Below are positions 1 to 64,000 of a stretch of 64,000 bases of DNA, in pieces. The position numbers and the translations under genes are program-made. Origin of the DNA: Isoetes taiwanensis (taxonomy: Eukaryota > Streptophyta > Lycopodiopsida > Isoetales > Isoetaceae); the NCBI GenBank assembly GCA_021234155.1, contig JAJEKV010000008.1:16282006-16346005 (forward strand). Reading direction: 5' to 3'. The notes under the pieces are model-generated. The model was not told where the DNA came from. It did no database searches and was given only the letters and a program-made list of their open reading frames with translations. How positions within the stretch are numbered: position 1 is the stretch's first letter; each line of letters begins with the position of its first letter.

Positions 1-2400
1 ACCATGCGTTTTTCCGCGACGCATTGAGGACTTCCTCAATTCGAGGGGATAGCGCTACAAGGCATGTACCGTAAAATGCGACGGCCGTATCAAGCGTGAT
101 ATCGGTTAAAGCCAATGCTACGTAATCTATATGGACCGTATGCACTTGGGAGCGTGCTAGAAGTTCGTGGAGGTACCGGATACTCAATCGGTTTGTTGAA
201 GGTGTGTTGTTCGTTGATGTAGAGGTTGGCTTTTTTCACTAAGGTCCCCGCTATTAGCGGCGGTTTGATAGCGTGGCCGACAACTTAATGTCTCCCTTGA
301 TGACGCGTGACAAAAGTTTGAAAGAGGCGCCGAAAAAAAAAAAAAATCCATGTTGAGTTCTTCATCTCGGCGTCTAAAAAGGATGACCGTGGATTTTAAT
401 ATTATCGCTTGAACTCCATGGAAGTCCCTATTATGGAGTAGGTCTCTTATGGATAGAAATTACCATCAATCGGAATTCATGATGTTATACTCGAAATATA
501 CATATTATATTAATGGTGAAATCACAATATCATAAATTAAATGAAAAACATTATGCGGTTAAACACATTTTATCAATTTATGTGATAAATACTTGCGGAT
601 ATAGATTATTTCTATTTGGTTATAGAGAGTGATACTCGAAACCTTTGGACCTTTGGAAGTTATTCCTATGGTTTTCAAGTTCTTTGTATACACCTATCGG
701 GCTCGGCTTTTTTACTTGAGACTTCTTTTATTATACCATGCTATAAGTTTGATTGACTATAATTCTCTTGCTTATTGCTTTATATTCTTAAATAAACCCT
801 GATGTAATCTGGATACTCATCGGTTTTTTTTTTTTTTTTTTTTGTTTATTATGTTTATACCATACAAAGCGTAGTCCTTTAGTCACGACAAGCTGTTAAT
901 TAGCGTGATATATCTGATTGGATTATATGTGACATTGTTAGGTATATAGGCAAAGATTATTTGAAGCGAGGAGGGGTTCTTAGGTATTTTATCATTCATA
1001 TAATTCCTTTATAATGATAATCCGTTGCATTATTTCTTCTCAAGGTTTTATAGCATAGTAATTATATTAGATTTCATTATATTAACACTTCATGATTCTA
1101 CACTTATATATATATATATGGGTATCTTACATTTAGATGTGTATTCATTTATGTCATTATTTACATCTATTTGTATTTATAGACATTAGACACACATCCA
1201 AACTCTCCTATAGTTTTTTTGTTCCATTTAGAGACATTAGTTCTGTATATACATCGTCTTATTTTATTACGAGACCGATCACGTCTCCCAGTTGTTCATA
1301 TGCAACACCGTCAAGTTGATGTTGTCGATGGGGAGTTAGACAAAAGGGTTTATCGGATGAGTGTCGCCCATGTTTGGCCATGGGGCCTTCTTGTGTCACC
1401 AAAGGCGGTTGAGAATACCATGTCCTTGATGAAAGCATCTAAGGAAAAGCCACGGGTCCTCTCCAGAGTGTCTCTCATGATGATGGTGGTAGTGTTGGTG
1501 GTAGATATGTGTGTGGAGTAGCCACGAAAGTTTTGGATCGATAGTCGAAGGTGCCTCCCACTTTACCTAAAGAGCCCCCGTCTGCTGGGCTGCTCCGGTG
1601 ATTTAGGGGTGAGACGCCGCACACTAGTCCAGAAGATTAGGGAAGTCCTTCAACGTGCGGCTTTGAAGCTCTGGCTTGTTGGAGGAGTGGGCATTGAGAC
1701 TTTCGTGGAGTATAGCGAAGCCTTTGAAAACTTGAAGAATTGTGTTGAATACGCACTTAATGCCTATTATGCCATTAATTTCTTTGCGTATCTGGCCACC
1801 AAATCTGAAACGAGGACGGTAAGGTGGGTGGCTGGATCATAAGTTCGGCGGTGGCTTCTTCGGTCATTGCATACGCTTCGCAACCTACCTGACCTGTTGC
1901 AACTAAGATGCGGTATCCATCTTTGGAGAATGGGAGAGCTTTCGATTACTCCAAATATCTTTCATGGGTTGAGTATCGGATTCGGAAGAGTCGCTGGTGT
2001 CTGAGGAAGAGGTGGATGTGACCGCAGGGCGTGGACATTTAAGACGTTGAGAGTGCGCAGGCACACGAGAATCCGTAGGCGGAGGTGCGCATTGCTATCT
2101 ATAGATGAGAAACTTGTATGAAACAAATCAAGAATAATTGAGCATACACAATTAACATCCATAGATAGAAGATCCTAACGGTGGTATGCGGAAACAAGAC
2201 TATCAGAGTGACACAATGGTAGTTTGGATAAGGAGAGTCGAAGTGAATGGTTTATCCAAAATTATAGGAGGTGCCCTGATGATTCTAGGTACTTAACAAA
2301 GTAAGGAGCATGATAAAACATGATAAGTTCAAAGCTAAGGAAAGGCGGAGTACGGATCAAAAAAATGGTGGGAATATTTTTTTTAAAAGTAGGGTAGCGT
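1..2400. other. No recognisable gene; AT-rich intergenic DNA
   Basis: Short open frames at 1219-1521 and 1609-1842 (+) show no motif I recognise and lie in ordinary AT-rich DNA with homopolymer runs near 823-843. The last part may belong to the internal region of the minus-strand LTR element that follows, but I could not read a gag or pol motif in it. Confidence 0.5.
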
Positions 2401-2786
2401 AAACTGTATTTGCCCTACCCTGGCTTCGCTCACATTACCCAGCGACGATGGTATACCCAGTGGCAGGTTTAGGGTTTGGCAATTTCATGGGGGTCACACT
2501 TCACAAAAGCTCAGGATCCCGTGTCAAATCACCGTAGGTCATTCCGAGGTCCCGGAATTATGGCACCGTGCTCTTCTTGGCGCCCGATCAGCACCCATGA
2601 GTACAACCAAGATAAATATACACATACTTTAAAACTAACAAAGTTACACACCCACAAACCTAACTTGCTAACAAACACATCAACCATACTACCCAAGAGG
2701 GTCTAAAAGTACTCTAGAGCTATCTCTACTTACTTAGTCTGGCGTGTTAGTACATGGCGGCAAATGATTTGGTCTACCAAGATCAT

Positions 2787-2799
2787 GCTTTCGATACCA
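2787..2799 (-). promoter_or_regulatory. Primer-binding site of an LTR retrotransposon
   Basis: Read on the minus strand this is TGGTATCGAAAGC, close to TGGTATCAGAGCC, the usual plant site complementary to the 3' end of initiator tRNA-Met. It sits one base inside the end of the LTR at 2801-3798, as expected for minus-strand primer binding. The internal region would extend leftward. Confidence 0.55.
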
Positions 2800-2800
2800 A

Positions 2801-3798
2801 TGTAATGCTCTCAATATATACGGGCCTTTCGGGGCGTATGCATCACGGGGACTTCCCTCCATGGCAATCAGCTCACCATGGCGAGGGGCCCTCGATCAAA
2901 CTTCGGACCATCCATAGAAAGATGCCGGGGTGAAGGAAGGACGAGGCCATTCCCCCACCTTCAATGGGACTCCTAAGTGGGCGTGAATACATGTTAGCAT
3001 ACAACATAAATCATACATAAATAACCACCCGAAGGGTGGCACATCCATCAAGTACTAGCGGCAAAGAAGAAGAAGTACAGGCCCTCTCCTCGCGGACCAG
3101 GCTATAAGCCTAGCACACACCATAGGAGTCCTGTGAGCAGCTCTAGGCAAGACCCCCCCCCGATTCACAGGCATACTGTTATCCTCGGTCTTTGAACCAC
3201 ATCATAGCATCCGGCCGGGCAGGCTCTTGTGCTGTAGCGGCCTAATGGGAATATCTGGGGGCTCTATCATCTAGGAGCATACACTACAATACATGGGCTC
3301 GAGAGGTCTCTATACCGTAATCCCCCATCTCGGTGTGCTAACTCAAGCAAAGAACTACTAAACCATCAACCAAAGCATATATAGAGACTAGAGATAAGAA
3401 TACTCACCATATCAATCAAGGGTTAGCTGCAAGGTAAAACCACATGCATCTAGAGAAAACGAGAGAGAACACACCACGAGAGGCGGCATGCTATAGATCA
3501 ACAAAGTAACCTCCACTAACCGTCAAATGGGTCTTGGAAACACGCTCCATCTCGACTAGTCAAGGGTGCACATTTGGCTGCCGCTTCTCCTCCTCCATCT
3601 CCAATCGCTTCCTAATTCAATTGGGGCCCAAAGCCCCCTAATTTGGGTGTCCCAAATGGAAACCGGGCCTTGCCCAATCGATTTGGGCGGTGTTAACTAA
3701 TTAAACTAATTAGGTTAATTAAGACAAAAATACCCTTAATTAGATTTTATTAATTTAAGCAGCTAAATTAATCCCTTTATGTCAATTCTAGGTTAACA
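2801..3798 (-). repeat. Long terminal repeat, about 1 kb, minus orientation
   Basis: On the plus strand the segment begins TGTAATGCTC directly beside the primer-binding site and can be closed at GGTTAACA, giving TG...CA ends and 998 bp. In minus orientation it is a 5' LTR (starts TGTTAACC, ends GCATTACA) followed by the priming site. No second LTR or pol is visible in the window, so the element is truncated or decayed. The outer boundary is inferred and coincides with the start of a 73-bp tandem array, so it could be off. Confidence 0.5.
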
Positions 3799-4015
3799 TG
3801 CCCCCATGATGGCGTATGCCTACTACGTGGCGATGTCGGTATTTTTATGTATATCATTATAATCGTGGACATACCCATGGTGGCGTATCTCTACTATTGA
3901 CGTGTCGGTTATTTGCCTCGCACCGTATAATAAATACGTGGACATACCATGGTGGCATATTTCTACTCCGTGGCCGTGTCCGGTATATTTATCGTATACC
4001 ATATAAATCGTGAGG
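3797..4015. repeat. Tandem array, three 73-bp units
   Basis: Units at 3797-3869, 3870-3942 and 3943-4015 are each exactly 73 bp. Each starts CATRCC..ATGRTGGC, contains a CTAC(T)..CG(T)GTCGGT core and ends around ATCGTGG or ACGTGGA. The copies differ by scattered substitutions, so the array is old but length-conserved. It abuts the LTR end and could be part of the same element or flanking satellite-like DNA. Confidence 0.8.
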
Positions 4016-5864
4016 CATCCTGCCCCGTGTATTTCCTTGGTCCCTTCCACCACGGCGCGATTCGGTGATTGTCCTTGAATCACGAGGTATCTGGCTTAAC
4101 CGCGGGTTACTACTCATGGCACGGATTATGGCTTTTCTTCGCGGTTTTGCAATGATTTGTTGCTGAGGAAGCTCAGCACATTTGTAGCATCCGCGGCTGT
4201 ATCCATCGCTTTTCAATTAACGAGAAATTGCGCACCTGGCCAACAAATTGTTGCCATTGCCGGATAACATAATACAACACTATAATCATATTGGCCAGTT
4301 CCTGACGGCACTACCGGCACATTCTGCACTACTCAAAGACCAAAGATGTTGGTTCCAGAGACAACATTACTCAATAGAATACAAGCGGATGAAAGCATAA
4401 TACCTTTTTTAATGTCCCCGTTGTTGGTACCTTCATTCCAAGCAATTAAGTAATTCACATGTGGGCAAGAAAGACACCTAAATCTCACCCTATCATACTT
4501 GGTACGCTCTCTAGTGAATGCCCTTTTAAGGATGCCCCCTTGTCCATCGTGCTCTCTCCCTTACCATATGGCTGTCCCAAAGAAATTCCATACTATTTCC
4601 TTCCCTAGCTCATGGTGATATCTTGGTGGGAAATAGAATGGCAGCCCAATTTGGATTGGCTAGAACAAACCATCCGACCAAACTATATGCCTGGAGAATT
4701 CTACACCATTTGATACAAGCCATGTATTGTGCTTTCTAAGACAGTGCTGCACAAAAAGAGTGTCATGAATCTTGTCATCACTTAAGTAAAAATGGGTTTC
4801 CTTCAATAGCTTTCTGATCCCAGAGCTTTTGTCTATCCTATACGTGATGTGGACGAGAATTGTTATCTGGTCATTGTGCCAGTGCTGGCTTTGAACCTCC
4901 CTTTGTATTTATATGCTGTAATTCTCTGCAAAATCAATTACAAAAACAACGGTGCTATCTTGGATATTGTCTAGGCAACTCCTGAATTGCAAGGCCTGCC
5001 ATCTAGCTCTGTAATTGTGTGGCATAAATATCTTCAATGTGGAACATAGATAGGAAATGAAATCCTTCACTGCCGTTCCGTTCTCGTGTAAGACAATCTA
5101 AGAATTGGCTTTAGTTCTTTCTTTTTTTTTCCCTTGCCAGTTGAGGTCTCGTCTTATGCTGCCGGTTCCATCTGTGTCCCACCAGCTACCTTGGATTTCT
5201 TACTTTTTGTTTCCTTCTTGGTCGCATTGGATCTTTTCTTTCTGGTACTTCATTGGTAACTTCGTAACGCAACTCCACCCTACTTTCTTACGTCTCCGCT
5301 TTGGAATGCTGCAGCAGGTGCGTAGCATAAAGCAGGAAGACAAGTGCAAGTTGAAAGCACAAAGCAAGATTGGTGAATGACAACACATCTCGGCATGTTG
5401 CGGCAGAGCAATAAAGAGAGTATTACCTTTTCAAACGTTTTCCATTCAAGCAAAAGTCATGATCCTCTCTTTCTCTTGGACATATAGGAAGACTTTTTAT
5501 GCCACACCTTGACATTTACGCATCAAGCGGTCATGTTTTATACCATTCTTCACCCTCGCTCTTGTTGCAAACCCACGAGCCCTCGAGCTCATTTGCTTGA
5601 GTCATAATTATATTGGTACATCGGAACACTTCTCACCCAGCTCCACAGGCCTCACAAAGCCTTGCACTCTTCACCATGAAATCCGATTTTACGACCTTAA
5701 AGCATTCGAGGCCTACTCGGCATACTCCAACTTCATATGGTATATGCAACAACGAGTTCCCCTTCCGATGCTTTCTTTATATACATAGGCTTCAACTTCT
5801 CGAAAGCCTTTAAGCAAACAGGGTGTTCAGGATGTGCCTTTTTGTATTGTTGAAAAAGCTGCAG

Positions 5865-7491
5865 CTGAATGGTGGCCTTTGGTTAGAAATATTTATGCAA
5901 GAATAGCAAGGAGCTTTTGCATGGATTTTTTTTTTTTTTTTTTTTTTGAGGGCAAGGGGTTTTTATATTTCATTTAAGGAAAATATATAGTACAAAAAAA
6001 GCTGTTCTGCTTCAGATCAAGGGGGTCTCCCTGGTTGAGGCCGAAACAACATTTAAACATATAATTTATCTGATCATACAGTGATCAGTTATAGTTTTGA
6101 TCCAAAATTTAATGACCATGGGAAAGAGGTCAAATAGTTATCTGAAAAAACCAATCAGGCCATTTCAATCTAGGACACATCCACCAGATCTTGAATGGTA
6201 AGATCATCAACCTTTGAATTCCCAAAAATCCTTAGCATCTTGTCCAACTTCCGAGCACTAAATTTGGTGTAGTCCATCAGGAGCATGATATGGGCTTCCC
6301 GTCTCTGCTGCCATTTGTGAAAGAGATTAAGGAAAGTTTGTTTCAGCCCATTGTGTCTCCATACCTCGTGCTTGTTTAACATTTTCCTTATGGCTTTGGC
6401 ATGGATCATCTCCTGCTTCAGTTTGATCAAGTTATCAGCCAACTCAACTCTTGACATCCTAGACTCTTCATTAGAATCCTCCTCATTATCCGCCTCAAAT
6501 AATTTCACTGGCACTCCCATCTTGAGTAGCCTCCTCTGATGAGCTGTGGAGAATACCATCAAACTCAGTTAGTACAGTAGAAAAAAATTGAAATGTACCA
6601 TTAAATCTTCCAACTCTGTCCCAATCCCTGTCATATTTTTTCCCTTTTAATAATTTATGAGCCATGGCAGTAATTGCCAAGATGTCCAAAAAGGCTTTTT
6701 TAAGGGAAATGAGATTAGGATTTTTGCCATTAATGGCAACCTCATTCCTATGTTTCCAGATAACCCATATACATAGATTCCTTGTAGTTTGTATCAGTTT
6801 GTTGCTATGATGAAGAAAATCCAGCATATTTCCTGGGCATCCTTGATTCAATTGTGATGTCCAAACCCAAAACTCCTCCAGCCAAGGACACTGGAAAACA
6901 TGGTTTGAACTCTCTCTGACCACATCCCAAAGGACAAGTATCACCAACTGATCTGTCACACTTATTTCTAATTGCATTTGTGTGCAGACTTTGGTGAAGA
7001 ACTAACCATGTGAAAATTTTAACCTTACTGGCAGTATAGCTTTTCCAACTGCCTTGACATATTTTGGCTAATGTTTTTTCCTCACATCCCCATAACCTGC
7101 TGGCCTTAGAATCCTGATGGTCCAGTAATGCTTTGTATATGTCACTGACCGAGTAACCTTCTTTGTTTTTAAGTGTCCATTTGCTAGAATTGTTAGCCAA
7201 TTCCCCAAATTCCTGCACGCTTTCTGTCACTCTGTGGTATATCTTCTTGTCCAAAGCTGATCCCTTACTCCTTAATTTCACTATATCCCATGAAATCCAT
7301 CCTCCATTGTCAATAAGATCTCCTATCTTTTGCAAGCCAGCATTAAACCACTGCATATATTTTTGAGGATGAGTAAGTGCCAGACAGTCATTTTGTCTTT
7401 GATTAAAGCCAAAAGAAGGATGTCAAAAGAAATTTATATCTCTGCATCGAGCATCAATCTCAGGTGGTCATATTTGTATGGAAACTTATAC
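5865..7491 (-). other. Intron of the transposase-like pseudogene, enlarged by a LINE
   Basis: On the minus strand the upstream exon ends GTCACACAG followed by GTATAAGT, a good 5' splice site; the downstream exon resumes after CACCATTCAG with LQLFQQYKKAHPE. The protein reads sensibly across this junction (...LMEVTQ then LQLFQQ...). Nearly all of the intron is the LINE at 5926-7472. Splice sites are inferred from sequence only. Confidence 0.55.
5926..7472 (-). mobile_element. 5'-truncated L1-type LINE
   Basis: A 22-T run at 5926-5947 is the poly(A) tail in minus orientation. Upstream on that strand lies the end of an ORF2 protein: FGFNQRQND..WFNAGLQKIGDL, then a zf-RVT zinc-binding domain (KVKIFTWLVLHQSLHTNA..C...CPLGCGQ..SSNHVFQCPW), then a helical carboxy-terminal extension of about 130 residues (6170-6562). 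Frame changes near 6910 and 6540 break it. TTTGCATGGA beside the tail (5916-5925) and TTTGTATGGA at 7473-7482 look like the target-site duplication (9/10), fixing the ends. It is truncated before the reverse transcriptase, so not mobile by itself. Confidence 0.8.
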
Positions 7492-8602
7492 CTGTGTGAC
7501 CTCCATAAGGTGCAAGGGATAAGAAATTTGGAAGCCTGACTCTCCAACAGTGTTCACAACATCTTTCTTGCAAGGAGAGACTCTGCTATTTTGTTTCCAG
7601 AATTCTGTTATGCTTTGCTTGCAAGTAGGGGTGAGAGAATCGCACCTCAACCTCCTTTGGAAGCAAGACCACGGACCATATCCAAGGGGCGGCTTTTTAA
7701 TTTTCTTAATCGTGGATAGTTGCAATTGTTGCCCTTTTTGGAACCTATCATAAGAAATATTGCACATTATTCAATGAACCTATCGGCCAAAGAAGACTCG
7801 CGAGATACAAGCACCTTCAAGGATAAAGAAGCCTGAGACTTGATTTCGTGCACTTTCAGAGATACAAGCACTTAAAAGCATAAAAGAAACACGGGCATGA
7901 AAGCAAAATTAGATGTACCTAACAATCCCCGCCATAGTGGAATTGCATCTCGATTTTGTGGAAGAAGCCATCACCGGTGAAAAGGTTACAAAGGCTCTCC
8001 AAATATCATGGTTCCTTTGCCTCTTTGTGGCTACCATTGTCTATTTCAAGTTGTTGAGCAAAGACACCCGCTTGCCTTGCACTCCTTTAGATTTGGCAAA
8101 ATTCAGGTTCCCGAGATTTCTATTTCGTGGTGATGAACCACCCTCTTCATCACATCGACCTTGAGTTCTGGTTGAATGCTTTTTTTGGTGAGCTTGTTGA
8201 AGTAATCAACTACAAGCTTGGTGCATTTCTTGCTGCGTCTCATGCTCAGATTTTCCCGTTCAAGCCATTTGCTTTTCTCATCTTATTCCGTAATCTGTAT
8301 TCTCTCTTTCTCTTCTGCATCCAATTTCTTATAAATTCTGAGGAAGCCCCGGATCTTTTCTGCGATATTTCCGTGTTGCATTGACATCCAACAAATGCGG
8401 ATCGCGTATTGGAATTCATCGGCCGAAAATCCAATGCTAAGCGTGTGATTGCCCAGCCGGTATCGGGGAGCGCCATGAAATTCTTGAAGGGGAGAATAAG
8501 TGAATTGGAGGGAGAATTTGCGCTGGCCATTAGATCAGTAGTTTCGGGCTCGAATTTGCAAGCGTACAACCACTCGCACAAAAATCGGTAAAAATCCCAC
8601 AA

Positions 8603-9912
8603 TCATTTTTCTAACGGTTCGTTGTTGAGGTGGACGTGTGAGTACATGAAGGGCATGAAAAAAAATGGAGGCGATTACCCACTGACACCCAAATTAAGCA
8701 AAAGTAGGGGTGCTTTAAGCGGGCTAAAACCCTGCTATAAGCATACGTCCGGACGCATGCTTTTGATACCCACCAGCATACTTTTGCCCTGCACCTACAA
8801 TGTATATTCAAATGTCCTGCAAAGCATCCAAATGTGTTTCTTACATGCACCTCACAACGAAAATAGTTTTTGGTGGCAAAACAGAGGTGGATAATTAAGC
8901 CAAAAAACTCAGTAGAAAACTCGCATGTCTTAAAAAGAACAAAGCCAATCGTTGTTTGCAGCTCTGTGGATCGTTCTCATAACTCCTGTCTTCTATATTA
9001 GCTTAGTCCACTAACTACAATTGGAAAACCATGTACAGACGTCCTCACTTTACACTTTATATATGAAACTTGTCTTATCCAAAAGCAAAGAATTCATTCA
9101 AATGTATTGAAAAATAGAAGCTTAGTATAAAAAAAAATATGATTTTTGCTACCTTTAATAGAGTAGAATAGAATAGAATTGTTTTTATCGTCCACGGAAA
9201 CCAATCGGCCTATGGGACCCAATACAAAAGCCTTAGCCGATCACATTCTTGCTTGGGATTAAAACCCCCACCAGAAGGGTTTCGAGGGAAAAACCGTGGC
9301 AACAATAAGGCTGGCGACAACGATTAAATGGATGAATGGGGGCATATCGGGCCCTCAAGTCCGGTGCTTCTGAATGTATGATCCAGTGGCGCGCAGAAGT
9401 CGTGCCCGATTATCATGTGTAGCCGCTCATCGGTCTAATCAAGCAGTATAAGCGTGTCAGGAATCGATCATATGCGGGCAGCTCACGGAAAGTGTGACAC
9501 TCATCCTCAATGACTCCCGTCGGCAGCGGCGACAAACCCTATCTGGCGTGGCTCCCCAATCCATCGACATGTCTCAATCCAAAGATGGTGGGCACTTGTG
9601 CGAACAGATGGAACTTTTGAAAAGCTCCTAATGGTAAATAATTTGAAATTTGTTTACTGTTTCTTCTTCTGGAAAAAGGTCTTGAGGCTGCACAAACTGC
9701 AGAGATAAGATAAACATAAGCGCCATCATCTTTTAAATTCAAAGATGTTATGCTGACATAGCTGTGCAGATCAATGTTAGGCCCTCTGACCATAAAAGTA
9801 TAAAGATCATTTGCACCTTTTTGTTTAAGAAGAAAATAAAAAATCACTTGCAGATAAATAGAAGTCAACCTTGGTCTAGAGCAAGATATAATCTAGGATC
9901 GAAAGCCTGGTG
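8603..9912. other. Intergenic DNA; possible degenerate LINE 3' tail near 9160
   Basis: No gene recognised. At 9160-9180 there is a short AGAATAGAATAG run followed by TTGTTTTTATCGTCCACGG. The same layout (GAATA repeats, then a divergent unique sequence to the right) is seen at 37313 and, with GAAAT, at 39244, where each is the 3' tail of a minus-strand non-L1 LINE. This may be the end of another heavily decayed copy. GC-richer sequence 9200-9540 gave no readable protein. Confidence 0.35.
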
Positions 9913-9928
9913 AAACATTGGCTTGTTC
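9913..9928. repeat. Left target-site duplication of the 7.7-kb LINE
   Basis: AAACATTGGCTTGTTC here matches AAACATTCGCTTGTTC at 17642-17657 in 15 of 16 positions. The right copy lies directly after the poly(A) tail, so the two are the flanking duplication made on insertion. Confidence 0.8.
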
Positions 9929-10662
9929 GGAATTGGCGGAGAAAAATGACGTGCGCCATTTTTCTTGATTTTTTTGTCCTTTTCCCGGATTTTTCTGTTC
10001 AAAATCCTTTCTTGGCAATTCTCTTTCGAAATTCATCAACTTTTGCTTGAATTGGATCGAATTTGAAGGAGATCTGCTTGTTGCCCCTGTAGAGGGCCAG
10101 CATTAACAAATTCCTCATGCTTTGAGCTCTTGATAGACATAAAAATCTTCACAATCCTCAAACATGGCCCGAGATTTACCTGTGTTTTTCTTTCAGGCTC
10201 ATCTTCAGAATTATGGAATTCCTTGGTAAACAATACTTTCTTCCCAGATTCCCTATTTCGGCAAGAGTATATCTTTGTTCCTAGTTGTGTTGAATTTGAA
10301 ACAGAGATGCTTAATTCATGGTTAGAGGAATTCATTGGTGACAGCAAGATTTCGGCAACAGGAATTTTCAGAGTCAATTGTGATTGGACAGAAGAAAAGA
10401 TCATTGTGAAGGTTTACTCAGAGAATTAGAAAATTGGTGTAGAGCTTCCTTAACTTACAGTAATTGAATGATTTTCTTTGCAAGATTTCACAAATTGATC
10501 AAGCATGGCTTTGGGATTGGCAATCCGACCTCTTTTAGTTAAATTTGATCCTCTCTAATTGTCCTTCTAATTGGTCTCCTTTCCATGTTTTCTTTCTTTT
10601 TCCCCTTTTGGGCCTTCAATTCCGTCCGCGTTCTTTTGTTGTTTCAACCTGAGCCTTTACCA
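9929..10662 (+). promoter_or_regulatory. LINE 5' leader with presumed internal promoter
   Basis: About 730 bp between the left duplication and the first gag-like ATG. In related elements the internal promoter lies here. I see no specific element; short open frames on both strands (10036-10429) have no known motif. Confidence 0.4.
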
Positions 10663-12999
10663 ATGGCCTTTAATTCCTCGGAAAACCCTAAAAATTTAGC
10701 CTTTCTCCACTCCTTTGCCAAAATTCCCGCACAAGAACGAGCCGCTGTTCTCCAAAGCTTGATTTCCTTCCAAGAAAAGCCACAAGAAACTATCCTCTTT
10801 GGAAATTTTGCGAATTTACCAGCTTCTATCTCTGATATGGATCCAATTTTGCATGAAGTCCCCTTCTGGGATAATCTATCCGCTGATCCTGACCACAGGG
10901 GCATTCTTCATCCTATTGATCCAAACACTCAAATCCCACGCCCGTATGGAGTCACGAGAATACATCAGGAGCTGCGATCAGATGGAGAACTGGATGGCAG
11001 ATTACAGAGAACTAGACCACCTTCAAGAAAGAAAAATGAGACTCTACAGTGGTATTTCTCTAAATCTTCCAATTGTTCATTCTAGAGTTGATGCTTTATC
11101 AAATTCAGCTGTCATAGTCAAGGTTCAAAAATGTGGGATTAAGCTTGACAAACTATGGGCTTTTCTCCTTAACCTAAATAAAGGAATCATAATTCAAGCT
11201 GTTTACTGGCTTAACTTTCCTTATATTATGCTTGAATGTGGAAATGCTAGATCAGCTAATTTCTTTCTCAATTACGGTCCCTTGACTTTTGAAACCACTC
11301 AGCTGTCCTTCCTCAAATGGCATCCGAAACTTGATATTGACCAAATGAACAATCTTTGTATTGCCTCAACCTTTTTGGACTTAATCCTATCTACTGGGAT
11401 GAAGATTGTTTTAAACTTCTCTTTAATACTATTGGCACCTATATTTCCACTGAATACTCTCCATCTAGACCTCCAAGAGCCTTTGTGCAGTTAGACCTTT
11501 CCAAAGAAATTCCTCTTTCCATTCCTTTCAAAGATGCCTTTGGAGTAGAATCATCTTTAGCTCTTAGATGGTCTGGATTGCCTTCCCAATACCAAAAATG
11601 CTTCCACAGACATTTTTGGTATTCTGATTGCAAATCTTCCACGGTCTCACTCCAAGACAGCAGAGCAAATGTGGTTGTAGGGGAGCATCTAGGAGTCTCC
11701 ACTCATCAAATTTCAGGAGATAATATAAGGGAACACTCTGCCAGTGAGGTTGTGACCCAAGCAAACAAGTCCAAGGATCTGGATACATTTCAAAAATTAC
11801 CAGAGAGTGATAATTTCAAATGGACAAAAGTTAATGGCAGTTACAAAAGGATTCAGAAATAGAAAGCAGTAAGGGAGCAGATAAAAGCTAAGGAAAAACT
11901 CTTTGAAGACAACTCTTTCAGACACAAGAAAAGCAATGGTATAACAATTGGGGAGCCAAAACTGTTGGTCAAAGGAACTGTTCCAGAAAAAGTTAATCAT
12001 GCTTCTCATGATTTATGCTTGACTTTGACCAATATTATCAAAGATGCTAGAAATCAAGATAAGGGTCAATGCTCTTACAGCCTTATGGACTTCCCAATCA
12101 AAAATGTGAGCAAGACCGGATCATTAACTATGAAATCTCAGGGTAAAGCTAAGCAGAAGATGAATTCAACTGAAAAGAATTCCACAGACCTCTTCTACTA
12201 CTCGGCAAGCCTAATCCAAAGAAAACATAACTTCTAATGTGCAACAAGGGAGTATGATTCAACTTCAAGATAAAATTTGCCTATAGACCGTCAAAACACT
12301 TTTCAGGTATTATCTGACCCAAATAATAATTTAGATCTTGATTTGCATAAGAGCAAAGTATGTTGTCCCTCTAATGCCTTTCCTGCACCACAAACATCTG
12401 AGACCCCCTCATCTAATAACCAGCCTACTCCCACCTCTACTGTTCAGCCATCTCTGCCATCACTCATTGATTTGGACTATCCCATCATAAATGTGCCCCT
12501 GAGTCCTCCAAGAATATCTAGCAAAGTTGCAGATCAGCTAGCTTCCCTGCAAATGGTTCTTGGCTCAGAAGATAAGGATCTCTCACAGGAAAATGAGGTC
12601 AATAACTTGGATACTTATGACTTTGTCCCTGAGACTCCACAAGATAAAGATGCTGCAGAAGAACAGCTGGAGCCACATGAAAATTCCAGGCAAGTTAAAC
12701 ATTCTGCTCCATTAATTAATCTTGATAATAATTCTATGTTTCATTTTTATCCTGGTGGTTATTCTGATGATAGTGATCATAGTGATGGTGAGGATAAAAT
12801 AATTGACAAAGAGAACTGGGGGAAAGAGGAATATCTTCTTGAAAATTCTACCAAAACATCTAAGTCTGAAAGGGATCATCTAGCCAATAAGACTAGTAAA
12901 AAGGTTGGGAACAACAAAGGGAGGTTCATATCAGGTTTGAATAAGACTCCTGCTCAAAATACAAGGAGCAAGAAGAAATCCAAAACATCTAGATATTGA
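10663..12999 (+). pseudogene. LINE ORF1, gag-like nucleic-acid-binding protein
   Basis: The ATG at 10663 opens a frame beginning MAFNSSENPKNLAFLHSF. Reading then moves through other frames at about 11050 (KCGIKLDKLWAFLLNLNKG) and about 11370 (YCLNLFGLNPIYWDED, RAFVQLDLSKEIPLSIPF), ending at 11862, with further open frames 11965-12237 and 12277-12999. The middle part resembles the DUF4283-type domain of plant LINE ORF1 proteins, which binds RNA in the ribonucleoprotein particle. The last segment is acidic, then basic at its end. At least two frameshifts and an in-frame stop (TAG at 11860) break it. No CCHC knuckle was seen. Confidence 0.7.
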
Positions 13000-13033
13000 A
13001 TTCTCTCCTTCTTTCCTTAATCTATTTCTGGAT

Positions 13034-16000
13034 ATGAAGATTTTATCTTGGAACCTTAGAGGAATTAAAGGCCCTCTTAAAAGGAGAAGAGCCATTGCTC
13101 AAATCAGGGTTTACAATGCTGATATTATCCTTCTTCAGGAGACCAAGCTTCCTTCCTTTGAATCTAGTAACTTGGGTGAATGGATTTATCCCAATTCCTC
13201 CTCTATTTGGATTGATTCTGCTGGGGCGAGTGGTGGCCTTGCTATCATCTGGAGGGCTGACCTCAATCATATCTCTTGTTATAATGGTCCCTCGAACACG
13301 GCAAAATTTGTTTCTCTTCTGTTTCCAACTCGTCTTTGGTATTGTCAACATCTATGCTCCAACTAATCCAAATGATAGAGAACCTGTTTGGAAAGAGATC
13401 AATTCCTGGCTAGCCTCTCAAAATTTGGATAATTGGATTCTAGCTGGGGACTTCAATAACACTCCTTCCTGGGACCTGAAATTAGGGAACAAAATCAATA
13501 TGTCTAGATCTGAGAGACAAGTCTGGGACTCTTTTCTATCAGATAATGGCCTGATCTATGTCCCCTCTTCAACTGCCAATTATACCTGGTCCAATAAGCA
13601 AAAAGATAAAGATAGAGTCTACTGTACTTTGGACAGATTTTATGTTTCCAATCCTTCCAATCCTTCCACTTCCTTCTGGGATAACAGTTATGTCTCTAGT
13701 GATGAAGGAACTTCTATTTCTGATCATCAACCTCAGTTTCTACATACTTCTCATGTCACCAGAATTCAAAGGCAAGGAAGTACCCCATATAAGTTCAATA
13801 CATCTCTCCTGGATAATGAGAACTTCTGCTCTCAGTTTACCGCCTTCTATGAGGATCTTTCTGTCAGAATGGATAATATTGCTACTGATAACATAGGTAT
13901 GCATCAGGGGAATGAGTTCTATTCTAAAATCAAAGCTATTAAATCTTGGATCAAAAAATGGTCCAAAGATAGGCATCTTCAGAGTGAAAAGGAAAAGAAT
14001 CAGCTTCTCATGTTCATGAAGGAAGTCAGATCTTTACTTCAACAAGATCCAACTAATTTAAACCTGCAAATTGGAGAGGAAGTTCTGGAAAGAAAGATTT
14101 AGAAACATTGAGGAGATGGAGGCCAAAGGATCTGCCATCAGATGTAAGATCAAATACTCTAATCAAATGGATTCTGGTAGCTCAAATTTTTCTTCAGGGT
14201 AGCTAAAAGCAGGGTGCTCAGAAACTCTATTACAGAAGTTGAGGATGATAGTGGAAATAAATATTCTTCACACTCTGAGATTGCTTCTTTCTTCAGAGAC
14301 AGATATATGGATATTTTTAAGAACAAGCCTATTCCTTTTAATGACATGGCAAAAGCAAGTGAATTTAAAAACATGGTTAATGATATCCTGCCTGCTGCTC
14401 CTGATCTGATGAATGCTTCTATAAGTGATCCTCCTTCTCAGCTTGAAATCTTATCTACCCTTTCTTCTTTCAGCAAGGGAAAATCTCCAGGTCCTGATGG
14501 GCTGCCAGCTGAGTTTTATGTTAAGTTCTGGGATATCCTTAAAGATGATATTACTTCCATGATTCATGAATTCTGGAATAATGACTGCCTTCAGACTTCT
14601 ATTGCTAGTGGTTTCATAGCTTTGATTCCTAAAGTTGATCATCCTAATAAGTTTCAAGATTGGAGACCTATCTCTCTCACTAATACTTCTTATAAGCTTT
14701 GTGCCAAGATTATTGCTCTGAGAATCAATAGCTATCTTCAAAGAAATATCAGTCCCAATCAGTCAGCTTTCCTCCCTAAGAGATACATTCTTGATAATTA
14801 TGTGGCAGCTATGGAGGGTTTACATTGGAACAAAATTTCAAACCAAAATTGCATTCTTCTCAAATTGGACTTCAAGAGAGCCTTTGACTCGGTCAGATGG
14901 GATTTTCTAGAATTTGCCATGGCCAAGCTTGGTTTTCATCCCAAGCTCATCAATCTAATTCTTGGTCTTAATCTTAGATCCAAATCAGCTGTGCTTATAA
15001 ATGGTGTGCCTTCTGGTTTTTTCTCTCTATCCTGTGGTGTTAGACAAGGGTGTCCTCTTGCACCTTATCTATTTCTAGTAGCAGCTGATTTGCTCACAAA
15101 AGTCATCTCTTATTATCAGGAAAATGGCCAAATCAAGGGTCTTAAACTTCCTAACTCAGATGAGTATCTCCTTGAAGCTGACTTGGCAAATATTGATTGT
15201 TTCCTAAAAGTCATTTATCAATTCTCATTTATGCAGGATTTATCTCAATGTCAATAAAAGCTTAATTATTGGTGATCTTCCCCATCGTTGAGTTCTTGGT
15301 ATTAATGTTCTCCCTTGGGTCAAGCTACTAAGCTTTTAGGAATGCCTTTATCTCTAGATCACAGCTTAAAAGGGCTTTGGGATCCTATTCTTCAAAGAAT
15401 TAAAAAAATTTGAATAATTACGGGGAATTATCTCACCCTAGCTGGTAGAACTATCATTGCTAACTCTGTTCTTGCAAGCTCTCATGTCTACTTTTCTACT
15501 GCTCTTGTTGCTCCTAAGTGTATTTATCTTGAGCTTCAGAAAATAATCAGAAATTTTATTTGGAAAGGCTGATCACTTGGTTAAGCTGGAATTCTATCGC
15601 AAGACAAAAACGGCGGTGGTCTTGGCTGCAAGGACCTTTTCCTCCAAGCCCAATCTCTTGCGGAGGTAAATTTGTTTGGAAAGCCATTTATGGGAGCCAA
15701 TCTCCTGCTCACAAATTCATCGGATTACGGATTAATCTCGGTCATCCTTACGGTCATCCATCCATTTCATCATCGTTACCAAACTCGCCTTTATCCATTT
15801 GAAAAGCTGCTCCAAATATCTCTCCTTTGATGAGCAATCTGATTAAGGCTTGGAATTCCATCTCTCCCCATTTCCAATTCATCTCATCAGATCATTTGCA
15901 CTCTGATATGCCTATCTTTTGAAACCCCATCCTAGCTAATCATAATTCCAATGCTCTGGCAATCAAACACCCTAGGATATGTAAGAAATGGCATGATGCT

Positions 16001-17282
16001 GGTCTGCTTTACATAAGAGATCTTTTAATTGGAGGTAGACTAATTTCTTGGACTGCTCTTAAAAATATCATAAGAGGTACCTCCTCTGACAGAAAAGTCT
16101 ATCTCCTCATCAAGCCTTTTTTGTCAAATCTTTCTCCTAACTCGGGAAAAGGTGACTGGTCTCTGAAAGGCAAGTTTGAGTACAAAGTGAGAGATGTCTA
16201 TAAGTCCCTATCCTATGATCCTAATAATATCAAGGCAATGACCAAATGGGGTATTAATCATGCTCAGCTAAAAGGTCTCTTCAAGAATGTTTGGGATTCA
16301 TACTGCCCTCCCAAAATTTCCTATTGTATATGGCTTCTTGCAAATGGCAGTTTAAGTAACTTACACTCCCTTTCTAAAAGATATCCTAATATTATGCCAG
16401 ATTGCCCTTTGGGATGCAATGATATTGAAGATATGTCTCACATTTTCAGCTACACTAAGTTGAATAGTTTTTGGAATTGGATTGCTAGAAAGTTTGGGAT
16501 TCATTATGATGGAAATTTGCTTTCCTTCTTCCAAAATGATGACAGTTTTAATAACACAGTTATTTTCATTGCTCTTTGGAATATCTGGAAGGCTAAAAAC
16601 CGTGTTTTGTATGGGAAGAAAAGACCTTCAGCTTTCTGGATTAAGATGAATTTCCAATTTGACTTTGAAACTATTGCTACTGCTCATAAAAATAAATTTG
16701 GAACTAATCATGACAGGAAATGGGAGTTTTATGGTGCTTATAGGGGGTTTTACAATTTATTTGCTTCCAATTTAAATGTTGTGGATTCTAATGTTTTCCT
16801 TTCTGATGAACCTAGAATATCTTGATTTCCTGCGTGGTGAGGGAGCAAGGAAATTTGATGACAACTCGCCATTCAGCCAACACTCAGTGGATCGAGTCAT
16901 GAAAAATGACTTGGCAACATCTATGGAGTCTTTTCTTATGAAGAGGGGACACATGAGGTATCTGAAAGAAAGTGAAGACCTTTGGGCATCTATCTTTTGC
17001 AAGGAAGTGGTTCAGATTCACTGCCTTTGGGCTTTCTTGGCCAATCATCATTTCATTCTCACTGAAAGGCAGCTGACAAGATACAGAACCATGTACTACA
17101 ATCATAAACTTCTAGCTGATCTGTATGGCTCCCTGCTGATTTTACTGGAGGTCAGAGATAAATTCAGGCTTTTCTTCACCAATAATTGGGGCCCGAATCA
17201 ATACTTCTTTGGATCCACTGACCCATTTAATGCCTACTTCAATGATGTCTTCTTCACTGATCATGGACTCCCTCTTCCATAG
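13034..17282 (+). pseudogene. LINE ORF2: endonuclease, reverse transcriptase, zf-RVT and carboxy-terminal extension
   Basis: The ATG at 13034 gives MKILSWNLRGIKGPLKRR and LLQETK, the start of the AP-endonuclease domain; AGDFNNTPSWD and SDHQP follow in another frame after a shift near 13310. A stop at 14102 precedes the reverse transcriptase (14214-15257): SPGPDGLPAEF, LIPKVDHPNKFQDWRPISL, LDFKRAFDSV, GVRQGCPLAPYLF. The next motif, the ADD catalytic box, is missing: SDEYLLEADLANID runs directly on. Frame then breaks near 15245; LNVNKSLIIGDLP and AGRTIIANSVLASSHVYF are readable beyond. The zf-RVT part lies at 16121-16825 (CPLGCNDIEDMSHIFSYT). A shift near 16800 leads to a helical extension ending at 17282. 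Confidence 0.88.
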
Positions 17283-17644
17283 CCATCTACCAGTCACACT
17301 CTTGCTCTTGTCTAATCTTGATCTATTTTATTTTTCGGGAAGGATTGCCTTTTTGCAGGTCTTTGCAGTTCAAACAGAGAGTTACCTTCCTCAACAAGTG
17401 AATTCAGACTTCTTTGAGCTGTTCATACCTAGGATCATTTTGTTACTGGATTATTAGCATACTGCTATTTTTCCTGCTGATACTTTGTTAGACTTGTTGT
17501 TATAGAGCTCATATTGATAATATGATGCTCTAAAATGATCTGTTACCTCTTCATGTGCTTCCTTATAAAGCACAGCCATGCTATGTACCTGAGATTTTAT
17601 AATTAATGGTAAAACTGACTCTTGCTATAAAAAAAAAAAAAAAA
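17283..17644 (+). other. LINE 3' UTR and poly(A) tail
   Basis: About 350 bp of non-coding sequence ends in a 16-A run at 17629-17644, immediately followed by the right target duplication. Confidence 0.8.
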
Positions 17645-17657
17645 CATTCGCTTGTTC

Positions 17658-18386
17658 AAAAATTTTAGAACAGCTAATTTGTATTTTAAAAATGGTTTGC
17701 CAGCATTTGATTATGCATACTGCCTGAATGCGGCCTCTGTAGATAGAGGCCCGAGCTGATTTTAAGACAATAAAAGAATATGGAGTTTCACGAATTATTC
17801 CAATTCATGAGAGTTCATCATCAATTATAACAGCTTTACAAAAAGGGGACCTTTTAGTCTTGGTGTTTTACCATGGAAAGGAATTTAAGCAAGCACATAT
17901 AATATCACACTTCCTTTAAATGCTGGACTGCATGTATGGGCTGTTTTAAGCATCTATTAGTGCCATCTTTATCAGGAAATAGAGCTTCTAAAACTAGTCT
18001 AAATGATGGAAAAACTGGTGAATGTGATGGAAAAGAAGCCAAGGCATATCCTTCAGCACATTTTGCACATCTTGTCCTGTTTTGCAGTGGAATCTAATAG
18101 GCAGCTATAAGTTCAGCAGCATAAATCGAAGCAAAACTCAAGATGCTTCGGGAGGTTTGGATGCAGAGTGGGTGCTGATTAATGCACCATACTTCAAGCA
18201 CAAAAATGAGCCCAAAAAAACTTACATGAAGCCAGCTTGCTATCTGGGTGGGTGCCGATTCATAGACCACACTTCAAACAGATATATAAGAGTATGCCCG
18301 TTTTGCTCTTGAAAAACAAACATGGCATAAAAATGAGCCCATAAAAACTTGCCTGAAGCCAGCTTGCTATATTTGTGCCATGAGCC
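17658..18386. other. Intergenic DNA with an imperfect direct duplication
   Basis: No gene recognised. GTGGGTGCTGATTAATG...ATGAGCCC...GAAGCCAGCTTGCTAT (about 18167-18243) recurs imperfectly at about 18248-18370, including GTGGGTGCCGATTCAT and the end GAAGCCAGCTTGCTAT. The second copy is longer. Confidence 0.5.
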
Positions 18387-18490
18387 ATTCTGGGAAGGGA
18401 TGAGCGCCTATATTAGGCCATTTCCGTTTTCGGCCTAGTTATCGGCATCTTCTCACAGCAGCTCTTCTTCTCTCTCGTGCCTTCCCATGG
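18387..18490 (+). repeat. DIRS left terminal sequence (A1)
   Basis: About 100 bp shared with 29614-29712 with roughly 90% identity by eye. It starts ATTCTGGGAAGGG and includes CGCCTATATTAGGCC and CTTCTCACAGCAGCTCTTCT. Both copies are preceded by GCC. After about 100 bp the two copies diverge. Confidence 0.8.
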
Positions 18491-18681
18491 CTCTTCGACC
18501 GATGGATTTCCTCTTGAGTTTCTCTTTCGGCTCCTGTCTCCACGTCCTCGCCACCGGCATTGAGTTTTCTTACCCTTTTTTGGAAGGTACGCCTTCTTCT
18601 TCTCCTGCTCATTATGCCTGGAATTTCTCACCAGTGCTCTGGTGGATCTCGTTTTCCTATTTGGTTTCTTGGTTGCACGGT

Positions 18682-18930
18682 GGGAGGTATTTGCATGAGG
18701 AATTACCATGACTCTTGTAGATTTCTTGATTCGCTTGTTTGATGTTTTCGCATGTGAAATCACCATTAATCTTGTAGATTTCTCTTTGTTCTGTTGTTTT
18801 TCGCTTGTTGCAGTATTCGCATGTTGAATCCCCATGAATCTTGTAGGATTTCTTTGTTCTCTTGTTTGAGGTATTTGTATGTGGAATCCCCATTCATCTT
18901 GTACATTTTGTTGTTCTCTTGTTTTCTTTG
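18682..18930 (+). repeat. Leader tandem repeats, about 60 bp x 4
   Basis: Four degenerate units, each with a TTYGCATG/TTTGTATG box, a CCCATGAATCTTGTAG-like core and TTGTTCTCTTGTTT. They lie in the untranslated leader of the DIRS element. A different set of short repeats occupies the same position in the 29.6-30.5 kb unit. Confidence 0.65.
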
Positions 18931-19159
18931 TTCGCACTGGCCCCCGCCATTTTCGCATTCTGTTAAAGTCTGGCAACTATTGTTGGCCCCTTGGTTTCGA
19001 ATTTTCGCAGAGTTATTGGGAGTCATTGGAGCTGGGGCCAACCATTTCCAAATTTTCCAGTTTGCAGTTAAGCCCATTTCGATTAATAGGCAGCGATAGG
19101 CTTCAAATCAGAAGACCCTTAAGCTTTGAAAGCTGGTGCCATAACTTCCGGCCATCCTA

Positions 19160-20457
19160 GCCTTGAAACAAAAATATATGCCAGGGAATGAATCTAAATT
19201 AAAGCCGACGTTGTATGCTGCTCGGGATCTTGTCCGACTTACGACTAGATTTATGTACAGGTGAATTTAGGTGAAGAATTAAATCTTCCTTTGCAAATTA
19301 AATCCACAGCTTAGGCTCAACAAACAACCCTGGTTCATGCATTCAACATATTCATGAGCTTAATATATTCCAAGCTCTAACTGAGCAAATCAATAGCTCA
19401 ATATTTACAATGTATTATAAATATACATGTACAACAGCACTGTCAAGTCAAAGAAACTGCTAGCTCTAGGATTCAAGCACGATTCCCGGCCACATTGCCA
19501 CCATCAACTTGGCCGTAGCCTTGCTTGAGTTCACCGCACATGCACTCTTTGGGGTTAGTCCTGCGTGACTAAGTGGGGATCCCGTAAGGCTGCTCACGAG
19601 TACATAGGGACACTCGGCATCTTGGATAACATAAACATGAACAATTCCAAATGTACAAGAGACTATGGTGCAGTGAGTGCTAGACAATGACAACAAAAGA
19701 AATATCATAAGAGTCAGGAGCAAAGAACACAAAGCCAAAGTACCAAAACAATATAACAAAGCTCCGGGACAATGGGAAGCTCAGCCGACCTACATGCGGG
19801 GCCCAGTAGAGAGAAATGCCCGGCCGGCTCACATTAGAGCCCCGCTATGAGTTGGTGGGGTGAACCTCATTATCGCGATACCCTTCCCGCCCACGTCCTG
19901 GGCCGGAGGACCTCTTACCATGGAGTCGGGGAGTTGGCGTACAACCTCACCCGGGAAGCTACGCTGAGTGAGGAGGCCGCGCCGGTGTCCTGAGCATAGA
20001 TACAAAGAAACACCGGATGACATGAGAATGTTGGGAGCTACCTGGGGCCCAGAACACGGAAGTCCAGGCCGGAGGTTCAAGTACATAACAAAACATCAAG
20101 AACAATAGTATGACATGGGGTATTTATTAGAATGTTTACTATACACAAGTGCCTAAATCATATCCTTGCCGATGTTGCCCATACCACTAATAAAACGTCG
20201 AGGTAGCCAGTCGACTGATGAAGACCATGTGCACAATCCAACAGGTCGATGCAGCATACTCAAACCATTACCCTGGTGGGATGTATTATTAACTCCACAA
20301 TACTATTTACTTTAAAATTCCTTAGCTAGGTTTCTAATGTTTTATAATTAAAATACCAATATCATAGCTAGGAAATTATTTAGCACCAATAATATGGAGT
20401 CCCCACTTCCTGCAGTTCCAACTTAAAAAGCCTTATGGCCTCATAACTACAACTATC
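19160..20457. other. Repeat-derived DNA, unassigned
   Basis: No gene recognised. GC-rich sequence at 19480-20090 has the look of an LTR leader but I could not pair it with a second copy. It lies between the DIRS leader and the gypsy LTR and may be another nested insertion. Confidence 0.35.
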
Positions 20458-21507
20458 TGTAATACCTCTGATCATGCACCCAGGCTCCATCTTCGGGCAT
20501 CAAAAGTTCCACCAACTCATTAGCCTTGGAATTAATAACCTTATCATTCATAATTCGTTGATTAAGTATATTCAACCATTAACAGCAATGTATGTTCTTA
20601 CTAGTGATTATTCCGCACAACTCTTCATACTCCGGTCTCCTGTGCGGGTGCCTGTACTGGCTCAATTCGGATTCAACACAATTCCCTCATGGTGTTAATT
20701 ACCTTTATGTTTTGACATGCAATTAAATATTTAATTGACCCCAAAAACCAACAAGATAACAAATCCAACAAAAAGCAACCAAAGGCAAAAACCTGGACGT
20801 TGAAGTCCGGCACCAACCAGCTCAGATAGCCATCGATTTGGATCGATTTAGGTTTATTGGTGGCCGAAATTCTTTGATCTGGTCCTAGCTCTGTATTTCA
20901 GAGACTTCCAGGTGGTTTCAGGGCAGTTTCAAAGCGGTTCCCAGGGCTGAAAATTTGCAGGCTGGCGTCTATTGTCAGTTCTAAATGCTGCAATTCCTCC
21001 TCTTACTTCCAATTCCGACCCTTCTAACCCAAAAACGGCCCATCCTAGACCCAATTAGCCCCTTTTCGGGCACTCCAGAGTCTGCCACAAATGCTCTGTA
21101 GAACCTATCCGTGAAATCTCAATCCTCTTGATAATTACTATTTATTTCTTTCATGATCCAATCCAATCCTACTGCCTTGATTTCGTCTTTTACCACAGCA
21201 TATGAATCCCAGAAGCCATACAAATCTGATCCTAGCAGCACATGCAGCTCAATTGAATCCATAAATTCAGAATTCAAAACCCCACCTGAAAGAGAAATTG
21301 ATGCAGTCTCTGTCTCCGACAAGCTCCGATGCTCCCTGCCTTGATGCTCCAAGTAACCTCCCCTTGCAAAGAGCTTCACGTCTCCAAAAAGCCCCAAATT
21401 TCTAAACCCTTGCTCATACATCTATATCTATGCCCTAAATGTATCTTCATGTATTTATGTACAAATATTTGTACAATACTGGCCCCTAGCTTCCCAGGAC
21501 CATTACA
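20458..21507 (-). repeat. Ty3/gypsy LTR (3' LTR in minus orientation)
   Basis: In minus orientation a purine run GAAGGGGAGAA is directly followed by TGTAATGGTCC at 21507, the expected polypurine tract and LTR start. The LTR can be closed at 20458, where the plus strand reads TGTAATACC, giving matched TGTAAT...ATTACA ends and about 1050 bp. The right-hand end is well supported by the tract; the left end is inferred. Confidence 0.5.
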
Positions 21508-22504
21508 TTCTCCCCTTCTAAAATTTAACCCATGTCCTCATGGGTCGATCCTAGGAACTGTCATGCTTACTCACAATTTGCACTAGCAATCTAAAGCAAG
21601 ATACAATGCATTGCTACAACAATGAAACAAAAGCAAAACCATCCTGAACCTTACGGAATGCGTACTCTGAGGCTCCTTGAGCTCCATCACGTGAAGCTCG
21701 GTACGGGCGTACACAACCATTTGGTATTGCGGAAGATCCATCACTGCGGCAGCTCTAGCTTCACCACTCGGCTGCCTTCGCTCAATGATTCTATCATCTG
21801 TACCCCATCTTTCCTCAGGCGGACGCTCCCTTTGATTCGATCGAGGTTCCCCCCTCTACCTCTACCTCAGCATTTGGATATCGATTGGATGGATTACGCT
21901 CCCATGGCACTTCTATCTAGGCTGTTGTGAATCCATGGGCATTGAGGGCTTCGTCCCTCAATCTTGCCAAATCTTGGGCAATTGTTTCTTGTGTGGCCTG
22001 TTGCCCTACAAGCGGAAACAACGTCCCTCTTCGAAGCACCGCTGCCTCTCCTCATCAGTGAGCCGTGGGGGTAACTTACTACCTTCAATCTGGCTACTAC
22101 TTGCCCGGTTCCTCATATTGTTGCTATGAACCTCCACAGATGGACTAGCAGATGGCTCCCCTCTAAATGACCCGTCTTGACCCATCACGAGGCTCTCAAC
22201 GGCCAAGAGGAAGGTGCTGTCTCTTCCTTTGGGTTTCTAATGCAGCTTTCTCTGCCAAATCTGTTTCTCGGCTTTTGGCAATCCGAACAACCTCCTCAAG
22301 GTCCTTATAAGCAACTCCTGACATCGTACTCTTGATATCCACATGAAGGCCCTTCACAAATCTAGAACACAACTTGACTTTATCCATAGCAGGACAATGA
22401 GGCTGCAGCAAGAAGTCAAATAAGAAGAAAATAATCTTAGTTCCTTCCTTTACAGACGAAAAGCGCCTCTGTTCGCCTCCATTTTCTTGGTTTTCTAGTC
22501 GCAT
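21508..22504 (-). pseudogene. Internally deleted gypsy element: Gag with zinc knuckle, then the end of pol
   Basis: On the minus strand 22504-22196 encodes a Gag segment (PAMDKVKLCSRFVKGLHVDI, AYKDLEEVVRIAKSRE) typical of Ty3/gypsy. Shifted frames at 22206-21930 give RLTDEERQRCFEEGRC and a CCHC knuckle (C..C....HTRNNC). After that there is no protease, reverse transcriptase or integrase: the sequence soon reaches a HEDMG stop and the ILEGENVMV-like segment that sits at the 3' end of pol next to the polypurine tract. The element therefore lost almost all of pol. It sits inside the DIRS element, so it inserted later. No 5' LTR was identified to the right. Confidence 0.7.
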
Positions 22505-23253
22505 GATCCATCCTTGTCATCTGAGAGTTTTGGGAAGAGGATTCACAATTGGATATGTTTTGTCTTGTTGGTCCTTATCTCTACCATGCAACTGGGTGAT
22601 TGGGAGCTATATTGGTCGATTGGGTGATAAATAGACCCAGATTTTGGTCTGACTTCATAAATTATAGAGTTGGATTCTTAAATCTGAGCCTGAACTCTGC
22701 TATTGGAGCTCACTCACACGATCATGTCGCCTCTTCTCTCTTTTTTGTCGATTTACTCCCTTTGTTGGCCGAATAGGTGTTCGGCATCGATCACAGGGCA
22801 AGTGGTATTTGTCTTGGCTTCATCAACTCTTGGCATCTTGATGAACACGAGGTTTCTATCCTTCTGTTGCTGGCCAGATACGCTCCAAGGGCTCTTGCTC
22901 TATTTATGCTTCTTTTTCTTTCGATTCTCACCTTCTCTGCTGTATTTTGGGCTCTTCATTCTTAGGGGCATCTATTTTTATCGGATTTGGGCTGCCCTTC
23001 TTTCTCTTGCATGCTTTTCCATTCACTCGCTGCTTGCATGCGTTTACGGCCATTAAATGCGCTCCTCACGGTTTGTTCTTATTTGCTCTTTTTAATCTGT
23101 TACGCCCGGGTTTCCTTTTCTCAGGCTTTTGTTTCCCCTCTCGCTTCCTTCCTCTGTTGGTTTTTCTGTGCTGGCTTCGATGCCGTTCCCTTGCCCCCTT
23201 TGTTCCACCCAGATCTCCCCTCTTGGTTTTTTTCCCCTTTTGCACCTCCGGAG
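22505..23253 (+). other. DIRS 5' leader (resumed) with unassigned flank
   Basis: Pyrimidine-rich DNA with long open frames rich in F, S and L in several frames at once, which is a composition effect. The exact point where the gypsy remnant ends and DIRS sequence resumes is not visible. Confidence 0.4.
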
Positions 23254-23595
23254 ATGGCGATGACTACTCACCACCTTTATACATCACATCTAAGTGCATT
23301 GCATCCGGCGGCTGGCAATGCCTTACAGGTTGCACGGGCGGACATTGACTGGCCTGCGGAATACTTCCGGGCACTTCGCCTTTATGCTTCCTTTTCTCCC
23401 TCTATCCGTCGAGTATTCCGTTCCTATAAACTTCTCGACCCAGCTCGTGCTCGTTTTTTGGAGGACGTCATTTTGCTATGGGGTTTTTCATCCTTACGCC
23501 CCATTCAGTTGCGTGAATTTTTTCTCATCATGACGGAGTATCCTCCTCAGTTTCTTCCCACTTATCCGGCGATCTCTTTGGGTTTGCTCGCGTGA
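23254..23595 (+). CDS. Small DIRS-associated ORF, 113 residues
   Basis: The frame from ATG 23254 starts MAMTTHHLYTSHLSALHP and contains DWPAEYFRALRLYASFSP and SYKLLDPARARFLEDVILLW. Composition is that of a real helical protein, unlike the F/L-rich frames around it. The frame is open upstream, but that part looks untranslated. I do not recognise a family; position suggests an extra DIRS protein or the first exon of Gag. About 75 bp after its stop an AATAAAGCATTTGTC segment occurs, which recurs after the Gag stop. Confidence 0.55.
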   Translation: MAMTTHHLYTSHLSALHPAAGNALQVARADIDWPAEYFRALRLYASFSPSIRRVFRSYKLLDPARARFLEDVILLWGFSSLRPIQLREFFLIMTEYPPQFLPTYPAISLGLLA

Positions 23596-24888
23596 TGGTC
23601 TTTGCCTCGGGGCGATGGTTCTGCTCTGTCCTTGGGCATCATCCTGCTGTCGTCCTCCTCTGCTGAATAATATGAAATAAAGCATTTGTCTTTTGCCTCT
23701 TTCATGTTTTTTGGATCCTTAATAAAAATGCGGTTTTATTGTGGTTCCTACGTGTTTTTTCTTTTTCCTTGAGGGGGGTGCCTCTTTATTTGTTGTTGTT
23801 CTCATGTACAAGACAATTAGAGGATTTGTAATATGGTGCTTCATTTGGTTATGAATCTTTTTTCCTATGTTCTTTTTACATTTTTCGTTTGAGTTGCCCA
23901 TGTGGTTTCTTGATATAAAGCACGATCTTATAATTATTTTCCCATGGTGGGTTCGGATTCTTTTCTCCTTTGCAATTGTGTTTTCTATGGGATTTCGATG
24001 CTTCGCTCTATTCTATGGTTGTTGCGTTATTCGGATTACTGTGTTATGTCTTTTTTATGCTTTCTGGATCCTCAATCAGGGGATTCTATTTCTATTTTTC
24101 TCTGCGGGGTTTTCTATTTGGATGTTGCCATTGTTCATATTTTATATACTACCTCATCCTCGTTGTATTTCCTTTTATGATATATATCATGTTTGTGATT
24201 CTTCTACTTATCTCGTTTTGTGCTTTATTGGCATCATCTCATGGGTTACACTTTGTTTTTTTTACGTTTATCCATTTTTGCACATTACCATGGGTACGTT
24301 TTTTCCTCTTATTCCTGTAGTTATTTGTCATTTTCCCTCATTATTCGTTGATCATTTGGGGGCTTGTATGTACGTGAGCTTCCTTTTATTCACTACCGGC
24401 ATTAACTCGGTTGTTTTTCCGCACTGTCCAGCGTTGGATTCCTTTGTTTTTTTTTGGCATATTGATCATTCCCAGGTTGCCGTATTATTTCAGTTACTTG
24501 TTATTCTTCCTTATTATTTATCGTTATTGTTTATTCTTTTTCCGGATCCATGATGAAGGGTTCCTTTTTGGACTTATCACCATCTGGATATTGGCCACGG
24601 GTTCGGAAGGAGTTATAGTCACATTCACGGACTTCAGTCCGTAGCCACATTCACGGACTTCGGTCCGTAATCTGTATTCGCCTAAAACTATCCATGGACA
24701 TAAGTCCGTGATCTGCATTCATATCCTATGTGCATTGTATGCCTTAATGTCGTTTGTTTTTCATCGCCTTGTTGCCGTTCTCGTTGGCATGCCGGGGCGC
24801 CTCCTTAGATTCGTCATCGTGGCGGCGTGCTTTTCTTTTCATTGTTTTTGTTCTCTAATGTCCTTCCTTTTTTCAGGTCATTGAGCTG
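23596..24888 (+). other. T-rich spacer between DIRS ORFs, intron-like
   Basis: About 1.3 kb of strongly T-rich DNA, with a possible polyadenylation signal (GAAATAAAGC, about 23674) at its left and a 3' splice-site-like CTTCCTTTTTTCAG just before the Gag ATG. A 228-codon hydrophobic frame (23867-24553) overlaps other long frames and is probably a composition artefact. It contains the hairpin cluster at 24627-24709. Confidence 0.45.
24627..24709 (+). other. Cluster of three short hairpins, one with a UUCG loop
   Basis: ACGGACTTCAGTCCGT (24627-24642) and ACGGACTTCGGTCCGT (24653-24668) are perfect stems; the second encloses a TTCG tetraloop closed by C-G. GGACATAAGTCC follows at 24696-24707 and is the inverse-complement variant of the same motif. 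The first two share the flank CACATTC or CCACATTC. In RNA these would be very stable; their role is unknown. Confidence 0.75.
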
Positions 24889-25953
24889 ATGCCGTCCATA
24901 GCAGGCGCTTCCGGCTCTTCTCCTTCAGCTTCACTTTCTCCCCCACGGCTCCCTCATGCTGCTGGTGCTCGTCGTCAACGTGAAGCTTCCCTTTCGCTTG
25001 AACCCGACTCCTCGGACCCTGGTTCCCTTTCTTCCCCTGCCTCGCCGGTTTCTGTCTCATCTACTTTCTCTTTTTGGTCCCCCTCAGCCTTTGCTGCTCC
25101 TTTCTCTTCTCTCGCCGGTACCGCTTTTCCTGTTTCTCCCACTCAGATGGCTCCTCTTTTTTCTTCTCTGCCGCAGGCATCTTCTGCCTTGGGGCCGCCC
25201 GTTTCTTCCGCGCCAGTTTCTCCTGAGTTCACCCAGCTACTACATGAGCTTCAACAGCAACGGGCCACACTCCAGGCACTCCAGACATCGATGACCCAGC
25301 AGTTGTCAGTTCAGACCCAACTTGAGCATCTCCAACAGGACATTCGAGAGCGGGCCGCTCGCCCTACTCCTTCTTTTGACCGCGACTTCATGCGGCTTTA
25401 CTACGAGTTTGCGTCTGCTATGGACACTCGATTTCGATGGATTCATGGCCGTCTTGCTATGTTGAGGGTTGCCATTCCGGACGATATGCTGCAGATGGTA
25501 GAAGAAGATAAGCGTTTGGCGGATCAAGAGATGAAATTTGTTCTTATTGCTGATCAACATGGATACGATATCGCTTTGCACTTTAGCGAGTCCCCTAGTT
25601 TGAACTTTTCTTCGGAAGAGTCCAAACGCCTGCATCAGGCTAAGAAATTCGCCCAGGAGAAGTGCCTATCTCATACTCGCCCTTCGCCGTACCCTTCCTC
25701 TGCTTCTTTTTCTCCCTCTGCTTCTTCCCCTGCCAATCCCTCCGCCCTTCGTTGTACTTTTTGTGGTCGTTTTCGCCACACTGCCGACAATTGTTTTCGT
25801 CACCAGTTTATCCATAACGTCGTTCCTCCTTTTTCTTCCCCTTATTTTTCTCAAGCTGTACCTCTCAACCCCACCCCTTTGATGGCCGTTCCTCCGCCAC
25901 CACAACATTCAGCCCTTCCTCCTCCTGTTTTGCCTCGGCCTTGGTCTTCTTGA
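24889..25953 (+). CDS. DIRS Gag protein with CCHC zinc knuckle
   Basis: An intact 354-residue frame. Residues 1-112 are S/P-rich and low complexity. Residues 114-160 form a likely coiled coil (FTQLLHELQQQRATLQAL). A conserved-looking globular part follows (165-260), then an S/P linker, then a CX2CX4HX4C knuckle at C289, C292, H297 and C302. The tail is proline-rich. In retrotransposons such a protein packages the RNA. The ATG lies 12 bp after a 3' splice-site-like CTTTTTTCAG. Being uninterrupted while RT and recombinase are broken, it is the best-preserved ORF in the element. Confidence 0.8.
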   Translation: MPSIAGASGSSPSASLSPPRLPHAAGARRQREASLSLEPDSSDPGSLSSPASPVSVSSTFSFWSPSAFAAPFSSLAGTAFPVSPTQMAPLFSSLPQASSALGPPVSSAPVSPEFTQLLHELQQQRATLQALQTSMTQQLSVQTQLEHLQQDIRERAARPTPSFDRDFMRLYYEFASAMDTRFRWIHGRLAMLRVAIPDDMLQMVEEDKRLADQEMKFVLIADQHGYDIALHFSESPSLNFSSEESKRLHQAKKFAQEKCLSHTRPSPYPSSASFSPSASSPANPSALRCTFCGRFRHTADNCFRHQFIHNVVPPFSSPYFSQAVPLNPTPLMAVPPPPQHSALPPPVLPRPWSS

Positions 25954-26036
25954 GCCGTTTTAGTTGTTCTGCACTATGTATTATATTTACTTTTGATCAT
26001 TAATAAAGCATTTTGTTTTCTAACGAGTCTTTTTTT

Positions 26037-27960
26037 GCAGATTGCCAACTTTTTACCTCTGCTTTACCCCACCTTCCCTTTGATCCGGTGGCTCTTGATT
26101 CCTACTATGTGACCTTGCCTGTGCGTGGGCGTCTCTTTGCAGCTTTACCTTTTTGGCACTCTATTTCTGCTCACCCTCTTGTATTGTCCTGGATCCGGTA
26201 TGGTTATGCTCTTCCTTGGGCCCAGGGACCCCCATCTCAACCATATTTTCGCCCGAACCTTTCCTCTCTGTCCTCCCATATTCCTTTTGCCCCTTCTGCC
26301 ATTCAAGATCTTTTGCGTTCTGGTGCTGTTATGCAAGTCCCATCTTGTCCCTTTTTCTGCTCACCCCTGGGCGTTGTACCCAAGGGCGACCATAAGTTCC
26401 GCTTGATTCTCGACTTGCGCTATCTTAACTCCTTTTTATCTGTTCCTTCTTTTCGTTACGAGTCGCTTTCTGATGCTTTGGCTGTCCTTCAACCCTAGGA
26501 TTTTCTTTTTACCTTGGATCTGAAATCCGGTTACCACCATGTTCCCATCTGGCCTCCTCATCACACCTTTTTGGGTTTTCAGTTTGACTCCCACTTTTTT
26601 GTCTTCACTATGCTTCCTTTTGGGCTGGCCTCTGCTCCCTTTGTCTTTACCAAATTGATGCGTCCTTTAGTCCGCCATTGGCGAGCGGCCGGTATTCGTT
26701 GCACCCCTTATATAGATGATTTCCTTTTTAATACTCAGCAGAATCCTAGTTCTCTTCAACATCGCATCATTTCTGATTTGCAATCTGCTGGTTTTCTCAT
26801 TGCTTGGCCTAAGTGTCGTCTGCGTTTGTCACATCGTGCTATTTTCCTCGGTTTTCTCCTTGATGCTTCTGCCATGGTTATTTGCCTATCTTCCAAGAAA
26901 TTGGCCAAGTTTTTTCACCTCTCCTCTTTGCTTATTTCCTCTTCTCATCGTACCTCACGTCACCTCGCCAAATTCTTGGGCTTTCTCCAGTCCCTTCGCA
27001 TTGTTTTCGGCTCCCTTATCTCCGCTTTAACCTTTTTTTTTTCTTATCGCCTTATTCAACCTTGGTACTGGGATGCTCCTATTTCTTTATCTTCTTTAGC
27101 CCGCATGGAAATTGTTTTATGGGAATCTATCGCCTCGTCTTTGAGTTTTCGCCCTATTTCCCCATCCCGTCGTCCTACGCGTCCTTGGTTTTGATGCGGT
27201 TCATTTTGGTTTGGGGGCTCTTGCTCGAGGCGAGAACCGCGTAGATTTTGTTGGCCTTTTTTCGAGTCGGAACTGTCTCATTCTTCCACTTGGCGCGAAC
27301 TCTTTGCTTTCTATCAAGTTTTGCGCTCCGCCTTGCCTTCTCTCCATGCTCGCCTGGTCACTGTCCGGAGAGATAATTTGAACATTGCCACCATTCTCCA
27401 AAAAGGGGGTTCTTCTTCGCCCGATATTCATTTTCTCACCTTAGAGATCTTCCTAATTTGTTTTCACTTTTCTATCTCTTTGGAGTCGGTGTGGATTCCG
27501 CGTTCCCAAAACGAGTGGGCCGATTACCTTTCTCGCCTTCCTCAATCTGCTGAGTTTGCCCTTGCCCCGTGGTGTTTTCACTATATTGATTCTTTGTGGG
27601 GCCCGCATCATGTTGATCGTTTTTCCTCTCCCCTTAATCACAAGCTCCCCGTTTATAATACTCGGTTCCCATATCCGCACCGCATTCCGCCTGATGCTTT
27701 TACGTATGATTGATGCCTCTTTAACAATTTTTGTTTTCCCCAGCCCTCTTTAGTTCCCCGCGTTTTACACCATGCGGCTGCGTGTCATGCTCGTATCACA
27801 CTGGTGGTTCTTCATTGGCCTTCCGCACCGTGGTGGCCCTTACTCTGGACTGGATCGACGTGGGCGCCTTTTATTAAAGAATTTCTGTTTTTTGATGCAT
27901 TTTCATTGGCTTTATTGCCCCATACATCGGCAACCTTTGCAGGATGTCGGCGTCATGTAG
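26037..27960 (+). pseudogene. DIRS reverse transcriptase, RNase H and adjoining domain
   Basis: The coding frame is readable from the 3' splice-site-like CTTTTTTTGCAG at 26040 and has no ATG near its start. It shows FCSPLGVVPKG..FRLILDLRYLN, one TAG at 26496-26498, then FTLDLKSGYHHVPI, LPFGLASAPFVFTKL and the catalytic YIDD (26709-26720). A frameshift near 27190 leads to FDAVHFGLGALA (RNase H) and another near 27285 to STWRELFAFYQVL and VWIPRSQNEWADYLSRLP, the end of a DIRS/gypsy-type RNase H. The next part (WGPHHVDRFSSPLNHKLP and, in another frame, LVVLHWPSAPWWPLL) matches the segment usually found between RNase H and recombinase in DIRS elements. Three or more lesions inactivate it. Confidence 0.85.
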
Positions 27961-28022
27961 TTCTTTATGTTTTTTGTTGTCAATTCGAATAAAGTTAACA
28001 TGGTTTTTTATGTTGTTGTGGC

Positions 28023-28960
28023 AGCTACCTCTCGCTTGCTCACCCCCCAGGAGGTTCCCTTATTCCTTTCGACTTTGCCTTTAGTTTTTTCCTCCCGCGC
28101 CCCATCTACTCTCACGGCTTACATCGCTATGTTCCGCCGCTTTGTTGTTTGGTGCCGTCTACATCTTTGTCCCATATCTCCCGGCTTCCCCTTTTGTTGT
28201 TGCGGCCTTTTAGCCTCCATTCATCATCCTCGGATGTCACCCTCCTCCATTTCTTGATTTTCGGAGCCCATATCCTTTTTTATCAAATTTTCAACCTTCC
28301 CTCTCAGCCATTTTACCTTTACCTTCTTTGGCTCGTCCAGTCTACCTCCTTCGGGCTCGCCCCTCGTACCTTTCTTCCTCTCACTTGCCTCAGCATGTTG
28401 GCTCAATTGTTCTCCACTTCATGCATCCACGGCTTCTTTTCCCTCTACGGCGCGCTATTTTTCGTAGTACTTTCCTTTTGCCGCTTTTTTGCATCTCGAG
28501 AGGCCCTTGCCCTCAATTGGCGTGATCTTTTCTTTTTCCTTGTCGCATGTTGATGTTCTTATCCGCCACTCAAAGCGACCAACTTGCGATCATCTGATTT
28601 CTTTGGCTAAACGCTTGCCGTTCGCATGCCACTGTCACTATCCTTGGGCCTAATTTCACGGTTCTTATCATCTCCTCGATCCTCGTCCGTGGCCCGTCTT
28701 TTTCGCTCCCTCTCCCTCCTCTGTGTCCTTTATCCTATCCGACTGCCCAGGGTGGTGGCGGGAATGGCTTCTTGCTATCGGCTTAAATCCATCCCAATAT
28801 GGTACTCATTACGCTTTCGTCGCTGGCGGAGCCTCGGTATTTCTGCCGCTCGGGGGTTCCACATGATGCGCTTGGCCTCACGTCGATGGGCTCCTCTTCT
28901 TCTCACTCCGCTATATGTGCCGTGGACCCAACTCAACACCTGGAGGTACTGGGCTCATTG
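28023..28960 (+). pseudogene. DIRS tyrosine recombinase
   Basis: Reading begins after a TTGTTGTGGCAG acceptor-like site. The amino-terminal core-binding part is APSTLTAYIAMFRRFVVWC. After frame changes the catalytic part shows REALALNWRDL, matching the R-x-x-E-L-x-x-L-x-W region around the first catalytic Arg. Later YGTHYAFVAGGAS corresponds to the H-x-x-R box, with the Arg apparently replaced (HYAFVAGG for HSFRRGG). A stop at 28256 and frameshifts near 28180 and 28550 break the gene. In DIRS elements this enzyme integrates a circular intermediate without target duplication, in agreement with the absence of a TSD here. Confidence 0.75.
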
Positions 28961-29546
28961 AATAATTTAAGGGCTAAACTTAGCTATTTGGCAATTTTTT
29001 AGCACATTTTCAAAAAAGATTGGCTAAAGTAAATGGAAAAAATTGGGAAAAAATTTATAATTTTAGCTTAACTTTTTTCGGGACTGCGCCAACCCTGGAG
29101 CTCTTTAGCCAAACGCTAGAAAGTAAGAGAGTGAAATTTTGTATTGTTTAACTAAACCATAGAAACTTTTGGAATGAATTTAGGGCTAGTTTAGCTAACA
29201 TCATTCTAGTTTATATGAAATATACGATTAGTAGTTTAGTTTCTAGCATTATGAATTAATTTGAGTACTAGACTTTGCTAATTAGCATTGTTTTAGAATG
29301 TTTTCACAAAGAAAATGACTAAAATAAGTGGAATATATTGAAAAAAAAGTATAGTAATTTGGCTTCATATTTTCTGTTGGCCACTTGAAGGTATGAGAGG
29401 AAAAATGTGTACAGTTTAGCTAAACCACAGAAAGTTTTGGGATTAATATCGAGCAAGTTTAGCTAAAGTCATTCTGGCTAATAAGAAATATGCGATTAGT
29501 AATTTATTCCCTGACTGGGCTTATAGTTGAGGAAGTCCTTTGGTAG
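28961..29546 (+). repeat. DIRS 3' region with an internal duplication of about 270-300 bp
   Basis: Two diverged copies lie end to end: GGCTAAAGTAAATGGAAAA (about 29021) pairs with GACTAAAATAAGTGGAATA (about 29318), and AACTAAACCATAGAAAC (about 29150) with AGCTAAACCACAGAAAG (about 29418). Both end near ATATRCGATTAGTARTTTA. No coding potential. Confidence 0.65.
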
Positions 29547-29586
29547 TCGGCCGGTTTTGTGTCTCTCGCGAGTCCTTTCCCAGAAT
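29547..29586 (+). repeat. DIRS right terminal sequence, first copy (B1)
   Basis: A 40-bp sequence, TCGGCCGG...TCTCTCGCGAGTCC...CCCAGAAT, identical by eye to 30489-30528. Its last 11-15 bases are the inverse complement of the left ends at 18387 and 29614. Confidence 0.85.
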
Positions 29587-29613
29587 CCCATCGATCCGAG
29601 CCATCGGATCGCC
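29587..29613. other. 27-bp junction with an 8-bp palindrome between DIRS ends
   Basis: The spacer between B1 and A2 contains CGATCCGA-GCCA-TCGGATCG, a perfect 8-bp inverted repeat, flanked outward by CCCAGAAT and ATTCTGGG. The whole is a nested palindrome centred near 29600. It could be a circle-junction-like internal complementary region or the seam between two elements. Confidence 0.6.
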
Positions 29614-30528
29614 ATTCTGGGAAGGGACGAGCGCCTATATTAGGCCACTTCCGTTTTCGGCCTGGTTATTGGCGTCTTCTCACAGCAGCTCTTCTTCTCT
29701 CTCGTGCCTTCCCTCCCTTCCCGCCCTGCTGCGTGGGCGCATGAGTCTTTTTCATTTGTATTTTTTTGTTCATGCACTCTTTGTTGTTCTCCACCTGTGG
29801 GGGTGGCTATTCTCATGTTTCTGTTTCCTCGGCATCCTGCTGCGTTATTCTCCACTTGCGGGTGATGCTGTTTATTTCCACCTCGAGGGTGATGCATATT
29901 TTTACATAATGGTTTTCCACCCGCTGGGTGATGCTTTTTCCACCCTATGGGTGATGCTATCTTTTTCTGTTATGTTCTTTTTTCACCTATTTTCATTCCT
30001 CATATCTTCGGACCTTCTTCGTGCAGCTTGTTTTTCATGGCTATGCCTATTTGTTTTCTCTAACCATTTATGGGTGTTTTTTGGGGAGTTTTTTGGTATT
30101 GCTTGCAGGATTCCACCGTCTTCCGCCGTCTGCTGGGGTTCTGCTGTATTTCTGTTCGCCATCACCCATCTCCTTCGGTTCTCCATGGATACATTCGGGG
30201 GTTTTTCGTCATTTCTGGGGGTCGTGCTCTATTTTTGCATTCGCTCTCGATCCGTTCTCCGGGCAACACATTCAAGGTTGTTGGCGACCATTTCTCATTA
30301 GGGTTTTCCTCGAAAACCCGAAAGGGCGGGGGTTTATCCCGATGAGAAGTTGTCGCCATTACCCTTCTATATTGCCTCGGCACATTTCTTTTTATGGGGT
30401 AGTCCGATATTGTTCCTATGGTCGGCTACCCCTCTCTATTCTTCCAAACATTGTATACTGCTGCTGTGATGAATGACAAGCCTATCTATCGGCCGGTTTT
30501 GTGTCTCTCGCGAGTCCTTTCCCAGAAT
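29614..30528 (+). mobile_element. 0.9-kb DIRS-type unit without genes (A2...B2)
   Basis: It starts with the DIRS left sequence (about 100 bp) and ends with the 40-bp right sequence at 30489-30528, with inverted termini ATTCTGGGAAG/CTTTCCCAGAAT. Inside are five dispersed TTCCACC(T)...GGGTGATGCT repeats between about 29797 and 29960 and unremarkable sequence, no RT. It is a non-autonomous derivative or the right arm of a split-repeat element. Confidence 0.6.
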
Positions 30529-30776
30529 GAGCAACACATGCCATCATTGTGGGGCCAGTGACAAGGAAGGATGGCCTTGATACATTTTATTGCAATGTTC
30601 CTTTAAATGGAGCGATGGTATTGGCATTATGGTAGGGCAAAGTACCATTCACATCTTAGCACTCCATTTCGTCTAAGGCAGGATTAAATCTACGAAAATC
30701 TTTCAACTTACAAACTCTCATCTACCCATTTCATGTCCATGAATAATGCCCGGCATCGCCGGGCACATGTTTCTAG
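30529..30776 (+). mobile_element. 3' end of a Helitron (family H2), left part cut off by the DIRS unit
   Basis: The stem-loop GCCCGGCATCGCCGGGC (30748-30764) is followed 12 bp later by CTAG (30773-30776) and then T, the signature of a Helitron 3' terminus. The 220 bp before it match 34515-34740 inverted and 47815-48010 direct. The paralogous copy reads continuously across the point where the DIRS end joins (GGGGGCAAT then GAGCAACAC), so the DIRS unit interrupted this copy. Confidence 0.75.
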
Positions 30777-30945
30777 TGTTAATACTACAATGCCAGGAAT
30801 ATTTTGTTACCCACATACTGTAATGACAAAGGACTTGGCTAATATTGATATTGATCCACAACATAACACGGTCATCCCACACCAATTCCTATATAAAACA
30901 ATGCTAGGAATATTCTATTCATCGATGGCTCGCAGGTAAGGTAAT
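30777..30945 (+). repeat. Promoter-like repeat P, copy 1 (partial)
   Basis: Begins TGTTAATACTACAATGCC right after the Helitron CTAG and includes ACACGGTCATCCCACACC, CCTATATAAAACAATG and ATGGCTCGCAGGTAAGGTAA. The same sequence appears inverted at 34320-34485 and 36430-36590 and direct at 41500-41660. Confidence 0.75.
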
Positions 30946-30949
30946 AAGT

Positions 30950-32345
30950 TGAAGAATAGGTTGAGCTTCTTCAATAAGTTGAAGAATATGACAGGGGTCA
31001 TTATAGCCAAAGGGGTACAAAGATGGTGTGCATCCGGGGAATTCACAAGCCAGAACGCACATGGGAAAAGCGTAGTAGGCTATGTGATAATAAATGACCA
31101 AGCAATGACAAGCATCTTAAGCTTCGTGTTACTGGAATGGCCGACTGGGAAGAGAGAGAGCCACAGACCAATTCAGTTAACGCTCAAACAGAGTGAACAA
31201 GAACAGGCAGATCCGATACATAAGCAAAATAACGCGGAAGCGAAAGTGAAAATACAATTCCAGAATAGACATGCAAATACCTTCACAAGAAATGTTAGAT
31301 CAGAAATGGGAAATTGGACATGGGAAGAACATGGGGCAGATGAGAATGAGAACGCACTTAATGACATAATGGTGAAGGTGGCAAGAGATATCTTTAGAAA
31401 ACGTAAGAGGCCCAGGAAGAACAATGCTTTCAGGGCCTCGGTATGGTATGATGAGGAATGTAGGGAACAGAAAAGAAGAGTCAGAGAGTACAGGGGTACG
31501 AAAACGTATCAAACAGAAAGGGCAGCATACCTAACGATGTTGAAATCAAAACGAAATAAGAACCTAATACAACACCAATGGGGGTTCGCCAAAATGTTAA
31601 AAAGGCAACCCAGGAAATTCTGGAAAGGGATTAAAGTAAAGGGGGGAGGGAACAGAGAGCCAGGGAATGCGCCACACAAGATCGTAGGAGCCGACTGGGA
31701 GAAGTACCTTGAGAAATTATATAAGACAGGGGCATCAACAATGCCAATACCCGCCATACATGAGATAGACAAACCGTGTTTTAGCCTCCAAGAAGTAATG
31801 GTCGCACTCCATAAGATGGCCAATAACAAAGCACCAGACCTTTACAGTTTGACTGTAGAGCTACTGAAGTGTGTGGATACAGTAATTGGGAAACATATCA
31901 CCAACATCTTCAATGGCATAGTACACACACGGCTCCAAGATAGATAGGCATACAACAGGATAATACCCCTGCACAAAGGGGGGAGCAGGGAAGAGCCGAG
32001 AAACTATAGGACGATAATGGTGAGCTAGAAAGTGATATGCTATTTTGTGGACTTTAGAAAGGCATTTGACACTGTCCCAAGGGAAAAGTTGTTACAGAGA
32101 CTAATAGATATGCGGGCCCCAGAAGGCATGGTAGGATCAATCGCACGCTTATACCAGAGTGTATGCAAAAATGGAACAAGAAGGGCAGACGATAGATTGT
32201 GACACATGAGTTAAACAAGGGTGCCCTCTGTCCCCTACATTATTCGGTATATACATAGATGCGTTACAGGGTTTCATCAGGGAACAACAAGGAGACGGAC
32301 ACCCCCACACTGGGGGATACCAAGGTACCTATTATGTTATATGCT
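30950..32345 (+). pseudogene. Non-L1 LINE fragment: endonuclease end and reverse transcriptase
   Basis: The frame 30949-31947 starts with HGKSVVGYVII and ESHRPIQLTL, the end of an AP-type endonuclease (compare SDHRPI), then a basic linker and the start of the RT (LHKMANNKAPDLYSLTVELLK). After the stop at 31947 the sequence still reads IIPLHKGG..PRNYRTIMV, VDFRKAFDTVPREKLL and VKQGCPLSPTLFGIYIDAL in shifted frames. It stops before the ADD box, at the switch to repeat P near 32345-32400. It differs from the L1-type elements in this window (no zf-RVT, different A-box). Same family as, or close to, the fragment at 37460-38870. Confidence 0.75.
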
Positions 32346-32402
32346 GCTGCAGCTTTACAGATATGAAGCTTTACACTTTTCTTGTCCTTTTCATCATTAT
32401 TG

Positions 32403-32500
32403 AGGACTTTTGTGTTTTTTTTTTCAACGTTACCTTACCTGTGAGTCATTGATGAACAGAATATTTCTGGCATCCAGAATTTGCTGACATGGCATCCAAC
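32403..32500 (-). repeat. Promoter-like repeat P, partial inverted copy
   Basis: CAACGTTACCTTACCTGTGAGTC followed by ATTGATGAACAGAATATTTCTGGC is the inverse complement of 51220-51255 and of the corresponding segments of other P copies. Confidence 0.6.
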
Positions 32501-32537
32501 TGACTGCCGAAATGTGGCCCTCTTTAACTTTATATAA

Positions 32538-32652
32538 GGTAAAGGCTGTTGAGGCCAGTTTTATGGCGGAAAAGGCCTGGCGGCGGCGAGGCGATCTGGC
32601 GAGCCGCCGCCAGGCCTTTTCTGCCAGAAAAATGGCCTCAACGGCCTTTACC
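32538..32652. repeat. GC-rich foldback element Q, copy 1
   Basis: Two 50-bp arms (32538-32587 and 32603-32652) are inverse complements at 46 of 50 positions and enclose a 15-bp loop. Arms run GGTAAAGGC...AAAAGGCCTGGCGGCGGC. Flank TGTGGCCCTCTTTAACTTTA occurs at the third copy as well. The transcript would form one long hairpin. A foldback/MITE-like element or hairpin small-RNA precursor; no coding potential. Confidence 0.8.
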
Positions 32653-33327
32653 GCTGCTCGCGGACCGCCAGCTCGCCTCGCAGCTCCTCTCCTTTGCTCG
32701 AACTGTACTATTTCGAGAAAGACACAATAGAAGTTCTTAGTTCGTTTTTTTACTGCATTGGCACCAATTCAGCATGCCACACATTCAACAGATGGGCAGT
32801 GTAAAATGTGTGATGGGAATGTGCAGAGTAGAAGAAACATTATATATGTCAAGCACGCTGTGACCGTGGTCTTATATAAGGTGACCGTGTGGTACATGAG
32901 CTTGGCCAAGAGCTTGGCTCGGTTTGGTAGTATGCAGATCGGTTTGCCCGCAAATGAATGTGGCCGGCTCTGCCCTTTTGATTCAGTTTTGGAAGCGGAT
33001 ACCTTGCTTAATGTTTCTGTATCTTTTTTTTTCTCACTCTTCTTCTTGATTCCGCCACTTTTCTGCTTCATGGAGCTTCCAATCCGTTCCGGCGTCGCTG
33101 GAGCTTCTACGCCCTCAGAAGCTTTGCCCCTTTTTTCCCCAGAAAACCCTGCTTCCTTGTGGAATATTGATGCATAGCTCTGTGCTCTGTGGAATAGCGA
33201 CACATAGCTCTGTGATGGACTCTGTTAGTAAAAGATTAATAGATTTAGTAAAAGTTTAACAGATTTGCCTTTTTACCTGAGCTTCAATGACGCAAACTCC
33301 AAGAAAAACTCTGAAAACCAGCTATGG
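32653..33327. other. Repeat-flanked DNA with a P fragment
   Basis: No gene recognised; a 139-codon frame at 32758-33177 runs through a P-repeat fragment (TGACCGTGGTCTTATATAAG, about 32861) and is unlikely to be coding. Short CTGTGGAATA..GCATAGCTCTGTG repeats occur at 33160-33220. Confidence 0.5.
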
Positions 33328-33347
33328 CCCCCTTTACCTTTATGTAA

Positions 33348-33462
33348 GGTAAAGGCTGTTGAGGTCATTTTTCTGGCAGAAAAGCCTTGACGAAGGCGAG
33401 GCGAGATGTCGGGCTGCCGCAAGGTCTTTTCCGTCAGAAAAATGGCCTCAATGGCCTTTATC
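33348..33462. repeat. Foldback element Q, copy 2 (decayed)
   Basis: GGTAAAGGCTGTTGAGGTCATTTTTCTGGC... and the matching right arm ...AGAAAAATGGCCTCAATGGCC repeat copy 1, but the GC-rich inner part has accumulated changes that weaken the stem. Flank CCTTTACCTTTATGTAAGG is also shared. Confidence 0.75.
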
Positions 33463-33519
33463 GCCGCTCACGGCCTGCCAGCTCGCCTCGCCACTGCCAG
33501 GCCTTTACCTATTACGAAT

Positions 33520-34140
33520 ATGAATTGTGATGATTTAGGGCAAGGAAAGAAAATGTGACGCTTTAGGACAAGGAGCTACTAGACTCTTCTGGAATCATGT
33601 ATGTAGGTCTGGCCGCACCTCTCTTCATCAAAACGGCATGGATGGATCTTTGGGAAACGTTCTAGAGCATGGATAGATCTTTGGGAAAGGTTGTGAGTGC
33701 ACTCTAGAGCTGCCTATGGAGACTCGGAGCTGGGAAAAGCGTGTGTTTCCTGGACTCCAGAGCCGGCTATGGTATGGAGAGCCTAAGCTTTGCAAAAAGA
33801 ATTGCATCAGAGTAAAAGAGGACCTGTGGAGTTTTGAGAAAAATTAGAGAGGGGCGCTGTGGATTTAGGAGGCAAGCACAGATTTGTAGGCAGAATTCTG
33901 TTGATCATGGAGTTTCTGGCATACAGCTTGGAGAACTTATGAGCTAGAAAATTCAAAGCAACCATAGGATAGAGCAGAGAGATTCTGAAATGACCCCTGA
34001 AGTTTCCTCAACGCCCCTGTTTTTCCAAATGGAGTCATTTGATCTAAGAGCTCGGCAAAAGATAAGCCTTTGAATTTTGAGTGCTTTAACTGGTCGCGGC
34101 TCAATCTGCAATGTCTCTATTGGACATGAGCATTGTCATA
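33520..34140. other. No recognisable gene
   Basis: A short imperfect duplication GCATGGATGGATCTTTGGGAAA / GCATGGATAGATCTTTGGGAAA occurs near 33640-33690. Nothing else identified. Confidence 0.5.
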
Positions 34141-34149
34141 ATAAACATA

Positions 34150-34485
34150 CAAGACCCTGCTTCGCCATCTTCTCCTACTTCGCCGTGACTGTGGTCTTAT
34201 ATAAGGTGACCGTGTGGGATGACACTGGCCTTATTTCCGTAAGGTGAGCGTGTTACGTTGTAGCCACGTCTTTTGTCATTACATATGTGGGTTTATGGTT
34301 TTTTTTTTCCAGCGTTACCTTATCTGCGAGCTATTGATGAACAAAATATTCCTGGCATTGTTTTATATAGGAATTGGTGTGGGATGATCGTGTTACGTTG
34401 TGGATCAATATCAATATTATTAGCCAAGTCCTTTGCCATTACAGTATGTGGGTAACAAAATATTCCTGGCATTGTAGTATTAACA
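34150..34485 (-). repeat. Promoter-like repeat P, inverted copy, nearly complete
   Basis: On the minus strand this reads TGTTAATACTACAATGCC, a first module with ACACGATCATCCCACACC and TATATAAAACAATG, then CCATAAACCCACATATGTAATGAC, ACACGCTCACCTTACGG, ATCCCACACGGTCACC, TATATAAG (34196-34203) and GGCGAAGTAGGAGAAGATGG. These last elements match the promoter and start of Dof-like gene A. The Helitron CTAG end abuts it at 34486. Confidence 0.75.
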
Positions 34486-36275
34486 CTAGAAACGTGTGCC
34501 CGGCGATGCCGGGCATTATTCATGGACATGAAATGGGTAGATGAGAGTTTGTAAGTTGAAAAATTGTTGTAGATTTAATCCTGCCTTAGACGAAATGGAG
34601 TGCTAAGATGTGAATGGTACTTTGCCCTACCGTAATGCCAATACCATCGCTCCATTTAAAGGAACATTGCAATAAAATGTACCAAGGCCATCCTTCCTTG
34701 TCACTGCCCCCACAATGATGGCATGTGTTGCTCATTGCCCCCACAAACATTTCAACGCACATTTCTTAGATAGGCATATACTATTGGCATTCTAAAATAA
34801 TCGCCTGCTACGGTGGAACTCTAATTAGAGTGTGTACATATTCTTTGTCTCAACGTGCCATCAATGGCAAAAACAGAGGCCACTGACCCAAGGGATGGAT
34901 GGCGAATAGGAAAGTTTCAAGAGTTTCTTAAGAAAAGCTTTCATGCCGTTCAACAAAAATATTCCCACCCCAATGTGTGTAGATTGCTCATTGAGATTGA
35001 GAATAGCTGCAAAAGAGCTTAGAGATCATAATAATAGAAAATACATACCGATATAGAAAGTTTGAAATTCAATTGGTACACAAAACTCAAAAGAATATCA
35101 CAAACTATAGCAGAAATAAATAAGATAGCCCGCTTGTATAAATAGCAATAGGCCTCTACCACAACTAAATGATGGGAAGAAGTTAAGTCCAATCTTAATG
35201 CAATTTTTTTCCATGTGTATCATACAGAGAATATCTATAGCAATTGAATGCGAACCTTAATGCAATAATTTTCTATGTGTATGATGTAGAGAATATCTAG
35301 CATTACAATATAGACCGCATAAACAACTTTGCTATATATGACCTAGTTGTTGACACATGTTACACTACGTTATTAATTTTTAAAGGAGGCCAAGGCAGGA
35401 ATTTACCGTAATGCCTTTTGTGTTCAAGACTATTGCACCCTTGTTCTTTAATGTCGGCAATGTGGAACGATATTCACCAAGGAGGCCAACAGAGAAATTT
35501 ACCATAATGCCTCGTGTTCAAGACTATTGCACCCCATGTTCTTTAATGTATGCAATGTGGATAATGCATCCATGCAATTGCATTCTATGTCCTTTAGTAT
35601 TAGAAACTCAGAATGATAATCATACAACCAGAACATCCATGCACTTTGCGCCATAGAGAAACAATCCATGCTTTGAATAATCGATATGAGCCATATGAAA
35701 ACTGAACAGTCAATGTGCTCTATGGTAAAGCAAGCATTGAACACCATTGTAGCATTGATAGCACGTATATAAGGCATTAAATTTTGTAATTTACAGAGGT
35801 AAAGGAACACATGGAGATAGTATGGACTTAGTGTTATGAAATTAAATATGTTGTTTGTTGTTTAAGTCAGTACATTCTATTATTTTGGTAGAAAAATTGC
35901 AAAGCTACAAGCTTATAACCATCAAGAAGTAGTTTTAACGTTGTGACAATCCTAATATTTGTTTAGAGTCTTGGAAATGTTAGATCAGCATCATTTATAT
36001 TAAAGCCATCCATGCAAAGAGTATAAAAACACATAAAGAACCAACCACAGTCCTATTTTGTATGTTTGCCCTTACAAATTATAGGCTCAATAAAATATCT
36101 CCTGTAGTTTTAGCAGAATTGCAGACATCATGGAGTTAGGGTGCACATTTTCAGAATTCCTTATATTTTCCTGTAAATATTTATGGAGAAAACTGAGAAA
36201 TGCAAGAAACGATAAGAATTTTGCAATTTCCATAAAAAGTTAGTATTATCCATAAAAAGTTAAGATGTTCTACTA
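34486..36275 (-). mobile_element. Helitron family H2, minus orientation
   Basis: The 3' end is at 34486: on the minus strand GCCCGGCATCGCCGGGC (34498-34514 region) then CACACGTTTCTAG and T. The body runs right through sequence shared with 41816-42736 and 47371-48016. It has no Rep/helicase coding region. A pair of diverged direct repeats (AATTTACC..AATGCC...GTTCAAGACTATTGCACCC) lies at 35400-35565. The 5' TC end could not be fixed; the boundary with the next P copy at about 36275 is where similarity to P begins. Confidence 0.6.
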
Positions 36276-36783
36276 CCTTGCCATCTTCTCCTACTTCGCC
36301 ATGACCGTGGTCTTATATAAGGTGACCGTGTCTTATTTCCGTAAGGTGACCATGTTATGTTGTAATCACGTCTTTTGTCATTACATATGTGGGTTTGTGG
36401 TTTTCTTTTTCAATGTTACCTTACCTGCGAGCCGTTGATGAACAGAATATTCCTGGCATTATTTTATATAGGAATTGGTGTGGAATGACCGTGTTACGGT
36501 GTGGATCAATATCAATATTAGCCAAGTCTTTTGTCATTGCAGTATGTGGGTAACGAAATATTCCTGGCATTGTAGTATTAACACTTTGCCCAAAAAAAAG
36601 ACATGACATTTCCTATGGTCTCTAATGGACATATGGTCTGAAAAGAGCATTGGCATAATAAACATACAATTTTTACAAGACCATGGTCTCAAGTCCATGC
36701 TTTTATACAAGACGTATCACATACTACCGTCATGCTGCAGCGTTGGAGGCCCTGCTTCAAGAGAACTACTGAAATGTCTATGC
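36276..36783 (-). repeat. Promoter-like repeat P, inverted copy with extended 5' part
   Basis: Contains GCCATCTTCTCCTACTTCGCC, TATATAAG on the minus strand (36312-36319), GTAACACGGTCATTCCACACC and ATACTACAATGCC, then about 190 bp shared only with arm 2 (AGACATGACATTTCCTATGG to GAGAACTACTGAAATG). Confidence 0.75.
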
Positions 36784-37061
36784 ACCTTATGCCTTCCCTA
36801 GAAAAAGATATTGATAGCCTATGAGTGTTCTTCCCTTGACTCAGAAATGATGGAACGCATCTGGATTCAGTATCTTCGAATTGATTCTTATCATTAGTCT
36901 CCTATTTTGGAGTAAGTACATTGTGCTCTAGGCTCGTGCTCCTATGGCATCTTTTTGTGCTTACACAGTTAGATGAGACATGTAAATTTTGTGTACTTTT
37001 TATCTGATTAATAAACTTTTTGGCTTTCATCCTTCAAAAAAAAAAACCTTATGCCTTCCCT
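36784..37061 (+). mobile_element. 246-bp truncated LINE 3' end with perfect 16-bp target duplication
   Basis: ACCTTATGCCTTCCCT occurs at 36784-36799 and again at 37046-37061. Between them is a 246-bp segment (36800-37045) ending in an 11-A tail, with TTTTTATCTGATTAATAAAC just before it, typical of plant L1 3' ends. Arm 2 reads TTTTATGCCTTCCCTTCCC without interruption, so it is the empty site. The perfect duplication argues for a younger insertion than the arm duplication. Confidence 0.9.
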
Positions 37062-37267
37062 TCCCAGTCTGATCTAAAAGGGTTGATTCAAACAAAGCCC
37101 CCATGTCTGTGCCCTCGCTTAAAAGAGTGTTGAACGCAGATACACATAAAGAGTCTTCGGTCTCTTTTCCATCAGGACAGAATTATATAGCCCATTATGG
37201 CCCCCCCAACTCTAGGCCGCAATAGCCTCACCAGAACCCGAATTGTCCACTTTGCCAATAAGCTCCT

Positions 37268-37297
37268 CTGTGGTGTATTCTATACAATACACCACAG
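37268..37297. other. 12-bp perfect hairpin at the inner edge of arm 1
   Basis: CTGTGGTGTATT and AATACACCACAG are perfect inverse complements separated by CTATAC. Arm 2 has only the AATACACCACAG half, so the palindrome arose in arm 1, next to the LINE tail. Confidence 0.7.
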
Positions 37298-37312
37298 AAA
37301 ACCCGTCCACCA

Positions 37313-37459
37313 ATAGAATAGAATAGAATAGAATAGAATAGAATAGAATAGAATAGAATAGAATAGAATAGAATGGAATAGAATAGAATGGAATGGAATA
37401 TAATAGAATAGAATAAAATAGAATAGAATAGAATAGAATAGAGTAGAATAGAATAGAAT
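37313..37459 (-). repeat. (GAATA)n microsatellite, 3' tail of a LINE
   Basis: About 29 units of TAGAA/GAATA with few interruptions. On the minus strand it follows the carboxy-terminal end and 3' UTR of a LINE reading in that direction (...GGGACAATAATTCTATTC...), so it is most simply the element's tail, expanded. Confidence 0.8.
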
Positions 37460-38870
37460 TATTGTCCCTGGTGCCCTGAGGCCCCTGTACTGATGTAGCA
37501 TGGGCGAGCTCCCGAAGGGGGTGCTACTAGCGCAACACGATGATATATTATAGCCCTTTCTGAGGGCTTCTCTTGGTTTCTATTAATACCGGCACCTCGC
37601 TTATAATCGGTATCATGGTCGTGCAAAGATGTGTCGCCATCATCAGCTTTTAGCTAAGCTTTTATGGGCTCCAATGCCTCACCTTTTTCGGTGATTCATA
37701 TTATAAGCCCTGTTTCCTTGTGTGTCTCCCTGTGCTTAGTCATCATCTCCTAGATCGCATCTGCCGGATCTTTTATTGTTTGAACTCTTGCCATTAGGAT
37801 ATGTACGGGTTGTCCCCATCCTATACCACTGTACTTGTTTTTAATATCTTCGTACACTGTATATTCGTTGAGCAGGTGGTTCTCGTCCTCTTCTCTTCCT
37901 GTATCACAGACTCTACATATCCAGTTCTCCCTTTCTACTTTCCTCCATTTATCTTTTTCAATTCTTAGGTCATGGCTCCCCATCCTAAATCTTGCCAAAA
38001 TGTCTCTCCTGGTCTTCCCTAGTAGATTGTCTCTGTACATCTGTTGTCCTATCTGTTGCTCCAGGTTGAAGACTACTGTAAGCCAGAGTGTCTTGGGTCC
38101 GGCGCATTTTTGCAACTATGCTCGTGTGGCCATGTCGGCCCAGTCTTCATTCCATTTTCCTTCGTTGACTATATCACTTAGATTCAGCCCCATCTGTCTA
38201 GTTCATATGGCTATATCCTTGAACCATCCACTGCCCATGATGATGTGTGAGTTGGTTGATTCGCTGATTGCAATCGTTGATAGCTTTCTCGAATGGCCTC
38301 CTGCATTGTCCTTTATTAAATATCTGATGGTCCTTTCCCATGCTCTTACCTGGTTTTTGGCCTGTCACATATACCATAGCTGTCAGTGGTGTATTTGCCC
38401 ACACTTTGAATTCCTGTCTATGCCATTGCCTAAAGATCTCGTCTTGCTTGTCCCACTTCTTGTTTGGTAAGCGGGATCCCCAAGCCTCAGCCCCGTATAG
38501 TTGCGTGGACGCAATCATTGCATTGAACAGGTAGTACTTGATCTCTCAGTCAATTATTCTGCTCCTATTACAAAAATTCTTCATATTGAAGTAGCTTGCA
38601 ATGACTGCCTATCCGCGCCCCTGGACAATTTGCATGTCCCGTGTGCATCGTGTCTTAGATATTTGTATTCTGCTGATTCTTCCAATTCTGTTCCCATATA
38701 CCTGAAGGGTGTGTGTCTGTTCCTGGTGCCAAATGTAACTATCTTGGTTTTGTGAGATTCACTGTCAGCCCTGTTTTCTCGTAGAAGGTCTCTAGGAGCC
38801 TTAGCAACCTATGCATACCCTTGTTCTTTATAGCCATCATGCTTAAATCATCCAAGAAGCTCTCACCCAA
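37460..38870 (-). pseudogene. Non-L1 LINE, 5'-truncated, with pentanucleotide tail
   Basis: On the minus strand, near 38870-38740, FLDDLSMMAIKNKGMHRLL...EKTGLTVNLTK is the RT catalytic region (FLDD for FADD) and the following helix. 38518-38198 continues with LYGAEAWG (thumb region of the RT). 38115-37750 encodes RFRMGSHDLRIEKDKW..VERENWICRVCDTGREEDENH, the Cys/His segment typical of this LINE type's carboxy terminus. Then about 290 bp of 3' UTR and the (ATTCT)n tail. Frame breaks separate the three blocks. The amino-terminal half is missing. Confidence 0.75.
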
Positions 38871-38897
38871 ACATATCAGTATTTGAGCATAATCAAC

Positions 38898-39130
38898 CAA
38901 GCATATCAGTACTTGTGAAGATTGTGAGGTTCTTGGCATAAAATACCAAAGCCAATGAAGAATTAGTAGTCTCTCAAGAATAGCAGTACTTGAGAGTTCT
39001 TGGCATAAAATACCAAAGCCAATTAATATCAGTAATCTCTCAAGCATATCAGTACTTGAGAGTTCTGGGTATAAAATACCAAAGCACATCAAGAATTGGC
39101 AACCACTCAAGCATAACAGTACTTGAGATA
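38898..39130. repeat. Minisatellite, 66-77-bp units
   Basis: Units at 38898-38974, 38975-39040 and 39041-39107, with a partial fourth. Each begins CAAGCATATCAGTACTTG (or a variant), contains GTTCTTGGCATAAAATACC and ends with AGTAATCTCT or similar. It sits exactly at the truncated 5' side of the preceding LINE. Confidence 0.75.
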
Positions 39131-39243
39131 GGAACCGAGTGCTAAAAGGAAAACAATCCACTTGCTATCCGCTTTCAAATTGTGAAACCTTGCATTTTCC
39201 AACTGTAATCCAAAGAAATCAAGACCCGCATGATGAAGGTACT

Positions 39244-40740
39244 GCTGAAATGAAATGAAATGAAATGTATTACGTCTATGGAGACCTCACAGGTCTATAA
39301 GACGATAAATTTTCAGTTTTACATCAAGTCTTCTGGGAAGTCTACATCAGAGACTTCCTCAGACTCCGCCCCCCAATCATCATCACTCTCATTATCACAT
39401 AGCAAATTTTGTAATTGTTTCACATGAGATTCTCTATGTTGTAAAACTTCAATAATGAAAGACCCCACTAAATTAGCATCTAGTGAGAACAACTCAATCA
39501 AATTATTAACCCTAATATCATATCTATCTCTGATCATCACATAAGTAGGGGCAAATTTATCATCACATGATGCTCATCTTCTACATCTCCACTACCACGG
39601 ACTTTTTACAAGTCCGGTTGTCTGCGGCGATCTTTCCCCAACGGCCTACCTCGACCTCCAATCTATGGGAGCTGAGTCTCATCCTACGATTATGTGCCTC
39701 TTACCAACCGAGATATTAGCCCTGTAAGTGCACAACTATGTTAGACAAGGATTCATGTTGAACCTATACATACTCATCTTTGGTTGTGGGTTCAGCCAAA
39801 TTTTATCCATGACTTTCTCTGTTTAATCCATCTCCCCGAGATCCCCATCATAAAGCAATGCCTCCTCCAAAGAAATGTTCCATTTACTCATCCATTGTTG
39901 AATGTCAAAGTACCAACCAGGCCCGAACTCGCTTGCATAGCTCGATAGGAAAGCCAAGTTTCATTATGTTGCCTCAATTTCTTCACATATCTAATGCATC
40001 TAACAAGAGCTTCTCCTTCCATTGGCATTAGCCCACATTCAAGCTAGCAAACATGGAAAAGGGAGTCTGTGATTTTTACACCAAGCTCCCTGCCTTAAAC
40101 TTCTTTAATACCGCTTCAATATCTTCCCATAGATTCTTAGGTAAGCTAGGTCCCCGGACTTGGCTTCATTATAAGACCAACCGCTTGTACCAATGCAAAA
40201 AGAGTTTAATTTTTAATTGCCATGACCATAAGTGTATTTTTCTGCTCAAGCTTTGTAAAGCATATAGGGCCCTTAGCCCTTCTTCCACCCTTTGCGCTAT
40301 GCACATGTTCCATCTATGATTTCTATGAATATTCAAGCCCAAATATTTGTATGAGTCACATACCTGTACATCATTCCCATTAAATCTGAAGTGATGTTCT
40401 TGCTTGAATATCCCAACAGCCATCACTTTTGTTTTATCCAAGTTCACCTGCATGCCTGTGTTAGTGCAAAACAAAGATAACGCATCAAGATGTTTCTGCA
40501 TATGTTTCTGAGAAAAGAATCTTCCTGACCATCTAATGCACAATTTGAACCCTTCTGCTAGAAAGAAGGAGTAGGAAACATGAATAGCCAAATGCGAAAG
40601 AACCTGAATGATAAGAAAATGAAGTTGCAAGAAATTGAAACTGCACCACTTGATAGATCTGCCAGCAAATATTTACTCCATCTTATAGGCGTCCACGCCA
40701 TTTCGATGTGTTCTTGCCTCAGAAAGAACGTCCAAGGCTG
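39244..40740 (-). pseudogene. Second non-L1 LINE, 5'-truncated, with GAAAT tail
   Basis: The tail is (GAAAT)4 at 39248-39268, followed on the right by the LINE body on the minus strand. 40630-40169 encodes the end of a reverse transcriptase: HLDALSLFCTNTGMQVNLDKTK, DSYKYLGLNIHRN and a thumb-like ALYALQ helix. 39980-39830 still reads LVRCIRYVKKLRQHNE and WYFDIQQWMSKW in one frame, and 39540-39319 is an acidic carboxy terminus. The YLG-type motif and pentanucleotide tail set it apart from the L1 elements. Stops and shifts are frequent. Confidence 0.7.
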
Positions 40741-41499
40741 AAACATACTGCTTCACAAGAGCAGAAGAGTAAAATGCCACGTTATAGGCTTACTGCAAGA
40801 ATCTATCAAGAGCCGCTTGATGTAGCTTCAAATTTCTGACACTAGGTAACTCCAGATTTTCTCTGCCAAAATGGCCGATTCCTAGCTAGCATCACAAATC
40901 GATTTTGAGGAGATCAATAAAACAATGGTAGTGCCGGAAATGGAGGGAAAAGGCGGCTCTCTGCCTCTGGAACCGCCCTAGCCGCTGCCGCCTGCGCCTG
41001 CGCCAAGAAACATCTGTGGACGGGTTTTCTCGCATGATTGGGCCAAGACTTCTGTGGTGTATTGTATAGAAAACCGTATATTTTTGCATGTTTAAGGAGC
41101 TTATTGGCAAATATGCACAATTTCGGTTCGATGAGGCTATTGTGGCCTGGGAGGGGGGGGGGGCCATGAGTGGGCTATATATTTCTATCCTAATGGAAAA
41201 GAGACCGAATCTACGTTCAACACACTTTTAAGCGATGGCAGGCGGCAGGCGGAGGGCTTTGTTTGAATCAACCTTTTAGATCGTGTGGGAAGGGAAGGCA
41301 TAAAATGCATAGCCATTTCAATAGTTCTCTTGAAGCAGGGCCTCCACGCTGCAGCATGTGATACGTCTTGTATAAATGGATGTGTTTGAGACCATGGTCT
41401 TGTAAAAATTGTATGTTTATTATGCCAATGCTCTTTTCAGACCATATATCCATTAGAGACCATAGGAAATGTCATGTCTTTTTTTTGGGGCAAAGTGTT

Positions 41500-41815
41500 A
41501 ATACTACAATGCCAGGAATATTTTGTTACCCACATACTGCAATGACAAAAGACTTGGCTAATATTGATATTGATCCACACCGTAACACAGTCATCCCACA
41601 CCAATTCCTATATAAAATAATGCCATGAATATTCTGTTCATCGATGGCTCGCAAGTAAGATAACGTTGAAAAAAAAAAACCATAAACCCACATATGTAAT
41701 GACAAAAGACGTGATTATAACATAACATGGTCACCTTACGGAAATAAGACCACTGTCATCCCACACGGTCACCTTATATAAGACCACGGTCATGGCGAAG
41801 TAGGAGAAGATGGCA
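41500..41815 (+). repeat. Promoter-like repeat P in arm 2
   Basis: Contains GTAACACAGTCATCCCACACC, CTATATAAAATAATGCC, ATGGCTCGCAAGTAAGATAACG, then CCACACGGTCACCT, TATATAAG (41775-41782), ACCACGGTCATGGCGAAG. It has both TATA-bearing modules in tandem. Confidence 0.75.
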
Positions 41816-43740
41816 AGGTAGTAGAACATCTTAACTTTTTATGGATAATACTAACATGGATTTTATGGTGTTTTTATACTCTTTGCATGGATGGCTTTAA
41901 CATAAATGATGCTGATCTAACATTTCCAAGGCTCTAAACAAATGTTAGGATTGTCACAATGTTAAAACTACTTCTTGATGGTTATAAGCTTGTAGCTTTG
42001 CAATTTTTCTACCAAAATAATAGAATGTACTGACTTAAACAACAAACAAGATATTTAATTTCATAACACTAAGTCCCTACTATCTCCATGTGATCCTTTA
42101 CCTCCGTAAATTACAAAATTTGATACCTTATATACTTGCTAGATACCAATGCTACAATGGTGTCCAATGCTTGCTTTGCCACAAAGCACATTGACTGTTC
42201 AGTTTTCATATGGCGCATATCGATTATTCAAAGCATGGATTGTTTCTCTATGGCGCAAAGTGCATGGATGTTCTGGTTGTATGATTATCATTTTGAGTTT
42301 CTAATACTAAAGGACATAGAATGCAATTGCATGGATGCTTTAATCATGTGAATATCATTCCACATTGCATACATTAAAGAACATGGGGTGCAATAGACTT
42401 GAACACGAGGCATTATGGTAAATTTCTCTCTTGGCCTCCTTGGTGAATATAGTTCCACATTGCCGACATTAAAGAACAAGAGTGCAATAGTCTTGAACAC
42501 AAGAGGCATTATGGTAAATTCCTGGCTTGGCCTCCTTTCAAAATTAATAACATAGGTAACATGTGTCAACAACTAGGTCGTATATAGCAAAGTTGTTTAT
42601 GCGGTCCATGACTCTAAGAGAACGTCAATTGTAATGCTAGATATTCTCTACATCATACACATAGAAAATTATTGCATAAGGTTCGAATTCATATAATTGC
42701 TATAGATATTCTCTATATGATACACATGGAAAAAAATCAACTCTTTTAATTTGGGATTTTCCGGTTTGGCTAAAAAGGTTTTTGGAATTTTTCTTAGTCA
42801 CATTTCCTAAGATTTTGAAGGGCTTAGTCGCCGGAAAAAAATTCCGATTATCTAAAAATCGGGAAAAAATAATTTATGGTTTTAGAGTTTCATTTTTTTC
42901 GATTTAGGTTAGGTTCCTGGATGGAAAATAGTTTTTTGAGATAAAGATTTCTAAGTTATATTTTAGGCATGATTTCGAGCAGGGGTTTCGGGTTCGGCAT
43001 CTATTCAATTTCGTTTTGCCAGTCCCATGCAGTCTTCCTCCACGATTTCAAGCCTCCTCTCGGTGGCAATCACAGGAATTTCTTGATATATGGAAGTTAA
43101 ATTTTGCAGCTTCAAAACTTGGCTATGGCGATGTTTATATACCCTACAAGCTGTTTACAAGCTATTGTGATTCTATCTGCATATTTCAGGAAATTAGAAG
43201 CAAGAAGAATGGTTTTTCTGGTGCCATGGAAGTTCATGTGGAAAGAGCTACTTCTATTGGCTATGGTTTTTTATGACGAAGCAGTATCCAGGTGAGTCAT
43301 AGGAAAATTGAAAGTTTCAAGATTTCAGGCCTAGATAATCAGGTTCTAAGGATTTTCTGTTCGCCTTGATGGTATCTTGGCTGCAAATGTACATGTAGAT
43401 CGTAGAATTTTGATGTTTTTCTTCGTCAGATCTCTTTGCACACAGACCAGATGTCTGGAACAGACAACTCTGGTATGTTTGGGAGTGGGATGAATTCTGT
43501 AGTTTTAGGTAGGCAGTTGTTGGTAAGCTTCTTGCTATCAATGCCAAGGTGGTGCTAACTATTTCATCATTTACACATGTTCGTTGATAGCAATCATGCA
43601 TTCATGTATAATCGCAAAGTACATTAAGCGGACTTAAATGAACATATTATATTATTTTTAGCTGTAGCAAAACTGCCACTTGACAATCAGTGAAGGTTAT
43701 TTCTCTGTTTGCTAGGTTTATTGCCAAAACCTGATCCAAG

Positions 43741-44805
43741 ATGTTGAGCGTCAAGAGGCCACTAAAAGAAGTTGAGATGATTGAAGATAGCGTTCCAACT
43801 GAAGGTATTTGTAAAAACACGTTTAACCACTCGAAAGCATATCAGTCTTAATATTTCATTCGGGATTTTAAACTATAATTATCTTCCTCTATATTGTATG
43901 GGCAAAAGATACCAAAACATTGATGCTTTTTTATCAATTTCTATCGCAAGAGTTTGATTCAAACTGCAAACTAGATGTATGCATGCCTGAGGTTCTATTC
44001 TACTCACCAAAATCATGCTAGCAGCAACTTATCTATCTAAAAGTTGTTGTTATTTTGTGTTGATTGGACCATGATTTATGCATCTTTGATTTGGTGGGTC
44101 TTGCAATGCAGTGAATCTAATTCTAGCTTTTCTAAGGTCAGATTCACAGAGGCTCTGATATCCTGTTTGCTTCAACATTGTTGCATCAAAACAATGCCTT
44201 TGAAATTTAGGACTACTACATGCATATTATTTAGCCTCCATTTTGTTGCATCAATTCAAACTACCTTTGCTTAACAAAATATACTCATCAAGAGCAATTA
44301 CCTAGAGCAGACGTGTTTGGTATTAGGGAAGTTAATTTTACTGAATGGATCTTTTATTTCTATTTTCTAAATGTTTGTTCCATGCTACCTTGGTGTGTCC
44401 AAAATTTGATTATGTTCTCTTGCATTAACTCAGTGCCAACTCATAACATTTTGTTGCTTCATCTTTTGTAGGTGATATCATCTATTGTTTTAGCATATCT
44501 GAGGTAAGATCATAAGGGACCTTTGTGGAGCTGAAAATCAGAGTCTGATTAGTTTGGCTTGCATTAACTCTGCGTATTTTCAATAGATAGTGATTTACAT
44601 TTAGAAAATTAATTTATTTTTCCTTGGGTAATCGAAAGTTGTGGATTCATATTTACTGTTATGTTCTCATCTTTTTTATCAGTGTAATAATGTTGAAGTT
44701 GCAAGAGCTGCAAAATAAGATGCACTATTAAACCATATATGCGCTATTTTCATGGATCAGATATTTACTGGTGTTCACATATTGGAAGGGCCAGTTCTAT
44801 TACAT
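43741..44805 (+). pseudogene. Three captured exons inside the Helitron
   Basis: Exon 43741-43804 encodes MLSVKRPLKEVEMIEDSVPT plus E and one base of the next codon, before GTATTT. The exon at 44472-44503, between TTTTGTAG and GTAAGATC, completes that codon (Gly) and gives DIIYCFSISE. The exon at 44683-44805, after CTTTTTTATCAG and before GTATC, reads CNNVEVARAAK, one TAA, then DALLNHICAIF and FTGVHILEGPVLLH in the same frame. Phases match across both junctions, so this is a genuine gene fragment. The parent protein is unknown to me; the TAA makes the copy non-functional. A further open segment (EIDAYVICYESKAGV, 45032-45075) may be another exon. Confidence 0.65.
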
Positions 44806-46506
44806 GTATCTTTGTGGATATTGGGTGATTTTGCTTAATTTCCTTAGATTGTAGTTGCAGAAACATTTAATCAGAAATAAAGATGGAAACAACTTCGATT
44901 ATGAAATATCATTCTGTCCAGCTATTTGCTTTTATATCCGCCCTAAGATCGTATAGCATTCTCATACTATATGCCTTCTATATGTGTATTCCCGGTGTAT
45001 GATAGAATATACATGGATTTTCATCTATCAAACATGCAGGAGAAATAGATGCCTATGTTATTTGCTACGAAAGCAAAGCAGGAGTTATTCACCATTTCAA
45101 TTTGCAAGCTCCATTACTTCCCTCTTTTTTTCTAGATTTCAACGAGCTCGGATTGTCAGTAGTTCTGTAGTGGTTCTGCGCCTGTAGTGGTTGTAGCTAG
45201 AAGTAATATTTGTTAGCAATTTTTAGATTGTTTGAGCCAAACAACTATTGTCTTCATATCCTTTCCACTACAATGCCAGGTTTTCCATGGTATATGAAAA
45301 CGATTATGGCAACTTCATCACACTATAGCTGTGCCCATTTTCGAAACAAGCACTACATGCTTTAAGGTCTTTCCTGACAAAAATCTTTGCCTTAGAATCC
45401 AAAATGATTCTCCTACAGTTTCAAATTGGCCTTCAATTGCAGTTTCGAGGGCAGAAAATTTGTATCTGTATAGTACCAAATGTCCATAGATACCATTTGC
45501 ATGTTAGCCTTCATCTTGCGTGATGCGAGGAAAAAGCTATAAAGCCAAAACTTTGTCTACACTCTCCTTATACCGAAGTGTAATAGCCTTCCATGAAACA
45601 ATCTTTTCTAGAGTCTGTACTTTTACAAGCCCTCCTCCACTGCAGTCTTTTTTTGTCTTGCATAAGTGCATGCTCAGCACAACAATATAAGTTTATGACC
45701 CGGGGAATTTTAATAGAAACATATTCTCCCACTCACGCTTTTTGGGGAACTAGGTCATGCATCTTTAGATTTGTAAAATGAAAAATCTATGCCTTATAAA
45801 ATGGTGGGAATGTCCATAAATCTACTAAATGCAAAATGTTAATGATTAAAACTAAGGCTTGCATGGTGGAGCATGAGTATGGTGCCTTCACCCATGGAAT
45901 CATACTTATATTCTACTTAATGGTGGATGTTAGATCCTTTTAGTCTAGATTTTTGTTTTGTTATGCTGGCACAAGCTTTCCAGTTGTTCTAAGTATTATA
46001 AAGAATAACATCGCGCGTGCATCTATTGGTAGAACAGAATCTCAGTTAGATACTCTGAGTGTGAATCCCTTAGTATAGTTATTTAAAACTCAATGATTTA
46101 GAGTTTTGTCTTCTTTAAGTTGCACATTACGAGATTGTTGTCATATAATATTACTATCTTTCATTTTTCATTGTTGCTTAATGTCTGCTTCTTCATATTA
46201 GAGATCTCTAGCAATGAAGGATTTTGTCGGAATAGATTTCACCCTCTCTTGCACCTGCATCAACAAAAAAAGCTCCAGGTTCACAATTATTGGCACACAC
46301 ACTCATGAACTGAGGTGTGTCTCTTAACTGCATTATGTCTACATCTAGCTTCTTTCCATTGGTGCTATTATTTACAGTGTTAGATTTCATGGTTACCAGA
46401 AATTTGAGACATAGAAATAGGAACCATGAACTTTCAAATAAACATGATATTTAGAACAGATATAGCTAGCTGCCTTCCTTCAGAAGGCCTTGAACAGATA
46501 TAATAG

Positions 46507-46661
46507 GTAGATGCCTTTCTCTAGAAGTCCTTATTTGGTTTGTTGCTATATTTCTTTCCTCATTGTGGATGTAGGCCTTTAAACATGCTTTAGAATGTAG
46601 ATACCTTTCTCTAGAAGTCTTTATTTGGTCTGTTGCTATATTTCCGTTCCTCATTGTGGAC
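46507..46661. repeat. 90-bp-period duplication inside the Helitron
   Basis: GTAGATGCCTTTCTCTAGAAG...CTCATTGTGGA at 46507-46570 recurs at 46597-46661 as GTAGATACCTTTCTCTAGAAG...CTCATTGTGGA. Confidence 0.7.
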
Positions 46662-47342
46662 ACAGTTCATTTAGAGGTTCATTTAGAGGTGTCAGGTCTT
46701 TATTTTTTTATTTGCAGAGGCAAAAGAGTAGTGTATGTTCTCAAATCTTCTGGGACATTGAATATGCATCACCGATATGTATACAACTGAGTAAGAAAAA
46801 GAAAAAGTAAGATCCAATTTCATAATCAAGGGCGCAATTAATTTAGCCTTTTCAAAGTCAAGAATGTAAAGCTCAACATACATTGCAATCGTAGGGGTGC
46901 ATAATTTTACCAAGCTTTATGAAGTGCAACACTGCCGGGCAAGAGCTTACTCTAAGGGGTACAATATTCTCTAGGGGCTAACAGCATATAAGTCCAATGT
47001 TATATGCAATCATTATACCATATATAGCAACAGAAGGATGCTCCTTTTACAAATACAATGTGAACATGCTCTGCATAGGAGCAATTATGATTTGCACATA
47101 TGCATTTGATAACTTGCATTTTGAAAATATAACTACTTTTAATTTTAAGCATTTTAATACAATCAATCCTTTATCATCAGAATAACCCTATTGCACCCCT
47201 ATAGTTTCAATCCATAAGAACTAATGCCATCACCATTAATCTCCAACTTCAGTACTATTAGTCCTTTAACATTACACCATCATACCACGCAAACAAAGAC
47301 AACACAACTACAAAACAACCACTTCTGCAAATCAGTACTAAA

Positions 47343-47370
47343 GCCCGGCAACGCCGGGCACTATAACTAG
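47343..47370 (+). terminator. Helitron 3' terminal hairpin and CTAG
   Basis: GCCCGGCAACGCCGGGC followed by ACTATAACTAG. This stem-loop is the known termination signal for Helitron rolling-circle transfer. Related hairpins end the H2 copies at 30748-30776 and 34486-34514. Confidence 0.85.
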
Positions 47371-48016
47371 TTACATTAAGATTGGACTCCCATCATTTAG
47401 TTGTGGCAGAGGCCTATTGCAATTTATACAAGCGGGCTATCTTATTTATTTCTGCTATAGTTTGTGATATTCTTTTGAGTTTTGTATACCAATTGAATTT
47501 CAAACTTTCTATATCGGTCTATGTATTTTCTATTATTATGATCTCTAAGCTCTTTTGCAGCTATTCTCAATCTCAATGACCAATCTACACACATTGATTT
47601 TTGTAAAATGGCATGAAAGCTTTTCTTAAGGAACTCTTGAAACTTTCCTATTCGCCATCCATCCCTTAGGTCAATGGCCTCTGTTTTTGCCATTGATGGC
47701 ATGTTGAGACAAAGAGTATGTAGACACTCTAGTTAGAGTTCCACCGTAGCAGGTGATTATTTTAGAATGCTGATAGTATATGCCTATCTAAGAAATGTGT
47801 GTTGAAATGTTTGTGGGGGCACATCATTGTGGGGCAGTGACAAGGAAGGATGGCCTTGATACATTTTATTGCAATGTTCCTTTAAATGGAGCGATGGTAT
47901 TGGCATTACAGTAGGGCAAAGTACCATTCACATCTTAGCACTCCATTTCGTCTGGTTTCGTCTAAGGCATGCTTAAATCTACAACATTCATTCAACTTAC
48001 AAACTCTCATCTACCC
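47371..48016 (+). mobile_element. H2 Helitron body in arm 2, 3' end deleted
   Basis: Continuation of the H2 body after the inserted Helitron. At 48012-48017 it jumps from CATCTACCCA straight to CATACTGTAATG of repeat P. Intact copies have about 86 bp in between, including the hairpin and CTAG, bounded by TACCCA on both sides. The deletion therefore used a 6-bp microhomology. Confidence 0.75.
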
Positions 48017-48274
48017 ACATACTGTAATGATAAAAGACTTGGCTAATAATATTGATACTGATCCACAATGTAACACGGTCATCCCACACCAATTCCTATA
48101 TAAAACAATGCCAGGAATATTCTGTTCATCGATGGCTCGCAGGTAAGGTAACGTTGAAAGAAAAAAAAAACCATAAACCCACATATGTAATGACAAAAGA
48201 CGTGGCTACAACATAACACAGTCATCTTACGGAAATAAGACAATCGTCATCCCACACGGTCACCTTATATAAGA
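48017..48274 (+). repeat. Promoter-like repeat P, copy truncated at right
   Basis: Contains AACACGGTCATCCCACACC, CTATATAAAACAATGCC, ATGGCTCGCAGGTAAGG, CCACACGGTCACCT and TATATAAG (48266-48273), then stops at the LINE fragment. Confidence 0.75.
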
Positions 48275-49025
48275 CTCACCACCATGGAGTCTCCAATAGG
48301 GTGTGGATAGAGGGGCATGGCCAGAAAAGATGTCTGACCGCCTCCCATGCTGCCAACAAGCCACGTAAAAATGGAGAAGCACTTGGAAAAGGCTGCAGAG
48401 TCTGAAATAAAGCCCAAGGTAGGACTGGTTTGACAGCCTTCTTGCCTAGAGGGATACAATGACCAAGAGCTTGCCTAACAAGGCGTGAACCAGGAGAGTC
48501 ATCCTCACCATTCAGGAGTCTCCAAATGAACTTTGAAATAAGCACTTTGCTCTCAAAGAAGAAGTCCATCATACATGCACCACCTGCCCCATTTGGAAGG
48601 ATGCACTTGACCAAGCCACCTTAATCACAAAGACACCTTCCTCAGCACGCCCAAATAAAGTTCCGAACTATTGCAATGAGCTCACGCACTTTGATCTGTG
48701 GGGCTAGCAGTAAGGATGCCATATAAACATGGGTACTACTAAGGACTGACTTGGCCACTGTAATGCGACCTGCAAGAGACAACTTAGCAGTGGACCACCA
48801 GAACAAGTGCTTCTCCAAACCCCTAATGATCTCCTCCCATGCAGCTCCCATAGTAAAATAGATGCCAACTGGAATCCCCAACAACTTGATGGCCTGTCCA
48901 TGCGCAAGTAATTTCCATGGATAATCGTGAACACATGCAGGAGCCAGATTATCCAAGACTATTGAGGATGTACAATCAAACAAGTTCAGAACAAGACTGG
49001 TTACAAATGCCCTCATCAAGTGTCA
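48275..49025 (-). pseudogene. L1-type LINE ORF2 fragment
   Basis: Minus strand 49019-48642 encodes AHGQAIKLLGIPVGI, WEEIIRGLEKHLFWW, KLSLAGRITVAKSVLSSTHVY and IVRNFIW, the segment after the RT catalytic core of plant L1 ORF2. 48614-48276 continues with a different frame (SKVLISKFIWRLLNGEDDSP...LGKKAVKPVLPWALF). No poly(A) tail remains at the 48275 side, so this is a fragment cut at both ends. Confidence 0.8.
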
Positions 49026-50716
49026 TATGCAAGATCACCAGTTCATATATATTCACCTGCTAAATGATTCTAGCCATCATCATCAAGCCTTTGCTTCCTC
49101 TTTTACATTTGTGCAGAACATGAGCTATCCTTACAGTCCATAAAGGGATTCTGATTTCATTCTAAATGAGTTTTTCTGTGTTTCCATAGCAGGTGCACCC
49201 TTGATCCATCTTTATTCATCCGTCTCAAGTAGTCCTGCAAGCCATTTTAGTCTCTTACTCTTGCGTTCACCTCCCAAAGGCATTCTGTACTTTAGCTTCA
49301 CCATCATAGCAGAGTTTCCCTCTCAGTTTGATCAAGTTAAGAACCACAACTTTTTTTTGTTTTGGTGAGTTGATGGCATCAGCACACTTGTCTCACTTCA
49401 TCTACTCATACACCATAATCACCATACATCTCATTATTGTCATTCCATCCTCACAACACATCATATTCTATCATTCACCCTTCATTTGCATCACATTTTC
49501 ACCATCTTCACAACCATTGTCCATATACACACTCCATTCATATCACACCACTATCATACTCACACTCGTCTCATCATATTTGCACTCTACTCCATATTCT
49601 CATTTGGAGGCATTGGCACATGTTGAAGACCCCTCCTTGCACTCATTTTTGGCATCTTATAGGTGAGGGTACCAGCCATTTTCTTGTTTTGGCGAGATGC
49701 TGCCCCCAAAGGGCAACATACTAACTATTGGTCTATGCATTAAGACTAGGTCAAGTTTTTCTGAAGGACTAGGTCAAAGTTTGAAAGATCTTGGTATGCA
49801 ACGTTGGTATGAAGGTCAAGGAAAGAATGCTTCAAAGTCAACTTGAAACCCTCAAGGTCAACTCTATAAGAGGTACTATATTTAGAGTCAAAAGTTTGGT
49901 CAAATCATGTTCTAGAAGACTCTGGGTTAAGAAGATTGGAAGATGCCCTTTGAAGTTTGGAAGATGAAGATTTGAAGACCCCTTTGCATATGGTTTCAAC
50001 ATCTGCCTATTTCCCATTCCAACCCACCTATGCATTCTTGTCTAGGCCATTTCCTACATTTTATACCCCCACCTTGTTTTACCCCCTTATTCCATCATAT
50101 TCTTTGCCATACTTCCACATTTATTCCTAGTCATGTCCTTTTCTTCATACGCCACCATTGAATGTCTATTTGGACTTGTTTGCCATCCTTTTCATTTACT
50201 CTCATATTGCTACCATTAACTATTTCTTTGTGCCATTCCCCATACAAATATCCTTAACCTACCCTTTCAAATTTTATCTATCATAATGGCCTAGCCTATT
50301 GTGCTTACACATATTCCTATGGAGCCTAGGTCCAAAACCAAAATATGCTTTGAAAAGATTCCATGCTCCTCCAGAAAACTATGATACTTCCCCATGGTCA
50401 AAATATTAGAGCCCTATCATTATTTCCTAAGGTGGCTTTTAATACCATGGTCGAAGTTTTTTAAAAGTCAAAATACAGCATATTCTCAGCATCAATTCTT
50501 AGAAATACAGGATCGTATCGCATCATTTCTGAAAAAATACGGCTGGAGAATCCTAAACTCCGGGAATCTGCTGAAATCACGCCAGAATCAAACCCTTAAG
50601 CTCTACAATCTATCTAAACTTGGACTCCCATCTATAAGGAATATATTAAGCCTAAACTTAAGGCCTAAGATGCCGGAACTGATAAATCACAGGCTATTTA
50701 CTGGGGTAATCATTTT
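49026..50716. other. No recognisable gene
   Basis: The plus-strand frame 49328-49666 is rich in S, T, H and I in C/A/T-rich low-complexity DNA and is unlikely to be coding. From about 50340 to 50715 the sequence is AT-rich with no known motif. Confidence 0.5.
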
Positions 50717-50990
50717 TAAAAAAACCATAAACCCACATATGTAATGACAAAGGACGTGGCTACAATGTAACATAGTCATCTTATGGAAATAAGACCAGTG
50801 TCATCCCACACGGTCACCTTATATAAGATCACGGTCACGGCGAAGTAGGAGAAGATGGCGAAGCAGGGTCTTGTATGTTTATTATGACAATGCTCATGTC
50901 CAATAGAGTAGACTATAGGAATAAGAAATGTCATGTCATTTTTTTTTTGGGCAAAATGTTAAAATGTTAATAGTACAATGCAAATGTTCA
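50717..50990 (+). repeat. Promoter-like repeat P, copy near gene A
   Basis: AACCATAAACCCACATATG, ATCCCACACGGTCACCT, TATATAAG (50820-50827), CACGGTCACGGCGAAGTAGG, GAAGATGGCGAAGCAGGGTC, then TTGTATGTTTATTATGAC and, past a poly-T run, GGGCAAAATGTTAA. Confidence 0.8.
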
Positions 50991-51038
50991 TCGATGCCTC
51001 ACAGTAAATGTTCATCGAGCTGGCGGTCCGCGAGCAGC

Positions 51039-51152
51039 GGTAAAGGCCGTTGAGGCCATTTTTCTGGCAGAAAAGGCCTGGCGGCGGCCCGCCAGGGCGC
51101 TCCGCCCGCCAGCCTTTTCCGCGTAAAAACTGGCTCAACAACGCTTTACCTT
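51039..51152. repeat. Foldback element Q, copy 3
   Basis: GGTAAAGGCCGTTGAGGCC...AAAAGGCCTGGCGGCGGC and the inverse arm ...CCTTTTCCGCGTAAAAAC...GCTTTACC surround a C/G-rich loop. The flanks AGAGGGCCACATTTCGGCAG and AGCTGGATGCCATGTCAGC match copy 1 inverted. Confidence 0.75.
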
Positions 51153-51224
51153 ACATAAAGGTAAAGAGGGCCACATTTCGGCAGTCAGCTGGATGCCATG
51201 TCAGCAAATTCTGGATGCCAAAGT

Positions 51225-51500
51225 TCATCAATGGCTCACAGGTAAGGTAACATTGAAAAAAAAAACCATAAACCCACATATGTAATGACAAAGGACGTGG
51301 CTACAACGTAACACGCTCACCTTACGGAAATAAGACCAGTGTCATCCCACACGGTCTTATATAAGACCACGGTCATGGCGAAGTAGGAGAAGATGGCGAA
51401 GCAGGGTCTTGTATGTTTATTATGACAATGCTCATGTCCAATAGAGTAAACTATAGGAATAAGAAATGCCATGTCATTTTTTTTTTTGGGCAAAATGTTA
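51225..51500 (+). repeat. Promoter-like repeat P, copy directly upstream of gene A
   Basis: CATCAATGGCTCACAGGTAAGG, CCATAAACCCACATATG, ACACGCTCACCTTACGG, ATCCCACACGGTC, TATATAAG (51358-51365), GGTCATGGCGAAGTAGGAG, AAGATGGCGAAGCAGGGTC. The P reading frame from ATGGCGAAGCAGG stops after about ten codons. Confidence 0.8.
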
Positions 51501-51514
51501 AAATGTTAATAGTA

Positions 51515-51750
51515 GAAGAAGAAGAAGAGATTTTAACGTCACGCCACAAGGCAGCGTTCTATCGGACATGTGACACTTTACAACACACCCAGATGGGCCC
51601 TGCCCCCACCACTTTACATTGCTGAAGTGGGTCCTTCCCCCACCAACTTTACATTGCATGGCCACTTTCACAACGAGGCGTTGAACCCGTGACCTTGGGT
51701 ATGGCAGTTTAACGTCTTTACAGTCTTTACAATGCCAATGTTCATCCATG
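51515..51750 (-). repeat. Possible tRNA-derived SINE
   Basis: On the minus strand TGCCATACCCAAGGTCACGG then GGTTCAACGCC looks like a tRNA B box (GGTTCRANNCC). Two near-copies of CAATGTAAAGT(T)GGTGGGGG follow, and the end is CTCTTCTTCTTCTTCTACT, a simple-repeat tail. The A box is not clear. Confidence 0.35.
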
Positions 51751-51828
51751 CCTCACATTTGAAGCCTCACATTTGAAGTTTGACGTTGAAAAAAAAATCC
51801 AGAATGCAATGGCGAAAGACGTCCTACA

Positions 51829-51882
51829 CGGTCATCTCACGCGGTCAACCCGCGGTCATCCCACACGGTCAGTCTATATAAG
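51829..51882 (+). promoter_or_regulatory. Promoter of Dof-like gene A: four CGGTCA motifs and a TATA box
   Basis: CGGTCA occurs at 51829, 51842, 51853 and 51866, spaced 13, 11 and 13 bp, and TATATAAG at 51875-51882, 34 bp before the ATG at 51909. A start site 25-35 bp after the TATA box would leave a very short leader, so the second in-frame ATG (51915) may be used. The dispersed P repeats carry the same motif/TATA/ATGGCGAAGCAGG arrangement. Confidence 0.65.
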
Positions 51883-51908
51883 ATCGTCATTTCACACCAA
51901 ACACCAAA

Positions 51909-52739
51909 ATGAAGATGGCGAAGCAGGGTGAAGCGCTTAAGAAGTGTAAAACGGCAAAGAGTGAAGGTGTTAAAAAGTCTAGAATAATGAAGAACACAAA
52001 AAAGAAGCTTGAACAGATAGAGAAGATAGAGGAATTCAGCTATTTGGAGCAAAAGAATAGGGCTAAGGTTGAGCTTCTCACTAAGTTGCAGAATATGGCC
52101 AAGTCCACAAAAGTTAAGATGATGGAGAAGTCTGAGGAATTCAGCTACTTGGAGCAAAACAAAGGTATGTTGTTTTTTGAGGAAGAAGTTGCCATGTTGG
52201 ATGACTTGTTGGCCCAAGAAAATTTCAATTCTCCATCACAAGAAGATGGGGATATCTACTACAGGCAAACTGTTGTAGGCTCTCAAACCCTTGAGGAATT
52301 GTTTGATGAAAACTTGCCAAGACTAGAGGAACATGGAGATATGCTTGACTTTGTCAACGTCAAGAAGCAAAAAGACGGGGATATCAATGAAGTAAATGCG
52401 ATGTTGGCAAACATTGAGTTGCCAAGCCTTCAAGAATTGTTTGATGAAGACTTGCCTCCGCTTTGTGAGGTAAGTCTAGAGGAACATAGGGACATGCTTG
52501 ACGTGGTCAATGTCACTCACGAAGTAGATGGCTTGTTGTCAAAGATAGACTTGCCTGTCCTTGAGGAATTGTTTGATGAAGACTTGCCAACATTTTGCGA
52601 TGCAAGACTAGAGCAATCAGGAGGCGCATCACAAGAAAATGATCATTTAGACATGCTTGACTTGATTAATGTCTCGGTCAACAATAAGAAGCTAAAGGAG
52701 GCAAGCGGGGATGATGATGAGACATGTTCTTTGGGATGA
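51909..52739 (+). CDS. Gene A, amino-terminal ORF: repeat-containing acidic protein
   Basis: An intact 276-residue frame. Residues 1-75 are lysine-rich with a nuclear-signal-like KKSRIMKNTKKK. EEFSYLEQ occurs at 41-48 and 76-83. Three repeats follow: L(E/Q)ELFDE(N/D)LP at 128-137, 174-183 and 218-227, each followed after 11 to 20 residues by DMLD(F/V/L)(V/I)NV (144-151, 195-202, 248-255). The second half is acidic, as in an activation domain. The Dof-like finger lies downstream, out of frame, so this is either a free-standing acidic protein or the broken first part of the gene. Gene B shares the repeat. Intactness of 831 bp in this decayed neighbourhood is notable. Confidence 0.65.
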   Translation: MKMAKQGEALKKCKTAKSEGVKKSRIMKNTKKKLEQIEKIEEFSYLEQKNRAKVELLTKLQNMAKSTKVKMMEKSEEFSYLEQNKGMLFFEEEVAMLDDLLAQENFNSPSQEDGDIYYRQTVVGSQTLEELFDENLPRLEEHGDMLDFVNVKKQKDGDINEVNAMLANIELPSLQELFDEDLPPLCEVSLEEHRDMLDVVNVTHEVDGLLSKIDLPVLEELFDEDLPTFCDARLEQSGGASQENDHLDMLDLINVSVNNKKLKEASGDDDETCSLG

Positions 52740-53027
52740 GTTTGATCCGCGTGTTGGCACAAAAATGAAGATAGGGATGACGAAGAAGCAAACACAAGAA
52801 GTAGCACATTCTTTGGGATGAGTTTGATGCCATGTTGGCACAAAAAGGTAATTGTGAACAAAGACAATAATATGTTTGATGGATGATGGCAAGTGAGGGG
52901 TGATGATGAGACATGTTCTTTGGGATGAGTTTGATGGCATGTTGGCACAAGCAGAAGATAGGGATGACGAAGAAGCAACACAAGAAGTAGCATGTTCTTT
53001 GGGATGAGTTTGATGCCACGTTGGCAA
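52721..53027 (+). repeat. Four degenerate copies of TTCTTTGGGATGAGTTTGAT within gene A
   Basis: Copies near 52727, 52809, 52915 and 52994, each followed by GC(C/G)(A/C)(T/C)GTTGGCA and usually by AAG...GAAGATAGGGATGACGAAGAAG. In one frame they read LWDEFDAMLAQ; gene B has LLWEEFNTLLAQ at the equivalent place (58263-58300), so this was protein-coding. The frame no longer connects to either side. Confidence 0.65.
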
Positions 53028-53109
53028 TGGCGAATTGCTAAACAAAGACAATCATATGTTTGTTGGACAGCAATACTTGCGTAAACACCGCCACAACAGT
53101 TGAATATGG

Positions 53110-53613
53110 TTGGGGGTGAATTTGATGCCTTATTGGCGGGAGGGCATTGTCGAGGAAAAGTCCATGGTCAATGCATCATTTGCAATTAGAAGTCAACAAG
53201 CTATGGCAATTGTATCGGGGAACCAATGGCATCAAAGGGGAGCAACAAGTGGCGCAGCTCCAAGGATGAAAAGCGGTAAGACGATCATGCCCAAGTATGA
53301 CCGCCCTCGGTGTTTCAAAAGAGTGACACCCGTTTCGACTATTTTGAGAATAAAAAGGCAAAGCAACCGAGGTATTATTGTAGGCACCGCGACTGGGGAT
53401 TTGGACCATCGGGGGCAACCGAGGCCATCTCAAGCTCTCGACCGCAATAAAAGATCCGAATGCCAATCCAAGATCGCGAATAAAAAGATCCGGGATGCCA
53501 ATCATAACTTGGCTTCGTACACACTCGACCACTTGTATGCGGTTATTGAAGATGCATGGTTGTTGGTCATAAGAGACTTGTGCCAGTTATTATATTGGAT
53601 AGCTGCCATTTGA
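53110..53613 (+). pseudogene. Gene A, 3' part with frameshifted Dof-like zinc finger
   Basis: At 53302-53396 the sequence reads RPRCFK and then, after a one-base frame change, SDTRFDYFENKKAKQPRYYC and RHRDW. A Dof finger is CPRC..S..TKF.YYNN....QPRYFC..C.RYW, binding DNA at AAAG. Here the first Cys is Arg (CGC) and the last Cys is also Arg (CGC), and the frame is broken. The upstream AAGTCAACAAGCTATGGCAA matches gene B (GTCAACAAGCTACATGGA). The 168-codon open frame is the non-Dof frame. I infer a Dof-type transcription factor gene that has lost function. Confidence 0.6.
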
Positions 53614-56600
53614 AAATACTTGTAAATAATCCGCGAATGTGCCTTTTGTAAATACTCAGCCACTTGTATTGTTATCAAGACCCGCCATTTGTAATATTTA
53701 TCACAATGTTGTCAGCGGTTTACATTCTTTAGTAGCTACAAAGAATAATTGAGCTATTAGTGCTTGTCTTTGTGGCGTTAGTGCCTCATTACTAGTGGCA
53801 AGCGTAAGTACTTACATTCTTGTCGCTTGTGTGCTAGCCGTGCAACCACCAGCCATAATGCTCCTTTAACGTTAGTCGTGGACCAAGGGTTTTGGACTAG
53901 CAATTGCATAAAGACTCAAAAATGGTTTCTTAGATTTATGGAGGATCCTTGCCATGTGGGTTAAGTATTAAATGGATGGCTTGATCAATTTGATTGCTAA
54001 AAAGAGTTTGATTTTCAATTAACGAGTCATTATCAAGATTGAAGAGAAAGATATATGAGTCATGTTAAATCTGCAACTCTTGCATTGAGAAATAAGCCGA
54101 GGATTGGGTAATAAATTGCATTATGGTGTTTACAAACACCACGGTCTTGACACCTTTATCATCTGAGATGCTTTATTTGAGAATGAGTAAATGAATCCAA
54201 GTAGCATATTTTGCGACTTGGCGGATACTCCCGTGGCTGAAATAAACTACCATATGATAGCCTTGGCAGTTCTTCAAGTTAGGATAATCTATTATTGCAT
54301 TATGAGAACTGTACTTAAGCCATTTGCATGCACCTTTCTCGCTTGAGAGCGGTTTGCATGAGATTGTGGTTGTTCATCTTGTTAGATCTATAAGAACAAC
54401 TATTTAATATCAAATTGTCATCAATAACTTCCATCAACAATTTGTTCTTGGTGCAAGTATTTTATAACAAAGACATTTTGAAAGAATTAGTCAAAATTTA
54501 AGTGTCTCTTATAAGTTGCCCTTGAGTCCGATATTTTGAGTCGATATGTGATTGTGATCTTTGGCAAAACCAGCGGTTGTGACACTAAAAATTTTGTTGA
54601 AAAAGATGGTGTTATGCGCACATCATTACCCGACCAAGATATCTCGATATGAACAAACATATTGTTATTCCATGCCTAGAACGTACATGACTTTGCTGGA
54701 TTATTTCATCTCAATCTCCATTCTGTTAAGCTTGGAAAGCATCTTAAGCATCTTATAAATCTGATATTTTGAGTCTGATATGTGATTTTTGGAAAGCATC
54801 TTAAGGACTAGATTCTTTGGCATGCCTTTGTGGATGAATCATATAATCATGATCATGATCAGGAGGACAAAGCTGCGAGGGTCTTTAGTAAATGCAGCCC
54901 ATCATTATTTCCGTTTGTTTAGATTTGATGAGGCAAGGAAAGCACGGGATTAGTAATTAGTAGAATCAGGGGACTTTGACAAGGCAAGCTCTTTCTTGGA
55001 TCACACCCGGATGATGCAAATAAACGAAAGTTTATCACCGCATTATATTGTAAGTTCATTCTCTACGCTTTAATAAATTTGAAGCATTAAGCTTTCATTT
55101 AGAATATGTCATACCTCGGGAATATCACATCATCTTTGGAAGTCGGATCAATAGCTTAGCCATAGATAAACATGTACCTTGAATCAACTGCAATCTAGAT
55201 CAAGCGAGGCAACCTCTCCTTAGCTTGAGTTGTCATGGCTATTTCTTACGCCTTCTAGTGGCATATTTCTTTACTTGAGATTGTTTTGCCTCTCGTCTAA
55301 CATTACTACAATGTAAAATTCTAATTTAGGTTATGATAAGCTTTGTACTTGCTAGTTATGCATGCATGTTTTAAGAGATACATCTTTTGGACATAAAACC
55401 ACTGGGTCAATGGTCTTTGTTGCTCCTCACATATTGATATCAATACAAGCTAGCATCGGTATACTTCATGGGCACTATCTGATTCGATAGATCATGCATG
55501 CAATGCCCTTCCGATCTACTTCCGGTTGCTCACAAGCAATATACCTTGTCCACTATATAGTAGGACTACACATGATTCTCATGGTAAATGCATAGAATAT
55601 TGTTGAAGTCTACATCTTGACAGAAATTGTTCTTTCACATGGCCCCATTTTTCCTTATCTTTGCATCCTTATTGGATAAATTGTAATAGTGTACTAGTCT
55701 ATAGAAAAACATTGTTCATCCTATTGTTGTCCATTGTTTCAAAACAAAAGCCTCGACTAGGATGTTTATAATGATGGTCACCAAATGCATTGCCGCCAAA
55801 ATATCTTTGGTGTAATGATTGCTCTAAACTTGATGTTTGCGTGCTTTGTTTTCTAACAAAAGTTAAGCGGTAAAAGCCTTGACATAGGAATAGGTGGAAA
55901 TAGAACTGGATCATATAACTCTATTAGATTAGTCATATATCTAATAGCATGTCTATTCCATAGAAGTTTGGTTGTTGAATAACCCTCGTATCTTTGTTGC
56001 ATGTTTACAAGTGCTAATTTAGAGGATGCTCTGTGCGGTGATGGGTCGTAGAACAATTACAACTCACATTATTGACTTCATACTTTAAACATCAACTTGA
56101 ATTCATTGTTGTGCTAGAACAGATAACATTATAGACCGCAAGTTGTTTCATAGTATATGATTTACGAAAACAAGAGCCTTTGTCAATCTCGATTGCTTCT
56201 GAAGAAGCCGAGTTCAAAGCTTTGTGACCATTAAAGGCGATCGACTGCGGCACTGTTCCTTGTATCAACATATATTTTTCCATGTTAATATGCAATTGCT
56301 TTACTTTAAAGCGAACCAATGTTCCAGGAATGAATGGGTTCGATTCTTATTTTAGGCCTTTACGTCTATATACGGTTATTCTCCCTATGGATATGGATAA
56401 TGAGAAACTCTTCCTTCTTACTCCATAGTTCTAGTTGTTAATGAGATTTCCTTGACTGAAAGGTGCCTATGTTCAAGAAGCCTCTTCGTTAAGGCCCTAC
56501 TATTAACCATGTGTACATATATGGTCACCATATGGACTACAAGGAGTTGTCATGAAGCATTCATAGCAATTACATTTAGCTATTTCTCCTGAATAGTGGC

Positions 56601-57040
56601 AACAAGGGCTTATGTTACATGCTGGATGTTGCAAGTTGCAACTATTCTCTTACCTAGAACTGTCTTACCTTCTTGAAAGGACCTCAAGATGTTTAGTTCA
56701 TGGGAACTTGAGGTATAATATTTTAGGATCAGGTGGTAGTCTAGAATTCCAAGATAAAAGTTCTTCTTACTCTGGTATTCTCAAATTTTTGTGGAAGACT
56801 AGAGAAATCTTCATTTCTACCTGCAACTTTCAGCTGAACAATACTTCTTAACCCCTTTTTCTCGACCAGTGGGTCCAGAAACCCTTCTTCTCGACTAGTC
56901 GAAAGGTTTGTAATAGAGTATTGATTAATTTAATTTATATTTAATTAAGTTAATAATTAATTAAATCTTTTTTTTTTTAATATTAATCATCTCAGAAGCA
57001 TGGTAATATTGCTTGCTTCCTTGCATTCTCGACTTCCCTT
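53614..57040. other. Long intergenic region, no recognisable gene
   Basis: AT-rich single-copy-like DNA. Short frames only. TCTGATATTTTGAGTC and GTCCGATATTTTGAGTC near 54530-54780 form a weak duplication. Nothing supports a gene. Confidence 0.5.
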
Positions 57041-57044
57041 TTAA

Positions 57045-57200
57045 CTCTTGTGGCTCCACCCTTCCCTCGCTCCCCGCTCTTCCCCCTTGCCCCCAACTTC
57101 TTTTCCCCTTCCCCAACTTCTCCTTTTTGCCTTTCCCCTCCTCATGTGCCCCCTTTTCCCCTTTCTTTACTCCTCCCCTCCCCTCTCTACCACTTTCCCA
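57045..57200. other. Polypyrimidine tract, about 155 bp
   Basis: Nearly uninterrupted C/T on the plus strand (CTTCCCCTTCCCC-like runs). Such tracts can adopt triplex structures and often lie in plant promoters. The 68-codon frame through it (57013-57219) is a composition effect. Confidence 0.6.
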
Positions 57201-57326
57201 ACTTGAAAATTATGTTTGAAAATTCTTGAGAACTTTCTCAACTCGTGGTTAGAAAATTTTAAAGATGTGTGTTTCTATCACTGATTCAATGCAAAACTTT
57301 TTTTTTCTGTAAGATTTCCATTGTCT

Positions 57327-57690
57327 GCATGAGTTCCAAATGTCAGGGGAGTCTTACATTGTCTGCATGAGTTCCAAACGTCAGGGGTTAAATCGGCTAA
57401 GTTGTTAGACAGATCCGATCAAGAAGACTCTTGCTATTACGATTTTGCTTCTTGCTGTAAAAAACTCAAGAAGACCAAGGCTTTCAAAGCACAATGTGAA
57501 AGCAAGGATGCGATGGCAGATAGAGGTAGTTATGCCGCTTAATCTATGCCCTATTGCAAAAGTCGACCACTTGAAGCAATAATCGACAATCCTAAAGCAA
57601 CTCCCTAGGCAACCCAAAAATATCTATTACAGAAAATATCAGTAACATTTTGTGGACAATAATATCAGTAACATTTTGTGGACAATAATG
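57327..57690. repeat. Two short tandem duplications upstream of gene B
   Basis: CATTGTCTGCATGAGTTCCA occurs at about 57328 and 57357 with its following TCAGGGG. AATATCAGTAACATTTTGTGG occurs twice at about 57636 and 57661. Both are recent-looking slippage duplications. Confidence 0.75.
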
Positions 57691-57815
57691 TTTGTTTTAA
57701 TATCCTCTTAGATCTTACCATTTTCTATCTTCTAGGAAAACCCCATTCCTTATAAAAACCCCATTCCAATTTGTCATTCAAGACATAAAGAGAGAAGAGA
57801 AGAAAGAAGACGATC

Positions 57816-58235
57816 ATGATGGTGGTGATGCGTGACGAAGAAGACTTTATTTTTACTCCGGAAGAACTGAGTTATTTGTGTTGTGGCAAAGAGCAAAAGG
57901 AAGAAAAACAAGGTGAGTTTCGTGGTGATTTTGACTTCAATTTTGACGGAGACTTGGCAATGGTTGGGGACGAAATGTCACAACGAGACGTCAATGGCTT
58001 GTTGTCACAAACATTCCAAGATTTCAATTCTTGGCAGCAAGAAGAGGCCCTAGTCAACCTAAAAGAAAAACAAGGGTATGGCTTGTTGTTGGCAGCGTGT
58101 GGTCTTGATGAAGACTTGTCTGCAGACTTGCCAACGCTTTGTGAGGCAAGACTAGAGGAGACAACACAAGGAAATGGTCATGGACACATGTTTGACGTGG
58201 TCAATATGATGATCAACTGTAAAAAAGCGAAGTAG
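57816..58235 (+). CDS. Gene B, amino-terminal ORF, 139 residues
   Basis: ATG at 57816, after CCTTATAAAAACC (possible TATA at about 57750) and a purine-rich leader GAGAGAAGAGAAGAAAG. The protein is acidic. FTPEELSYLCCGKEQ (14-28) parallels EEFSYLEQ of gene A. The segment LDEDLSADLPTLCEARLEET followed by HMFDVVNM parallels the FDEDLPTFCDARLEQ...DMLDLINV repeat of gene A; only one such repeat is present. Downstream, out of frame, LLWEEFNTLLAQAELP and a Dof-like finger follow. The two genes are paralogues. Whether this ORF is translated alone is unknown. Confidence 0.6.
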   Translation: MMVVMRDEEDFIFTPEELSYLCCGKEQKEEKQGEFRGDFDFNFDGDLAMVGDEMSQRDVNGLLSQTFQDFNSWQQEEALVNLKEKQGYGLLLAACGLDEDLSADLPTLCEARLEETTQGNGHGHMFDVVNMMINCKKAK

Positions 58236-58944
58236 AGATGATGAGGAGCCAATGAGAACAAGTAGCACTTCTGTGGGAAGAATTCAACACCTTGTTGGCA
58301 CAAGCAGAATTACCAAGACGAGCACGGGCCTTTTGAACATGGAAATGCAAGACCAACACAAGAAGGGGTGAATTGATGGCTTAGGCTTTGGTTGCTCGTG
58401 GCAACAAATGATAAGAGGTGTTGAACCTGTCTTGCATGGTCATGGAGTGGAACACTCTACTATCGGGCATGGTTGACCTCGTCAATGCATCCTTTCAAGT
58501 TGCAGTCAACAAGCTACATGGATGTTTGCCTATTAGCAATAATATGTATCAGAATGAACAAGCGATTTGCAGGTCAACAAGTTACAAGGATGTTGCCTAT
58601 TAGTAATAATATGTATCGATTGAACAAGCAATGGCGGCATCAAGGGGCGAAGAAGCAAAAAGATCATGCCCCAAGCAAAGTAATATTTATCGAATGAAGA
58701 AGCAAGGGCAGTACGCAAGGATGAAGTGGCAAAAGATACATTGTGCCCCCTCTTTGGTCCAAGTGATGACACTCGTTTCGACTATTTTGACAACAAGGAT
58801 CTAAACCAACCAAGATATAAATGTAGGAGGTGCAAGAAGAGATGGACACTTTCGGTGGCAAGGCAAAGGCGGCCGGGGTTATTGAGATTGTATAGCTGCT
58901 ACCCATCATTCACATGTATGCAATTGTACAGCTGTCATTTGTAA
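58236..58944 (+). pseudogene. Gene B, 3' part with Dof-like zinc finger
   Basis: At 58744-58848 the frame from ATG 58726 reads CPLFGPSDDTRFDYFDNKDL then NQPRYKCRRCKKRWT. It fits the Dof pattern C-x2-C-x21-C-x2-C with the second Cys replaced by Phe and one extra residue before DTRF. The frame runs on as LSVARQRRPG, where Dof proteins have a glycine-rich segment, so a further shift is likely. Between 58236 and 58725 stops and shifts separate LLWEEFNTLLAQ (58263-58300) and a VNK(L)HG segment shared with gene A. The finger has one missing ligand, so zinc binding is doubtful. Confidence 0.65.
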
Positions 58945-58949
58945 AGACT

Positions 58950-59335
58950 CTTAAGATGTTTTGAATTATTGAATTCATGTATCAGATCGCTTCATTCTCT
59001 TTAAACTGTGCTTCTGGTGGTTTCTATGTTACTCTAATATTCTATTTGGTTTCTTTATTTCTCTGAACTTGTATTTAGATGTGCAGCTCTTATGGTTGAT
59101 ATAACCTAGAACAAGAATGCTAAATAATTGACCACGTAAGCGTTCTTTGCTTGCAATAGACTTGTTAGCTAACAAAACACGCATACTAGTCCTTTCTCAT
59201 AGAATTCAAAGTTCTTTATGTCACTTTGTAGACTTTCGACATACCTAACACGCCTTTTAAGGCCAATAACGCCTAGAGACTAATAATTTTATTTGCCTGG
59301 AATGCTATGATTGCAAACATCATAGAGCCTTTTGT
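58950..59335. other. No recognisable gene
   Basis: AT-rich DNA downstream of gene B; no motif seen. Confidence 0.5.
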
Positions 59336-59339
59336 CATC

Positions 59340-60560
59340 AAACCATGGCAGTAGGAGAGCCACGCTGTGACAGAAGTGTAGGACTAAGATTTTTAGTCAA
59401 TAAGTAGATCCAGAATGTGTTTTGTTACATTAATATCCTAATTAGTAAGCATTTGTTGCGTGGAAGGTTGGCGATTGGGTATATTATACTAGTGAATGGC
59501 AAGAAACTAGGCATTCAGTACAATGTCTATGAGCTTCCAAACACGATGTTAACCATAGAAGCATACTGAAGGCAATTAGTGCAGCAAGGATGGTTTCTAG
59601 AAAAACTTTTGTCCTGAAGGAAAAAGATGCTCTCAAATTAGATTATGGCATGCACAATAAGATTTGCAGAATCTCCATGGAGTTTTGGCAGCAAAGATGG
59701 GCTTCACTGGCACAATGATTGCATAGGGATATGGCCCAAACCAAAAGGAAAAACCCAGAATAAACTATATTGTCATTAAGCCATGGCAAAAGAGAATGGC
59801 CACACTTGTGGATGAAGTATAAGAATAAGACTTATGGACAATAAATAGATCCCGTGACTTGTTACACCGCTTTAAGGTAGTGCTCAATTACACTTACATA
59901 TATGTTTGATCCTAATTTGTAACCATTTATTTGTGTGAAAGTTTTGCAACAACTAGGCATACCAAAAGTGAATGGCAAGAAACTAGGGTCGGTAAAATTC
60001 CATGAGCTCGCAAATACGTTGCCAACCATAAAAGGATTCAAGGCAATTAGAACATTAGGGCAGGGTAAACATTGCTCAAGGCATAAGATCTTTGTTATAA
60101 TGAGTGCATATAATTAACCCCGGCCGGTTGTTAAGCGGCCCTTCTCATCTCATTTATTTTGCGCCAATCTACATTAGTTAGGATCATCCAGTTATGGGAT
60201 ATGCAAATGTGATTTGTAGGAACTCCATGGATTGTTGTCATCAATTCTTAAGTTCTCCGCACAAAGATAGATAGTTAGATGACTTTGATGAGATGTTTTA
60301 TAAAGATGCTTGTTTCTTAACCTCGCGTATAATCCATATGTATAATGTGTCCAAACCCATGGTTTGTTTCTTAAAAGAAATTCGCCCGTGAAAAGCGGAG
60401 CTGCTTTGTGAGTTCGGTTGTGGTAATCACCTTTTGGCTTTCCTTGAATTATGATAATTGCAAAAGACCCATTATTATTGGCACAGAATCCTTCGCCGCA
60501 TTGATGGATAGTAAATAGATCCCAAACATGCTATACGCTTCACGTTATGTCCTCCTGTAA
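59340..60560 (+). repeat. Tandemly repeated gene-like segment, two copies plus a partial third
   Basis: Copy 1 (about 59340-59770) and copy 2 (about 59775-60250) share CCATGGCA, AGTAGATCC/ATAGATCCC, GTGAATGGCAAGAAACTAGG, the following CATGAGCT-like stretch and AGGAACTCCATGG/AGAATCTCCATGG. Copy 2 contains an open frame at 59935-60117 (LQQLGIPKVNGKKLGSVKF, HELANTLPTIKGFKAIR); copy 1 encodes a mutated version (LVNGKKLGIQYNVYELPNT). A third piece (GGATAGTAAATAGATCCC) is at about 60507. The repeated coding stretch suggests duplicated exons; I do not recognise the protein. Confidence 0.5.
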
Positions 60561-60589
60561 GTGAAGTACCCTATAGTGCAGCTCGTAAG

Positions 60590-61610
60590 TTGGCAGCGAT
60601 TATTAAAGGTATTGGGATGTGAGGCAGTTGGAAGTTCTGGGGAGTTAGCTGATTCCGTGGAGAAGTTAGTTTTGCAGCTGGATGTTATAATCTCAGGTTG
60701 AAGGACAGTGTGGCTTCCATGCCAACAAAAAGAAATGAATGATTCTTTTGCAGCTAAATCAGCTGCATCATGGCAGGCTGGCGCACTACATGTTGTTGTT
60801 ATAAGCTTGGCAAAAGCACATGATATTCCTTGTGTTAATGCCGAAGAGTAGTAAAAGGAGTTTAGAGTTTGTTATGGAAGTTTATTAATATCCGTTCCTT
60901 CAATAGTTTATATCTTTATGCTGCTTGATACAATCTCTTTGAAGCTTTGAGGAGAAATACTTTCAAGCTGCTTCTACCAAAATATTTAGGTAACTTTATC
61001 TCCTGAGTTAGCTCTCAAGTTGATCACAAGTTTCATTGAAGACGAATGTAAGCTCTTACATTTTGACCACATTGGCACAAATCCTTCTGCTCAATTATTT
61101 TCATCGTTGTAGGAGTAGTCGGCATCCTTTCCCATTCAGGGTTGTTACTAGAGTTTGCTAAAGCTTTTGTCTTTGTACTTAAGGGGTTCACATGGTCAGC
61201 TATATGATGAGGCTAGATTGTATTGCAAAGAAGGAAAAGTTGGAGGGCTTGGTTAATTGTGCTGCACTTTCAAGTGACAGACTGAGAGAGGTGATTGTTT
61301 CAGATTTTTCTTGTTCACTTGGAGATGTGGCGTTGGCTTTGAAAAAAGAATATGAGGCATTGAAAGACCTTCTAAAATCTCTTGGAGTTCAGAAGACGGT
61401 GAAGTGGAGAATTACCTGCCCAACAATTCCAAAAGTTTAGAAACAGCTGGATCAGATAAAAAGTATCATATACAGGATCATACATCTCATCTCCTATCTC
61501 ATCTCTGACATGTTCAAATCTGTAGTTTATATTAAGTAGCTTTATGTTTTTGCAGATCATGAAGAATATAGATGAGCATGAGGAGGATGATGTAAATCCC
61601 ATGGACCCTT
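60590..61610 (+). pseudogene. Unrecognised gene remnant with several exon-like stretches
   Basis: Coding-like segments in one direction: 60594-60860 (GCEAVGSSGELADSVEKLVL, one TGA, then KSAASWQAGALHVVVISLAKA), about 61010-61110 (ELALKLITSFIEDECKLLHF, GTNPSAQLF), 61192-61440 (LVNCAALSSDRLREVIVSDF, then ALALKKEYEALKDLLKSLG) and, after TTTTTGCAG, 61557-61610 (IMKNIDEHEEDDVNPMDPFY). The amino-acid composition is that of a real helical protein. Stops and lost frame suggest a decayed gene, or an intact one whose introns I cannot place. I cannot name the family. Confidence 0.45.
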
Positions 61611-64000
61611 TTTACATGTTATATCCATCAGATTTGTCCAAGGAATTTTACATCTCTATCGTGACACTGAGTACATGTGCCTGTCATTTCTTGTCTTTTG
61701 TGATCTTGAGATTTACATGAACTGACCAATTTGATTTATGTTTGCATTCTCCTGTCTGATGTTTGCCATCCAATTTTAGAAAGACCAGCAGTCTAGAACT
61801 TGTGCAGCTATATAAGAAAAGAAAGAAAGGAAGATCTTTGAGCCCTTGAATAACTTAGCTTCGAGAAGTCTATTTGTTCAGCAAGGAACAGAATTCTTCT
61901 ACAGAATCACATGTAGTGCATAATTCTTCTCTGAGAATCACATTGACTTACTGATTTCATGATTCACCGGTCAGCTAAGTTTGGAAGCTGCTGCTTATAA
62001 ATATCTCTTAGGAAATGCAAAACGGTGTGCATTGGGAACACTTGATTCTTATTCTAGACATGGCTTGACTTGCCAAGGTTTCTCCCTTGTCCCTTGTCCT
62101 AGCCAACGGTCTTAGTTGTTGCTTTGGTAAACCCAGGGCTCACTTTGAGTCAAATATTCAAATATAGCACATTTGTTAGTGCTCAACTCAAGTTTGCACA
62201 ATTCATTTTGTATTGCCTGGGGGTATTCTCGCAGTGGTTGGGACTATGATCCAGTATTGTATTGTATTCAAAATAGTATCTTTGTGTATGTTTGAGTTGC
62301 TTGTTTGGTTTCAAGGCATATTTCTATTCTATGGGTTTATTTGTGGTTTTTTCTCGATGGTACCAAAGAGGAATAGATGAAACAATTTTTGAAAAGTTAT
62401 GTTTGGCAGACACGATGTCGCTACCAATTTTGCATGTCGAGACTGTCAGCTTGATCTCCTGTTGCAGCGGGGCTTGATGGCCTGGTTTCTTTGAGCGCAT
62501 GATGTGAGCTTCATGCTCGTTCCGCGGCTCTGTTCATGCTCCGTTCATGGTTTGTTCAGTTTTGACAAGGCCCCTAGGTTTTGGCTTAGTTCAGGCTTCC
62601 GGCTTGGTAGGGTCCGAAGCTAATAGTCTAGGAATAAAATATCGGATATGACGAATTTGAGTATACAAAATAGTCAAATTTATTGTTGTCGACCCAAAAA
62701 ATTGGCAGACGTTCTGGGGTAATTTTTTGTTTCTAGATTCCTTGTGCTTTCTTGCTTGTGATACAAATGTGTCTGGAGGTCCAATTCCTTCCTGGAAGTG
62801 GAATGAAAAGAATGGTCTCTTGTGATTGTAGGTTGTAGGCAACATGCATGAGCTCGTTGATTCATAGGGTTTTTGGATTCAGGTAAAAGGAAAGAGTTTG
62901 CAATTGGAAGGAATTTCTTGTAGCGAAAGCTCTATTGGAGCAGAGGGCGTCTTCCTTCGTTCAAGATGAAAGCTTTTTTATATAAAGAAAGAGCAACATG
63001 CAAAGGAAGAGCTCTGTGTTTTTTATTTGTATTGTCTCGCTCTGGTGAGGCTGTTTGCGGCTTGAAGGTTCGATTCCTCCGGCCTGACTTACTGCCGAGG
63101 AGGGCTTTTGGCTGCTATGATTGCTTTTTACTGATGTTTCTAACCATTGTGATGTAAATATTATCAGGGAATTATCTGCTAAATGTGATAGACCATTGAG
63201 TCTCTTAATTTTCTTTTTTACCATTGGAACTTGCATTTCAATTTCTGTTCAAAAAATTTGTGGTTGTGGATCTGGCACAATACAGGGAATATTTTGCAAA
63301 TCAATGGCCCACAATAAAAACTGAAAACATCATATTAATATCACATAGACAGCAAACATCCCATCCCAAAAATGCTCAATTTACTCATCAAACTTCACTT
63401 TTCATATGTAAATTATGGTATCAACACTTAAGCAATAGACAATTAGATTTTGTTTAGACAAATACTCTATATAAAAACAAGAATTTATTATCACCACTAC
63501 AAATACTGTAGCAAAAACACTTTAGACATGGTAATGGCCGAGTTACGGCACATTCATTGACCAACCTCAAGTTCGAGCTCAAATAAGTTTCTTTGACTGT
63601 GAATGAACCTTCTATTGCTTGTATTTAACCTAATGCTACACATCTCCTTTTATTTACAGGAGGTCCAATGATCTTGCACCACCAGCCGTTTGAATCTTCG
63701 CTTGGTCCAGAATATTAGGCCGAGCTCCAAAAACAAAAACAGTATTCTGTACACATACAAATAATCAATTTTCTTTACCTAGGAATAATTAGAAACAATT
63801 GCAAACAATAGTTTGACAATTATACGCTACATTTTTTTCAATGCTCCTGTATGTTCTTCTGTGTACCTAACAGATTTGACTTGACAATATCTTTCATTTC
63901 CTTCAGATCACGACTTTTAAGTTCCTTGCAGTTAAGCTTTTCTGCTAATTTGTTGAGTCTGTTTCCATTAAAAGCTTCTATAAAATATCCACCAACTGAT
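61611..64000. other. No recognisable gene
   Basis: AT-rich DNA with short frames only. Nothing seen that supports a gene, RNA or mobile element; the end of the window is AT-rich and unassigned. Confidence 0.5.

Follow-up and report, generated by a model that had tools for sequence, protein, structure and literature searches.

Two neighbouring genes in a 64,000-nucleotide stretch of the Isoetes taiwanensis genome (the window) couple acidic repeats to a Dof-type zinc finger, and in both the finger reads as damaged: what are these proteins, and does the damage belong to the genes or to the assembly? The predicted pair of acidic-repeat open reading frames (ORFs) with downstream Dof-like fingers is real, as the fingers of gene A (53319-53399) and gene B (58759-58851) score 32.9 and 48.1 bits against the Pfam Dof model PF02701, whose curated cut-off is 26.6 bits; this refutes the alternative of no Dof match, and the combination is as unusual as had been supposed. 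We consider it probable that A and B belong to a family of Dof-derived activators in Isoetes and that their lesions are mostly nanopore errors at CHG-methylated cytosines.

Genes A and B and the unit they form

Gene A, on the forward strand, begins with a promoter module (51828-51881) in which four GGTCA boxes, spaced apart, precede a TATATAA that starts 34 bp upstream of the ATG; four GGTCA lie within 160 bp, compared with 0.22 expected in shuffles. The 5' part (51909-52739) comprises a lysine-rich start and three LxELFDE(D/N)LP...DMLDxxNV repeats, contains a GTAAGT at 52470 and matches relatives L001 and L002 at 94%. Its ORF is open over the predicted 831 bp (276 aa), and its apparent stop at 52739 falls just past a frameshift at a GCTGG site (52729). 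At 52729, 52811, 52918 and 52997, four internal repeats of the gene, TTGCTGGGA has become TTCTTTGGGA, an identical change each time. The middle part (52740-53300; repeat families D2, D3 and D6) has its frame broken mostly at CAG/CTG sites; in intact copies it carries a second acidic repeat type, CCWDEFDAxLAQ. In the finger region (53300-53432), Cys1 and Cys4 have both gone from TGC to CGC through CTG-to-CCG changes, and 2-nt insertions at 53317 and 53399 both lie at CAG/CTG sites. An hmmscan of gene A frames 53104-53610 and 53384-53569 returned no Dof match because the finger stretch sits in another frame; matches of gene A to Rad17 (16.7 bits) and DUF1922 (13.9 bits) were below cut-offs and were taken as chance. 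Two more fragments of the A-unit promoter and start region, about 540 bp apart, lie upstream on the same strand (50718-51494; families D1, D8 and D10).

Gene B, also on the forward strand, has a 5' part (57819-58235) with a EDFIFTPEELSYL motif and an acidic part, encoding 138 aa with a single degenerate repeat (GLDEDLSADLPTLC...). The apparent stop follows a 1-nt insertion in an A run (58221) adjoining a CTG site, and the frame is broken across the middle part (58236-58735) aligned to L007. In the finger region (58736-58880; 48.5 bits for the finger frame in hmmscan), the first CxxC is disturbed at CTG sites, with a 1-nt deletion at 58755, and the second (CRRC) is intact; the finger tail is disturbed from 58850, a site without CAG/CTG.

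The two genes come from separate but related subfamilies, which together make up a repeated A-B unit. L001 and L008 match in their N-terminal parts at 5e-21, and the spacer between A and B (53600-57780) is part of the tandem repeat: a search with 54200-57300 recovered it full-length at C1089:16391392 (96%) and C1089:16421661 (94%), each flanked by A- and B-type matches, with further matches along C1089:16.39-16.53 Mb (91% and 90% over about 2.6 kb).

A clustered family with a late Dof-type finger

The original prediction had suggested that the acidic ORF is kept without its DNA-binding part, and clean relatives lend this no support. Three type A loci, L001, L004 and L005, carry a lysine-rich start, LFDEDLP repeats and an intact four-cysteine CX2CX21CX2C finger in one open frame (490, 500 and 502 aa stop to stop). 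Gene A needs no intron because these loci read straight through, and on this ground splicing was rejected as the means of joining acidic ORF and finger, despite the GTAAGT at 52470. The CX2CX21CX2C spacing is present in 13/13 coding frames of relatives, which were chosen for being open and include L002 with a scrambled interior, and is broken in genes A and B as assembled. Among the loci fetched, 3 of 26 of type A (four counting L002) are open throughout with a good finger, and none of the 13 of type B has a frame that stays open between the EDFIL start and the finger; fingers of subfamily G lack the fourth Cys.

Together these loci constitute a clustered Dof-derived family in which an acidic N-terminus and a C-terminal finger are accompanied by a short patch of basic residues (APxMKKxK or similar). 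Copies are clustered at several places, with some dispersed (C907:26.6 Mb, C1037 and C1081). Like plant Dofs (PF02701; CDF and PAPL lineages), members carry a single zinc ribbon of CX2CX21CX2C spacing that shows the Dof residue pattern, but they differ in their late finger, acidic repetitive N-terminus and tandem clusters, in the C-to-D replacement in FCY in subfamilies A-D and in fingers without the NVPVGGG tail. In eight A-D members (L008 and L014 with uncertain starts) the finger lies 0.72-0.88 of the way along the protein, compared with 0.06-0.31 for five canonical Dofs, taken as partial proteins, from this genome. A profile scan of the genome shows only five or six canonical Dofs. The available part of PMC10842470 describes Dof proteins as having an N-terminal CX2CX21CX2C zinc finger and a C-terminal regulatory region, a finger position not seen in the eight A-D members. 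A tree of 46 finger columns, restricted to sequences from this genome, sets canonical Dofs apart from groups A-G, with a poorly resolved deep order and with L014 not grouped with D. Titles and abstracts on Isoetes, Dof and lycophytes yielded no published description of such a family; 'Dof' is absent from the main text of PMC10541799 (I. sinensis) and was not found in the accessible portion of PMC8566536, the genome paper with the nanopore (ONT) assembly. PMC13161181, as far as its accessible text goes, counts 10-22 Dof genes in three species it terms ferns, Isoetes not included.

Type A loci share their promoter as well. The module was looked for in 18 copies, namely gene A and 17 of the 26 A loci fetched; it is present, with 3-7 boxes, in each of the 17 that could be measured, L006 being the one without a placement. 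The exact 20-base pattern has 29 matches genome-wide (G000) and its backward control one; 27 of the 29 precede a gene-A piece by no more than about 140 bp, and the other two lie inside the C1089 cluster. The exact pattern of this GGTCA-array/TATA promoter is thus confined to A clusters.

Fingers are under purifying selection in the three of three between-subfamily pairs bootstrapped, with omega of 0.10 (L008/L010), 0.24 (L001/L012) and 0.27 (L010/L012) and upper 95% bounds below 1. Neutral evolution of the gene A 5' ORF, which had been named as a possible refutation, is excluded against L005 (omega 0.41, 95% 0.22-0.79), the one comparison within type A to do so; against L001, L002 and L004, as in the rest of type A, omega = 1 stays within bounds. 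By our own criterion of clustered acidic and hydrophobic or aromatic residues, applied in place of a trained predictor, eight A-D members have 7-40 activation-like windows, compared with 0 in the five canonical Dofs (partial proteins). The observed count was reached in 0-2 of 300 shuffles for L001, L004, L005, L013 and L014; the excess is weak for L012 (20/300), L010 (32/300) and L008 (43/300).

Lesions concentrate at CAG/CTG sites

That the fingers are damaged, as originally predicted, is true of both copies as read in the assembly; as biology the claim is unconfirmed, and the damage is concentrated at CAG/CTG. In gene A, 15 of the 50 CAG/CTG sites found in the intact copy are still present, compared with 417 of 464 control sites, and across 35 unselected copy pairs 867 of 1459 are kept, compared with 13563 of 14661 controls. 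Of 32 trinucleotide classes, CAG/CTG is the worst kept: at 0.59 over all 35 pairs, where CGC/GCG follows at 0.72; at 0.30 in gene A, where the second-worst class stands at 0.69; and at 0.47 in gene B, where the classes that follow stand at 0.50-0.60 on 2-5 sites. In 11 clean pairs, by contrast, 0.90 of CAG/CTG is kept. CpG classes are also kept worse (0.72-0.77). Small indels follow the same sites, with 219 of 489 falling in a near-CAG/CTG zone that covers 9806 of 55739 columns. A reference CAG/CTG lies within 5 nt of 16 of 21 frame-shifting small indels in gene A against L002 (9 of 11 against L001) and of 7 of 12 in gene B against L007; the remaining 5/21 and 5/12 are off CAG/CTG, several in homopolymers.

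The 592 lost sites divide into 125 changes to CGG/CCG, 158 indels, 103 losses of C-to-T type and 206 others. C-to-T decay was rejected as the main cause, at most accounting for a part; real decay may be mixed in because those 103 losses are of its type. Differences are denser inside CAG/CTG zones than outside in both the 5' part of gene A (10.0%, 6/60 columns, versus 3.1%) and its 3' part (32.8% versus 6.8%), and four of five clean pairs have no such excess, L010/L011 having a slight one (3/114 columns). Observed/expected CAG/CTG is 0.30-0.59 at 52-60 kb of the window, a deficit that reaches into the spacer, and is 0.73-0.82 at clean family loci L001-L005 and 0.95-1.46 at canonical Dof loci.

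The assembly was built from ONT R9.4.1 reads with Guppy 3.1, miniasm, racon and pilon, according to the accessible portion of PMC8566536, and PMC6591954, in the part available, reports that default ONT models fail at methylated CCWGG. From the lesion pattern, we infer that the lesions in A and B would be uncorrected miscalls at CHG-methylated cytosines, left in repeats presumably beyond the reach of short-read polishing; the true genes would therefore probably be less damaged, perhaps intact. The likeness to bacterial Dcm-site errors would lie in systematic consensus errors at a methylated-cytosine motif under default basecaller models (PMC6591954); the difference is that the motif here is CAG/CTG in a plant and the case, with methylation presumed, comes from comparing paralogues. 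A targeted literature search found no paper on CHG-linked nanopore errors.

Competing explanations and meaning

Were the window copies true pseudogenes or truncated genes, with the finger decayed and the acidic ORF kept, one would expect ORFs that stop short of the finger, as both do, along with lesions outside CAG/CTG, of which there are several. Birth-and-death families do shed pseudogenes, 22 of 26 type A and 13 of 13 type B loci fetched are not open throughout, and the C-to-T losses fit as well. We nevertheless regard this as rather unlikely: the lesions concentrate at a single class of trinucleotide, where changes of the middle base and indels occur in a manner for which we know of no decay process, and pseudogene decay accords poorly with the identical change at four gene A repeats, with the density of differences inside CAG/CTG zones and with a deficit that continues into the spacer.

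It is very improbable that the copies form a mobile element family with the Dof fingers as cargo or working part. The many and partly dispersed copies and the putative CHG methylation would suit an element, as would weak matches to the IS1595 transposase ribbon (L008, 15.7 bits; L019, 13.3 bits; cut-off 25.4), but none of nine representative proteins has a transposase domain above cut-off. The examination covered a dispersed pair of A copies and a pair of B copies: the C907/C1070 pair (2.9 kb at 97%) shows by eye no terminal repeat or target-site duplication, and C958/C1032 keeps its colinearity for almost 9 kb, as segmental duplication or haplotigs would produce. Transposon cargo was rejected on the domains searched and the ends of the dispersed A pair. 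Scarcely credible, finally, is convergence of a generic zinc ribbon on a Dof-like form. It could appeal to the missing canonical tail (LRNVPVGGG, of which the A-F fingers listed keep (W/F)xxGGxxR without NVPVGGG) and to the D in FCY of A-D fingers. Yet the CX2CX21CX2C spacing and the CPRC..(N/D)TxFxYxxN...Q..Y/H.C..C...(W/F)..GG..R pattern are retained, FCYFNN persists in subfamilies E and F, seven representatives of A-F score 62-74 bits to PF02701 (nine of A-G, 33-74) compared with 13-17 bits for other ribbon models, and the finger profile's best solved relative is the CDF1 Dof domain 8xuf (1.7e-24), for which a literature search found no structure paper.

Under the preferred reading of Dof-derived activators with miscalled copies, proteins with N-terminal acidic hydrophobic-aromatic repeats, a basic patch and, close to the C-terminus, one Dof-type zinc ribbon would have multiplied into several clusters through both tandem and dispersed duplication. 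They may enter the nucleus, the ribbon may bind DNA at an AAAG-like core by analogy with Dofs, and the acidic repeats may activate transcription; judged from their sequences, members are likely transcriptional activators evolving by birth and death, and methylated copies are probably silenced.

In animals, the clustered KRAB or ZAD zinc-finger families are specific to particular lineages and join a zinc domain that binds DNA to an effector region. The quillwort family is alike in this clustered, lineage-specific pairing and differs in having a single Dof-type ribbon, not C2H2 arrays, an acidic activator-like rather than repressor region and no evident genomic-parasite target. Tentatively, and with more doubt than belief, we raise an Isoetes superfamily of Dof-derived activators with inverted architecture and KRAB-zinc-finger-like birth-and-death amplification in clusters, its type A under a shared W-box-like (TGACC) promoter array, which would form an active, fast-evolving regulatory layer in a lycophyte; the CAG/CTG miscalls of the assembly would then also record the CHG-methylated, silenced copies.

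In multi-copy loci of this public genome, a frameshift or a lost residue can reflect a systematic error of sequencing at one motif, and the pseudogenes, gene-family counts and protein models reported from such loci merit checking. If we accept the clean copies as they read, a lycophyte has made a large family of zinc-ribbon regulators from Dof, with acidic repeats added and the finger moved to the last position.

Gene A and gene B as assembled

Two neighbouring genes on the forward strand of the window, gene A and gene B, each carry an acidic N-terminal ORF and a downstream Dof-like finger, as the original prediction had proposed. The gene A ORF (51909-52739, 276 aa) combines a lysine-rich start with three LxELFDE(D/N)LP...DMLDxxNV repeats, and the gene B ORF (57819-58235) encodes 138 aa. 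A profile search placed both fingers above the curated PF02701 cut-off of 26.6 bits, at 53319-53399 in gene A (32.9 bits) and 58759-58851 in gene B (48.1 bits; 48.5 bits for its finger frame with hmmscan); two other gene A frames submitted to hmmscan gave no match. The ORFs and fingers of both genes are real, and the reported damage to both fingers is correct as a reading of the assembled letters.

The window spans 16282006-16346005 of contig C1089. The spacer at 54200-57300 recurs along 16.39-16.53 Mb of this contig, both at full length (96% and 94% identity) and over ~2.6 kb (91% and 90%), and matches to A and B occur together in three units (the window, 16389149/16395037 and 16419357/16425464), indicating that the A–B pair is a unit of a tandem array. 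Among copies elsewhere, a dispersed pair on contigs C907 and C1070 has 2.9 kb in common at 97%, and a pair on C958 and C1032 stays colinear for almost 9 kb, possibly because haplotigs were counted as two copies. The window also contains a LINE-like element at 13038-16822 (endonuclease, 26.3 bits, just under the cut-off; reverse transcriptase, 86.2; zf-RVT, 38.1) and a retroelement at 24859-27713 (reverse transcriptase, 51.7 bits) with, upstream of it, an ORF in which a CCHC-like knuckle was recognized by eye.

Damage at CAG/CTG sites

Compared with its relative L001, gene A shows ordinary substitutions in the first 800 bp, and beyond ~52715 most L001 CAG/CTG sites are altered. Over 35 copy pairs, CAG/CTG was kept at 867 of 1459 sites versus 13563 of 14661 control trinucleotide sites (gene A, 15/50 versus 417/464; gene B, 15/32 versus 297/342). 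All 32 trinucleotide classes were ranked by survival, so the motif was not hand-picked: CAG/CTG was worst kept in the 35 unselected pairs (0.59; next CGC/GCG, 0.72; best ATG/CAT, 0.95), in gene A (0.30; next class, 0.69) and in gene B (0.47; next classes, 0.50-0.60 on 2-5 sites). Survival was 0.36 in 15 copies and 0.90 in 11 clean pairs (all classes, 0.77-0.96), a contrast inflated because the 15 copies were picked for low survival. The 592 lost sites became CGG/CCG (125), indels (158), C-to-T type changes (103) or other substitutions (206), and 219 of 489 small indels lay near CAG/CTG, a zone covering 9806 of 55739 columns in the 35 pairs.

Most gene A lesions lie at such sites. Both lost cysteines arose via CTG to CCG, an identical change from TTGCTGGGA to TTCTTTGGGA recurs at four internal repeats (52729, 52811, 52918 and 52997), and CAG/CTG lies within 5 nt of most frame-shifting small indels in gene A (16/21 versus L002, 9/11 versus L001) and gene B (7/12 versus L007). 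Damage is patchy within single copies. The observed/expected ratio of CAG/CTG in 2-kb bins across 52-60 kb was 0.30, 0.36, 0.59 and 0.51, and 0.57-1.09 in the remaining window outside its first 4 kb; clean family loci (L001-L005) gave 0.73-0.82 and five canonical Dof loci 0.95-1.46. Positions 1-4000 form a second low patch (0.44-0.47), where ORF calls need the same caution.

We infer that this damage reflects sequencing miscalls at methylated CHG cytosines, because CAG/CTG cytosines are CHG sites, often methylated in plant repeats, near-identical repeats are poorly served by short-read polishing, and we know of no natural decay that alters the middle base of CAG/CTG and also adds indels there. 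The reading also draws on a documented failure of default ONT models at methylated CCWGG in bacteria (excerpts of PMC6591954). The assembly itself used nanopore R9.4.1 reads, Guppy 3.1 basecalling and miniasm, followed by racon and pilon polishing (excerpts of PMC8566536). Weak points of the miscalling reading are that part of the losses are of C-to-T type and that some frameshifts fall elsewhere (5/21 in gene A versus L002, 5/12 in gene B versus L007). The apparent finger loss in genes A and B most probably stems from errors in this assembly. The proposal that the acidic ORF is kept after loss of the finger is not supported, as intact A-type relatives combine both in one frame and gene A lesions lie mostly at CAG/CTG.

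A Dof-derived family with a C-terminal finger

Across 1658.26 Mb (1110 contigs), at least 123 places matched PF02701 (150 of 236 candidates scored): five canonical Dofs at 117-122 bits, one further place at 86 bits and the remainder, many of them clustered, at ≤77 bits. The genome holds 86 matching pieces for the gene A ORF and 37 for the gene B ORF, and 84 stretches were fetched for comparison. Four of 26 fetched A-type loci (L001-L006, L021-L040) are open. L001, L004 and L005 each encode, in a single frame that measures 490-502 aa between stops, a lysine-rich start, LFDEDLP repeats, a further type of acidic repeat (CCWDEFDAxLAQ) and then the finger (CPRCFSSDTRFDYFENKKxxQPRYYCRxCDRDWTIGGKLR); the fourth, L002, has a 560-aa open frame with a scrambled finger interior. 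No uninterrupted frame connects the EDFIL start with the finger in any of 13 fetched B-type loci (L007-L009, L041-L050), though L008 has a 340-aa open stretch that includes the finger.

The same plan recurs in subfamilies C (C1034:22.8-24.4 Mb; one example is L010, 294 aa) and D (L012, L056, L075 and L013 among others; 414-428 aa). N-terminal similarity also links the two to each other and, weakly in part, to A and B (L010/L012, 1e-20; L001/L008, 5e-21; L001/L012, 0.004). The finger lies at 0.72-0.88 of protein length in eight A-D members. For five canonical Dofs from this genome, whose proteins are truncated because the fetched stretches end within them, the position is 0.06-0.31. Among solved structures, the family finger profile best matches the CDF1 Dof domain (8xuf, 1.7e-24). 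The family is a variant form of Dof protein of which a search of titles and abstracts on Isoetes, lycophytes and Dof found no description.

Three further Dof-like groups were observed. In subfamily E (L064, L065, L066, L073), an acidic tryptophan-rich N-terminus is present in L064, L065 and L073; L064 (in another frame), L065 and L066 have another CxxC...CxxC ribbon downstream of the Dof finger. Members of subfamily F (L015, L016, L061, L063, L070) carry GGICRDL after the finger, with DLKE-type repeats also in L015, L016 and L063. Subfamily G (L017, L019, L077, L078; also L018 and L080) has long open frames and a Dof-like finger lacking the fourth cysteine (PF02701, 38.4 bits in L019 and 33.5 in L018).

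Selection, promoters and proposed function

Pairwise NG86 omega with codon bootstrap was below 1 for fingers between subfamilies (L008/L010, 0.10; L001/L012, 0.24; L010/L012, 0.27; all upper 95% bounds <1), with 0.46 for L008/L001 and 0.28 for L010/L013 without bootstrap. Within D, values of 0.47 (L012/L013) and 0.45 (L013/L014) did not exclude 1, and the identical L010/L054 fingers gave no omega. N-terminal omega was 0.38-0.69 in eight pairs, six with an upper bound <1. For the gene A 5' ORF, neutrality was excluded only against L005 (0.41, 0.22-0.79) and not against L001 (0.54), L002 (0.39) or L004 (0.54); the gene B 5' ORF versus L007 gave dN 0.030 and dS 0.056 without bootstrap. Some deep pairs are near synonymous saturation, and every omega would be distorted by gene conversion and by any sequence errors that remain.

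Promoters were compared in 18 A copies, namely gene A plus 17 of the 26 fetched A loci (L006 could not be placed). In 17 of these 18, 3-7 GGTCA boxes (0.17-0.29 expected) lie near a TATATAA that begins 24-47 bp upstream of the start codon used. An exact 20-base promoter pattern matched the genome 29 times (backward control, 1); 27 matches fall no more than ~140 bp upstream of a gene-A piece, and the remaining two lie within the C1089 cluster. Because TGACC, the other strand of GGTCA, is the W-box core, our guess from these motifs is that A-type promoters might be under WRKY control.

Activation-like windows number 7-40 in the eight A-D members, clearly above shuffles in five, versus none in the five canonical Dofs (partial proteins). 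In the function we propose for this family, nuclear entry would depend on the basic patch and DNA binding on the zinc ribbon, with the acidic repeats serving to recruit the transcription machinery.
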